IMG/VR virus record: IMGVR_UViG_3300020446_000029
Location: 1 to 37,962 of that record
Reading direction: 5' to 3' (one strand)
DNA: 37,962 nt
Source: a virus
Part shown: one piece after another, positions 1 through 37,962 of the stretch
Numbering within the stretch: the first letter of the stretch is position 1
How the letters are laid out: each line of letters opens with the position of its first letter
The notes under the pieces: model-generated
Seen by the model: only the letters and a program-made list of their open reading frames with translations
Told to the model about the DNA's origin: nothing
Databases searched by the model: none
Program-made: the position numbers and the translations under genes

Positions 1-158
1 ACTAATCCTTCATCAAGAGATACAATCTTAATATAGTTATTCGCAAAATAAACAGGATCATCTTTACACTTCAAGAACTCTTGAATGTTCTCTTTCGTGA
101 ACTCAATCGGTGTATTTGCTTTTTTTAGATTTGGATTACCAAGATAGACTTCACTCAT
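1..158 (-). CDS. 17: Terminase large subunit gp17, N-terminal fragment
   Basis: The first 52 codons of a gene that runs off the left edge. The protein begins MSEVYLGNPNLKK and continues with EFTKENIQEFLKCKDDPVYF and IVSLDEGL. I recognise this as the N-terminus of T4-like marine phage terminase large subunits, just ahead of the ATPase domain, which lies outside the window. In T4, gp17 is the ATP-driven packaging motor and headful nuclease that works at the portal with gp16. The ATG at 156-158 is preceded by an AAGGAAA Shine-Dalgarno-like stretch about 12 nt upstream. The gene follows the 136-residue gene with a 5-nt gap. In T4, 16 and 17 are adjacent; here three extra genes lie between them. 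No catalytic motif can be checked in this fragment. Confidence 0.85.
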   Translation of the reverse strand, partial: MSEVYLGNPNLKKANTPIEFTKENIQEFLKCKDDPVYFANNYIKIVSLDEGL

Positions 159-163
159 TTTTT

Positions 164-574
164 TTATTTGTTTCCTTTATCGAACATTCGTCTTAATAAC
201 CTTTCCTTTTCTCTCCTTCGATTATTTTTATTCTTAATTAACTCAACTTTTCTATCTATGAATTTTGCTTGAGCAGCATCAGCAGTTGGTGGATGAATAC
301 TTTTTCTTGAAATTTGCATACTCATATATTTACCTTTTAATGGAGATGGATCTTTAGGTGTATTGCCTTGTGCTAACCCTTTTGTCTTTCTTCCTTTTCT
401 CATTAAATGATCAAATCTTCTATCACCAGTTTTGAGACCAGATCTTTGATTTCTAAGAAACTCTTTTGTTTTCGCCATCAATTTAGGAGCGATTTTTTTA
501 CCTTTTTTACCGAGCATAATAGCAGCTTTGATTGCATCTGCTTTACCTTCTTGAAATTGTTGAAAAGTTTTCAT
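164..574 (-). CDS. Small basic hypothetical protein (136 aa)
   Basis: A 136-residue protein, very rich in Lys and Arg, with no signal peptide or membrane segment. It starts MKTFQQFQEG, an opening I associate with virion-associated proteins of marine T4-like phages, and ends in a dense basic helix (NRRREKERLLRRMF). A Gly/Lys-rich segment (MLGKKGKKIAPKL) sits near residues 20-32. Its ATG overlaps the stop of the upstream gene (ATGA at 573-576), so the two are probably translationally coupled. It lies immediately before gp17 in the late packaging block. The charge suggests nucleic-acid or scaffold contact, but that is inference. No known enzymatic motif is seen. Confidence 0.72.
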   Translation of the reverse strand: MKTFQQFQEGKADAIKAAIMLGKKGKKIAPKLMAKTKEFLRNQRSGLKTGDRRFDHLMRKGRKTKGLAQGNTPKDPSPLKGKYMSMQISRKSIHPPTADAAQAKFIDRKVELIKNKNNRRREKERLLRRMFDKGNK

Positions 575-1302
575 CAGCAGTTCCAGCGTCTAAGTGCCTT
601 GTTGATTCTTGAATCTGGATCTCTACTTGTCTTGGCAGAAGTAAGTTTCTTCTTCATACCTTTCATCCTTCTACAGAATGCTAATCTTCTCTTCGCAGAC
701 TTAGAACCTTTCTTTAATTTTTTAGGATCTTTTGTTACAGCAGTCTTTAATTTAGAACCAGGATTTTCACGACGATATGCTTTGACTGCTGCCTTACTCA
801 TACCATCAGTCTTATCTTTACGATTGACCTTTTGCCAATCTTCATCTAAATCTTCTCTCCAGTTAGATGGTTTAAGTGGTTCTGGTTTAATGATGTCTAC
901 TGCTTCAACTTCAGTGTACTTGATTTCATCAACATTCCAATCTTGAATTAAGAGTGCTTCATCAGATATATCTTCTTGCATTTTTCCAGTCTTTAAGAAT
1001 GTTTCACTATTTTTATCTAATTTTTTAGATGGATCTCCAAATACTTTTTTCATTTTGCGGTCAACTAACTTAGATATACCTAAACCTGCACCAGTCGCAC
1101 CGATTAATTTAGCAGCAGCTTTTAACTTACCTTCTTTCATTGCCAACTTTGTAGCAATTGCATATCTTACATTTTCATCACCATATCTTTTCTTCATATC
1201 TTTTTTGCCAATCGCATCAGCAATTTCATCACGTTTTTTGATTTGCTTCTTAGTCATTACACCTTCACCCATATAGGCAGTTCCATCACCACCAGTATAC
1301 AT
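574..1302 (-). CDS. DUF6321-like lysine-rich protein, possibly expressed by -1 frameshift
   Basis: A 242-codon frame counted from its first ATG. The C-terminal third contains DGMSKAAVKAYRRENPGSKL and SAKRRLAFCRRMKGM and ends RRWNC, which I recognise as a DUF6321-type domain common in marine phage virion-region proteins. A preceding segment, TKKQIKKRDEIADAIGKKDM, is helical and basic. The start is doubtful. No Shine-Dalgarno sequence precedes the ATG at 1300-1302. The next ATG (residue 16, MTKKQ) has only AAGG about 5 nt upstream. The frame is open for a further 40 codons upstream, back to a slippery heptamer in the preceding gene, so this may be the -1 frameshift extension of the 752-residue protein rather than an independent gene. 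Function is unknown. Confidence 0.72.
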   Translation of the reverse strand: MYTGGDGTAYMGEGVMTKKQIKKRDEIADAIGKKDMKKRYGDENVRYAIATKLAMKEGKLKAAAKLIGATGAGLGISKLVDRKMKKVFGDPSKKLDKNSETFLKTGKMQEDISDEALLIQDWNVDEIKYTEVEAVDIIKPEPLKPSNWREDLDEDWQKVNRKDKTDGMSKAAVKAYRRENPGSKLKTAVTKDPKKLKKGSKSAKRRLAFCRRMKGMKKKLTSAKTSRDPDSRINKALRRWNC

Positions 1303-1388
1303 ACGTTTAACTTTTTTGTCTATGGTTTTTACTACCTTTTGATTTACAACAGCAGGACCGTAATTAGTATTTTTTAATTTCTCATCTA

Positions 1389-1428
1389 AAGAAGAAGTAC
1401 TGATTACTTCTTCTTCTTGGACTTTTTT
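1389..1428 (-). promoter_or_regulatory. Candidate programmed -1 ribosomal frameshift signal
   Basis: Read on the minus strand, 1428-1422 is AAAAAAG, in phase A AAA AAG with the upstream 752-codon frame (GTA AAA AAG). This is the heptamer type known from E. coli dnaX and several insertion sequences. A 6-nt spacer (TCCAAG, 1421-1416) follows. Then comes a perfect 11-bp stem, AAGAAGAAGTA (1415-1405) with TACTTCTTCTT (1399-1389), and a 5-nt loop, ATCAG. The zero-frame stop TAA (1406-1404) spans the stem/loop junction. After a -1 shift the frame reads GTC CAA GAA GAA and stays open for 40 codons into the next coding region. The arrangement fits known -1 frameshift signals, but no expression evidence is available. 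A one-base error in the A6 run is the main alternative. Confidence 0.65.
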
Positions 1429-3662
1429 ACGCAGTTTGGATACCTCTTACCAAACATTGTTTTCATTCCCTTCTTTTCGTAACCTGCCCAACACTTCTCA
1501 TCAAGTTCTTGTCTCCAATCAGAGAACTCCTCTTTTCTAACTCTTGTAGGTTTCTTTACGGGTTTTGCAGGTTCAGCACCCTTCTCATCTTTAACTGGTG
1601 TCGAACCTTTATTCTTTTTCTTTTGGGCATCTCTTTCATGCTTTCTACCTAATTCATAACTACCAACAGCACCTACACCAGCTATTGTTGGTAGTTCTTT
1701 TTTAACTTTTTTACGTAAACCTTTTGCTATTGTTTTTCCTTTATCTGCTACTTTCTTTGCAGCTTCTGTTGCTTTATCACCTGCCTTACCTAAATTTTTA
1801 CCTAATTTTGATTTAGGTATAAATTCTTTAGGTATATCAGATCCTTTTCCTACACTTACTTTTGATAGATTTGGATTTCTCATTGCTCCCGCACTTGGTG
1901 GTAATCCTTTTACTACCTTTTTAGCTGGTGGTAATCCTTTGACTGCCTTTGCTGGTAATCCTTTGACTGCCTTTGCTGGTAATGCTTTAATTGCCTTTGC
2001 TGGTAATGCTTTAATTGCCTTTGCTGGTAATGCTTTAACTGCCTTACCAGCTACTTTTCGTCCACCAACTGCTTTTGCTACTGCTTTAATACCCATTTTA
2101 ACTAATTTTGCCTTTCCTTCTGTCAATCCATCATTATATTCTACTTCCTCAGAACTATTACCCCAGTTTGCAGCACCTACCTTACGACACTTAACTAATG
2201 CACCTGATGCATATGCACTTGGCCATACTGAATATCTAGACTTAACTTTATGATAGCAAGCATCTTTTTTACCACTACCTTTTCCTTTTCTATCTTTAAC
2301 TTCATTTAATTCCTCTTCATCCTCGTGTGGAATTGTATTTCCATCAACGTCTTTTTTGTGATGTTCTTGAATATCTTCTAAGAGAATATCTCCTACAACC
2401 ACACCATTTTCTGTAAACCAACCACGATTGACTTCGATTGCATATCTAATCTCACCATCAGGATATACAGGAATTGGATTCATTGGATCTAATTCTTTAA
2501 TACTTTCAATTATACCTTCTTCGTTTATAAACGCAATATCAAGAGGTATAAAAGTATTCTTCATATGAAAAGAATGATAATCAGTGTTCTCAAATATAAA
2601 GAGCATACCACGATCTTGTTCCAAACTTTCACGGAACATCATACCTAGTCTAAACTCTCCATCGCTTTGTGGAACCTCAAGTTGAAGTGGTAGTGAGATA
2701 AATTCTTCTTTCATTTTCTTTTTCTTTTTAGGTTTGTCAGTTGAAACATAAGTTGGTTTTGCAGCACCAGTTTTTGACTGCTGATTAGGATCTGCCTTTT
2801 TCTTTCTTCTCGCTGCAGATAATCTTTCTTTCTTACTCATACTTGCTCTCTTTGCAGAAGATACACACTTTGGAGTACCCTCACCTGGTTCATCGCTTGC
2901 ACAAGTTCCACCTGTGACTACGTTGACCCATCCACCTTTACCATCCTTGGATTTAGAACCCTTAAACCATTTATGAAGTGAACCTTCATTCATACTCTTA
3001 GGTTTCTTGCCTTTTTTCTTCATATCAATAGCAATTGCTGCTTGTTGTGCTGCGTTTGCTGCTTCTTTTACATCTTTACTATCAAGATAATCTGCAGCAG
3101 TATCTAAGTAATCAGATGCTTTAGTTATCTTTGATTGTACCCACGCTTTGAAGTTTTCTTTCTTACGTGAATGCTTTTCGATACGTTTAGATGCTCTACC
3201 TGCAGTCTTCAATTGACTACGAATCATTTCTGGTTCGTGATCACCATGCTTCTCTTCATTCATTTTCTTAGTCTTTTTCTTCATTGAATTAATAAACTTT
3301 CGATAAACTGCAGCTTCAGAAGTTTTACCCATCACTCTTGCTCTTTGTTCCATAGCAATTGCTGCTTGAATTTTATGAGCGTGTGATCTACTTGATTTCC
3401 TAATTTTTGCCACACTCGCTTTCGCTGTTGCGACATCCTTAAAACCAAGTCCATGAATAGTTCCTTTAGGATCTTCATCAGTATATAAATCAGAATGTTT
3501 TTTTGATTTTGCAGGTTGTCCTGCTTTTCTTGGGATACGAGGATTCGATCCCTCTGAAACTAAAAATCCATCTTCACGAACTTTATATCCATCAGGGATA
3601 GGTTTACACTTTTTATCAGTGTTACAATAGTATTGTCCCTTTTTACAGGAAGTCTTTCCCAT
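1404..3662 (-). CDS. Multi-domain Lys/Cys-rich phage protein with DUF192 and DUF5872-like modules
   Basis: A 752-residue mosaic between gp16 and gp17. In order: an N-terminal cysteine motif (CKKGQYYCNTDKKCK, residues about 6-20); a helical block with HSDLYTDEDPKGTIHGLGF and HAHKIQAAIAMEQRARVMGK (about 57-115); an Ala-rich helical block (about 165-215); a DUF5872-like block (EGSLHKWF, GGWVNVVTGGTCASDEPGEG, about 225-300); a DUF192-like beta domain (LGMMFRESLEQDRGMLFIFE to YAIEVNRGWF, about 324-425); a second cysteine block (KKDACYHKVKSRYSVWPSAY, about 463-510); tandem KALPAKAI-type repeats (about 538-577); and a C-terminal CWAGYEKKGMKTMFG block. These modules recur in marine T4-like phages; their function is unknown to me. 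The gene starts 7 nt after the gp16 stop. It ends at a candidate -1 frameshift site that could add 282 residues. Confidence 0.78.
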   Translation of the reverse strand: MGKTSCKKGQYYCNTDKKCKPIPDGYKVREDGFLVSEGSNPRIPRKAGQPAKSKKHSDLYTDEDPKGTIHGLGFKDVATAKASVAKIRKSSRSHAHKIQAAIAMEQRARVMGKTSEAAVYRKFINSMKKKTKKMNEEKHGDHEPEMIRSQLKTAGRASKRIEKHSRKKENFKAWVQSKITKASDYLDTAADYLDSKDVKEAANAAQQAAIAIDMKKKGKKPKSMNEGSLHKWFKGSKSKDGKGGWVNVVTGGTCASDEPGEGTPKCVSSAKRASMSKKERLSAARRKKKADPNQQSKTGAAKPTYVSTDKPKKKKKMKEEFISLPLQLEVPQSDGEFRLGMMFRESLEQDRGMLFIFENTDYHSFHMKNTFIPLDIAFINEEGIIESIKELDPMNPIPVYPDGEIRYAIEVNRGWFTENGVVVGDILLEDIQEHHKKDVDGNTIPHEDEEELNEVKDRKGKGSGKKDACYHKVKSRYSVWPSAYASGALVKCRKVGAANWGNSSEEVEYNDGLTEGKAKLVKMGIKAVAKAVGGRKVAGKAVKALPAKAIKALPAKAIKALPAKAVKGLPAKAVKGLPPAKKVVKGLPPSAGAMRNPNLSKVSVGKGSDIPKEFIPKSKLGKNLGKAGDKATEAAKKVADKGKTIAKGLRKKVKKELPTIAGVGAVGSYELGRKHERDAQKKKNKGSTPVKDEKGAEPAKPVKKPTRVRKEEFSDWRQELDEKCWAGYEKKGMKTMFGKRYPNCVKKSKKKK
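1930..2049 (-). repeat. Five in-frame 24-bp tandem repeats
   Basis: Five consecutive 24-bp units begin at 1930, 1954, 1978, 2002 and 2026, each starting GGTAAT on the plus strand. A sixth, degenerate unit lies just to the left (about 1903-1929). The unit length is a multiple of three, so copy-number change keeps the frame of the 752-residue protein. The units encode an Ala/Lys/Pro/Leu repeat alternating KALPAKAI and KGLPAKAV. Adjacent copies are almost identical, which points to recent expansion by slippage or recombination. The peptide looks like a flexible basic linker between the second cysteine block and the C-terminal modules. Confidence 0.85.
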
Positions 3663-3669
3663 CTACAGA

Positions 3670-4101
3670 CTATTCAGAGCTATTATTATTTAGCATTCCG
3701 TCTTTTAACATCTTTGATAGTTCACTTGTTGAACCTACAAATAATGCGTTGTTTGTGACATTATTTTGTGTTTTTGGTTTATCCTCATCTATCTCTTTTA
3801 TTTTTTTATGCAAATCTGCTAACTTATCAGTTGTGTCAGCAACAGATTTAATTAATTGTCCTGCTACTTCATACGCCCTTGGACTTGCTGTCTCACCAGC
3901 AACTTCCATAATACCGTTAATTGCCTCTTGCCCCTTTTCAATCAAAGAGTAGAGATTACCACGAGTATAATCGTAATCCTTACTAACATCATCAGTGAGT
4001 TTCTGAATGTTACTTTTTGCTTTATTTTCTTTAGTAATTGCATTTACTTCAACAGGGTCTGTATTAAAAGTATCATTAAGTGAATCGTATGAGTCTTTCA
4101 T
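3670..4101 (-). CDS. 16: Terminase small subunit gp16
   Basis: A 143-residue protein, close to the 164 residues of T4 gp16. The core at about residues 45-108 contains YTRGNLYSLIEKGQEAINGI, SPRAYEVAGQLIKSVADTTD and a heptad-like KLADLHKKIKEID helix. This is the pattern I expect for the T4-type small terminase (DNA recognition and regulation of gp17). The acidic N-terminus and the Asn/Ser-rich C-terminus are probably flexible. The gene lies directly downstream of gp15, as in T4. It is unusual in not being followed at once by gp17: three other coding frames intervene. The ATG at 4099-4101 begins MKDSYDSLND. Confidence 0.85.
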   Translation of the reverse strand: MKDSYDSLNDTFNTDPVEVNAITKENKAKSNIQKLTDDVSKDYDYTRGNLYSLIEKGQEAINGIMEVAGETASPRAYEVAGQLIKSVADTTDKLADLHKKIKEIDEDKPKTQNNVTNNALFVGSTSELSKMLKDGMLNNNSSE

Positions 4102-4103
4102 AA

Positions 4104-4958
4104 TTATAAGTCCTGATTTCGAGCAGGGTTATACTCTTTTCCATCACCACCAAAGAAAGTGCTAGATTCTGTAAATCCAAAATCATCACCTGGTTCAATA
4201 AATGGTGTATCATCAGTATCTATAACATTATCTTGATTATAATCCTGTTTTGGTTTTGGTACAACAGTATATCTTTGTTCTCGTTTTGCTGTTCTTGTAT
4301 TTGTATCTGAATAGTAATCCACCTGAACTTTGCGAATAAGTCCTTCTGGAGTTTTTGCAATGTGACCAAACATAAAGGTCTTTGCTGTAAATGATAATGT
4401 GTATATTAATGCTCTTCTTGTTGAAAAATCTCCCTCATAATCATCTTGTTGTTGAATTGAATTCAATACCATTGGTATATCTCTTTTTTCACCTATAGAC
4501 TTAACTAAATCAATTGATAAAGTAAATGCAGGTTGAAAAAATGGTAATATTTGTTCTAAAATTTGTAAACCATCATCTTGCAATTTAACTAAGATATTTA
4601 ACTCGAATCCTAAATTATATGGCACAGGCATAAACACCTTTTTCATTTTATTACCATCAGTACTGTCCGCTGCCTTAAATGTTTGAGTTATACCTGCCTT
4701 ACGAGAAGAATCGTATGAAATATTTGTAATCTCAAAAGACATTCTTGGTAATGTAATTTGAGTTGCCTTATTTAATTCTGCTTGTTGTGTAATTCTTGCT
4801 AGAAACTTTTGTCTAGGACCATATGCAACAGGAACCTTGATATCTGAAATATCATTACCTGCTTGATCTTGATGTCTCACATGAATATCATTAAACAGTG
4901 TTCCGAATGCGATAACCGTTTTTCTGATTATTTCGTGATAAAAATAATTTCCTAACAT
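4104..4958 (-). CDS. 15: Tail sheath stabiliser and completion protein gp15
   Basis: A 284-residue protein, close to the 272 residues of T4 gp15. It begins MLGNYFYHEIIRKTVIAFGT and contains FNDIHVRHQD, VPVAYGPRQKFLARI, PRMSFEITNISYDSSRK and YNLGFELNILVKLQDDGLQI, which match my recollection of gp15 in T4-like cyanophages. In T4, gp15 forms the hexameric ring that caps the tail and joins it to the neck proteins gp13 and gp14. The start codon overlaps the gp14 stop (TAATG), indicating coupled translation. The C-terminal tail is Asp/Asn-rich (YNQDNVIDTDD) and appears disordered. Confidence 0.88.
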   Translation of the reverse strand: MLGNYFYHEIIRKTVIAFGTLFNDIHVRHQDQAGNDISDIKVPVAYGPRQKFLARITQQAELNKATQITLPRMSFEITNISYDSSRKAGITQTFKAADSTDGNKMKKVFMPVPYNLGFELNILVKLQDDGLQILEQILPFFQPAFTLSIDLVKSIGEKRDIPMVLNSIQQQDDYEGDFSTRRALIYTLSFTAKTFMFGHIAKTPEGLIRKVQVDYYSDTNTRTAKREQRYTVVPKPKQDYNQDNVIDTDDTPFIEPGDDFGFTESSTFFGGDGKEYNPARNQDL

Positions 4959-6373
4959 TAGTAATTACCAAATGGATTTGATTCTGTGAAATCTAATAGA
5001 GAATCTGCTTCTGTCTCAAATATGTCACCTTCATTATATTTATCGGTGGTATTATCCTCGTTAAATGTAGATACACTGTATAAAGCACCAGATGAAAGTC
5101 CTTTAACATCCTCACCTGCAAAGAATCCAGAAATGGTTCCTCCAATTGAAACATTAGAAATTGACAATATTCCAGTATCAGAATCCCAATTCTTCACCCT
5201 CGCCTGAGTTCCTGAACGCATACCTTGTACGACTTCATTGAATTCAAAGGTACCGATACCACTCATAGATTCAGGATTTGTAATTGTAACTGTTGGTGAT
5301 AATGTATATCCTTTTCCAGCATTCTGAATAAAGATTGAGTTTACACGATTAAATCCATTTGGATCAACACCTAAAGATGCAATACCAACTGCTTTATCGT
5401 TTGCAGTACCACCCGCAGGATCTGATACTGTTACTATAGGCACTGTTCCAAATCCAACACCTTTATCTGTCATTACAAATCTAACTACACCCTGTGCACC
5501 AGATATATCAACAGAGCAAGTTGCTGCTGCACCTATTCCACCTCCACCAGAGAATGAAATGATAGGTGTTGTTGTATATCCAAATCCAGCATTTGTCATC
5601 AATATTTTATCTATAGATCTTACCCCTGCTCTCTCAGTCGTAAATGCGACAGCTGCAGCATTTGCCAATGGATTACCATCTGGTGAAGGAGTAATTGATA
5701 CTGTTGGAGTTCCTGTAAAACCAGAACCATCATTGTTTAAGAATATTTCACGAATATAACCAGTATTACGTATTGCAGTTGCAGTTGCTGTTTGTCCAAC
5801 TCCCACTAATTTTAGTGTAGCAATATATCCTTCTTCCTGAACCTGAGTATCGATAGCGTCAATTGAAGTATCAATAACTTCGTCTTCATACTCGAATAAT
5901 TCACACTTAAGTTTATAAACATAGTTTTTACCTAGTTGATAGAATGGTTCCTCGTGCTCTACAAATTTTACCTCAAATAGTCTTTGACCGAGTGGAAAAA
6001 ATACCAAATCACCTTCTCTTGGTCTTGATGCTAGTTCAATATCACTAGATGCATCCATAAAAGGTGAAACAAAATCCTCGAATCTCTCTTTTGATATTGT
6101 TAATTCTACCTCATCTCTAAGACTCATTCCGAACTTTGTAAGTACATCACCTGCACCAGAATATCCATCATATGAATTAACATACGCTTCGATGACAAAA
6201 TTATCATCAAACTTGGACGATTGAACCTCTTCTAAAATTGATTTTTTATTAACAAATTTACGTGGAATATATGTAACATCTAAACCATATATTTTTAGTT
6301 GCTCATTTATGAGATCCTGAACTAGTCTTTGTTCAGATTGGGAACCTTGTAAAAAGTAAGAATTTCTTGCCAT
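4958..6373 (-). CDS. 14: Neck protein gp14 with an inserted Gly-Tyr repeat domain
   Basis: A 471-residue protein; T4 gp14 has 256. The N-terminal part (about 1-175) begins MARNSYFLQGSQSEQRLVQD and has YGLDVTYIPRKFVNK and GDLVFFPLGQRLFEVKFVEH, typical of gp14 of T4-like phages. The C-terminal part (about 375-471) has a second gp14-like segment with VQGMRSGTQARVKNWDSDTG and FFAGEDVKGLSSGALY. Between them, about residues 185-370, are four Gly-rich units with the pattern G-x-G-(F/Y)-T-x-x-P-(T/I)-(V/I)-x-(I/F), for example NAGFGYTTTPIISFSGGGG and NAGKGYTLSPTVTI. Such units are familiar in phage fibre and baseplate proteins, so the insertion may place an exposed beta domain on the neck. In T4, gp13 and gp14 complete the head so that tails can attach. 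The gene lies between gp13 and gp15, as in T4. Confidence 0.87.
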   Translation of the reverse strand: MARNSYFLQGSQSEQRLVQDLINEQLKIYGLDVTYIPRKFVNKKSILEEVQSSKFDDNFVIEAYVNSYDGYSGAGDVLTKFGMSLRDEVELTISKERFEDFVSPFMDASSDIELASRPREGDLVFFPLGQRLFEVKFVEHEEPFYQLGKNYVYKLKCELFEYEDEVIDTSIDAIDTQVQEEGYIATLKLVGVGQTATATAIRNTGYIREIFLNNDGSGFTGTPTVSITPSPDGNPLANAAAVAFTTERAGVRSIDKILMTNAGFGYTTTPIISFSGGGGIGAAATCSVDISGAQGVVRFVMTDKGVGFGTVPIVTVSDPAGGTANDKAVGIASLGVDPNGFNRVNSIFIQNAGKGYTLSPTVTITNPESMSGIGTFEFNEVVQGMRSGTQARVKNWDSDTGILSISNVSIGGTISGFFAGEDVKGLSSGALYSVSTFNEDNTTDKYNEGDIFETEADSLLDFTESNPFGNY

Positions 6374-6379
6374 TATACA

Positions 6380-7219
6380 TCACCCAATAAAGTCGAGAGG
6401 TGGAGTTTCGTACTCCTGCATTCTTTGTTTGATTGAATCTAAATCTCTAATTGCATCATCATATATCTCTCTACCATTCAATTCGATACCACCTGGTAAT
6501 TTAGTTCCTCTAAACTTAATTAAATTTTGTCCCCACTGTCTTTTTATTAATGCAGTTAAATATAATTTTACGAATGGGTCGTTATAAACTTGTGTGAATG
6601 TATCAGGGTCAAGAGCACGGAAACAATCGATGACAATAAAATCACCTACCTGTTGTGCTCCCCAATCTATATCCAAATATAATCTATCTTGTCTCTGATT
6701 AAATCTTATTTGTTTCTCTGTGGTAAGCAAGTGATCGATATCTTCAAGATATGTCTTTGTCATTGCATACTGTAACAGATTGACTGAATTAAAGAAATAT
6801 AAGTCGTTTAAGAATAACTGATATTTAATACTAAACATTCCACCAGAAATGGAACTTGAATCAAATTTAAATATTTTATTAACTCCTATAACATGATCTG
6901 GAACTGCTATAAAGTTAGAACTTTCATAAAAATTGCTTGTAACTGCCCCATATCCACTTACATTTTGTGATCCAGTACTAGTAACAATTCCTACACCATC
7001 TGTTCCTTTTCCTGTACCTCTATCAACATCCTCTTGAGAAATTTTATACTTGAGAAACATTCTCTCAATACCATTATAATGACGCTCATTATAGTATTGA
7101 ATTGTATCGTCAACTAAATCGTCAACTTGATCGTCATCGACATTTATTTCCAATACTGGTGCACCCAGTTTACGGAAACAATATTCGATTAATCCTTGTC
7201 TGGTTGATGGTTTAGCCAT
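6380..7219 (-). CDS. 13: Neck protein gp13
   Basis: A 279-residue protein (T4 gp13 has 309). It begins MAKPSTRQGLIEYCFRKLGA, followed by VLEINVDDDQVDDLVDDTIQ and YYNERHYNGIERMFLKYKIS, and later has LYLDIDW and PFVKLYLTALIKRQWGQNLI. This is the typical gp13 neck-protein pattern in T4-like phages. It acts at the portal/neck, sealing packaged DNA and joining the head to the tail through gp14 and gp15. A Gly/Ser-rich segment near residues 72-92 looks like a surface loop. The start codon overlaps the stop of the upstream 58-residue gene (TAATG at 7217-7221). Confidence 0.88.
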   Translation of the reverse strand: MAKPSTRQGLIEYCFRKLGAPVLEINVDDDQVDDLVDDTIQYYNERHYNGIERMFLKYKISQEDVDRGTGKGTDGVGIVTSTGSQNVSGYGAVTSNFYESSNFIAVPDHVIGVNKIFKFDSSSISGGMFSIKYQLFLNDLYFFNSVNLLQYAMTKTYLEDIDHLLTTEKQIRFNQRQDRLYLDIDWGAQQVGDFIVIDCFRALDPDTFTQVYNDPFVKLYLTALIKRQWGQNLIKFRGTKLPGGIELNGREIYDDAIRDLDSIKQRMQEYETPPLDFIG

Positions 7220-7395
7220 TATTCACCTTTGAGATTTGCTATTTGCTCTAGAAGTTCGTTTCTTTCTCTATCAAAATCATTTTTAAGAGTTTGTAATTTT
7301 GCCTCTAACAATACGTTTTGATTTAATGCTGATGCTAATTTAGAATTATATAAGTTGACGAGTACATTAACGTCCACTTCATTGTTTTGTTGCAT
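7219..7395 (-). CDS. Small coiled-coil protein (58 aa)
   Basis: A 58-residue reading frame from the ATG at 7393-7395 to the TAA at 7219-7221. It begins MQQNNEVDVNVLVNLYNSKL and continues as an uninterrupted charged helix (LLEAKLQTLKNDFDRERNEL) with leucines spaced in a heptad-like way; it ends NLKGE. It is probably a small oligomeric coiled coil. It fills the gap between the fibre-like gene and gp13, and its stop overlaps the gp13 start, so it is part of the late operon. I recall similarly placed short helical proteins in other marine T4-like phages, but its role is unknown. Confidence 0.75.
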   Translation of the reverse strand: MQQNNEVDVNVLVNLYNSKLASALNQNVLLEAKLQTLKNDFDRERNELLEQIANLKGE

Positions 7396-7398
7396 TTT

Positions 7399-9042
7399 TT
7401 AAAAAGTTCCCCCGTCTAGGGTTGAAGTCCAATGTGGTTTGTTTGTATATACCACTGTAACAGTATTAGGTACAGATGACAAGTTTTGTATCGCACCACT
7501 GTTTCCTTCCTTACGTAAATTAGCAGTAGTGTTAAATGTTCCCTCAACACCTATTAAATCTACAGATGTAGAACCAGTAACACCAGTCTCAACAATACCA
7601 AACGCTCCTGTGGTATCTTGTTTAATTATATCACCTGCAGCTGCAGTAATATTGGCAGATAAATTAGAAAGTGTATTTTTAGTTATTGCTGTTAATACCT
7701 GTTTTGATGTAGGTATAGGTGTTTGTGGACTATTGGTAGACTGCTGTAGTCCTTCACTATCAAACCAAACAACACCACCTGAGTTGAAGTCACCAGATTG
7801 ATAATAGATGCCTTTAATATCAAGGAAACCTTTTGTTCCACTAACAACACTATTTGCTATAGATGCATCAGGAACATATGTCCATCTACGACTATTATCT
7901 CCGTGTGTTCCGTGGTTTCCAGTACCTTCAGTGCCTGATGCAATTGAACTATCATCAAATCCAAAGAAACCATCTTTGACATTTGCAGTTCCAACACCAA
8001 CATTATACTTAAATCCAAGTCCACGGTCAGTGTTAGTATCAGTTGCGTGAGTTACTGTTATTTGAGTAGTTGAGGAAATTCCTGCAATTGTTGTTCCTTG
8101 GAATGTTAATGTTTTTGTACCAGTATCAACATTAGAAACCGTTGTAATTCCACTTAGAGAAAAAGCAGAATGTACTAAAATATCATTGACATTAATACCT
8201 ATCACTGAATCCAATACAACTGTAGATGCACCAGAACTTATATCCGTCATTACAGTTCTTGTGCTGGTTGTATCACCAACCACCATAATTGCATCATTAA
8301 CTGTTGTTGATGTTGAGTTAACTGTAGTTGTAGTACCATCAACTTGTAAGTTACCTTTGATGATAACATCACCTTCATTACTTAAACCATCTGGAAATGG
8401 GTCAATGAATATTTTATTTCCTTGACCAGCAAGAGATGCAATTATATTATCTTGTATTCTAATATTACCAAGTTTAGCGTTTCCACCTGCAACTACTAAA
8501 TCTCCATCAATGTTTACTTTGGTGCTAGTAAATCTTACATCTGCTCCAGCAAATCTTAATTCATCTGTTCCATTCTCATCATATTCTATAGTTGCGTCAG
8601 GTGCTGCTGTTCCATTTGCACCACCACCAAATCCCAAGAAAGTATCGTCAGGTATCATTACCTGTCCAGAACCATCTGGATTAAAGATTATATCTCCATC
8701 AGTATCAGTTGAAGATAATGTATTTCCATCTAAAGTTAAATTATCTACATTCCAAACATCTATTTTTCTACTACTATCAAGAACTGCGACAATTCCACCA
8801 TCACTATTTCGTGAATTAGTTACACCTGCTAACGCACCAGGTGTATGCTCCATCATTGAAGTATAATAATGACCTCCAACAGGATGAACATTCGTACCAT
8901 CGTCTCCTAAGAATATTCTATCCTTATATTGGTTCGTGCCACCATATTGCCCAACACCAGTGACATAGGCCATTTCACCCCAATTCAAACTAGCAGGTTT
9001 GGCTGTACCCGATGATCGTTTGATTCTAATTATACTAGCCAT
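7399..9042 (-). CDS. Fibre-like virion structural protein (547 aa)
   Basis: The N-terminus MASIIRIKRSSGTAKPASLN is followed by GEMAYVTGVGQY and KDRIFLGDDG, an opening common to tail-fibre and tail-collar-type proteins of marine phages. The middle is a long run of Gly/Thr/Asp-rich beta-strand sequence (for example VNIDGDLVVAGGNAKLGNIR and GDVIIKGNLQVDGTTTTVN), characteristic of trimeric beta-structured fibres. The C-terminus ends STLDGGTF, which resembles the NGGNF end of the upstream 76-residue protein. There are no catalytic motifs. The position between the DUF4815 gene and gp13 corresponds to the T4 fibre/whisker region (genes 11, 12 and wac). A role in host recognition or as a fibre is likely but not proven. 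Confidence 0.78.
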   Translation of the reverse strand: MASIIRIKRSSGTAKPASLNWGEMAYVTGVGQYGGTNQYKDRIFLGDDGTNVHPVGGHYYTSMMEHTPGALAGVTNSRNSDGGIVAVLDSSRKIDVWNVDNLTLDGNTLSSTDTDGDIIFNPDGSGQVMIPDDTFLGFGGGANGTAAPDATIEYDENGTDELRFAGADVRFTSTKVNIDGDLVVAGGNAKLGNIRIQDNIIASLAGQGNKIFIDPFPDGLSNEGDVIIKGNLQVDGTTTTVNSTSTTVNDAIMVVGDTTSTRTVMTDISSGASTVVLDSVIGINVNDILVHSAFSLSGITTVSNVDTGTKTLTFQGTTIAGISSTTQITVTHATDTNTDRGLGFKYNVGVGTANVKDGFFGFDDSSIASGTEGTGNHGTHGDNSRRWTYVPDASIANSVVSGTKGFLDIKGIYYQSGDFNSGGVVWFDSEGLQQSTNSPQTPIPTSKQVLTAITKNTLSNLSANITAAAGDIIKQDTTGAFGIVETGVTGSTSVDLIGVEGTFNTTANLRKEGNSGAIQNLSSVPNTVTVVYTNKPHWTSTLDGGTF

Positions 9043-9043
9043 T

Positions 9044-9274
9044 TCAGAAATTTCCTCCGTTGATGTCTAAATTCTGTGCTGTTCCAGGCGTTAATTCTAA
9101 AGTCGCATCAAATTTTTTTGTAGTACCATTAAAAACAAGAACCATTCCATTCTGGAGAGTCCCTGCTATATTCACATCACTTAATTCTGCTAATGATAGG
9201 GTTTGAGCACCAGCTAGTGATGAAATCACCTTTGTGGCACTTTGTTGTCCTACTCTGACTTTTATATCTGCCAT
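9044..9274 (-). CDS. Small virion-associated protein (76 aa)
   Basis: A 76-residue protein starting MADIKVRVGQQSATKVISSL and ending QNLDINGGNF. It contains the motif LSLAELSDVNIAGTLQNGMV, which I recognise as a recurrent element of fibre-associated proteins in marine phages. It lies 1 nt upstream of the 547-residue fibre-like gene and shares a similar C-terminal Gly-Gly-x-Phe end. It is the first gene after the late promoter at 9303-9310, so expression late in infection is expected. It may be a fibre-joining or capping protein, but that is inference. Confidence 0.72.
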   Translation of the reverse strand: MADIKVRVGQQSATKVISSLAGAQTLSLAELSDVNIAGTLQNGMVLVFNGTTKKFDATLELTPGTAQNLDINGGNF

Positions 9275-9302
9275 CTAAAAAATGTTATTCAGATCTAAAA
9301 AG

Positions 9303-9310
9303 TATTTATA
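9303..9310 (-). promoter_or_regulatory. T4-type late promoter upstream of the fibre genes
   Basis: The minus strand reads TATAAATA, an exact match to the T4 late promoter -10 box recognised by the gp55-type late sigma factor. It lies 28 nt upstream of the start of the 76-residue gene, in the 40-nt gap after the 67-residue gene. It is well placed to drive the fibre-like, neck and terminase genes, since I saw no other such box between here and the left edge. Confidence 0.75.
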
Positions 9311-9314
9311 TTTA

Positions 9315-9518
9315 CTATGACGTTATCTTTGATGCAAGTTCTTTTAACATAGATTTTAGAGTTTCAATCTCATCTTTCATAGCGTCAATCTCTGCTTTTT
9401 TAATACTATTTCTCTTTTTATCCTTAAGATAACTTTGATAAGATGCATTATCACAATTAATGATAGCACCTGTGCTTTCATCACGAAACAGATTTTTGTG
9501 TCCCTCTACTGGTATCAT
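9315..9518 (-). CDS. Conserved small phage protein (67 aa)
   Basis: A 67-residue protein starting MIPVEGHKNLFRDESTGAII, then a charged helix (KKAEIDAMKDEIETLKSMLK) with hydrophobic residues in heptad spacing. I recognise the VEGHxNLxRDExTGAI opening followed by a coiled coil as a small family widespread in marine T4-like phages, encoded near the baseplate and fibre genes. The function is not established. Its start overlaps the last base of the large DUF4815 gene (9518), so it is probably co-translated. It is followed by the late promoter at 9303-9310. Confidence 0.77.
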   Translation of the reverse strand: MIPVEGHKNLFRDESTGAIINCDNASYQSYLKDKKRNSIKKAEIDAMKDEIETLKSMLKELASKITS

Positions 9519-12500
9519 TATGCTAATGCGATTGCTCTAAAGTCCTTTAAGCTTATTGGAACAGATTCGTTAGTCGAAGTCATAACGATCTTAATCTTAA
9601 ATCCATTAAATTCTTCTAAATCATCTATTGAGAATTGATATTCAGAAAATTCACCTATGCTATCTGCAGCAACAAAAGCATCAGGTCTACCATCATTATT
9701 TGCAACATCAATGACATCATTTCCAAAACCATCACCTGTTGTATCATTTAGATTTTTGTATCCAGGAAATGGTCTGTATGTTTGATCCACTCCACTAGAA
9801 TCAAAACTGAATAGACGATAAAATACTCTAAAATCTGCTTCTGGTTGTCTGCTTGCTGCAACGAGTACCTTAAGAGATGTTGCAGGATTTTTCAATGTTA
9901 CAAGTTTAGATATGAATATAGAACCGTGAGGATCATCTCTTAATGATCTAGGTCTTTCATCTGTTGCATAATTTTCTGCACCAACTGGATTGTTAATTTT
10001 ATTTCTACCAAGAATAAATGTTGCGTTCTTAACATCTAAAACAGGTGATAAATTGGTGTCAGTAGATGACATATCAACATTTAGAGTTAGTGATTTATTT
10101 TTTGGTAGATTGGTTAATCTCACACTTTCGTTTTTAACAGATGCAACTAGTCTTGGAGTTGGAAGAAATGTTGTCTCATTTAGAGTTACAGGTTCAAAAC
10201 CTTGATCTATGAATGAAATTTCACCACCTCCTGAACTTGTACCACTGACTGTTCTTATACTAGCGTTAACATTTGTTGACTTACCAGGTGTGATAGCATT
10301 AAATTGAGGGATAATTGAACTGAACTGATGGTTTTGTGATATCTGAACATTTTTTCCACCAAATGCTTTATCATTTGTAAAACAAATTAGAGAATCACCT
10401 GATCTATTAGATGCTAAGTTTGCAACATCAACTTTTAGGAAATAACTATCAAGAGTATCATCAAACGTTGAAATATCAAACGAGGTGTTAATACCTGTTA
10501 AGGATACACCACCTGCTTCGTAAGTTTGTATATCCGAACCAATATCATGTGATACAGGTGTTGTGCCAAATTGACCTCTGACAATTGTTAGTTTTCCACT
10601 ACCAACTGTGTATGATACAATTTCATTTCCAATTAAAGCTTCACCAATAGATGTTGTAATACCATTATAGCTAGCAAATGGTGATGTATCGCCAATTTCA
10701 ACAGTCGTTGTATCTGGGTCTAATGCTGAAGTAGTTTTTATCTTCATAGTATCTGGTCTAACATTTTTAATTTCAACTTTATTATTTCCACCGTGATGAG
10801 CGTGATTGAATTGAGTAACTTCAATTACATCACCTGTATTCTTCTCTCCATTTACTGTTGAAAAGGTAACTTGTGATTGAGCAATTACTGATTTTGTAGT
10901 GTTATTACTTGAATATTTTACAAGTTTACGATTATTTGTAAATTGAGATCCTTGAACATCAGTTAAGAATATAGAATCAAAGGTAGAAGAAATTGCTGCA
11001 ACAGTGAACTTTAATCCAGCACCTGTAGTTACCTGAGAACTATTATTATCAACAGTCAAAATATCACCAACTTGATAACTAGAACCTACATTATTAATTA
11101 ATACAGCGGTAACTACTTCATTTGTGACTGTAACATTTACTGTGCATCCAGTTCCACTTCCAGTTAAAGCAACTGTAGGAACACCTGTTGTGCTACTGAA
11201 TGTATATCCCTTTCCACCAGTTACAACTTCACCAGCACCAACTATAGATCCTCCTTGACCTTCAATAATACCTGTTATTGAAGCATCTTCTGGCACTGTA
11301 TTACCAAGAACATCTGCTTGTGATACCTTTTGACCAATTCCCAAATTAGCATCTGTACAATCAGCACCAGTTATATCAACCTTTAATTTTCTTGGTAGTG
11401 AACGAATTGGATTATCAGATAATAATTGAGTATTTAAGTTACCTGGTGTAATTGGTGTATTATAGAAAGTAGCAGTTCCAGAAGTTACAAACGATGCTTT
11501 ACGTAACTTGAAAGTTAAATCTTCATATTGACTTGGAGTCCAAATAGTACCATTTTGTGATTTAAATAAACTTCCACCAATATATTGTTTTGATACAACT
11601 ACATCTTCAACATCAGGAAGCACTGTTGATCTAACTGTTTTTTCACCCATACGAGCAACCCACATTTCATATAAGTCTGATGCAGGTGATAAAAATACGA
11701 TTGCATATTCTTTACCTGGTTCCAGATAAACAGGAGATGGGAAACTAATTGTAGTAGGAATTGATGCGTCATCAGATATATTAACTTGATTTGGATTTAA
11801 CGCTATCTGTGTATAATTCTGAACAAGGAAATCGGTTGGTGTACCAAGTTCCATATGTCTAAGTTCCACGAATACTTTAGCATTTGGATCCTTAGAAGCA
11901 AAATAGACATCAAATGATGTTAAGAATGCACCTGTCTCATCAACTCTAAATGATTGAGCTAATGGATCTCTATGAGGTGCTTGAATAAATTCAGTATCTA
12001 CTTTTGTATTGACATTAATCCTCTCAGTTATTTCATTACGTCTCTGAGGTGGTGCTGCAGGGTTTCTAATCTGTACATTATTGTTTGTTTGTGTGATGAT
12101 AACCCCAGTGCCTGTAAAGACTCCTGAAGCGTCACTAGCAAGTGCTGTAGCACCTGGTAATTGTATAGAACCCTCTGTCGCAGCAGTAACTCTAAAAGTT
12201 TTTGCTCCAGATCTAAAAATAACTGGTGGTTTAGGTTCTGCGTTAGCATTTCTGAAGAAGAATGATCCAATCAAATCACCCCAATTATCAGATACTAAGT
12301 CGATACTTGTTATTTTTGCAACCGCACCACTAGTTTCACCAATTATTGTTGCACCTTTAACAGTATATCCATAGTATTGCTCTTCATTTGCCAATGCAGT
12401 TACATCAATATTAAGTAATCTCGATGTTGCAGAGTATGTTGATGATGGTGCTGGTCTTGTTGAATCATAAGGATCAACCGAATAATCCTCAACTAAAACT

Positions 12501-15500
12501 GAGGGTGAACCTAATCCTGCTCCAACATCGGGTCTTGTAGTATCACCAAACTTATGATTTGGTCTTTGAATTCTAACATAACCTATTTGTGGATCATCAC
12601 CTAAACTGACTAACTCAATTCTTGCATTTTCAAAGATAGTAAATGAACCAGAAACCATTTCGATTTCAATCAATTTTGGAATAATATCGGGAGATTGGCT
12701 ATCAAGATAATGATAGTGTCTTGTAGAAGGTTTCAGACCATTTGCTAAAAAGGATACGTTTCGAGATCTCATAAAAGGATCCACGTTACTATCAACTTTT
12801 GTGCTTTCTACATAATCTCTTTCTTCTGCTGCACCTACCAAAGTATTTGTAAATTGCCTTTCAACTCTTATTCTTTGAGTGGTGGTTGTTATATTATCAT
12901 ATCTTATTGTAGGATAATTATCAGTAACTACTGTATTTTTCTGTACATCTTCACCTACAACTGTGTTTGAGATAACATTTGCTTGCTCAACCCAAGTATT
13001 ACCTGTTGATTCAACTCTAAAATTATCCAAATAAATGGTTCTTGTCCAGTTATCTGTTGGTGGATCTAAAAGAATACCACCTGCAAATGTAATGACATTA
13101 AATGGGTTGACGTTTTCTACTCTCGTTGCTTGTGGTTGATTTATCCAATCTATTTCAGTATAGTCGAGAGTTATTAAATCACCTGTTTTTCTACAATTTG
13201 TGTCGAGTAATTGTAAATTAGAATTTAAATCAGCAGCTCCAAGATCAATATCTGGATTTAATGCGAGTTCTGCTCTCATAGACCAGAAATCAACTGCACT
13301 TATTAATTCTCTAGTTTCTACATTAACATCACATCTAGAACCTCCATCACGACTGAAATCAATAAAACTTCTGTTTTTAAAGTTGTTAACTACAAAACCT
13401 GTCTTAAATCTGTTGAGTCCATCAGCATCTTTAACTTCAAGAGTTTTCGTATCTAACTCTAAAGCAGATAATGATGTGAATTCTTCTAAATTAGATATTC
13501 TCTTTTCTAATGCACCAATATCTCTCATCGTAAAACGACGATTATCAAACATCCTGATTCTAGGTTCTTTGACAACATCATACAAATATGGAGGTAACGT
13601 GATTTGAGCAACTTCCATTGCATTACCAACTTCTGTAGGAGGTGCAGGATCTTCAGATGACACTCCTTTAATTAATTTTACTTGTTCATATTCATCAATT
13701 ACAAGTTTATCAATACGAGGAAGATAGAAACCATATCCAACAATAGAACTTTCGTTAGGTGTAATTACAAAGGGATTTGATTCTTCAAATTCACGACTAG
13801 AAAATGCAAAGGGTGATGCATTAGTTGCAGTAAATGCTTTAACTCTTGGTCTTAAATCTAAAATATCAGTTGCTCTATCGCCAGTTATGTACGGTATGTC
13901 TCTTGAATACCTATCAGAGGTAAATGAATTTACTGAAAATAAATCACCTTTGTTTCCTGTTGGCACTACATATTGATCAAATATAATTAACAATCTTTTT
14001 GCAGGAATACCAGATCTTTCTTTCCGTACAATTCTCGAATAATCTGATATTTGTTTGGTGTGTCCTTTGTTAAGTAAGTAATTATCAGTTCTATCAATGT
14101 AATTTCCATTTATAATTTGTTGTATATTTGCAGTTATAGATGACTCCTTAAAAGTAACCGATTCATTTTCAACAAATCTATTTGCATTTAAATAAACAAA
14201 ACCTACAGCATTAGGACTTGTTTCAATAATTTGTCCGATTGCTCTACTTTCTTCTCCAACAATTTTTTCACCTATTATCACTGATGTATCTAAACCTAAA
14301 CCAGATACAAATACTAAATTGTCTAATACTGGTTTTGATAAGTTTTTGGACTCATAAATTGCAATAACTTTATTAACATCAGGGACGTTGAGAGAAATTT
14401 CTTTATCCTCAACTCTTAAACCATAAGCATCACTCTGAGTTAAATTACCATTTGTTGATACACCAACTGTTCTTGTTACTTCAAGTTGTTTACTTCTGAC
14501 ATAATTTTTTGACTTACTAGTAACTCCTACCTTTTTAAGAGTTACATTAAGTGTGCAAGCAGTGCTAGTATTCGTTAATCCTGAAAATGTTATATCATTT
14601 CCATTATTAGTTATTGTAACTTTATCAGATGATAGAGGTTCAACAGAACCATCATTATAAGTTAATGTATATTTTTCAGCATCAAATGGTTCAAAGAATA
14701 CACTTGTAATTCCTGCATTTACATTAAAAGCATCACTTGATGTGAGTGATAATGTACCTGAACCACTAGTAGATTTACCTGTTATTTGAGTGCTAATTAC
14801 TAAATTTGAATCAGAAGAGTTAAGATTTGCTATATTTCTTCTGGGTAATTTAGTATATAATCCAGCATCATCAATATTTGATATCAAAGGAACTCTAACT
14901 CTGAAAACACCAGTTGTTGAACCAGCTCCAATAATACCACCATTATTAACACCAGTTACATTTGGGGTGGTGTCTAAAGTTAATGTATTTCCATTAGGAC
15001 TAATATCAATAATTCTATTGAATACTGGATCTGTAAAATTACCAGCAGAGTATGAAATTACTGCATCTGTTGTAATTCCAACTTTTCCTGCAAAATTACG
15101 TCCTGGTATAGTAGCAGTATTAGAACTACCACCACCTAATACATTTAATTGATCTGCTGGAGAAAAACCAGGCAATACACGATCATATAAAACTGAATCT
15201 GCTACAAAATTAGATACTAAACCACTACCACTGATTGTAGAAATATCTTGAAAAATAGATTTAATATCAAACACATTATATGCGTTGATTTTTGTGATAG
15301 ATGATTTACTATCGGTTGTTTTTTCGTTGTATATTAATTTTTCTCCAACAATAAATGTGCCTGTAGTTGAAGATAAATTTATTTCATCTGCAGCAGAAGT
15401 ACCTGAAACCTCTGCCAAATATCCTATAGCACCACTTGATAATCCTCTAACTCTAGTGCCTTTGGGTTGAGATGATACTATATTTGTTATTTTAAGGGTT

Positions 15501-16927
15501 GTATATGTTTGAATATCATACAAATGTAAATCAAACTCTGTTGATGCATCGCTATACGCAGAATCTGTCACTCCAAATGAATATACTCTTGCTTGTCCTA
15601 CTTTAATTCCAGTTCCTGCTGTTGTACTTGCACCTCTTCTTTGATTGTAAAGTTCAACAGTATTTGTATCAGTTCCACCTATATTGATAAATGGTGCTCC
15701 AAATACATTATTTACTCTAAGTAAACTACCCATACTGAATGGGATAGATGCAGAGGGAACATCTTTAACATCTCTTGGTTTATCAATATCTAAAACAGTT
15801 GTGCCTTTTAGGTAAACATCAAATCCCTTGACATAAGCTTTACCTGGTGACAGTTTGACACACATTTTATCCTCTGAAGGTTTATTACCTTCATCGGTGA
15901 GTTGATTTTCAGTATATAATCCACCTGTTTCAATTTCATCATTTAGTGAATCTTGTAAGTTAACACGAAATGGTTCTACAGCATAGTTACCAGATTCATC
16001 AAATGTTCTTTTTGCAAAATATTTTTTAATCTCAGAATATACTGATGTATCTTGTATTTTTTTAGGTTCACCTTGTCTTATTCGATATAACTCTACAAAA
16101 CTAGTATCATTATAATCATCTAATGATTTCTTGGTTAATTTAACTGTAATCTTAAAACGATCTGCACCAGGTGCAGCAAAATTAGTAAATCCTTTCGCAT
16201 TGTCATATAGTGAAGAATCATCATTAGCGTTTACTACTTCTTCAATAATATCTAAACCAATCCTGTATGATGGTTGAGCAACGTACGGATCTAATATAAT
16301 TAAAGATGTTGGAACATCTACAAATGCACCACGTAAAAAATAAACTCCTTCATTGATACCAAATGCAGAACCAGTTGCTGAAGCACTCTCTAAAGATAGT
16401 GTTAATACTGTTTCTCCTATATTTAAAGTTGTATTACCATAAGTTAAACTCTCTTCAAGTATTAAAACCTCACCATCAGGAAATGCTACACTTTCACTAC
16501 TAGTGCCAGATTCATTATATTTTACAAATATTGTTGGTTCAACAACTCCCTCATTTGGAGGTAGAACATAATTTTTTATCGTTGCTATAATACCAGAACT
16601 TTGACCTCTAACTCTCGTACCTTTACCATTATTATTAGAAATTAAATTATCTAAGTAAATAGAAACATCAATGCCAAGATGAGACTGATTTATTTTACAA
16701 GAAAAATAAGATGGATCATACTCTATGCCACCAGGTATGACCATTGAACCTTCTTTGAAGATGTGTTTTCCAAAAGATTCAACTTGGTTTTGTAATATTG
16801 ATTGTAAACCAGTTAATTCTCTTGCTTGGACTGGTTTGCCAGGCTTAAAGAGAATTTTGTAAAAGTTTTTCGCCTTATCAAAGTCGTCATAATAAGGACT
16901 TATATTTAGATTGGTCTTTTGTGGCAT
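9518..16927 (-). CDS. Giant DUF4815 virion structural protein (2469 aa)
   Basis: It begins MPQKTNLNISPYYDDFDKAK and continues FYKILFKPGKPVQARELTGL, which I recognise as a DUF4815 protein of T4-like marine phages. The N-terminal region contains two GTRVRGxSSGxI motifs. Around residues 1130-1165 is a short coiled coil (IGALEKRISNLEEFTSLSAL). Near residue 1900 is a Gly-Tyr beta unit (GGKGYTFSSTTG). The rest is beta-rich, with a conserved-looking C-terminus ending SLKDFRAIALA. It lies directly downstream of gp8, where T4 has gp9 and gp10 (gp10 has 602 residues), so a baseplate-to-fibre connecting role is plausible. It is much larger than any T4 wedge protein. There are no catalytic motifs. Confidence 0.82.
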   Translation of the reverse strand: MPQKTNLNISPYYDDFDKAKNFYKILFKPGKPVQARELTGLQSILQNQVESFGKHIFKEGSMVIPGGIEYDPSYFSCKINQSHLGIDVSIYLDNLISNNNGKGTRVRGQSSGIIATIKNYVLPPNEGVVEPTIFVKYNESGTSSESVAFPDGEVLILEESLTYGNTTLNIGETVLTLSLESASATGSAFGINEGVYFLRGAFVDVPTSLIILDPYVAQPSYRIGLDIIEEVVNANDDSSLYDNAKGFTNFAAPGADRFKITVKLTKKSLDDYNDTSFVELYRIRQGEPKKIQDTSVYSEIKKYFAKRTFDESGNYAVEPFRVNLQDSLNDEIETGGLYTENQLTDEGNKPSEDKMCVKLSPGKAYVKGFDVYLKGTTVLDIDKPRDVKDVPSASIPFSMGSLLRVNNVFGAPFINIGGTDTNTVELYNQRRGASTTAGTGIKVGQARVYSFGVTDSAYSDASTEFDLHLYDIQTYTTLKITNIVSSQPKGTRVRGLSSGAIGYLAEVSGTSAADEINLSSTTGTFIVGEKLIYNEKTTDSKSSITKINAYNVFDIKSIFQDISTISGSGLVSNFVADSVLYDRVLPGFSPADQLNVLGGGSSNTATIPGRNFAGKVGITTDAVISYSAGNFTDPVFNRIIDISPNGNTLTLDTTPNVTGVNNGGIIGAGSTTGVFRVRVPLISNIDDAGLYTKLPRRNIANLNSSDSNLVISTQITGKSTSGSGTLSLTSSDAFNVNAGITSVFFEPFDAEKYTLTYNDGSVEPLSSDKVTITNNGNDITFSGLTNTSTACTLNVTLKKVGVTSKSKNYVRSKQLEVTRTVGVSTNGNLTQSDAYGLRVEDKEISLNVPDVNKVIAIYESKNLSKPVLDNLVFVSGLGLDTSVIIGEKIVGEESRAIGQIIETSPNAVGFVYLNANRFVENESVTFKESSITANIQQIINGNYIDRTDNYLLNKGHTKQISDYSRIVRKERSGIPAKRLLIIFDQYVVPTGNKGDLFSVNSFTSDRYSRDIPYITGDRATDILDLRPRVKAFTATNASPFAFSSREFEESNPFVITPNESSIVGYGFYLPRIDKLVIDEYEQVKLIKGVSSEDPAPPTEVGNAMEVAQITLPPYLYDVVKEPRIRMFDNRRFTMRDIGALEKRISNLEEFTSLSALELDTKTLEVKDADGLNRFKTGFVVNNFKNRSFIDFSRDGGSRCDVNVETRELISAVDFWSMRAELALNPDIDLGAADLNSNLQLLDTNCRKTGDLITLDYTEIDWINQPQATRVENVNPFNVITFAGGILLDPPTDNWTRTIYLDNFRVESTGNTWVEQANVISNTVVGEDVQKNTVVTDNYPTIRYDNITTTTQRIRVERQFTNTLVGAAEERDYVESTKVDSNVDPFMRSRNVSFLANGLKPSTRHYHYLDSQSPDIIPKLIEIEMVSGSFTIFENARIELVSLGDDPQIGYVRIQRPNHKFGDTTRPDVGAGLGSPSVLVEDYSVDPYDSTRPAPSSTYSATSRLLNIDVTALANEEQYYGYTVKGATIIGETSGAVAKITSIDLVSDNWGDLIGSFFFRNANAEPKPPVIFRSGAKTFRVTAATEGSIQLPGATALASDASGVFTGTGVIITQTNNNVQIRNPAAPPQRRNEITERINVNTKVDTEFIQAPHRDPLAQSFRVDETGAFLTSFDVYFASKDPNAKVFVELRHMELGTPTDFLVQNYTQIALNPNQVNISDDASIPTTISFPSPVYLEPGKEYAIVFLSPASDLYEMWVARMGEKTVRSTVLPDVEDVVVSKQYIGGSLFKSQNGTIWTPSQYEDLTFKLRKASFVTSGTATFYNTPITPGNLNTQLLSDNPIRSLPRKLKVDITGADCTDANLGIGQKVSQADVLGNTVPEDASITGIIEGQGGSIVGAGEVVTGGKGYTFSSTTGVPTVALTGSGTGCTVNVTVTNEVVTAVLINNVGSSYQVGDILTVDNNSSQVTTGAGLKFTVAAISSTFDSIFLTDVQGSQFTNNRKLVKYSSNNTTKSVIAQSQVTFSTVNGEKNTGDVIEVTQFNHAHHGGNNKVEIKNVRPDTMKIKTTSALDPDTTTVEIGDTSPFASYNGITTSIGEALIGNEIVSYTVGSGKLTIVRGQFGTTPVSHDIGSDIQTYEAGGVSLTGINTSFDISTFDDTLDSYFLKVDVANLASNRSGDSLICFTNDKAFGGKNVQISQNHQFSSIIPQFNAITPGKSTNVNASIRTVSGTSSGGGEISFIDQGFEPVTLNETTFLPTPRLVASVKNESVRLTNLPKNKSLTLNVDMSSTDTNLSPVLDVKNATFILGRNKINNPVGAENYATDERPRSLRDDPHGSIFISKLVTLKNPATSLKVLVAASRQPEADFRVFYRLFSFDSSGVDQTYRPFPGYKNLNDTTGDGFGNDVIDVANNDGRPDAFVAADSIGEFSEYQFSIDDLEEFNGFKIKIVMTSTNESVPISLKDFRAIALA

Positions 16928-16928
16928 T

Positions 16929-18524
16929 TTAGAACTCTAGTATGATTTTAATGTCCTCTTTTTGTCGGGAACTTCTTACAATTTCTGGTCTGTTATCCAT
17001 ATAAATGATTTGACCCGACCCTTTATTTATCTCTGAATCAGATAACCCCGCTTGGAATCTAGTCCCTAAATTAATAAGTTTAGAACCTGTTGGGTTAGTT
17101 GTTATACCTGTAAAATTAATTTGTATTGAACCTGAGAACCCAGATTCTTCTCCATTAATTACATTAGCATTAGTTGCACTTTCAAATTGATAAATTCTTC
17201 CAGATGTTGTTATACCAACATAGTCTGTATGATCATATGTTGTATTATTAAAATAAATTGACCTATCTCTAAAATATTTTAATACCTTAGTTTCCTTATC
17301 ATATGAAGTAACGTATCCTTTAGCAATTTTTCCTGCATTTGGAGAAACTGTAAGTTTTTGATTTATTTTTTCACCAATGATAGGTGCAGTGCTACCAGTT
17401 ACTGTATCCAATTTAACTGCTTGTAATGATGAAAAGGTACTATCTGTATAAATTTCATCACTATCAGATTTTGTTGGATTTTTTACAATACCTACTTGTG
17501 CAAATTTAGTATCTACTGGAAAATCTTTAGTAGAATCATCAAATCTTGAATAGATGATAACTTTATCAGTTCCCAATTCAGTGTAGACATCATCACCATG
17601 ACCTCTGCCAGGTGGAATGATAGGGATTAATTTTGCTTTACCAGTTGTTGGAACATTAGAATTGATAGTGTCCAAATCTACTATTCCATAAGTATATCCC
17701 TTTCCTCCAGCACTCACAGTTGCATTAGTTATTTTTCCACCTTCAACATCAATTCTTGCCTTTCCACCTGTGCCATCACCTAAGATATTTACCTCTTGCG
17801 ATAATCCATTTGAGTAATTTGTACCACTTTTTTCAATGTAAATATGCTTTATTTGATTTAAATTTATCTCTGAATTACCATTTTCCCTGACAGTTCTTAT
17901 CTGAGCATCTGTGGATGTAGACCAAGAATTTGGAACTGTTATAAACTCAGTAGAATCAAATTTAATAATATCACTTGGAGAAACTGTAAATAGATACTTC
18001 CACTTATAACCATCTCCACTATTACCTGCCTTTGAGGGTTCTAAATCTGTAAATGTAGGTTCATCTTGAGATACATTTCCCAATGGATTAGTTCCGTTAG
18101 AACCATTATCAATACAAATATAGACTTTAAATTCTGAATTGACAACATAATAATTTGCATCATATAATCTATTCGCTTTAGTTAGAGGACTTTGGTTTGT
18201 TGCACTATAATCATCTCTATAAATCTCATATCTATTACCCGAAACCCAATCTACTCTTCTTATTAGTCTTCTTATGTTTGCAGATGAAATTTTCTTTCCA
18301 AACATCATTGTGTCACCAACATGATTTCGATATGAAAAACTATCTGTGGGTGCAGGGGTATCTGTATCCCAATCGCTTGTTCTACCATATCCTACTAAAC
18401 CAGCGGCTCCAGTTGGATTTGTTAATCCTAAAAATACATAATATGAATTATTAGTATTCTCTACTGATTCCACAAAATTATTTGCATTCAATATTCTAAA
18501 TTGATCAGTAATAATTGCTGACAT
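16929..18524 (-). CDS. 8: Baseplate wedge subunit gp8
   Basis: A 531-residue protein (T4 gp8 has 334). The N-terminus MSAIITDQFRILNANNFVES, then NNSYYVFLGLTNPTGAAG, YVVNSEFKVYICIDNGSNGT and GDGYKWKYLFTVSPSDIIKF match what I know of gp8 in T4-like cyanophages. Two Gly-Tyr units (IEKSGTNYSNG near 221 and GGKGYTYGIVDLD near 270) account for part of the extra length. In T4, gp8 binds gp7 and gp10 in each of the six baseplate wedges. It lies between the gp7-position and DUF4815 genes, preserving T4 order, and has its own late promoter at 18550-18557. Confidence 0.88.
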   Translation of the reverse strand: MSAIITDQFRILNANNFVESVENTNNSYYVFLGLTNPTGAAGLVGYGRTSDWDTDTPAPTDSFSYRNHVGDTMMFGKKISSANIRRLIRRVDWVSGNRYEIYRDDYSATNQSPLTKANRLYDANYYVVNSEFKVYICIDNGSNGTNPLGNVSQDEPTFTDLEPSKAGNSGDGYKWKYLFTVSPSDIIKFDSTEFITVPNSWSTSTDAQIRTVRENGNSEINLNQIKHIYIEKSGTNYSNGLSQEVNILGDGTGGKARIDVEGGKITNATVSAGGKGYTYGIVDLDTINSNVPTTGKAKLIPIIPPGRGHGDDVYTELGTDKVIIYSRFDDSTKDFPVDTKFAQVGIVKNPTKSDSDEIYTDSTFSSLQAVKLDTVTGSTAPIIGEKINQKLTVSPNAGKIAKGYVTSYDKETKVLKYFRDRSIYFNNTTYDHTDYVGITTSGRIYQFESATNANVINGEESGFSGSIQINFTGITTNPTGSKLINLGTRFQAGLSDSEINKGSGQIIYMDNRPEIVRSSRQKEDIKIILEF

Positions 18525-18549
18525 TTGTACTATATCTTACTTTTCTTTC

Positions 18550-18557
18550 TATTTATA
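18550..18557 (-). promoter_or_regulatory. T4-type late promoter upstream of gp8
   Basis: The minus strand reads CTATAAATAG, containing an exact TATAAATA late -10 box. It is 25 nt upstream of the gp8 start codon, in the 46-nt gap after the giant gp7-position gene. The spacing resembles that of the other two boxes in this window (18 and 28 nt). Confidence 0.75.
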
Positions 18558-18570
18558 GTGGTTTGGTACA

Positions 18571-21500
18571 TCAACTTAAAACTGCTCTGATAGAACCGCT
18601 ATTTCTATGTCCTCTTTCTCCAAGATTGTCATAGCTCTTTCTTTGTATTGTTGGGAAGGTTGAAAGTCCAGAATCTATGGTTAAACCAGTAACTCCTATT
18701 GAAATAGGGTTTGATGAGCGTTTAACATCTACACCACTACTTGCACCATATAATCTACCCCAGTTTATAGTACCTAAACTTGTGGTTAATCCAATATTAG
18801 TAGGATCATAGAAACCTTCTTCATCAATACTGTCAACCCAACTATCTGTATTTGAATGTATTTTGCAAGTAATGGTTCCCTTTGCTCCACCTACAGAGTA
18901 ATCAACAGCATTAACAACATAAACATTATCAAGGAAAGTTGTTCCAATACCAACTACGTTATCATCATCCTGAATTACTGATGTTAAACCATTTCCTACC
19001 TTTGTATCTTTAATATAAACAGGATATCCAACATTTAGTATGTTTGCTACAGCATTTGTAAGTCCACCGTTACTATTTTTAGTTACAGCATGGAAATCAA
19101 ACCTTAGTCCACCAGTTACTTTCGTAATACCAGTAATGATACCTGTATATCCCTCAAAATTAGATATTCCTGTAATTTTTTCTGTATCAAATTTTGGTTC
19201 TTCTATAATAACTTGTGGTGGATTACTTTGTTGATCATATCCAAGTCCAGGATTTATTATTGTTATATCGGTCACTACACCATTAGTCACTGTAGCAGCA
19301 GCGGTAGCAGTAGTACCAATACCAACATATTTTTCAACACCAGATGGTGCTTCAATACCTATATCAACTACTCCAGTATATCCTGAACCACCACTTATTA
19401 TATTGATTGATGAAATAGTACCTCCAGCACCTATCGTAGCGGTTGCCTCTGCGACTTCGCCAATCTCACCAGATGTTATCAATGCATCTACTGAATCTGG
19501 AAGTAATGAGTTTCCATATTTACCTTCATAGAAGAATGCTTGAGCATCATCAACAAAAATACTATTACTTGCTTGAACACCTATTCCTGAACTCTCTGAA
19601 AGATCACCAATTATTTTTGATGTAGGATAAAGTTGAGGTTCAAGTATAGATCTTGATTTAGGAACTAATCTACCATTTATCTTTAAGTCATTCTTTTGCT
19701 TAGTCCATCTAATTGGTTTTTCATTTGTTTCATCAATACCCAATCCACTGTAAATATCAGTATCGACCAGATCAGTGTTAAGAATTTCTTTTACGATTCT
19801 TTCACTAGTTTGTGATGTTGATAATCCTGCTACCTTTTCACTCTTAAACACACGAACAGCATCACCAATCTTTATTGTTTCTGATACGTTTTCAATTTGT
19901 ACATCAATACCATCAATACCTTTATAGAAGTAAATATCCACATTATCATGATCATTAAGACCTGGTTGAGATTCACCACTAGGTGGTTCTGTAAATATGA
20001 ACGTTGTACCTCCTTGGAATTGATAAGCTTCACCAGGTTTCTGCAATACTCCATTTACAAAAATAAGTAATACTGCATCTAAATCGATTAATGCGGAACG
20101 AGGATCAGTTAATACTTTCTCAAAACTGAGTAATTCACCATTAAAGAATAATGGGAATCTTGTTCTAGTACCATCTTGAAGTATTTTAATACTATCAATC
20201 GCATCAATTTCACCAAATTGCCAAGCAGCAAATTTATCATTAAATATTTCAAGGACTTCTAATTCAAATTCTTGTATCGGTGCAGATAAATGTGCAGCAG
20301 TTACAAGACCTACAGGTTTGAATTTATCACCTTTTTTGAATGAATAACCTGATCTAGATATCTCGAAGTCTTTAATTCCAAATAAGGTAGAACCAATTCC
20401 AACGGATGTTGTCGCTGCACTCACACCAACGTTTAGAAGTAGATTTGCTCCTGTTTCTGTTGTTTCTCCAATACCTAATCTTGATATACCTACAACTTCT
20501 AGATTTTCATAAATTGGTTCTGGAATAATTATTTCAGGATTAACATAACTTGTTCCAGCAGATACGATATTAAATGCAAGAGTTCCTCCTACACCTACAG
20601 TTGCTTCTACAACAGCACCTGTACCACCGCCACCACCTTGACCTACAAATAGAGTAACTGTATCACTTGTTGTTGCAATAATCGCAGTTTGTATACCAGC
20701 AATAGGATCTGAATTAGGGAAACTTGTTTTAGATACTGAACGTGGATATGGATGGTCTGAGAAGAAATTATCCTTTGAACATTTAAATACTAAACCACCA
20801 GTATCAATACCAACTGTATCGGATGTAGTTAAATTATGATTAGGAATTGTAAGAAGAAGAGTACCTGTATGTGAAGTATAAATTGCATCAATCGCAGTAT
20901 ATGCTGCTCCATCAAAAGTTCCTTTTCTGATTGAACCTATACCAGCACTTACAAATTTGTGCTCGTATGCAATATCAGTAACACCAATCGAAACAGTACC
21001 ACCTCGATAACCAGAACCGAATGTTAGATCTTCATAGAATTCGTATGCATGACCACCACCTTGATACGTATGTGGTATTGTGCTGGCACCTGCTATTACC
21101 TCAAAACTTCTTTCAGAAACTATACCAACAACAAATAATGGTCTCTCGTGGTCTTGGAAAATAGTTGTTGTAACTCCAACATATCCACCACCACCAATTG
21201 TTTTTACTGAGTCAGCAGCAGCAGAAACAAATGTGTGAACATATTGATCACCTGGTGCCGATGCACCAACATTAACTCTAAATGTATTTACAGTTCTATT
21301 AGTTATTGTTAGATATTGACCAGCAGCGGGGTCTGTAGCACGAGGATAGCAATGAGTGGTATTATTACTATCTTTATCACAGGTAAAGCATATTGAACCT
21401 GTATCAAGAATAACAGCATCACCCACAACCAATCCATGATTTGGAATAGTTAATACTAATACTCCAGTAGCAGGATTGTATGTTGCATTTGTTGGAGTTC

Positions 21501-24500
21501 CTACCACTGTTTTAGGACATACAAATTCTAATCCCTTTAATTTGACTGAAGTAGGTCTATCTAATCCGAATCCGTGAACATCATTTGTTGTAACTGTAAT
21601 GATTCCACTTTGATTGTCATATACAGCGGTCTGAATACCTAGATTAAATCCAGATGATGTTCCAATACCAACAATTCCTGTCAATTCACCAGATGCATTT
21701 TTCTCAGGTCTTACCTTTGCACCAACTAATGGAGCGTATCCTAAACCTTCAGTTGAACCAAGAGAAACGATTAAACCACCTCTAGGTATCTGGTTTTGGT
21801 TAATGTCATCAGGAGATACGATAAATTGACCATTTTCTGATGTAATTCCAGTAAATCTAATTGATGATATTCCTGAAGTGGTATCTGCTAGTATTGCATA
21901 ATTATTACCAGAACTATTAGAAGTAAATGGTTTTTGGTATACCCCATTAATAAAGACAACTCCATTTCCAACTTCAATACCAGCTGAAGTATTTGCACCA
22001 CCAACTTTTAAGGTATAATTTGTTGTGAGACCTGTAAAGTTATCTGATATATCATCAAATAACATATTGGTTGTATAATCCTGTCTTGTAAATGTTCTTC
22101 CACTGAAATCAGCCTTTACAAATGGTAATTCAGTATTAGTTTTTCTAGAGCGAGTATTTCCTTTTGGAGGATCAATGAAATGAACTGTACTGTCTATTAT
22201 GTTAAATGATCCTCTATGAACTCTTACAATATCACCATTATTATGAGGTGTAGCACCAATTCCTAAAGCACCCCTCTGAACTCTAACTGTTGGAACTGTT
22301 GATAATCCTTCAGATATGTTTAACTGGTCATCTATTTTTCCACTTCCATCGGATGTACTTGAAAATCCGACTTCAATAATCTTCATAAATTCTTCGTTTA
22401 TCTTCAATACATCAGATGTAGCTATTGAACCAATACCACTTAACGAGAATTGTGTAGTTCCTGCTCCAATGTTAACAGACAATGTATGTGTCAATGAAGT
22501 AAAGTTAACAGGTTGTTGTACAACACCATCTAAACCTATAATTGTTTTAGATAATTTTTTGGTCATATTCAACTTATGAATATTACCAGAACCAACACCC
22601 GTGACAGTAATTGCAATACCTGATGCTATATCTTCTCTTGTTGGGAATAACTGGAATTGATCTTCAGTAAGTACTTTGGCAAAAACAGTAGATGGTAAAA
22701 TATCTGTTGTTATACCTGCATTGTTAACTGTCGAACCAATTGATATTGGAGTAGCTGCTACTCCTATGAAGGATGATTCGGGAGTATAAATCAATTCTTC
22801 ATTTGTATTAAAGAAATGATTAGATATAGTAAAAATACCTGTTGATTTTTCAAGTCCTACACCATCAGGATTGAATGTCTTTGTATAGATTGGAGTTCCT
22901 TGATATTTTAAGTCAAATTGTGTTTTATTTGCTCTTGCTCCTTCCAATCCATCATATGTTGCTAATAATACATCTTGTTCAACATTACCATACCTTAAAG
23001 TTGCTGGAATATTGCTGAAATCGGAGGATGTATAGAATACTTGGTTAAATGCCTGAACTTTAATTTCATCTGTAAACTCTGAATCAGGAACGAATTTAAG
23101 ATTAATATCATCTCCAGATATTACTGAAGTAAATGAACCGATACCAGAAGTGGAACCTAATGAGACATATGGATACTGAACAACTAAAACATCTTCAGCA
23201 TCCCTAATTGCTGTAACTTGATGTATTGCAGAAGTTTGTCCAGTTGATACTTTTATAAGAGATTTAATTGAACTATCAAGTGATTTATTGATAGTTGCAT
23301 ATGTGATATCTGAACCTGTTGCCTGATTAAATGTAGATTCTAATCTTGCACTTCTCTCTGCTTCAGGGGGTTGACCCTCAGATAAAAATCTATGTGTTCC
23401 TATTCCAGCAGTCGTTGTTCCCAAACCAACAATACTAGACTTAGAGTCTAAAATAGTTGACCTATTATTCTCAATCTGTAATTTAACTAAATTATTTTCT
23501 ACTCTAGCAGTAATTATTCCAACACTATTGGTTGTAATTCCTATAACATCGTCAGAATAAACCTGAGATAAAGTTGTGTTTGTGCCATCAAAATCAAGAA
23601 TTACTTCGTTATAGTTAATGTCTTTTGTTACAGAATCTTGAACAAAAATATTTGCTTGTAATCCATTAAATGTATCCTTATCAAATTCTACGATTGTAGT
23701 TGTATTAAAACCGATTGCAGCAGATGCAATACCCACATTTGCACTTATTAAATCAATACTTCCTATTACAGTTGTGCTAATTCCAGCAATATCAGTATCA
23801 TAGAATGTTTTTAATATTTTGATGTCATGATCTTTTATAAACTTCTCAACTGGATTGAATAATAGATTATTAGTAGATGCAGATTCTGTTTCAAAATCAC
23901 CAAGTTTAAGATTGCCATCAATGCTATCTAATCCAACTCCAGTTGAATCACTTGTTTTTTCAAGTAAAAATATTTGATCTTCTTTAGTTAATACAACTAT
24001 TTCACTTAATTGTGTGTCAAAAGTATCAGGATCAATTACTTGAATTAGATAATTAACAACTTTACCATTTATTTCGTCAATTATACTTGTATTAGCAGCA
24101 AAACCAACACTTGAAAATTCTCCACTTACATCATCGTGAATTAATACTCTATTAGAAATACACTTATTAAAATTAGTTAATTTTTTCTCTGAGAATATAA
24201 GAGACTTTGTTTTATTACCAAGACTATTATAATCTAAAACATAATCAAAATTATTGATTGCATCAACTCTGTTATCATCACTAACAACATCTAAAATGAG
24301 AGTTGATATTGATTTATCATTTTCTGTGTTAACACCAACTCTTACTTTTCTCTGTACAAAAGTATCAGCAAAATTTTTCAATCCTGCAGGGTGAACTATA
24401 CTGTTAACACTATTTGAGAACTTATCCCAAGTTATTGGACTCTTAACAGAATATGATAGGTTTTGATAATAATCATTATCAGGTGTAACTTGAATATCTT

Positions 24501-27500
24501 CGTTTAATTTTCCAGTATCATCTAACCAACCATATTCTTGACGATTAGAAAAATCAATCTCAAATCTACCTAAATTTGGTTTGAGTTGGACGATTTCAGC
24601 AGAAACACCTGTTGTTTGACCAGTAATTCTATCGCCTTTATTAACTGCATCTAAACCATCTAATTTTATAAAATCATCTCTTGTTTCAACAATCTTTAAA
24701 TCTGTTTTTTCACCATTTAATATTATTGGTTCATTCTGCTGGAAAACTCCTCTTTCTTGAACTGGAATTAATTCAGGGTAATTCTTTTTATTGACTATCG
24801 TTGCATAACCAGATTGGAATGTTTTGGCAATACCAGGATTTGTAGTTACACCAGCAACGCTAAATTTTAAAACTGTATTACTTCCAGGTATGTATTCTAT
24901 AACCTTAAAGAAAGAAAAATTATGATTTTCTGAATTAAATCCTTCACCTAATACTTCACCAACTACATTTCCACCTTGTACAGTAAGACCTCCAGCTTCA
25001 CCAACTCTTTGAATTCCTTCAACATATATGTCATCTCCAACTCCAAATGGTTGAGGATCAACAAATCCATTAAATGGTGTTTGTAAGAAACAAGTAACTA
25101 ATCCACCAGAACTAGTTTGCATTGAATTAATACCAATTCCATTTGAGTTATTAGTTGCAAATATTTGATGCTGAACTGAGTCGAGTCCATTTAATGGTGC
25201 AACTAAGTCAACAGCTGCTATGGTTTGATTAGGAACATCTGCAGATAATGATGCTGTATCAACAATTTCATTTGAGACTGGATTAAAAAGTACTAAATTA
25301 GGAGGTGTTGTATAATCAGATCCACCACTAACTATATCGATAGTAGTTACTGTATCTAAGTTGTCAACATTTAAGATAGATGGTATAAAAACTTCTGGTT
25401 GTAAAGTTTTATCTGCAGAATACTCATACCCTATATCAAGCACTCTAACATTTTCTATTTTACCTATATTGTTTGATATAGCAACTAAATTAGCATTCAC
25501 ACCCTCTGTGGATTTGACTTCTTTAAATAAAGGTAATTTTTTATAGTTAAATCCTTTAGATAGAATTTTTAATTTTTTAATTCCACCTTTTACATTCTTT
25601 GATTTTGTTGAATACTCAATTTTTTCACAATCATTTTCATTATAATTTAAAAATTCTGGAAGTCTTGGTGAGAAATTGAATGTTTCAGATGTAACACCAG
25701 ATATTTTGTATTCACCATTATAAACACTGTCTAAGAAAATAATTTGTGAGTAATTCTGCACTTCATTATCTGCAGTGCTTATATAACCACCTTTAGTAAT
25801 ACCATAATATAGCACAGTTGGTGTTGATGTAGTAGGTTGTAAAGTTAATGAGGCATCTACAATACCGCCTGTTTCTGTTCCAATACCAACTGTACCTGCT
25901 GTTCCAACATTAAATAAACTTGAATCTTGAGAACTATAAAACTCATTTTCACCATTACCATAAAAAATCTTAAAGTCAAATCCTGCGAGAGTTGTTGTAG
26001 ATAATCCAAATTTAACTTTTGAATTTTTATATACCTTGATTTGTGGGTTTATAGGTGCGATGCTTTGCTTACTTCCACCACTATTATTTGTTAGTTCAAT
26101 TAATCTTATTGGATTTGCTGATAAATCATTAAATGTCTCTGCTAATTGGAAAAATCGACTATTAACTTTATAAACAAAATATGAACCTGTACCTAAACCA
26201 GCATTACCATCATAAAATACTTTATCACCAGTGTTAAAACCGTGATTTTCAATGTTTATTCTATTAGTCTCTACATTTGTATTTGTAAATTCTATTGGAT
26301 TGATCAATAATTTCTCATATTCAGAATTATAATTTACTTCAATAGGAGTTGTAGTTCCTATTCCAACAGTATGATTAGGAACAACATTTATGGATACAAT
26401 ATCATTATTCTGCAGATCATGAGTGGTTGTACCAGCAGTAGCAACATTAACAGTTAAAGTACTAACAATTTTATCAATATCACCTGTAACTTGTTCAAAT
26501 TGTGATGATAAATTGTAGAGATGTGTGTTAATACCTGTAACAGAACTTGCATTTGACTTAAAATATAATCCTTCGCTGGTACTACCGATACCTACTGTCG
26601 AAAGACCAATATAGTTTTCACTTTTCTTGATAACAAATAAATCTATTGAAGTATCATTTGAGTCAAATGGTATTGAAAAATTGCCATTTGTGTCATTCGG
26701 GTCATCAGTAGTTGCAACATTTATTTGTCTATTAGAAACTGCAGGAACATTAAGTTTTACTTTTTGTCCAGTGATAAACGGATGATTTGGTAGATAAATT
26801 TGTCTGTTAGGTATTGATATTGATTTTACAGTTTCACCGATTACGTAATTTGATGATATTGCCTGACCATTAGTACCTACTCCTATTGATTGTGGAGCGT
26901 TGAAATATATTACATCATTTGCTTGTGAATCAAATTTTCTGGTTTTAACAGGTATAGATACTTGATTATTCAATAAATCAACATTAGAACCAAATGTATG
27001 TGCGATTCCAACATTTCTGAAAACACGAATTATCTTTTGCTGTTTATATACATTTAATACTGATGCAATTTCATCATTTGGAGTATTACCAGAACCAATC
27101 CTTATAGAATTTCCAATTGATACGTTGTCTGGTAATTTATTGACAAAAATATCTTCAATACCAAGATTTCCAACAGTCACAGCACTCATTGATTTGCCCA
27201 ATGAAACACGAGAAGTAGAAACACCCACAGAGAATGAATCTGTTAAATTTTGGATTGATGTACTTAAACCTGAAACAAAAACATAATCCTGATCATTTAA
27301 TTCAATATATGTTGATATACCTGCTTTAACTGAACCATCTTCTGACCAAGTGAATACTAAATCCTCAAATCTATCCAATTTAGTGTTTATACTAGAAACT
27401 CCATAACCAACTATTTCGCTTACCTCTGCACTAAATCCTGTGCCATTTGTATTAGTATTGTCAAAAGAAGTAAGATCACCTACTCTATAATCTGTTCCTG

Positions 27501-30500
27501 CATTTAAAATTGTTAAACTTTCAATCTCACCCTTAGATACTGATTGTACTTCAGTTATTTGTCTAATAACTTCATTAGACTCTGTAAGAAAATCATTATC
27601 AGCAAATTTTTCACCAACATTATATGGATAAGTATTTCTTACTAAATTAGAATCATTAAAATTGAAATTATGATCTAATTTTAGATTTTCTTGAATTAAA
27701 GGTAATCTAAATGTTTTTCCTATAAAATAGGGATATAATCCAACTATTTTACCATTTGTATTTTTCTCTACAGTTGCAAAGTAAGCATATATTCCATTTG
27801 GAAAATCAGGTGTCTTACAAAATCTTCCATTATGAATATCCAAGTCTCCTGAATTATCAAATGTATAATCATCAATAAAGAATCCTGCATCAAATCCTGT
27901 AGGTCTATTTTCAACCTTTGTTAGATCTTTATTATATGAGGGTTTCAATAATACAATATTTGAGCTTATATTTTCTGGATCTGAATATCCAAATGGACCA
28001 TAGATTGGATTGCCATCATATGCCCAACCTATAATTGATGAGTGCTTTGTTGGTTTATCAAAATCACCATTACTTAAAACATCAAAAGTGTCAGATTCTA
28101 AATTTTCTAGTAAAGTCTGATTAATACCGATTATATTATAACTTAAATAATCACTTCTTGGAACTAATATTGAATCACCTTCTCTAAATTGTTCGTTCAG
28201 TTGTAAAGTTCTCACTGAAGTATCAAATACGCCCCTTACACCTCTAGGTACAACATCTGCAGAAGTGCTTGCTGCTGTGTATCCTATACCGCTGCTAATG
28301 ACTATAGCATCTACTAGTTTACCATCTTCTATAACAGGTCTTACAATGGCACCTACGCCCTCTCCTGTTGATGATACTATTATCTCTGGTGATGAATTAT
28401 ATTGCTGACCTTGATCTGCTACTACTACATCTACTACTTTACCATTTTCTATAATAGGAGTGACTGACGCAAATCTTCCAGACTGTATGGTTACATTTGG
28501 ATTTGATACGTTATTTAATATTTTAGAACCATAATCTGTTCCTTTTTCATATAAGTAAACATCAGTAAACGAACCTGTGACAACTGGAGTAATGTTAAAT
28601 GTACCTGTTACGCTACCGTTGTATATAACTTCAATATTTACTTTTATATCAGGATATTTAAATGTTTGATAACCTGTTCCAGTTGATTCTAACTTAACAA
28701 ATTTACCTCTATCAAAGTCAGATGTAGATGTTCCACCAACTCCTGCATTTGCTAATTTGAATGAATTATCATTAACTTTCATCACATAATATGATGATGC
28801 GGTTGTCAATCCCTGTATTGACTGTGGCATTGTTGAACCAATGCCGACCATAGGTGAATAATTAATCAAATCACCGTGCTTAAATCCGTGATTCTCAAAA
28901 TTGATAGTGTCATATGAAGTAGATATTCCAGTTGGTCTAACAATCAAATTACGATATTCATATCCACTACCAGAATTTTTAACCTTAATATTGTTTATTG
29001 TATTTTTTGTCTCTGTTCTAAAAACATGAATTCCTGCTGCTGCAGTATCGGTTGACAAACCTACAGTATTAATACCAGTTAAAGCATCGTTCTGAGTATT
29101 GTAAATCGTAACTGTTGTGGGATTAACATATCTTACATAATATGGATCTCCATTTGCTAGTGCTCCAGTTATTTGATTTGTATTGTCAAAGGCAGATCCA
29201 ATTCCAATTGGAGCATTACCCATACTCTGATAGTAAACTATTTGACCATTTTCTAAGTTATGTTCCTTAGAGAATGTAATTGTCTCATTTTCAATATCGA
29301 TACCACCACCAAAATCTATATCTCTACTATCAAAACTTAATTCTCTGAATCTGGCACCTGTAACTGCCTCTAATTCACAACCATTTCCATTTCCACCAGT
29401 TAATGATACACTTTTTACGGATTTAACATCAAATTCTTGTGGGTCAATATAGACCTCTTTAACTGAACCAGTAATTACTGGTTCTGCAAGTGCTGTACTA
29501 CCTAAACCTGCCTCAATTATTAATTTTGGTGGATTAATAATATCATAACCATCACCACCATTTATTAAATTAATACTTGATAAACTTCCATAACTAATAA
29601 AATCTTCTGAAACTGGAGATCTAACTTCAACACCATTCTTTAGTATACCGATATCAGTTATATTTTCATCACCTGCTGATGGGTTAAACAAACTTTGTGA
29701 TAAAGGAATTCTTCTCAGTATTTTATTTGCACTTATCTTCTTACCATGTTGTCTTAGCAAAGTAAATGTATGTAAATCTTTTTCTGAAACACCTAAACCA
29801 ACCTGTATTGTACTAGCTGTTCCAATTTGTGCTCTGGAGGAGTATAGTGCTAATTTAGTAATATTTGATCCAGAAGTCGCAGGTTGTGGATCAACATAAT
29901 AAATGGTACCATCACTTAGACCTGGTGCAACCTCTGTTGGTAGATTATTAGTGGAGTTAGGGTCTTTAATTGAATTATAAACAACAGCATCTCCCTGTAT
30001 AAATTTAATATCTCTATTAATATCGAAATGAAATTCTATAAAATTGTATAATCCAGTTACAATATCTTGACTATCTCTGTCAAATGAGAATTTATTGCTA
30101 GTATTTGCAATACCTACTAATGTTTCTTGTATTATATTATCAGTTATATCAAAATCAGGAAGTGAGTTAGATGCAACATATCCATCAGTATCACCATCAG
30201 TATATACATTAAGTACATTTGAGATAATATTTTCATTTCCTTCCCTTATGTCAAAGTTTGAACTTGTTGCCTTTTCAACCACTCTACGAATATCATAATC
30301 TTGTCCCTGAACTGGAGTAAATCCTAAGTTTGTAACTGTTATTTGATTTAAATTACTATCTACACTTGCAACATTGAATGTGCCATCAACAACTTGTTGA
30401 CCCCTTCTAAGAACCTGAAATTCATCGCCAACTTTAATAGATGACTTATCAATTAAAGTATCTAATTGAATAGAAGCACCACCACCAGATCCTAAAATAT

Positions 30501-31872
30501 CTACTTTAAATCTTGAACTTGTATTGTAAATCCAAGAATTTGCAAATTTTTCTTTATAACTTTCACCCTTATTAAATATTTTTTCTCCAAGGTTTCTTAC
30601 GAATATATTTTCACCTTCGTTAACTAAAGTAACTTTATCATCAACTATTAAATTGTTTAATACTCCAGTTATTCTTAATTCTATTTTCTTTGATAAATCA
30701 CCATTTTCATATCCAAAGATATTGCTGTTAGTTCTTACATTATCAGCAGTGTTAATTTGATTTGTTATACCAGTACAACCAAAGAATTGATTAATAGATT
30801 TTGATGTATATTCAATGTTATTAACACCACTTATAAGAGTTCCTGTTGTACCAAATCCAACTGTGGAGTCTACAGATATAATTGATGAATTAGGAGATAC
30901 ATCATTCAATGCCTTTGTGTTTGGATTAACGGTAAATATACCTTGAATTAGGTCTCTATCACTATATCCAACAAACAACGATATCTGATAGTACGACTTA
31001 CCATCTCTGTTGAATATTTCAACCTCAGAAACAGATGCATTTGTTTGTAGATCATCACTTTTAAATATTGTTTGACCCACCAAATTTTGTGGTTCTCCTC
31101 CATCTGTAATTAAATCAACGATTATGACTTCTCTTCTTACAAATTCTGAATCTGAAGGTTTAATTAAATTTCTTTCAAGGTCAAGAATTGTAGATTCTAC
31201 ACCATATAATACTTTAAATAATATTTTTATTGACTCTTCAAGACCCTTTGATTGATAGAATGAACGAGCGAACTTAACAAAGTTACCAACGTCTAAATCA
31301 GATGTAAAATTAACATTCTCAAATCCAGGTAAAAAAGTTTTCTTAAGTTTTTTATAGAACTCTTGTATGAATAATACAGATAAGTTTTGTACAGTTGAAC
31401 CATTTACGTGGTTATCTGCTAATGTTTCCTCAAAAGTAAGTTTCTCACGATTAACATCTATGAGTGATGAAGATACTCCTACATTATATCCTGTAACTCC
31501 ACTAAATCCACGTATACATCCTGTAAATGTAGTTGATGTAATTCCCGTGTAAGATATAATCTCATTATCAATTTTAAGTAATCCATACTCACTTGGAAAT
31601 CCTTTTGTACTAGGTACAGATATGGTTGTATCAGTAGAATTAATAGCAGAAGTAATTGATGTGATTCCAACTACAACTTCTGGTACAAGATTATCTACTT
31701 TGAGATATTGATCAAAATTCTGAATTAAATCGGAGGCACCTCCTTGAAATTCCTGAGAAATATAATATTGCTTAAAAAATTCAACAGCATTGGGAAAATC
31801 ACTTGTTATAAACTCTGGTAAGTGATTTTCAATGACAGTGTTAACTTTTATTCTTTTGTCAAATTGTGACAT
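18571..31872 (-). CDS. Giant baseplate protein in the gp7 (wedge initiator) position (4433 aa)
   Basis: One uninterrupted 13.3-kb frame. The N-terminus MSQFDKRIKVNTVIENHLPE, then FFKQYYISQEFQGGASDLIQ and FYKKLKKTFLPGFENVNF, resembles the large baseplate wedge-initiator protein of cyanophages. Its place between gp6 and gp8 is that of T4 gene 7 (1032 residues). Repeated elements include ENHGF-type units (near 870, 990, 1875, 3017, 3478, 3676), Gly-Tyr beta units (near 770, 1197, 2185, 3775, 4160, 4210), a YHYH-like domain (about 1278-1390) and a duplicated FTCDKD/FKCSKD module (near 3492 and 3692). The C-terminus ends SIRAVLS. GAGAGGAAA lies about 9 nt upstream of the ATG. It is probably a wedge scaffold with many surface-exposed beta domains. 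It shares no obvious sequence with T4 gp7, so I give no symbol. Confidence 0.8.
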   Translation of the reverse strand: MSQFDKRIKVNTVIENHLPEFITSDFPNAVEFFKQYYISQEFQGGASDLIQNFDQYLKVDNLVPEVVVGITSITSAINSTDTTISVPSTKGFPSEYGLLKIDNEIISYTGITSTTFTGCIRGFSGVTGYNVGVSSSLIDVNREKLTFEETLADNHVNGSTVQNLSVLFIQEFYKKLKKTFLPGFENVNFTSDLDVGNFVKFARSFYQSKGLEESIKILFKVLYGVESTILDLERNLIKPSDSEFVRREVIIVDLITDGGEPQNLVGQTIFKSDDLQTNASVSEVEIFNRDGKSYYQISLFVGYSDRDLIQGIFTVNPNTKALNDVSPNSSIISVDSTVGFGTTGTLISGVNNIEYTSKSINQFFGCTGITNQINTADNVRTNSNIFGYENGDLSKKIELRITGVLNNLIVDDKVTLVNEGENIFVRNLGEKIFNKGESYKEKFANSWIYNTSSRFKVDILGSGGGASIQLDTLIDKSSIKVGDEFQVLRRGQQVVDGTFNVASVDSNLNQITVTNLGFTPVQGQDYDIRRVVEKATSSNFDIREGNENIISNVLNVYTDGDTDGYVASNSLPDFDITDNIIQETLVGIANTSNKFSFDRDSQDIVTGLYNFIEFHFDINRDIKFIQGDAVVYNSIKDPNSTNNLPTEVAPGLSDGTIYYVDPQPATSGSNITKLALYSSRAQIGTASTIQVGLGVSEKDLHTFTLLRQHGKKISANKILRRIPLSQSLFNPSAGDENITDIGILKNGVEVRSPVSEDFISYGSLSSINLINGGDGYDIINPPKLIIEAGLGSTALAEPVITGSVKEVYIDPQEFDVKSVKSVSLTGGNGNGCELEAVTGARFRELSFDSRDIDFGGGIDIENETITFSKEHNLENGQIVYYQSMGNAPIGIGSAFDNTNQITGALANGDPYYVRYVNPTTVTIYNTQNDALTGINTVGLSTDTAAAGIHVFRTETKNTINNIKVKNSGSGYEYRNLIVRPTGISTSYDTINFENHGFKHGDLINYSPMVGIGSTMPQSIQGLTTASSYYVMKVNDNSFKLANAGVGGTSTSDFDRGKFVKLESTGTGYQTFKYPDIKVNIEVIYNGSVTGTFNITPVVTGSFTDVYLYEKGTDYGSKILNNVSNPNVTIQSGRFASVTPIIENGKVVDVVVADQGQQYNSSPEIIVSSTGEGVGAIVRPVIEDGKLVDAIVISSGIGYTAASTSADVVPRGVRGVFDTSVRTLQLNEQFREGDSILVPRSDYLSYNIIGINQTLLENLESDTFDVLSNGDFDKPTKHSSIIGWAYDGNPIYGPFGYSDPENISSNIVLLKPSYNKDLTKVENRPTGFDAGFFIDDYTFDNSGDLDIHNGRFCKTPDFPNGIYAYFATVEKNTNGKIVGLYPYFIGKTFRLPLIQENLKLDHNFNFNDSNLVRNTYPYNVGEKFADNDFLTESNEVIRQITEVQSVSKGEIESLTILNAGTDYRVGDLTSFDNTNTNGTGFSAEVSEIVGYGVSSINTKLDRFEDLVFTWSEDGSVKAGISTYIELNDQDYVFVSGLSTSIQNLTDSFSVGVSTSRVSLGKSMSAVTVGNLGIEDIFVNKLPDNVSIGNSIRIGSGNTPNDEIASVLNVYKQQKIIRVFRNVGIAHTFGSNVDLLNNQVSIPVKTRKFDSQANDVIYFNAPQSIGVGTNGQAISSNYVIGETVKSISIPNRQIYLPNHPFITGQKVKLNVPAVSNRQINVATTDDPNDTNGNFSIPFDSNDTSIDLFVIKKSENYIGLSTVGIGSTSEGLYFKSNASSVTGINTHLYNLSSQFEQVTGDIDKIVSTLTVNVATAGTTTHDLQNNDIVSINVVPNHTVGIGTTTPIEVNYNSEYEKLLINPIEFTNTNVETNRINIENHGFNTGDKVFYDGNAGLGTGSYFVYKVNSRFFQLAETFNDLSANPIRLIELTNNSGGSKQSIAPINPQIKVYKNSKVKFGLSTTTLAGFDFKIFYGNGENEFYSSQDSSLFNVGTAGTVGIGTETGGIVDASLTLQPTTSTPTVLYYGITKGGYISTADNEVQNYSQIIFLDSVYNGEYKISGVTSETFNFSPRLPEFLNYNENDCEKIEYSTKSKNVKGGIKKLKILSKGFNYKKLPLFKEVKSTEGVNANLVAISNNIGKIENVRVLDIGYEYSADKTLQPEVFIPSILNVDNLDTVTTIDIVSGGSDYTTPPNLVLFNPVSNEIVDTASLSADVPNQTIAAVDLVAPLNGLDSVQHQIFATNNSNGIGINSMQTSSGGLVTCFLQTPFNGFVDPQPFGVGDDIYVEGIQRVGEAGGLTVQGGNVVGEVLGEGFNSENHNFSFFKVIEYIPGSNTVLKFSVAGVTTNPGIAKTFQSGYATIVNKKNYPELIPVQERGVFQQNEPIILNGEKTDLKIVETRDDFIKLDGLDAVNKGDRITGQTTGVSAEIVQLKPNLGRFEIDFSNRQEYGWLDDTGKLNEDIQVTPDNDYYQNLSYSVKSPITWDKFSNSVNSIVHPAGLKNFADTFVQRKVRVGVNTENDKSISTLILDVVSDDNRVDAINNFDYVLDYNSLGNKTKSLIFSEKKLTNFNKCISNRVLIHDDVSGEFSSVGFAANTSIIDEINGKVVNYLIQVIDPDTFDTQLSEIVVLTKEDQIFLLEKTSDSTGVGLDSIDGNLKLGDFETESASTNNLLFNPVEKFIKDHDIKILKTFYDTDIAGISTTVIGSIDLISANVGIASAAIGFNTTTIVEFDKDTFNGLQANIFVQDSVTKDINYNEVILDFDGTNTTLSQVYSDDVIGITTNSVGIITARVENNLVKLQIENNRSTILDSKSSIVGLGTTTAGIGTHRFLSEGQPPEAERSARLESTFNQATGSDITYATINKSLDSSIKSLIKVSTGQTSAIHQVTAIRDAEDVLVVQYPYVSLGSTSGIGSFTSVISGDDINLKFVPDSEFTDEIKVQAFNQVFYTSSDFSNIPATLRYGNVEQDVLLATYDGLEGARANKTQFDLKYQGTPIYTKTFNPDGVGLEKSTGIFTISNHFFNTNEELIYTPESSFIGVAATPISIGSTVNNAGITTDILPSTVFAKVLTEDQFQLFPTREDIASGIAITVTGVGSGNIHKLNMTKKLSKTIIGLDGVVQQPVNFTSLTHTLSVNIGAGTTQFSLSGIGSIATSDVLKINEEFMKIIEVGFSSTSDGSGKIDDQLNISEGLSTVPTVRVQRGALGIGATPHNNGDIVRVHRGSFNIIDSTVHFIDPPKGNTRSRKTNTELPFVKADFSGRTFTRQDYTTNMLFDDISDNFTGLTTNYTLKVGGANTSAGIEVGNGVVFINGVYQKPFTSNSSGNNYAILADTTSGISSIRFTGITSENGQFIVSPDDINQNQIPRGGLIVSLGSTEGLGYAPLVGAKVRPEKNASGELTGIVGIGTSSGFNLGIQTAVYDNQSGIITVTTNDVHGFGLDRPTSVKLKGLEFVCPKTVVGTPTNATYNPATGVLVLTIPNHGLVVGDAVILDTGSICFTCDKDSNNTTHCYPRATDPAAGQYLTITNRTVNTFRVNVGASAPGDQYVHTFVSAAADSVKTIGGGGYVGVTTTIFQDHERPLFVVGIVSERSFEVIAGASTIPHTYQGGGHAYEFYEDLTFGSGYRGGTVSIGVTDIAYEHKFVSAGIGSIRKGTFDGAAYTAIDAIYTSHTGTLLLTIPNHNLTTSDTVGIDTGGLVFKCSKDNFFSDHPYPRSVSKTSFPNSDPIAGIQTAIIATTSDTVTLFVGQGGGGGTGAVVEATVGVGGTLAFNIVSAGTSYVNPEIIIPEPIYENLEVVGISRLGIGETTETGANLLLNVGVSAATTSVGIGSTLFGIKDFEISRSGYSFKKGDKFKPVGLVTAAHLSAPIQEFELEVLEIFNDKFAAWQFGEIDAIDSIKILQDGTRTRFPLFFNGELLSFEKVLTDPRSALIDLDAVLLIFVNGVLQKPGEAYQFQGGTTFIFTEPPSGESQPGLNDHDNVDIYFYKGIDGIDVQIENVSETIKIGDAVRVFKSEKVAGLSTSQTSERIVKEILNTDLVDTDIYSGLGIDETNEKPIRWTKQKNDLKINGRLVPKSRSILEPQLYPTSKIIGDLSESSGIGVQASNSIFVDDAQAFFYEGKYGNSLLPDSVDALITSGEIGEVAEATATIGAGGTISSINIISGGSGYTGVVDIGIEAPSGVEKYVGIGTTATAAATVTNGVVTDITIINPGLGYDQQSNPPQVIIEEPKFDTEKITGISNFEGYTGIITGITKVTGGLRFDFHAVTKNSNGGLTNAVANILNVGYPVYIKDTKVGNGLTSVIQDDDNVVGIGTTFLDNVYVVNAVDYSVGGAKGTITCKIHSNTDSWVDSIDEEGFYDPTNIGLTTSLGTINWGRLYGASSGVDVKRSSNPISIGVTGLTIDSGLSTFPTIQRKSYDNLGERGHRNSGSIRAVLS

Positions 31873-31875
31873 AAA

Positions 31876-33822
31876 TTATTTCCTCTCTAAAACTCCATTT
31901 GAGTAACTTGAAGTATAGTAGTCTCTAGTAAATACAACACCTGATACATCTTCTCCTGATGCAATAACGTCCTTCAACATATTTATCGCACTATTAGAAA
32001 CGTCTAAACTGACAAAGAGATCTTTTAATCCAATTACGTCATTTGATTCAGGAAATGCCTGTATTTCAATTATATTATTTTGTGCCACCGTTGATGTGAT
32101 ATTAATCGTGTTGAGTATCACTTCACCTTTTTTATAATCAACTAAACCTGCATCTTTAAGTAAAACTTGTACATTATTCTTTTCATCTCTAGATACCACA
32201 CTAATCGTACCCTTCATACTTCCATCGAGATTTCCTGCAGCGTCCTTGTTTGGAATATCTGTTATGTATGCAGTTGATGAACTACCAGAAATAGTAAAAC
32301 CTGTGCTCTTAATATTGTATCCAGCAGGATTGATATGAAATTTATTACCAAAACATAATTCATACTGTGCAAACTGATTAAGAAGTGCCTTTAAGTCTCT
32401 TCTTATAATAACTTTGGTGATATTTGATGTAATTCCATCATCTATTCGATCAATAAGTTGATTCACTTTACTATACTTGAATCTACCACCAAACTTATTC
32501 ATCTCAACATTAGTTGCGTAATTCTGTAAAGAGTTTATGACATTTGTTCTCAAACTGATTGGTGAACCTACTTTAGATGGGTCATAATAAACATTTGAGT
32601 CAATTTCAACATAAAGTATTTTAAGGTCAACTATCTCAGAGTTAATTCCTGCTATAGCGTAATTTTTTAACTTACTTTTAATTTGGGATTTATCAAAATC
32701 AGAGATAAAAGTACCATTTTTTGGTTTAATACTAATCTGAACTTTACCAAATTGTGGAGGGTCTAATTCCTCTCCACCTATGACAGCAACAGACTCTGTT
32801 TGAGGATAAATTTGATTTATTATTGCTTCATAATCCCTTGATGTAACTGCTCTGTATTGTGCTGAGTAAAGTCTTGGTGCAAAGTACTTAATAGAAGACA
32901 CATCCTCAACTTCAGACCCTCTAGAAGCGTTTGTAATGGTAGTGGTTGTTACAGTATCGGCAGGAGTATAGAATGTTCCATCATCTTTAGTAAATGTTCC
33001 TTGGAAACTAAACTCACTTGGACCATTTCCATCTGGTCCATCGGTAACTATGTAAGATGCACGAATTGTTGTATTATTTTCTAATTTTTTACCAAAAAAT
33101 CCATCTCCGAACAAAATTTCATATTTTTCATCTTGTACCTCTTGTGCAAGGTATATCTCTGAGTTTTTATTCAACTTTAATATGTTATCAACTCTTGAAT
33201 ACTTTCTTCCCAAAGTAACTTGGTTTGGATCTGAGACATACACAACTAAAGTTGATGCATCAATGTTAGGACTATCAATGATATATCTCTGATCAACCGA
33301 TGTATCAACAGAAAATGTTCGAGTTAAGTATGTTCCTTCGTATATTGTAATTTCATCATTAAACTGTGCAAAAGAATTAGTACCAATTGCCTTTACTGCA
33401 CTTGAAGTAATATTTTCGGGGATTGAAAATCTAAAAGTAGTATTTCCTGTATTACCAACACATACAAGACCTGCTCTTAATGATAGAAATCTTGGTGTAG
33501 CGTCTGTAGTGGGTCCTAAATCAATATCATCTATCTTTATAGTTGCTGTTGCTGCTCTTTTTGAGCGAGGCACATAACCAATGTTCCTTGCTAATGAAAC
33601 AACATTTTCTCTTATTGTCGCAGAGTCTAAGAATGCTTCGTTTGCAACTAAGTTCGCATTGAATGAATTGATATAAGTATTGTATGCAAGTGTATCAATT
33701 AGAACTGAGAAGTTAGACCCCTCAAAATCAAAATCAGTGAAGTTTGAGTTTGAACGAAGAAAATCTTTAATTTGTGCTTTGATATCATCAAAGTCTAAAC
33801 TAGTGTACTGAGTAAATGGCAT
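31876..33822 (-). CDS. 6: Baseplate wedge subunit gp6
   Basis: A 648-residue protein (T4 gp6 has 660). It begins MPFTQYTSLDFDDIKAQIKD and has FEGSNFSVLIDTLAYNTYIN and SARNIGYVPRSKRAA-like sequence (LARNIGYVPRSKRAATATIK), the hallmark of gp6/J-like baseplate proteins. A later segment, YFAPRLYSAQYRAVTSRDYE, followed by PQTESVAVIGGEE, is also characteristic. In T4, gp6 dimers form the ring that joins neighbouring wedges and controls the switch to the contracted baseplate. The gene lies directly downstream of gp25 with a 1-nt gap, as part of the late transcript from 34244-34251. Confidence 0.92.
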   Translation of the reverse strand: MPFTQYTSLDFDDIKAQIKDFLRSNSNFTDFDFEGSNFSVLIDTLAYNTYINSFNANLVANEAFLDSATIRENVVSLARNIGYVPRSKRAATATIKIDDIDLGPTTDATPRFLSLRAGLVCVGNTGNTTFRFSIPENITSSAVKAIGTNSFAQFNDEITIYEGTYLTRTFSVDTSVDQRYIIDSPNIDASTLVVYVSDPNQVTLGRKYSRVDNILKLNKNSEIYLAQEVQDEKYEILFGDGFFGKKLENNTTIRASYIVTDGPDGNGPSEFSFQGTFTKDDGTFYTPADTVTTTTITNASRGSEVEDVSSIKYFAPRLYSAQYRAVTSRDYEAIINQIYPQTESVAVIGGEELDPPQFGKVQISIKPKNGTFISDFDKSQIKSKLKNYAIAGINSEIVDLKILYVEIDSNVYYDPSKVGSPISLRTNVINSLQNYATNVEMNKFGGRFKYSKVNQLIDRIDDGITSNITKVIIRRDLKALLNQFAQYELCFGNKFHINPAGYNIKSTGFTISGSSSTAYITDIPNKDAAGNLDGSMKGTISVVSRDEKNNVQVLLKDAGLVDYKKGEVILNTINITSTVAQNNIIEIQAFPESNDVIGLKDLFVSLDVSNSAINMLKDVIASGEDVSGVVFTRDYYTSSYSNGVLERK

Positions 33823-33823
33823 A

Positions 33824-34225
33824 TTATCTCGTTGGTTCTAATATAAAACTGAAGGACTGAGTAGGGACTGTTAATCCATTAATATCAAAAAGCACCTTAA
33901 TCTCTAGTTCATTTAAATCTGGTCTTCCATCCACCTCTACAACAAGATTAGATACCCTTGGCTCATAATTGAGGATAGTTTCTCTAATCTGATCCTCTAT
34001 AACATATACAGTTGATCTTGTGAAATTCTCAAATAATGATTCACGAACATCTGTACCTAATAAAGGGTTAAAAAACCGTTCAGTAGGCATTGTTTCAACT
34101 AAATTTCTCACTGATCTGGTAATCGCACGTTCATTAAGCAGCACAGGAAGGTCTTTTGTCACTGGATGAGGTGAAAAAGACAAACTTATATCCTTAAATG
34201 CTCTTGATTTGCGTTGAATCGCCAT
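33824..34225 (-). CDS. 25: Baseplate wedge subunit gp25
   Basis: A 133-residue protein, virtually the length of T4 gp25 (132). It contains SFSPHPVTKDLPVLLNERAI, RSVRNLVETMPTERFFNPLL and GTDVRESLFENF, the conserved core of the gp25/W/IraD-type baseplate family. Despite the historical lysozyme-like label, gp25 is structural: it forms part of the sheath-baseplate interface and contacts gp6. The gene begins 18 nt downstream of a late promoter box and is followed at once by gp6. Confidence 0.93.
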   Translation of the reverse strand: MAIQRKSRAFKDISLSFSPHPVTKDLPVLLNERAITRSVRNLVETMPTERFFNPLLGTDVRESLFENFTRSTVYVIEDQIRETILNYEPRVSNLVVEVDGRPDLNELEIKVLFDINGLTVPTQSFSFILEPTR

Positions 34226-34243
34226 TATTGATACTTTTAGATT

Positions 34244-34251
34244 TATTTATA
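34244..34251 (-). promoter_or_regulatory. T4-type late promoter upstream of gp25
   Basis: The minus strand reads TATAAATA, an exact late -10 box, in the 28-nt gap between the speD-like gene and gp25. It separates the accessory block to the right from the virion genes to the left, so it marks the probable start of the late baseplate transcript. Confidence 0.78.
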
Positions 34252-34253
34252 CC

Positions 34254-34607
34254 CTATCTTGCATAATCATTCATTGTATAATCATCGCTATCAAAGTAAT
34301 CAAGTAAACTGAACGCTGCTTCACGAGGATTATTAGTACCACAAGTGATAACATCTATCTCACACATCTGTTTTTCTGGCCAAGTAGTGCAAGTGAGTTT
34401 AGTTTCACTTAAATCAACAGTACAAGTTACTCCACAGAACCCAAATTCATCAGTTGTTACGTTTAATATCTTTACATCATCGTATTGACAAGCTCTGATA
34501 CATCTTTCTTCAATTTGTTTCATATCAGTTAACTTATCTTTATCCACATTGAACACTTCAACCAAAAAGTGAAGATCCATGTATGGTCTTTTAACTTTTT
34601 TTGTCAT
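34254..34607 (-). CDS. speD: SpeD-like S-adenosylmethionine decarboxylase homologue, active site degenerate
   Basis: A 117-residue protein of typical prokaryotic SpeD length, with the family core TTWPEKQMCEIDVITCG (compare HTWPExxxAxxDxFTCG). True SpeD cleaves itself at a serine to make a pyruvoyl group and decarboxylates S-adenosylmethionine for spermidine synthesis. Aligned by eye with Thermotoga SpeD numbering, the serine (Ser63) is Thr69 and the conserved His68 is Thr74, while Cys83 is kept as Cys89. The usual ESHxxIHTWPE therefore reads ETKLTCTTWPE. Either the enzyme is inactive, or it processes at threonine, which would give a 2-oxobutyryl rather than a pyruvoyl group. speD is a known cyanophage auxiliary gene. 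The start lies 17 nt inside the end of the upstream gene, suggesting coupling. Confidence 0.8.
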   Translation of the reverse strand: MTKKVKRPYMDLHFLVEVFNVDKDKLTDMKQIEERCIRACQYDDVKILNVTTDEFGFCGVTCTVDLSETKLTCTTWPEKQMCEIDVITCGTNNPREAAFSLLDYFDSDDYTMNDYAR

Positions 34608-35055
34608 TGATGACTCCGTAATCGTCTTCTAAGACCTCTTCGAGGTAATTTTCATCCCAATAATCGTAATAATTGGTTTTTGCAAGTTTTTTTCTTGCTT
34701 CAGTGAGTTCTGAACGTGGTTGACACAGCACTAAGTTGTATTTTCCGTTACTTGTCTGTATTCCTTGTATGTATGTCTTGGTTTTTCCGTGATCTGCAAT
34801 GAATTTGTAGTTCGGATAGTTGCGATTGTAGTCATCAACAGCATCATACAAGAAATTTGCGTCTATATCGTCCTCGACTACGTATATTATAACGTCAAAC
34901 TCGTCATTTGGCACAATTTGACTTAATTTTTCATCTACTATCGCAAAATTTGCCTTTGATGCATAAGGACATATGGCAAAATTACCTAATTCTGGTCGAA
35001 TTTTAGATAATTGACCAATCCAATGTAAAATATACCTACTCTTCTCTTCTTTCAT
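34591..35055 (-). CDS. Conserved hypothetical protein upstream of speD (154 aa)
   Basis: I choose the ATG at 35053-35055 (MKEEKSRYILHWIGQLSKIR), giving 154 residues. A longer form from 35088 would add 11 residues and overlap the previous gene more. The protein is acidic, with FDVIIYVVEDDIDANFLYDA, NYPNYKFIADHGKTKTYI and a Tyr/Glu-rich C-terminus (YYDYWDENYLEEVLEDDYG). No signal peptide, membrane segment or recognised catalytic motif is seen. It overlaps the genes on both sides (20 nt upstream, 17 nt into speD), so it belongs to one translationally coupled unit. I do not recognise a family with a defined function. Confidence 0.68.
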   Translation of the reverse strand: MKEEKSRYILHWIGQLSKIRPELGNFAICPYASKANFAIVDEKLSQIVPNDEFDVIIYVVEDDIDANFLYDAVDDYNRNYPNYKFIADHGKTKTYIQGIQTSNGKYNLVLCQPRSELTEARKKLAKTNYYDYWDENYLEEVLEDDYGVINDKKS

Positions 35056-35692
35056 CGGGTGTAGTCCAGAAATAATCGTCACAATCACCCAATCGACCCC
35101 AGTTCACATCATTCTCAACCTCAAAGATGCGTGTTGATACCTTAAAATCAGGTATTTTAACGTCTTGTGGTGTCATTGAGGTGTCAAAGATACGACATCT
35201 GTTGTTTGGATAGAGACAAAACTGCCCATTTCGGAGTTGGATGAGGTTAAATGACTTATGTTCATCAGGAAGTTCACTTGTTGCGGTGTCTACTTGGTCA
35301 TTATCACCATGATAGTTGTCTAAAGTACAAATGTACTGCCCTTTTTGGTTTCCAAAGTGTCTTGTACGACATTCCCACTCCATTGGAGCGACAAATTGCT
35401 TGACAATGACCGTAAAATCATAGTCCATACAGTTCCAAAACTGCAAATTCACCAAATCCATGTCAGGATCGGGGGTTTTAGGTGCCGAGAGAAAAGCGGA
35501 TATGGGTAATTTATCATACATCGCCCCATATTCGGGTAAATAAGTCTCAAAATAGAAAGCACGACCCTGTATTGACTTTGCACAAACCCATAAACCCTCT
35601 ACAAACTCTCCAAAACCCGATTGAAAGTCCGTCAGATACTCCTTTCGTACCCATATTTTCTTCGTTGGTAGATTTGCAATTAATTTTGACAT
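35036..35692 (-). CDS. Conserved hypothetical protein (218 aa)
   Basis: A 218-residue soluble protein starting MSKLIANLPTKKIWVRKEYL, with many aromatic residues (FQSGFGEFVEGLWV, GRAFYFETYLPEYGAMYDKL), a Cys/His-bearing middle (WECRTRHFGNQKGQYICTLD) and NGQFCLYPNNRCRIFD. I recall similar proteins of unknown function in marine T4-like phages. No catalytic signature is visible. The start overlaps the GNAT-like gene by 13 nt, and its end overlaps the next gene by 20 nt, as part of the accessory operon. Confidence 0.68.
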   Translation of the reverse strand: MSKLIANLPTKKIWVRKEYLTDFQSGFGEFVEGLWVCAKSIQGRAFYFETYLPEYGAMYDKLPISAFLSAPKTPDPDMDLVNLQFWNCMDYDFTVIVKQFVAPMEWECRTRHFGNQKGQYICTLDNYHGDNDQVDTATSELPDEHKSFNLIQLRNGQFCLYPNNRCRIFDTSMTPQDVKIPDFKVSTRIFEVENDVNWGRLGDCDDYFWTTPDERREE

Positions 35693-36120
35693 GTCTCAAA
35701 GAAGTTAGAAATTTCGTATCCATCAAGTTTCGCTTTATAATCTGCCTCTTCTCCCAAATAGTAGTAATCGTATCCTAATCTCTTATATAATGCAATCTCA
35801 TTTCGATTCGCAACGTGACCCAGACTTAGTTTCTTATTCTTATAGTTCCAAGCAAACTGATCCGCCCATACACTATTCACACTCTTAAATTTATACGCAA
35901 GAGTAAATGCTGCTAATTCATTTCCATCATAATAACCAATAATATCAGTATGTGGTAACTCAAACTCTTCCCGAAAGATTGGTACGACATCAGTAAATCC
36001 TTTATAGGTTACATATTCACGATAGATTTCAAGACACCGATCAAAAGAAGAACTACCAAGAATACGATAGTTCGAGTATTCCTGATAGTTTGTTTCTGAA
36101 AGTCGGATGCGACAATACAT
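35680..36120 (-). CDS. GNAT-like acyltransferase candidate (146 aa)
   Basis: A 146-residue protein of single-domain GNAT size. The order of elements fits the fold: strands around DIIGYYDGNELAAFTLAYKF, then QFAWNYKNKKLSLGHVANRN, then EIALYKRLGYDYYYLGEEAD. The last part resembles the typical GNAT C-terminal pattern (helix, then a Leu-Gly-Tyr/Phe turn). The arginyl/leucyl-tRNA-protein transferase C-terminal domain is another possibility because of the YYLGEEADYKAKLDGYE segment. The canonical acetyl-CoA loop (Q/RxxGxG/A) is not clear, so activity is uncertain. The ATG overlaps the stop of the upstream 48-residue gene (TAATG). Confidence 0.6.
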   Translation of the reverse strand: MYCRIRLSETNYQEYSNYRILGSSSFDRCLEIYREYVTYKGFTDVVPIFREEFELPHTDIIGYYDGNELAAFTLAYKFKSVNSVWADQFAWNYKNKKLSLGHVANRNEIALYKRLGYDYYYLGEEADYKAKLDGYEISNFFETCQN

Positions 36121-36266
36121 TAACGACCCTGACCTCTGTATCTTTTGCGAGCCGAGTTACGAGAGGTCGCTGAGTATTTCGAGTGTTTTCCTCTTCCTTG
36201 CCGAGTCTTTTTGGGTCGTGCCTCACTGATATAAGCACTACCCATCATTCCTGTTCTTTTTGCCAT
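36120..36266 (-). CDS. Very basic conserved small phage protein (48 aa)
   Basis: A 48-residue frame from the ATG at 36264-36266 to the TAA at 36120-36122. It starts MAKRTGMMGSAYISEARPKK, then TRQGRGKHSKYSATSRN, and ends RKRYRGQGR. About a third of the residues are Lys or Arg. I recognise this as a small family recurring in marine T4-like phages (xxGMMGSxY, ARPKKTRQG, RKRYRGQG). Its function is not known to me. The charge and short length are compatible with RNA or DNA binding. It overlaps both neighbours through TAATG junctions, so it is coupled to them. Confidence 0.82.
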   Translation of the reverse strand: MAKRTGMMGSAYISEARPKKTRQGRGKHSKYSATSRNSARKRYRGQGR

Positions 36267-36424
36267 TAGTCTTCCTCCACTGGTTCATAAGTAATTTCTT
36301 TTTGGATTTGCTGTCCTGTTACATATTGTTCAACAGCGTAGTCTTCAAGTCGGTCAAAGAGTTCTGATTCCGAGACGTTCCAGAAGACGACCTTACCTTT
36401 ACGTAGGATGTTATACCTTGTCAT
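36266..36424 (-). CDS. Conserved small phage protein (52 aa)
   Basis: A 52-residue frame beginning MTRYNILRKGKVVFWNVSES and containing ELFDRLEDYAVEQYVTG, with an acidic end (YEPVEED). The start is the ATG at 36422-36424; the stop TAA overlaps the start of the 48-residue gene (TAATG at 36264-36268). I recall similar small proteins in cyanophages where a beta strand pair is followed by a helix with xxLEDYAxExYxTG. The function is unknown. It lies 21 nt downstream of the glycosyltransferase gene and is probably on the same transcript. Confidence 0.75.
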   Translation of the reverse strand: MTRYNILRKGKVVFWNVSESELFDRLEDYAVEQYVTGQQIQKEITYEPVEED

Positions 36425-36445
36425 ATTTGGGAGTTTTATATCCAT

Positions 36446-37348
36446 TTATATGATTCTCGTTTTCTCGTGTCCAACTCGAATGCGTGGGTCACACCAGATT
36501 TCAAATCCTGCTTCCTTTGCATCAAGACAGAATGATACGTCCTCACCGCACATATCTTGAACTTCTCCTGATTCAAATACTTGCATCTTTGGAGCGAACC
36601 AAGGATAAGGCATTCCTTCATGCTCAAATACACCATTCTTAATCAGTAACCAACCAAAACCTGTATAGTCAACAGTAAAAGGTTTCTTTCTCTTACTGAT
36701 ACTTTCAATGGTTTCGTGATTCATGACTCCACCGTTTGTTCTGAAGTCATCTTCATCTAACCAGTGAGCAACGGATGTTGTCTTTCCATCTTCGGTGCAA
36801 TACCATCCTGCACAGATTTGACGTTCCTTTTCAGGATCGACAATTAATCTATATCCTGCAAGTTTTTGTGCATCACTTCCATCCTTATTCTTCATTACCT
36901 CTCCTGTCTTCTCATCCTTCAATGGTTCGTATACTTCTTCCTTTGTAACTGCCTGTTCTGGAATTGCATTCAGTATTAACTGATAGAACTTCTCTGTGTT
37001 GAATACAATATCTGAGTCAATCCAGAGCTGATAATCATATTTGAGTTTACCATCCCAAGGTAACTGATTCGGTCCTCGAAGGACATTTGCTCCAAGACAC
37101 TTACATCTGGCAAAGTTTACCATTGATGAATAATCTTGTGATATCTGTATTGCTGCTCCTGCCTGTACTAAATCAAATGCTAAAGTTACAAATGATTTTA
37201 GAAATTGGTATGAGACTCCTCGACCTGGTAAACAAAATACAATTGTTTTTCCTTTTACTAATCCTCTTGCAAGATTATAGTCCCATTCTGGTTTTGTCGG
37301 AGTTTTCTTCTGCGGTTTTTTTGCTTTGACTGTAAATCCTTTCGCCAT
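36446..37348 (-). CDS. GT-A type glycosyltransferase
   Basis: A 300-residue protein. After a basic N-terminus (KKPQKKTPTKP) comes a Rossmann-like segment (KGKTIVFCLPGRGVSYQFLK). A metal-binding D-x-D motif (DSD) is at residues 111-113 within YDYQLWIDSDIVF. The C-terminal part, GEDVSFCLDAKEAGFEIWCD, followed by PRIRVGH, is the acidic-pair and histidine pattern of GT-A enzymes of the GT2-like group. These use a nucleotide sugar and a divalent metal to transfer a sugar. Possible acceptors are phage DNA, virion proteins or host surface; the sequence does not say which. A sigma70-type promoter (37371-37399) lies just upstream. No Shine-Dalgarno sequence is obvious. It is the first gene of the run down to speD. 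Confidence 0.75.
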   Translation of the reverse strand: MAKGFTVKAKKPQKKTPTKPEWDYNLARGLVKGKTIVFCLPGRGVSYQFLKSFVTLAFDLVQAGAAIQISQDYSSMVNFARCKCLGANVLRGPNQLPWDGKLKYDYQLWIDSDIVFNTEKFYQLILNAIPEQAVTKEEVYEPLKDEKTGEVMKNKDGSDAQKLAGYRLIVDPEKERQICAGWYCTEDGKTTSVAHWLDEDDFRTNGGVMNHETIESISKRKKPFTVDYTGFGWLLIKNGVFEHEGMPYPWFAPKMQVFESGEVQDMCGEDVSFCLDAKEAGFEIWCDPRIRVGHEKTRII

Positions 37349-37370
37349 AATGTGTTGTAATTACATTCAT

Positions 37371-37399
37371 ATCATACATCAATTTATCTATAATGTCAA
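37371..37399 (-). promoter_or_regulatory. Sigma70-type promoter for the glycosyltransferase operon
   Basis: The minus strand has a consensus -35 TTGACA (37399-37394), a 17-nt spacer and a -10 TATGAT (37376-37371). The predicted transcription start, about 37364, is some 16 nt upstream of the ATG at 37346-37348. It differs from the late TATAAATA boxes, so host RNA polymerase could read it early in infection. Confidence 0.72.
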
Positions 37400-37569
37400 T
37401 ATGAATGCTCCATATATTTCTCTGTAGGGTTTTCACACATTACTTCAACATATGTAATCTCTTCTCTCCAGTATGAACGATATATTTTTTTCCATATTAC
37501 ATCAAATTCTTCTTCATTTAAATCCTTGAACAAACATTTATCATTTAGATAGATGTGATAACTTTTCAT
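37396..37569 (-). CDS. Conserved small phage protein (57 aa)
   Basis: I take the ATG at 37567-37569 (MKSYHIYLNDKCLFKDLNEE), giving 57 residues. Upstream extension in the same frame, to 37614, would overlap most of the preceding gene. The protein has FDVIWKKIYRSYWREEITYV and ends TEKYMEHSY. I recognise the pattern xYHIYLxDKCxFxxLxEEEF as a small family found in marine T4-like phages; its function is unknown. Its start overlaps the stop of the upstream AbrB-like gene (ATGA). Its stop overlaps the -35 box of the next promoter. Confidence 0.75.
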   Translation of the reverse strand: MKSYHIYLNDKCLFKDLNEEEFDVIWKKIYRSYWREEITYVEVMCENPTEKYMEHSY

Positions 37570-37736
37570 TCGCTTACCTCTTGGATGTGAATTCCTGTTG
37601 TGTCTACGTGCCAAACTAGTTCTGTATCTTCATACCAGTCAAATTCATTAATTACCCATTCAGGAATTGCGATTTGATATTGGTTTGTAATTGGATCGAT
37701 GGTGATGGGTACTTTAGAATCTTCGTACTTCTTCAT
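37566..37736 (-). CDS. AbrB/SpoVT-like small protein (56 aa)
   Basis: From the ATG at 37734-37736 the protein begins MKKYEDSKVPITIDPITNQY, then IAIPEWVINEFDWYEDTELV. The pattern (short strand, IPE, helix, xxWYEDTExxW, strand) resembles the swapped-hairpin AbrB/SpoVT fold of small DNA-binding proteins and antitoxins. DNA binding is inference; basic residues are few. A GTG start at 37752-37754 would add 6 residues. The shorter form is preferred because the predicted transcription start from the promoter at 37761-37789 falls at about 37754. No strong Shine-Dalgarno sequence precedes either start. Confidence 0.6.
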   Translation of the reverse strand: MKKYEDSKVPITIDPITNQYQIAIPEWVINEFDWYEDTELVWHVDTTGIHIQEVSE

Positions 37737-37760
37737 AAGGGATATGTTTTTCACTTTTCC

Positions 37761-37789
37761 AGTATATAGTACCTACGCACTTTAAGCAA
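37761..37789 (-). promoter_or_regulatory. Sigma70-like promoter for the AbrB-like gene
   Basis: The minus strand carries TTGCTT (37789-37784), a 17-nt spacer and TATACT (37766-37761). Spacing is optimal, and the boxes match consensus at four of six and five of six positions. It lies directly upstream of the AbrB-like gene. It partly overlaps one arm of an inverted repeat, so it may be regulated. Confidence 0.55.
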
Positions 37790-37850
37790 ATCCTGTGTGG
37801 GCATTTTTTGACACGAAAAAATTTCTGTACCCCCTGTGTAATTAAAGTGC
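37777..37850. repeat. 9-bp inverted repeat in the right-hand intergenic region
   Basis: The arms GCACTTTAA (37777-37785) and TTAAAGTGC (37842-37850) are perfect reverse complements separated by 56 bp. The left arm overlaps the -35 element and spacer of the promoter at 37761-37789. The arms could be paired operator sites. The region from 37755 to 37962 contains no coding frame I can support; it holds this repeat, the promoter and the GC-rich hairpin. Confidence 0.5.
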
Positions 37851-37908
37851 TTTTTATATTGAGAGGTCGGATTGGGTCGTTTATAGCTTAATGGTACCTT
37901 GCGATTTT

Positions 37909-37932
37909 ATATAAGGGGGGCAACCCGCCCCC
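37909..37932 (-). terminator. Possible GC-rich terminator hairpin
   Basis: The minus strand reads GGGGGC, loop GGGTT, GCCCCC (37932-37916), then CTTATAT. It is a 6-bp all-GC stem in very AT-rich DNA. The following tract is T/A-rich rather than a pure T run, so an intrinsic terminator for an upstream gene outside the window is possible but not certain. Confidence 0.4.
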
Positions 37933-37962
37933 GCACTGCTCCTCACGCACGAACAGGGGTTA

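Follow-up and report, generated by a model that had tools for sequence, protein, structure and literature searches.

A candidate dnaX-type −1 frameshift site between gp16 and gp17 of T4-like cyanophages, with alleles of opposite polarity among close relatives

Results

Two reading frames and a set of candidate frameshift signals between gp16 and gp17

The sequence of the gene located between gp16 and gp17 of a T4-like cyanophage predicts a −1 programmed ribosomal frameshift of the dnaX type, a reading to which we assign a probability of about 0.88. The DNA analysed, referred to below as the window, is a 37,962-base IMG/VR record. Family matches place gp13, gp14, gp15, gp16 and the start of gp17 around the frameshift site, and the window was therefore assigned to a T4-like virus. 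Since the gp15 of the window is closest to that of Prochlorococcus phages P-SSM2 and P-SSM5 (74.6%), and photosystem reaction-centre genes are present on the 235-kb contig of a relative, L051 (none was found on the three shorter records searched), the virus very probably infects a marine cyanobacterium. The coordinates of the features are collected in Table 1.

Table 1. Features of the window at and around the candidate frameshift site
Feature	Coordinates	Strand	Evidence or remark
gp16, terminase small subunit	3670..4101	minus	context, family matches
Zero-frame ORF, short product, 752 aa, C-terminus NCVKKSKKKK then stop	1404..3662	minus	PHROG 727 and 3477; DUF192
DUF192 domain, residues 327-426	2385..2684	minus	E 8.8e-27
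Shine-Dalgarno-like AAGAGG, 14 nt 5' of heptamer	1443..1448	minus	31/31 class A contigs
Slippery heptamer A AAA AAG	1422..1428	minus	in phase; 31/31 class A contigs
Hairpin 5' arm	1405..1415	minus	fold
Hairpin 3' arm (loop 1404-1400)	1389..1399	minus	fold; comparable stem in 31/31 class A
Zero-frame stop TAA, within hairpin	1404..1406	minus	TAA in 31/31 class A
−1-frame extension, 282 codons + stop, VQEEEV...RRWNC	574..1422	minus	translation
Conserved start-less part of −1 frame, 40 codons	1303..1422	minus	no start codon; homologous in-frame peptide in L239
DUF6321 domain, long product only	583..819	minus	E 2.7e-12
gp17, terminase large subunit, N-terminus, truncated at window end	1..158	minus	context

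A preliminary description of the window had reported the heptamer in zero-frame phase, a 6-nt spacer, an 11-bp stem with a 5-nt loop, and a −1 frame open for 40 codons into the DUF6321 frame. All of these were confirmed: the heptamer occupies positions 1428-1422 of the minus strand and the spacer 1421-1416, the stem consists of 11 Watson-Crick pairs with one G-U pair below them, and the −1 frame continues without a stop for 282 codons, beginning at 1422 and terminating at 574. The product sizes of 1029 and 752 residues are also arithmetically correct (747 + 282 = 1029). The Shine-Dalgarno (SD)-like AAGAGG at 1448-1443 had been overlooked. The statement that the DUF6321 frame has no SD-supported start is correct as regards its first ATG, at 1302. 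A later ATG (1257, minus strand), which is located 55 −1-frame codons in, is an exception, with AAGG upstream. The latter is a possible secondary internal start of DUF6321; its position is not conserved among relatives. ATG, GTG and TTG are absent from the −1 frame of the window over a stretch that begins at the previous stop in this frame, located 8 codons ahead of the slip, and includes the 40 codons after it. A scan of the whole window for stop-to-stop ORFs of at least 100 codons that end no more than 60 nt from an A/T-type heptamer, with a −1 frame open for at least 40 codons, revealed one other match, which lies in the same region but on the other strand.

Because an SD, A AAA AAG and a stem together constitute the dnaX signal set, the ribosomal slip was read as dnaX-type. 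According to the proposed mechanism, the anti-Shine-Dalgarno of a ribosome positioned on A AAA AAG would be paired with AAGAGG, 14 nt upstream, while the hairpin ahead would block the front of the ribosome. A fraction of ribosomes would slip back one base and read 282 more codons into DUF6321, producing a protein of ca. 1029 aa, while the remainder would read five further codons (SKKKK), halt at TAA and produce 752 aa. The two forms, one short and the other extended by a DUF6321 tail, would be made in a fixed proportion. Relatives would arrive at the same mix by the opposite polarity, with frame 0 encoding the long form and the −1 frame stopping after one codon. We infer both that slipping occurs and that its ratio is selected.

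Several other ORFs of the window may be mentioned. An ORF of 136 aa (164-574, minus strand), the beginning of which overlaps with the DUF6321-frame stop, had no family match in profile searches; its first residues, MKTFQQFQEG, resemble the N-terminal capsid-targeting sequence of T4 internal head proteins. Two giant ORFs of 4433 and 2469 aa (18571-31872 and 9518-16927, minus strand) lie amid baseplate-type genes (gp6-like, gp8-like), and the smaller one contains DUF4815.

The same split in other contigs

A scan for the zero-frame tail, with a pattern that required CVKKSKKKK and TRR after it and left AGG and the choice of TGC, GTA, AAA and AAG free, returned 29 contigs, which together with L051 and the window form class A (31 contigs). 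In all 31, the zero-frame stop is TAA and the −1 frame begins with V[QK]EEEV. The same 29 contigs were recovered with a second pattern, which required the −1 peptide but fixed neither the whole heptamer nor the zero-frame stop; no class A variant with a different heptamer was seen by it. The exact junction pattern had no matches in bacterial and archaeal genome contigs. The 30 contigs besides the window span 22 IMG data sets, and all 30 readable 210-nt junctions are distinct; the contigs are related, so that counts are not independent.

The codons AAG AGG TAY CCA AAC TGC GTA AAA AAG contain a single variable synonymous place in class A (TAT in 29 contigs, TAC in 2). Synonymous diversity over these nine codons is 0.013, versus 0.226 over 15 degenerate codons upstream, and AAGAGG and the heptamer are invariant. 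The 14-nt spacing between them, found in 31/31 contigs, falls within the range of 9-14 nt that PMC5009743 gives for −1 stimulation by an SD.

The −1 frame extends to RRWNC in 24 of the 31 contigs, runs off the contig end in six, and is broken in one, L107 (contig 3300046171_000216; 33 codons, apparently an indel). The L107 break may be a sequence error, since L051, which comes from the same data set, has frame-broken photosystem genes. In L051 (contig G001, 92691-94718), two PF00124 genes each match as two pieces that switch frame near profile position 200, and one of the genes has an internal TAG. These breaks may be errors or may be something noteworthy.

Selection on the −1 frame and alternative explanations

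The ratio pN/pS was determined for the stretch between the zero-frame stop and the first start codon, using ungapped class A pairs at least 70% identical over at least 20 codons. The values for the −1, 0 and +1 frames were 0.35, 0.97 and 4.5, respectively (45 pairs), and 0.35, 0.81 and 4.7 when 12 pairs having no contig in common were used. These values support the translation of the −1 frame as protein, before any start codon.

The result bears on the possibility that two separate proteins are made, i.e., that the 752-aa gene simply stops at TAA and the DUF6321 part begins by internal or coupled downstream initiation. The ATG at 1257 fits such a scheme, as do SD-like stretches found at 16 of 153 starts within 100 −1-frame codons of the 31 contigs (one of them in the window) and the occurrence of DUF6321 in a short ORF of 127 stop-free codons in L010. 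Initiation at a start codon would leave the protein-level selection ahead of it unaccounted for, and would deprive the invariant SD and heptamer of a function. In addition, a relative, L239, has this stretch in the interior of a single ORF (see below). The preliminary description had regarded relatives without the heptamer and with a clear Shine-Dalgarno start for DUF6321 as evidence against frameshifting; the first 26 −1-frame codons are free of start codons in all 31 class A contigs, and in the 30 that have one further on, the first start is located 27 to 78 codons in, at differing places. We therefore consider two separate proteins improbable, although weak internal initiation is possible, because of the 16 starts with an SD-like stretch.

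Slightly less probable still is slippage of RNA polymerase on the A run, whereby part of the mRNA would gain a base and would contain the long form as one continuous reading frame. A homopolymer is indeed present, and Thermus thermophilus dnaX uses this mechanism (PMC5009743), but the run contains only six A, while PMC3711429 lists A runs with n over 7, and polymerase slippage does not need an SD at 14 nt. Gene decay, i.e., loss of the long form and use of the truncated protein alone, could be illustrated by L107, whose −1 frame is disrupted; yet this frame is intact in 30 of 31 contigs as far as they extend, which, together with a pN/pS of 0.35, largely refutes decay and makes it very unlikely. 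A sequencing or assembly indel, suggested by the single ORF of named relatives (which the preliminary description would have taken as a sign of a one-base error), is the least probable explanation and was rejected, since 30 further contigs from 22 data sets share the split with the same −1 peptide start and invariant signal codons, and the nearest in-frame relatives keep the SD, the heptamer and the hairpin with frames swapped.

Junctions with the same signals and swapped frames

Pattern scans revealed at least 18 distinct junctions, referred to as class B, in which AAGAGG and A AAA AAG are followed by ACTAA. Since the class is defined by the heptamer, AGG and ACTAA, only the hairpin and the other codons provide independent support. 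Frame 0 continues to the usual DUF6321 C-terminus in 11 class B junctions, runs off the contig in six, and leads to an unusual C-terminus and then a stop in one (L231); a −1 shift meets TAA after one residue. Among junctions with the heptamer followed by ACN, ACT was found in 18 of 18 with AAGAGG versus two of seven without it.

The class B locus L239 is 94% identical to the window at the DNA level over 120 nt beginning at the 3' arm of the hairpin, and 84% identical over 102 nt up to the heptamer. Its frame 0 encodes ..TSSLNEKLKNTNYGPAVVNQKLVKTVDKKVKRMSTGGDG, which is nearly the same as the −1-frame peptide of the window. A similar pair is formed by L088 (class A) and L247 (class B), which are 97.5% identical from the 3' arm on and 85% identical upstream. 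The interval from the heptamer to the 3' arm is 23 nt in these class A and 27 nt in these class B junctions; the two lengths differ by one modulo three. The gp16 proteins of class B loci L001, L239 and L247 are 92-95% identical to gp16 of the window. Matches to gp15, gp16 or gp17 are present on the stretch that carries the junction in 28/31 class A, 17/18 class B and 31/36 class C loci (class C is described below).

In a tree built from the DNA of the final 88 codons (24 class A, 11 class B and four class N sequences, the last being junctions without the heptamer), classes A and B are interleaved, with at least four changes between them. A single class A clade was rejected (AU p 0.004) in this tree, many inner branches of which are weak (8/35 starred). 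The interleaving could also have been caused by recombination between the junction and the C-terminus. As recombination could mimic a change of polarity, we limit our claim to both alleles circulating on closely related C-termini.

Association of AGG with the heptamer and a further class of junctions

A codon-neutral scan brought to hand loci with the junction peptide MFGKRYPNCVKK, among which, in the matches listed, there are 115 other distinct junctions. AGG serves as the R codon in 19 of these 115 listed junctions: 12 have AGG and the heptamer, seven AGG alone, two the heptamer alone, and 94 neither. Thus, AGG goes with the heptamer among the matches listed (Fisher p 6.5e-10, ignoring kinship). 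In named phages, the SD and heptamer pair is absent and there is one in-frame ORF in 13 of 13 junctions read, which come from 13 phages chosen among the search hits.

Class C comprises 36 junctions with AAGAGG and A6G, another continuation and an open frame 0. A −1 stop occurs within 7 codons in 34 of the 35 readable ones. For classes B and C together, such a stop was found in 52 of 53 junctions, compared with 69 of 111 without the SD and heptamer pair (p 9e-8); these counts exclude two junctions that were too short to read and those in which frame 0 stops within 15 codons. Class C loci, which include L120, L156, L171 and L263, are mostly without a nearby stable hairpin. Class C may also frameshift, and is possibly an older or weaker state of the same site. 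We treat it as a lead only, in which the SD is weak evidence, because 27 of the 36 junctions were collected after the search pattern demanded AAGAGG (the other nine preceded this demand).

Stability and covariation of the hairpin

The hairpin of the window has a free energy of −14.0 kcal/mol (z −3.3), and two of 200 dinucleotide shuffles were equally good. When synonymous codons were resampled (500 times), 5% of sequences were as stable for the window, and 0 to 18% across the 31 contigs. The mean z against such resampling is only −1.75, and part of the stability therefore comes with the peptide. A hairpin of −9.5 kcal/mol or lower is present in 31/31 class A, 15/16 foldable class B, 15/122 class N and 4/34 class C junctions, and in none of eight junctions that have the heptamer without AGG.

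The preliminary description had proposed that heptamer, spacer and stem be compared in related phages for covariation with an open −1 frame. The heptamer, SD and stem are kept throughout class A, and the open −1 frame in 30 of its 31 contigs as far as they extend, but covariation of the stem is limited to one pair in class B, which changes from U-A to C-G with a U-G intermediate in 12 of 18 class B rows, those sharing register. No compensatory changes were found in the class A stem, and the hairpin is otherwise mostly invariant.

The gene family and its likely product

The DUF6321-containing gene matches PHROG 727 and 3477, which cover both parts of the gene of the window. The gene preceding gp17 is a single ORF in phages Bellamy, SynMITS9220M01, S-SM2 and P-TIM68, and in S-SM2 it carries the label T4-GC 119. 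Family features of T4-GC 119/DUF6321 polyproteins found in the window are the DUF6321 C-terminus, the PHROG 727 modules and the position before gp17; PMC3037559 describes the gp16-gp17 interval as a variable hot spot. An AlphaFold model of DUF6321 (94 aa) is all helical, with a mean pLDDT of 81 in one of five models and 64-68 in the others. A Foldseek search against PDB returned a single match for this fold (E 8.4), which provided no functional lead.

A homologue in Synechococcus phage S-SCSM1 is annotated as "virion protein", and the S-SCSM1 paper reports virion proteins identified by mass spectrometry (PMC9602691). The product is probably a virion-associated protein of the T4-GC 119 type. 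On the strength of this annotation and of the mass-spectrometry paper, a virion or head-completion protein made in two C-terminal forms appears likely.

Discussion

Close relatives of the window appear to use the same site in reverse, an indication that the production of both forms is the important point. An extension of this idea, which we offer tentatively and rate somewhat below an even chance, is that the locus holds one frameshift cassette whose polarity is evolutionarily interchangeable among relatives with gp16 more than 90% identical, with selection acting on a ca. 1:1 ratio of two forms of a virion protein. An interchange would be near neutral only if the shift occurred at ca. 50%, whence the selection on a roughly 1:1 ratio. 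If this is true, the coexistence of both polarities would be explained, because at such an efficiency a flipped polarity barely alters the ratio. The prediction is that efficiency is ca. 50%, and that the short-to-long ratio is similar for both alleles.

If the frameshift reading is correct, marine T4-like viruses possess a further conserved recoding site, and the gene that contains it is one which plain ORF calling divides into two. Alleles of unlike polarity with common cis signals would constitute a natural experiment on frameshifting, and the existence of two C-terminal forms would be a lead to the role of the DUF6321 family.

According to the preliminary description, a frameshift is not known to have been described at the gp16-gp17 locus. 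Searches of the open-licence literature revealed no account of frameshifting for this gene or for T4-like cyanophages in general, no report of interchangeable polarity at the locus, and no paper on DUF6321. The main text of the PRFect paper (PMC10885494) contains none of the words cyanophage, Synechococcus and Prochlorococcus. The mechanism itself is already known.

Comparison with known systems

The DUF6321 polyproteins of the T4-GC 119 type (PHROG 727 and 3477; Bellamy, SynMITS9220M01, S-SM2 and P-TIM68) have the same modules, the C-terminal DUF6321 and the place before gp17, but in the 13 named-phage junctions they are encoded without the split and its signal pair. In tail assembly chaperones G/GT, a −1 shift produces a short and a C-terminally extended phage protein, and the outcome proposed here is alike. 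The gene and its place, between gp16 and gp17, are different, and no match to a tail-chaperone family was obtained in profile searches of the window.

The E. coli dnaX gene (tau/gamma) resembles the locus in A AAA AAG, the upstream SD and the downstream stem-loop. There, −1-shifted ribosomes stop one codon later and shifting is near 50% (PMC5009743). Class B shares the E. coli polarity, while in the window, in a phage gene between gp16 and gp17, the shift would yield the long form, i.e., the polarity is reversed. Such a reversal of dnaX polarity between bacteria is already known (PMC5009743 and PMC3711429). In two-ORF dnaX genes (a GeneTack cluster, e.g., Chlorobium), the longer product requires recoding, a reversed polarity similar to that of the window; these genes contain runs of 7 to 10 A, for which polymerase slippage was suggested (PMC3711429). 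The locus described here differs from them in that both polarities share one set of SD, A6G and hairpin among close relatives.

Follow-up and report, generated by a model that had tools for sequence, protein, structure and literature searches.

A conserved cyanophage SpeD lineage without the pyruvoyl-forming serine and the processing histidine

The speD gene of the window (the whole stretch of DNA analysed, 37,962 nucleotides) encodes a SpeD homologue in which threonine replaces both the pyruvoyl-forming serine and the processing histidine. Together with one protein each from two further phage contigs, L001 and L002, it is, judged by sequence, a member of a conserved stand-alone pseudoenzyme lineage of uncultivated marine cyanophages, which very probably cannot be an AdoMet decarboxylase; the three proteins are called dead below. 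In cyanophages, speD is counted among the auxiliary metabolic genes, and every copy is annotated as an AdoMet decarboxylase. Since a conserved speD lineage is very probably not a decarboxylase, the enzyme capacity of viromes can be overestimated from their speD counts. A literature search, conducted mostly outside subscription journals, found nothing linking speD, phage and pseudoenzyme.

Family, fold and genomic position

The locus in the window comprises the following features:

34254..34607, minus strand: putatively catalytically dead SpeD of 117 aa with the class 1b AdoMetDC fold (ORF list, Pfam, AlphaFold, PDB matches)
33824..34225, minus strand: gp25-like baseplate wedge gene, 28 nt downstream of speD, which marks the syntenic slot (ORF list, locus comparison)
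34591..35088, minus strand: uncharacterised 165-aa gene (phrog_10325) upstream of speD, overlapping its start by 17 nt (ORF list, PHROGs)
34244..34251, minus strand: TATAAATA, a site resembling a T4-type late promoter, between speD and the gp25-like gene (sequence)

The speD ORF is intact over its 117 codons. AdoMet_dc was the sole Pfam family above the cut-off of 25 bits (E 6.9e-20, 71.8 bits; match to positions 1-106 of the 107 in the profile), and PHROGs assigned the protein to phrog_3125, S-adenosylmethionine decarboxylase. The AlphaFold model, for which 87 phage SpeDs were used as input, had a pLDDT of 88.8 and a pTM of 0.82. Its top PDB match was the AdoMetDC of T. maritima (1tmi; TM 0.84, rmsd 1.8 A), followed by the Aquifex AdoMetDC and then by AdoMetDCs of eukaryotes, among them the T. 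brucei AdoMetDC/prozyme complex. Family profile and fold are thus those of a class 1b AdoMetDC. With 117 aa the protein is a single half and not the double-length architecture of fused halves typical for class 2; nor is it fused to an active SpeD unit, the ORFs being separate.

The window is a fragment of a T4-like cyanophage, whose gp6 is 66% identical to gp6 of Prochlorococcus phage P-SSM2. Downstream of gp6, a single 4433-aa ORF (18571-31872, minus strand) is placed like the very long gp7 of P-SSM2. A 218-aa product (35036-35692, minus strand) is labelled ferredoxin by PHROGs (phrog_3704), a doubtful label without a supporting Pfam ferredoxin match, and a 146-aa product (35680-36120, minus strand) has a sub-threshold match to the C-terminal (GNAT-like) family of arginyl-tRNA-protein transferases.

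All three dead genes occupy the slot immediately upstream of the gp25-like gene. Turnover in this slot is high: among 63 informative relatives (loci L005-L084), speD is present in 34 and absent from 29, and the slot speDs other than those of L001 and L002_A are intact. In P-SSM2 the slot holds a 2OG-Fe(II) oxygenase instead of speD. In the isolate S-SRM01, speD is intact and lies near gp25, with one small gene between the two. Locus L176, filed under the Gammaproteobacteria MAG SAT223, bears the cyanophage speD-gp25-gp6 cluster and is therefore a phage contig binned with a bacterium. The phrog_10325 gene adjoins speD in the window, in L002 (162 aa) and in L085; it is missing from L001, where speD directly adjoins the next gene in the form of its 239-aa homologue. 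Right after the speD stop codon, the late promoter-like TATAAATA is preserved in L001 and L002. Transcription of gp25-gp6 probably starts at this site, which would make speD part of the upstream unit.

Active-site residues

The window protein was aligned with the T. maritima AdoMetDC chains 1tlu, 1tmi and 1vr7, and the alignment runs without gaps through the active site. The residues concerned are (all on the minus strand):

34401..34403: codon 69, ACT (Thr), at the position of the pyruvoyl-forming Ser63 of T. maritima AdoMetDC (alignment)
34386..34388: codon 74, ACT (Thr), at the position of the processing His68 (alignment)
34341..34343: codon 89, TGT, the retained equivalent of the catalytic Cys83 (alignment)
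34374..34382: W76-P77-E78, retained (T. maritima W70 and E72; alignment, PMC1282579)
34437..34451: D53-E54-F55-G56-F57, where the HxFxP motif of intact SpeDs has become DxFxF with F55 retained (alignment)

From T. maritima to the window, the correspondences are S55 to T61, S63 to T69, H68 to T74, W70 to W76, E72 to E78 and C83 to C89. In 3iwb, the break between the processed chains falls at the position of E68/T69 of the window. A preliminary description, made without database searches, had placed threonine at both the self-cleaving serine (Thr69) and the processing histidine (Thr74) and had Cys89 kept with the spacing of the family; the gapless alignment agrees on all three, although the Cys89 codon falls slightly outside the interval 34373-34420 given there. 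It had named a serine placed at the cleavage site by an alignment as evidence to the contrary, and none was found: all 87 intact phage relatives have Ser and the window has Thr.

The set of phage SpeDs consisted of 90 non-redundant sequences. Ser, His and Cys are all present in 87 of them, with His at the processing position in each, and the three exceptions form one clade; the substitutions therefore exceed what chance would give. Further SpeDs from isolates, including S-PM2, Syn1, S-SM1, P-TIM68 and S-CREM1, all have Ser and His. Thr61 is ordinary for phage SpeDs, being Thr in 83 of the 87 intact relatives and Ser in the other 4. A sequencing error is ruled out, since the independent contig L001 has ACT codons at both sites, as in the window, and intact syntenic relatives have AGT and CAT/CAC.

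Nine positions conserved to at least 90% in intact SpeDs are absent from all three dead proteins (G11, L14, Y19, N27, H53, P57, S69, H70, H74). Positions of the same conservation which are kept are H13, E17, V18, L48, F55, G59, T75, P77, E78, T88, C89, G90 and Y104. The window protein has lost the HxFxP and ESH motifs and has the TWPE and TCG motifs. Because the conserved neighbours H53, P57 and H70 are also lost, the whole rim of the pocket is altered and not just two residues. By homology, E78 would be the ribose-binding residue (PMC1282579). Despite the loss of Ser, His and rim residues, all three dead proteins keep full-length frames together with Cys89, Glu78 and Phe55.

SpeDA and SpeDC, the pyruvoyl-dependent arginine and ornithine decarboxylases, were considered as a destination of the lineage. 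Neofunctionalisation of this kind was rejected, because both require the pyruvoyl-forming Ser (PMC10407285) and the dead proteins have lost Ser and His.

The dead lineage

L001 is an independent phage contig from IMG/VR with one SpeD, which is 81-82% identical to that of the window (86% nucleotide identity). The phage contig L002, also from IMG/VR, has two speD genes in the slot:

L002 1904-2266: L002_A, dead speD of 120 codons (alignment)
L002 2263-2619: L002_B, intact speD (GESHLCCHTWPE; alignment)

In an ungapped alignment, the Ser and His positions of L002_A are occupied by Met and Thr, respectively, and the Glu68 position just before the cleavage site by Asp; W76, kept in the window and L001, is Cys. 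The two genes overlap by 4 nt (ATGA) and are therefore very probably co-expressed. Among 134 speD hits scanned, this dead-then-intact arrangement is the sole tandem speD pair.

A maximum likelihood tree united the three dead proteins in a single clade (support 99/97), which adjoins L002_B (91/89) and is nested in the intact syntenic group. With the active-site columns masked, the clade was still recovered (99/95), so that convergent loss in L002_A and in window/L001 was rejected. Topologies which group L002_A with L002_B, or window and L001 with L002_B, were rejected at a p-AU of 0.032. The end branch of L002_A is long (1.27), and the grouping of this protein calls for mild caution. Sliding identities had no clear breakpoint that would make the window gene a chimera of A and B.

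Scans of IMG/VR used the window protein, L002_A or an alignment of the dead clade as the query, and the window, L001 and L002 were the only members recovered. None was found in bacterial genomes, and L002_A had no match in sequenced phages. All three contigs bearing dead genes are fragments (window 38 kb, L001 31 kb, L002 32 kb). No second SpeD was found on the window, L001 or L085 contigs. The phage's own speD was probably duplicated in tandem to give rise to the lineage; if the intact copy was then lost from the window and L001, this would explain both the clade and the L002 pair. Transfer of a dead copy into L002 beside an intact gene is a less simple alternative.

In principle the ester can also form from Thr, the window and L001 retain E68, T61 and C89, and a proposed role of Thr57 of aspartate decarboxylase (PanD) is likened to that of human His243 in PMC3975893. 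An active enzyme could accordingly carry a threonine-derived 2-oxobutyryl cofactor, with Thr74 in place of His in the second processing step. We regard this as very unlikely: L002_A, although it has Thr74, carries Met where cleavage would occur and Asp instead of Glu68; H53, P57 and H70 are lost as well; and processing in T. maritima is described as requiring both His68 and Ser63 (PMC10407285).

Selection

The speD genes of window and L001 have 47 differences over 345 nucleotides (13, 11 and 23 at the three codon positions), which gives 21 amino acid changes. Neutral simulation of this pair predicted 31.1 +/- 2.8 changes, with 21 or fewer at P=0.0006. dN/dS was 0.27 (NG86) or 0.20 (ML), and pairs of intact SpeDs have values of about 0.11-0.25 (NG86). 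Purifying selection acts between window and L001, as the preliminary description had supposed from the full-length frame. L002_A is free of stop codons over 120 codons at 62% nucleotide identity to L002_B, which occurred in 0.1% of neutral simulations. The codon-position pattern between L002_A and L002_B is weakly skewed; owing to this pattern and to its fast evolution, constraint on L002_A is less certain.

These values were weighed against decay, i.e. a speD that is useless in these phages and drifts to extinction. The high turnover of the slot, with speD missing beside gp25 in 29 of 63 relatives, and the long branches of the dead proteins fit such a relic. It is nevertheless quite unlikely, given the selection between window and L001, the fact that the altered residues themselves are common to both, and three full-length frames, including the stop-free L002_A. 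Of the two readings in the preliminary description, the pseudoenzyme gained support from the conserved dead clade, the selection test and the L002 tandem; the 2-oxobutyryl enzyme is disfavoured by Met in L002_A and by the loss of His and three rim residues in all three proteins.

Proposed function

The best explanation, to which we give about even confidence, is that the window gene encodes a SpeD pseudoenzyme which pairs with active SpeD and throttles AdoMet decarboxylation. In eukaryotic AdoMetDC, one half supplies Ser and Cys and the other His and the ribose-binding Glu, and in bacterial SpeD the equivalent site is built from two identical chains (PMC1282579). Ser63, His68 and Cys83 are essential for processing and catalysis in T. 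maritima (PMC10407285), and the human mutant of His243 (the equivalent of His68) stalls at the ester, the second processing step (PMC3975893).

On this basis, a dead SpeD would neither self-cleave nor decarboxylate. It would dimerise with active SpeD, which in L002 would be the phage's own. For the window and L001 phages the partner, a SpeD encoded elsewhere in the phage genome or that of the host, is assumed, since an intact copy was not found on the 38 kb and 31 kb fragments. A dimer of two dead chains would have no processing site. In a mixed dimer, the Ser of the active chain would face Thr74 and its His would face Thr or Met; because His works on the Ser of the partner chain, such a dimer would lack a complete processing site. 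The likeliest effect would be that part of the SpeD pool is held unprocessed and AdoMet decarboxylation is throttled. AdoMet-dependent sensing by the retained pocket residues F55, W76 (in two of the three proteins) and E78 is possible. Modulation of host SpeD, proposed in the preliminary description, would be an extension of this reading; the pairing observed, in L002, involves phage SpeD and not host SpeD.

The adjacency of dead and intact paralogues in L002 would also suit an activator similar to the trypanosomatid prozyme, in which case binding of the dead SpeD would allosterically stimulate the activity or processing of the active one; prozyme gives a precedent of about 1000-fold activation (PMC5201418). 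However, the dimerisation domain through which prozyme works does not occur in bacterial SpeD (PMC5201418), the dead chain of a class 1b dimer would have to supply a His which it has already lost, and intact relatives of L002_B occur at the same locus without a dead partner. We consider activation unlikely.

Fairly unlikely is a stand-alone homodimer that needs no active partner and serves as a sensor, a sink or a scaffold, with AdoMet, its decarboxylated form or a related nucleoside bound via F55, W76 and E78. All three dead proteins have F55, E78, T75, P77, C89 and G90, two of them also have W76, and no intact copy was seen on the window or L001 fragments, which would suit such a protein. 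Against it, W76 is Cys in L002_A and the rim residues H53, P57 and H70 are gone.

Returning to the throttling pseudoenzyme, the dead copy beside an intact one in L002 and the continuing selection suggest that the phage has given a broken enzyme a regulatory role. As a broader and rather doubtful proposal, a SpeD pseudoenzyme may have evolved in marine cyanophages, separately from trypanosomes, as a dedicated subunit which forms dead mixed dimers with phage or host SpeD and sets spermidine and AdoMet flux during infection. It would be a dominant-negative counterpart of prozyme, with a tandem dead/active pair in at least one phage.

Comparison with known systems

The window protein resembles the class 1b AdoMetDC of T. 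maritima and cyanophage SpeDs (S-PM2, S-SRM01) in fold, length, the TWPE and TCG motifs and the equivalent of Cys83, but differs from them in the replaced Ser and His and the lost HxFxP and ESH motifs. SpeD of S-PM2 is a proven AdoMetDC (PMC9992855). SpeDA and SpeDC of phages and bacteria are likewise phage SpeD homologues which have departed from AdoMet decarboxylation; they retain the pyruvoyl-forming Ser and remain enzymes, whereas the window SpeD lacks this Ser. The N-terminal domain of human spermine synthase has an AdoMetDC-like fold without a pyruvoyl site (3c6k, TMq 0.60) and is associated with dimerisation (PMC11203672), but it is fused to another enzyme and, at 10% identity, not close in sequence.

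In the SpeD1-SpeD2 fusion of Victivallis vadensis and in eukaryotic class 2 AdoMetDC, an intact and a non-cleaving unit stand side by side (PMC10407285). Those units are fused, whereas the L002 units are separate, overlapping genes; moreover, the dead eukaryotic half keeps a His that serves the active half, and the dead unit of L002 lacks it. The trypanosomatid prozyme is a dead AdoMetDC paralogue from duplication, as the phage proteins probably are, and is kept with an active copy, as in L002; on the window and L001 fragments the dead gene is the single copy. Prozyme has been described as confined to trypanosomatids (PMC5201418). It is a eukaryotic class 2 protein and activates its partner, whereas the phage proteins, known from sequence alone, are of class 1b, stand-alone and 117-120 aa long. 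With a stand-alone dead SpeD beside an intact one, L002 offers a prokaryotic parallel, in two genes, to prozyme and to the half-dead AdoMetDC of eukaryotes; on this pair, one can test directly whether the dead subunit activates the SpeD with which it pairs or poisons it.
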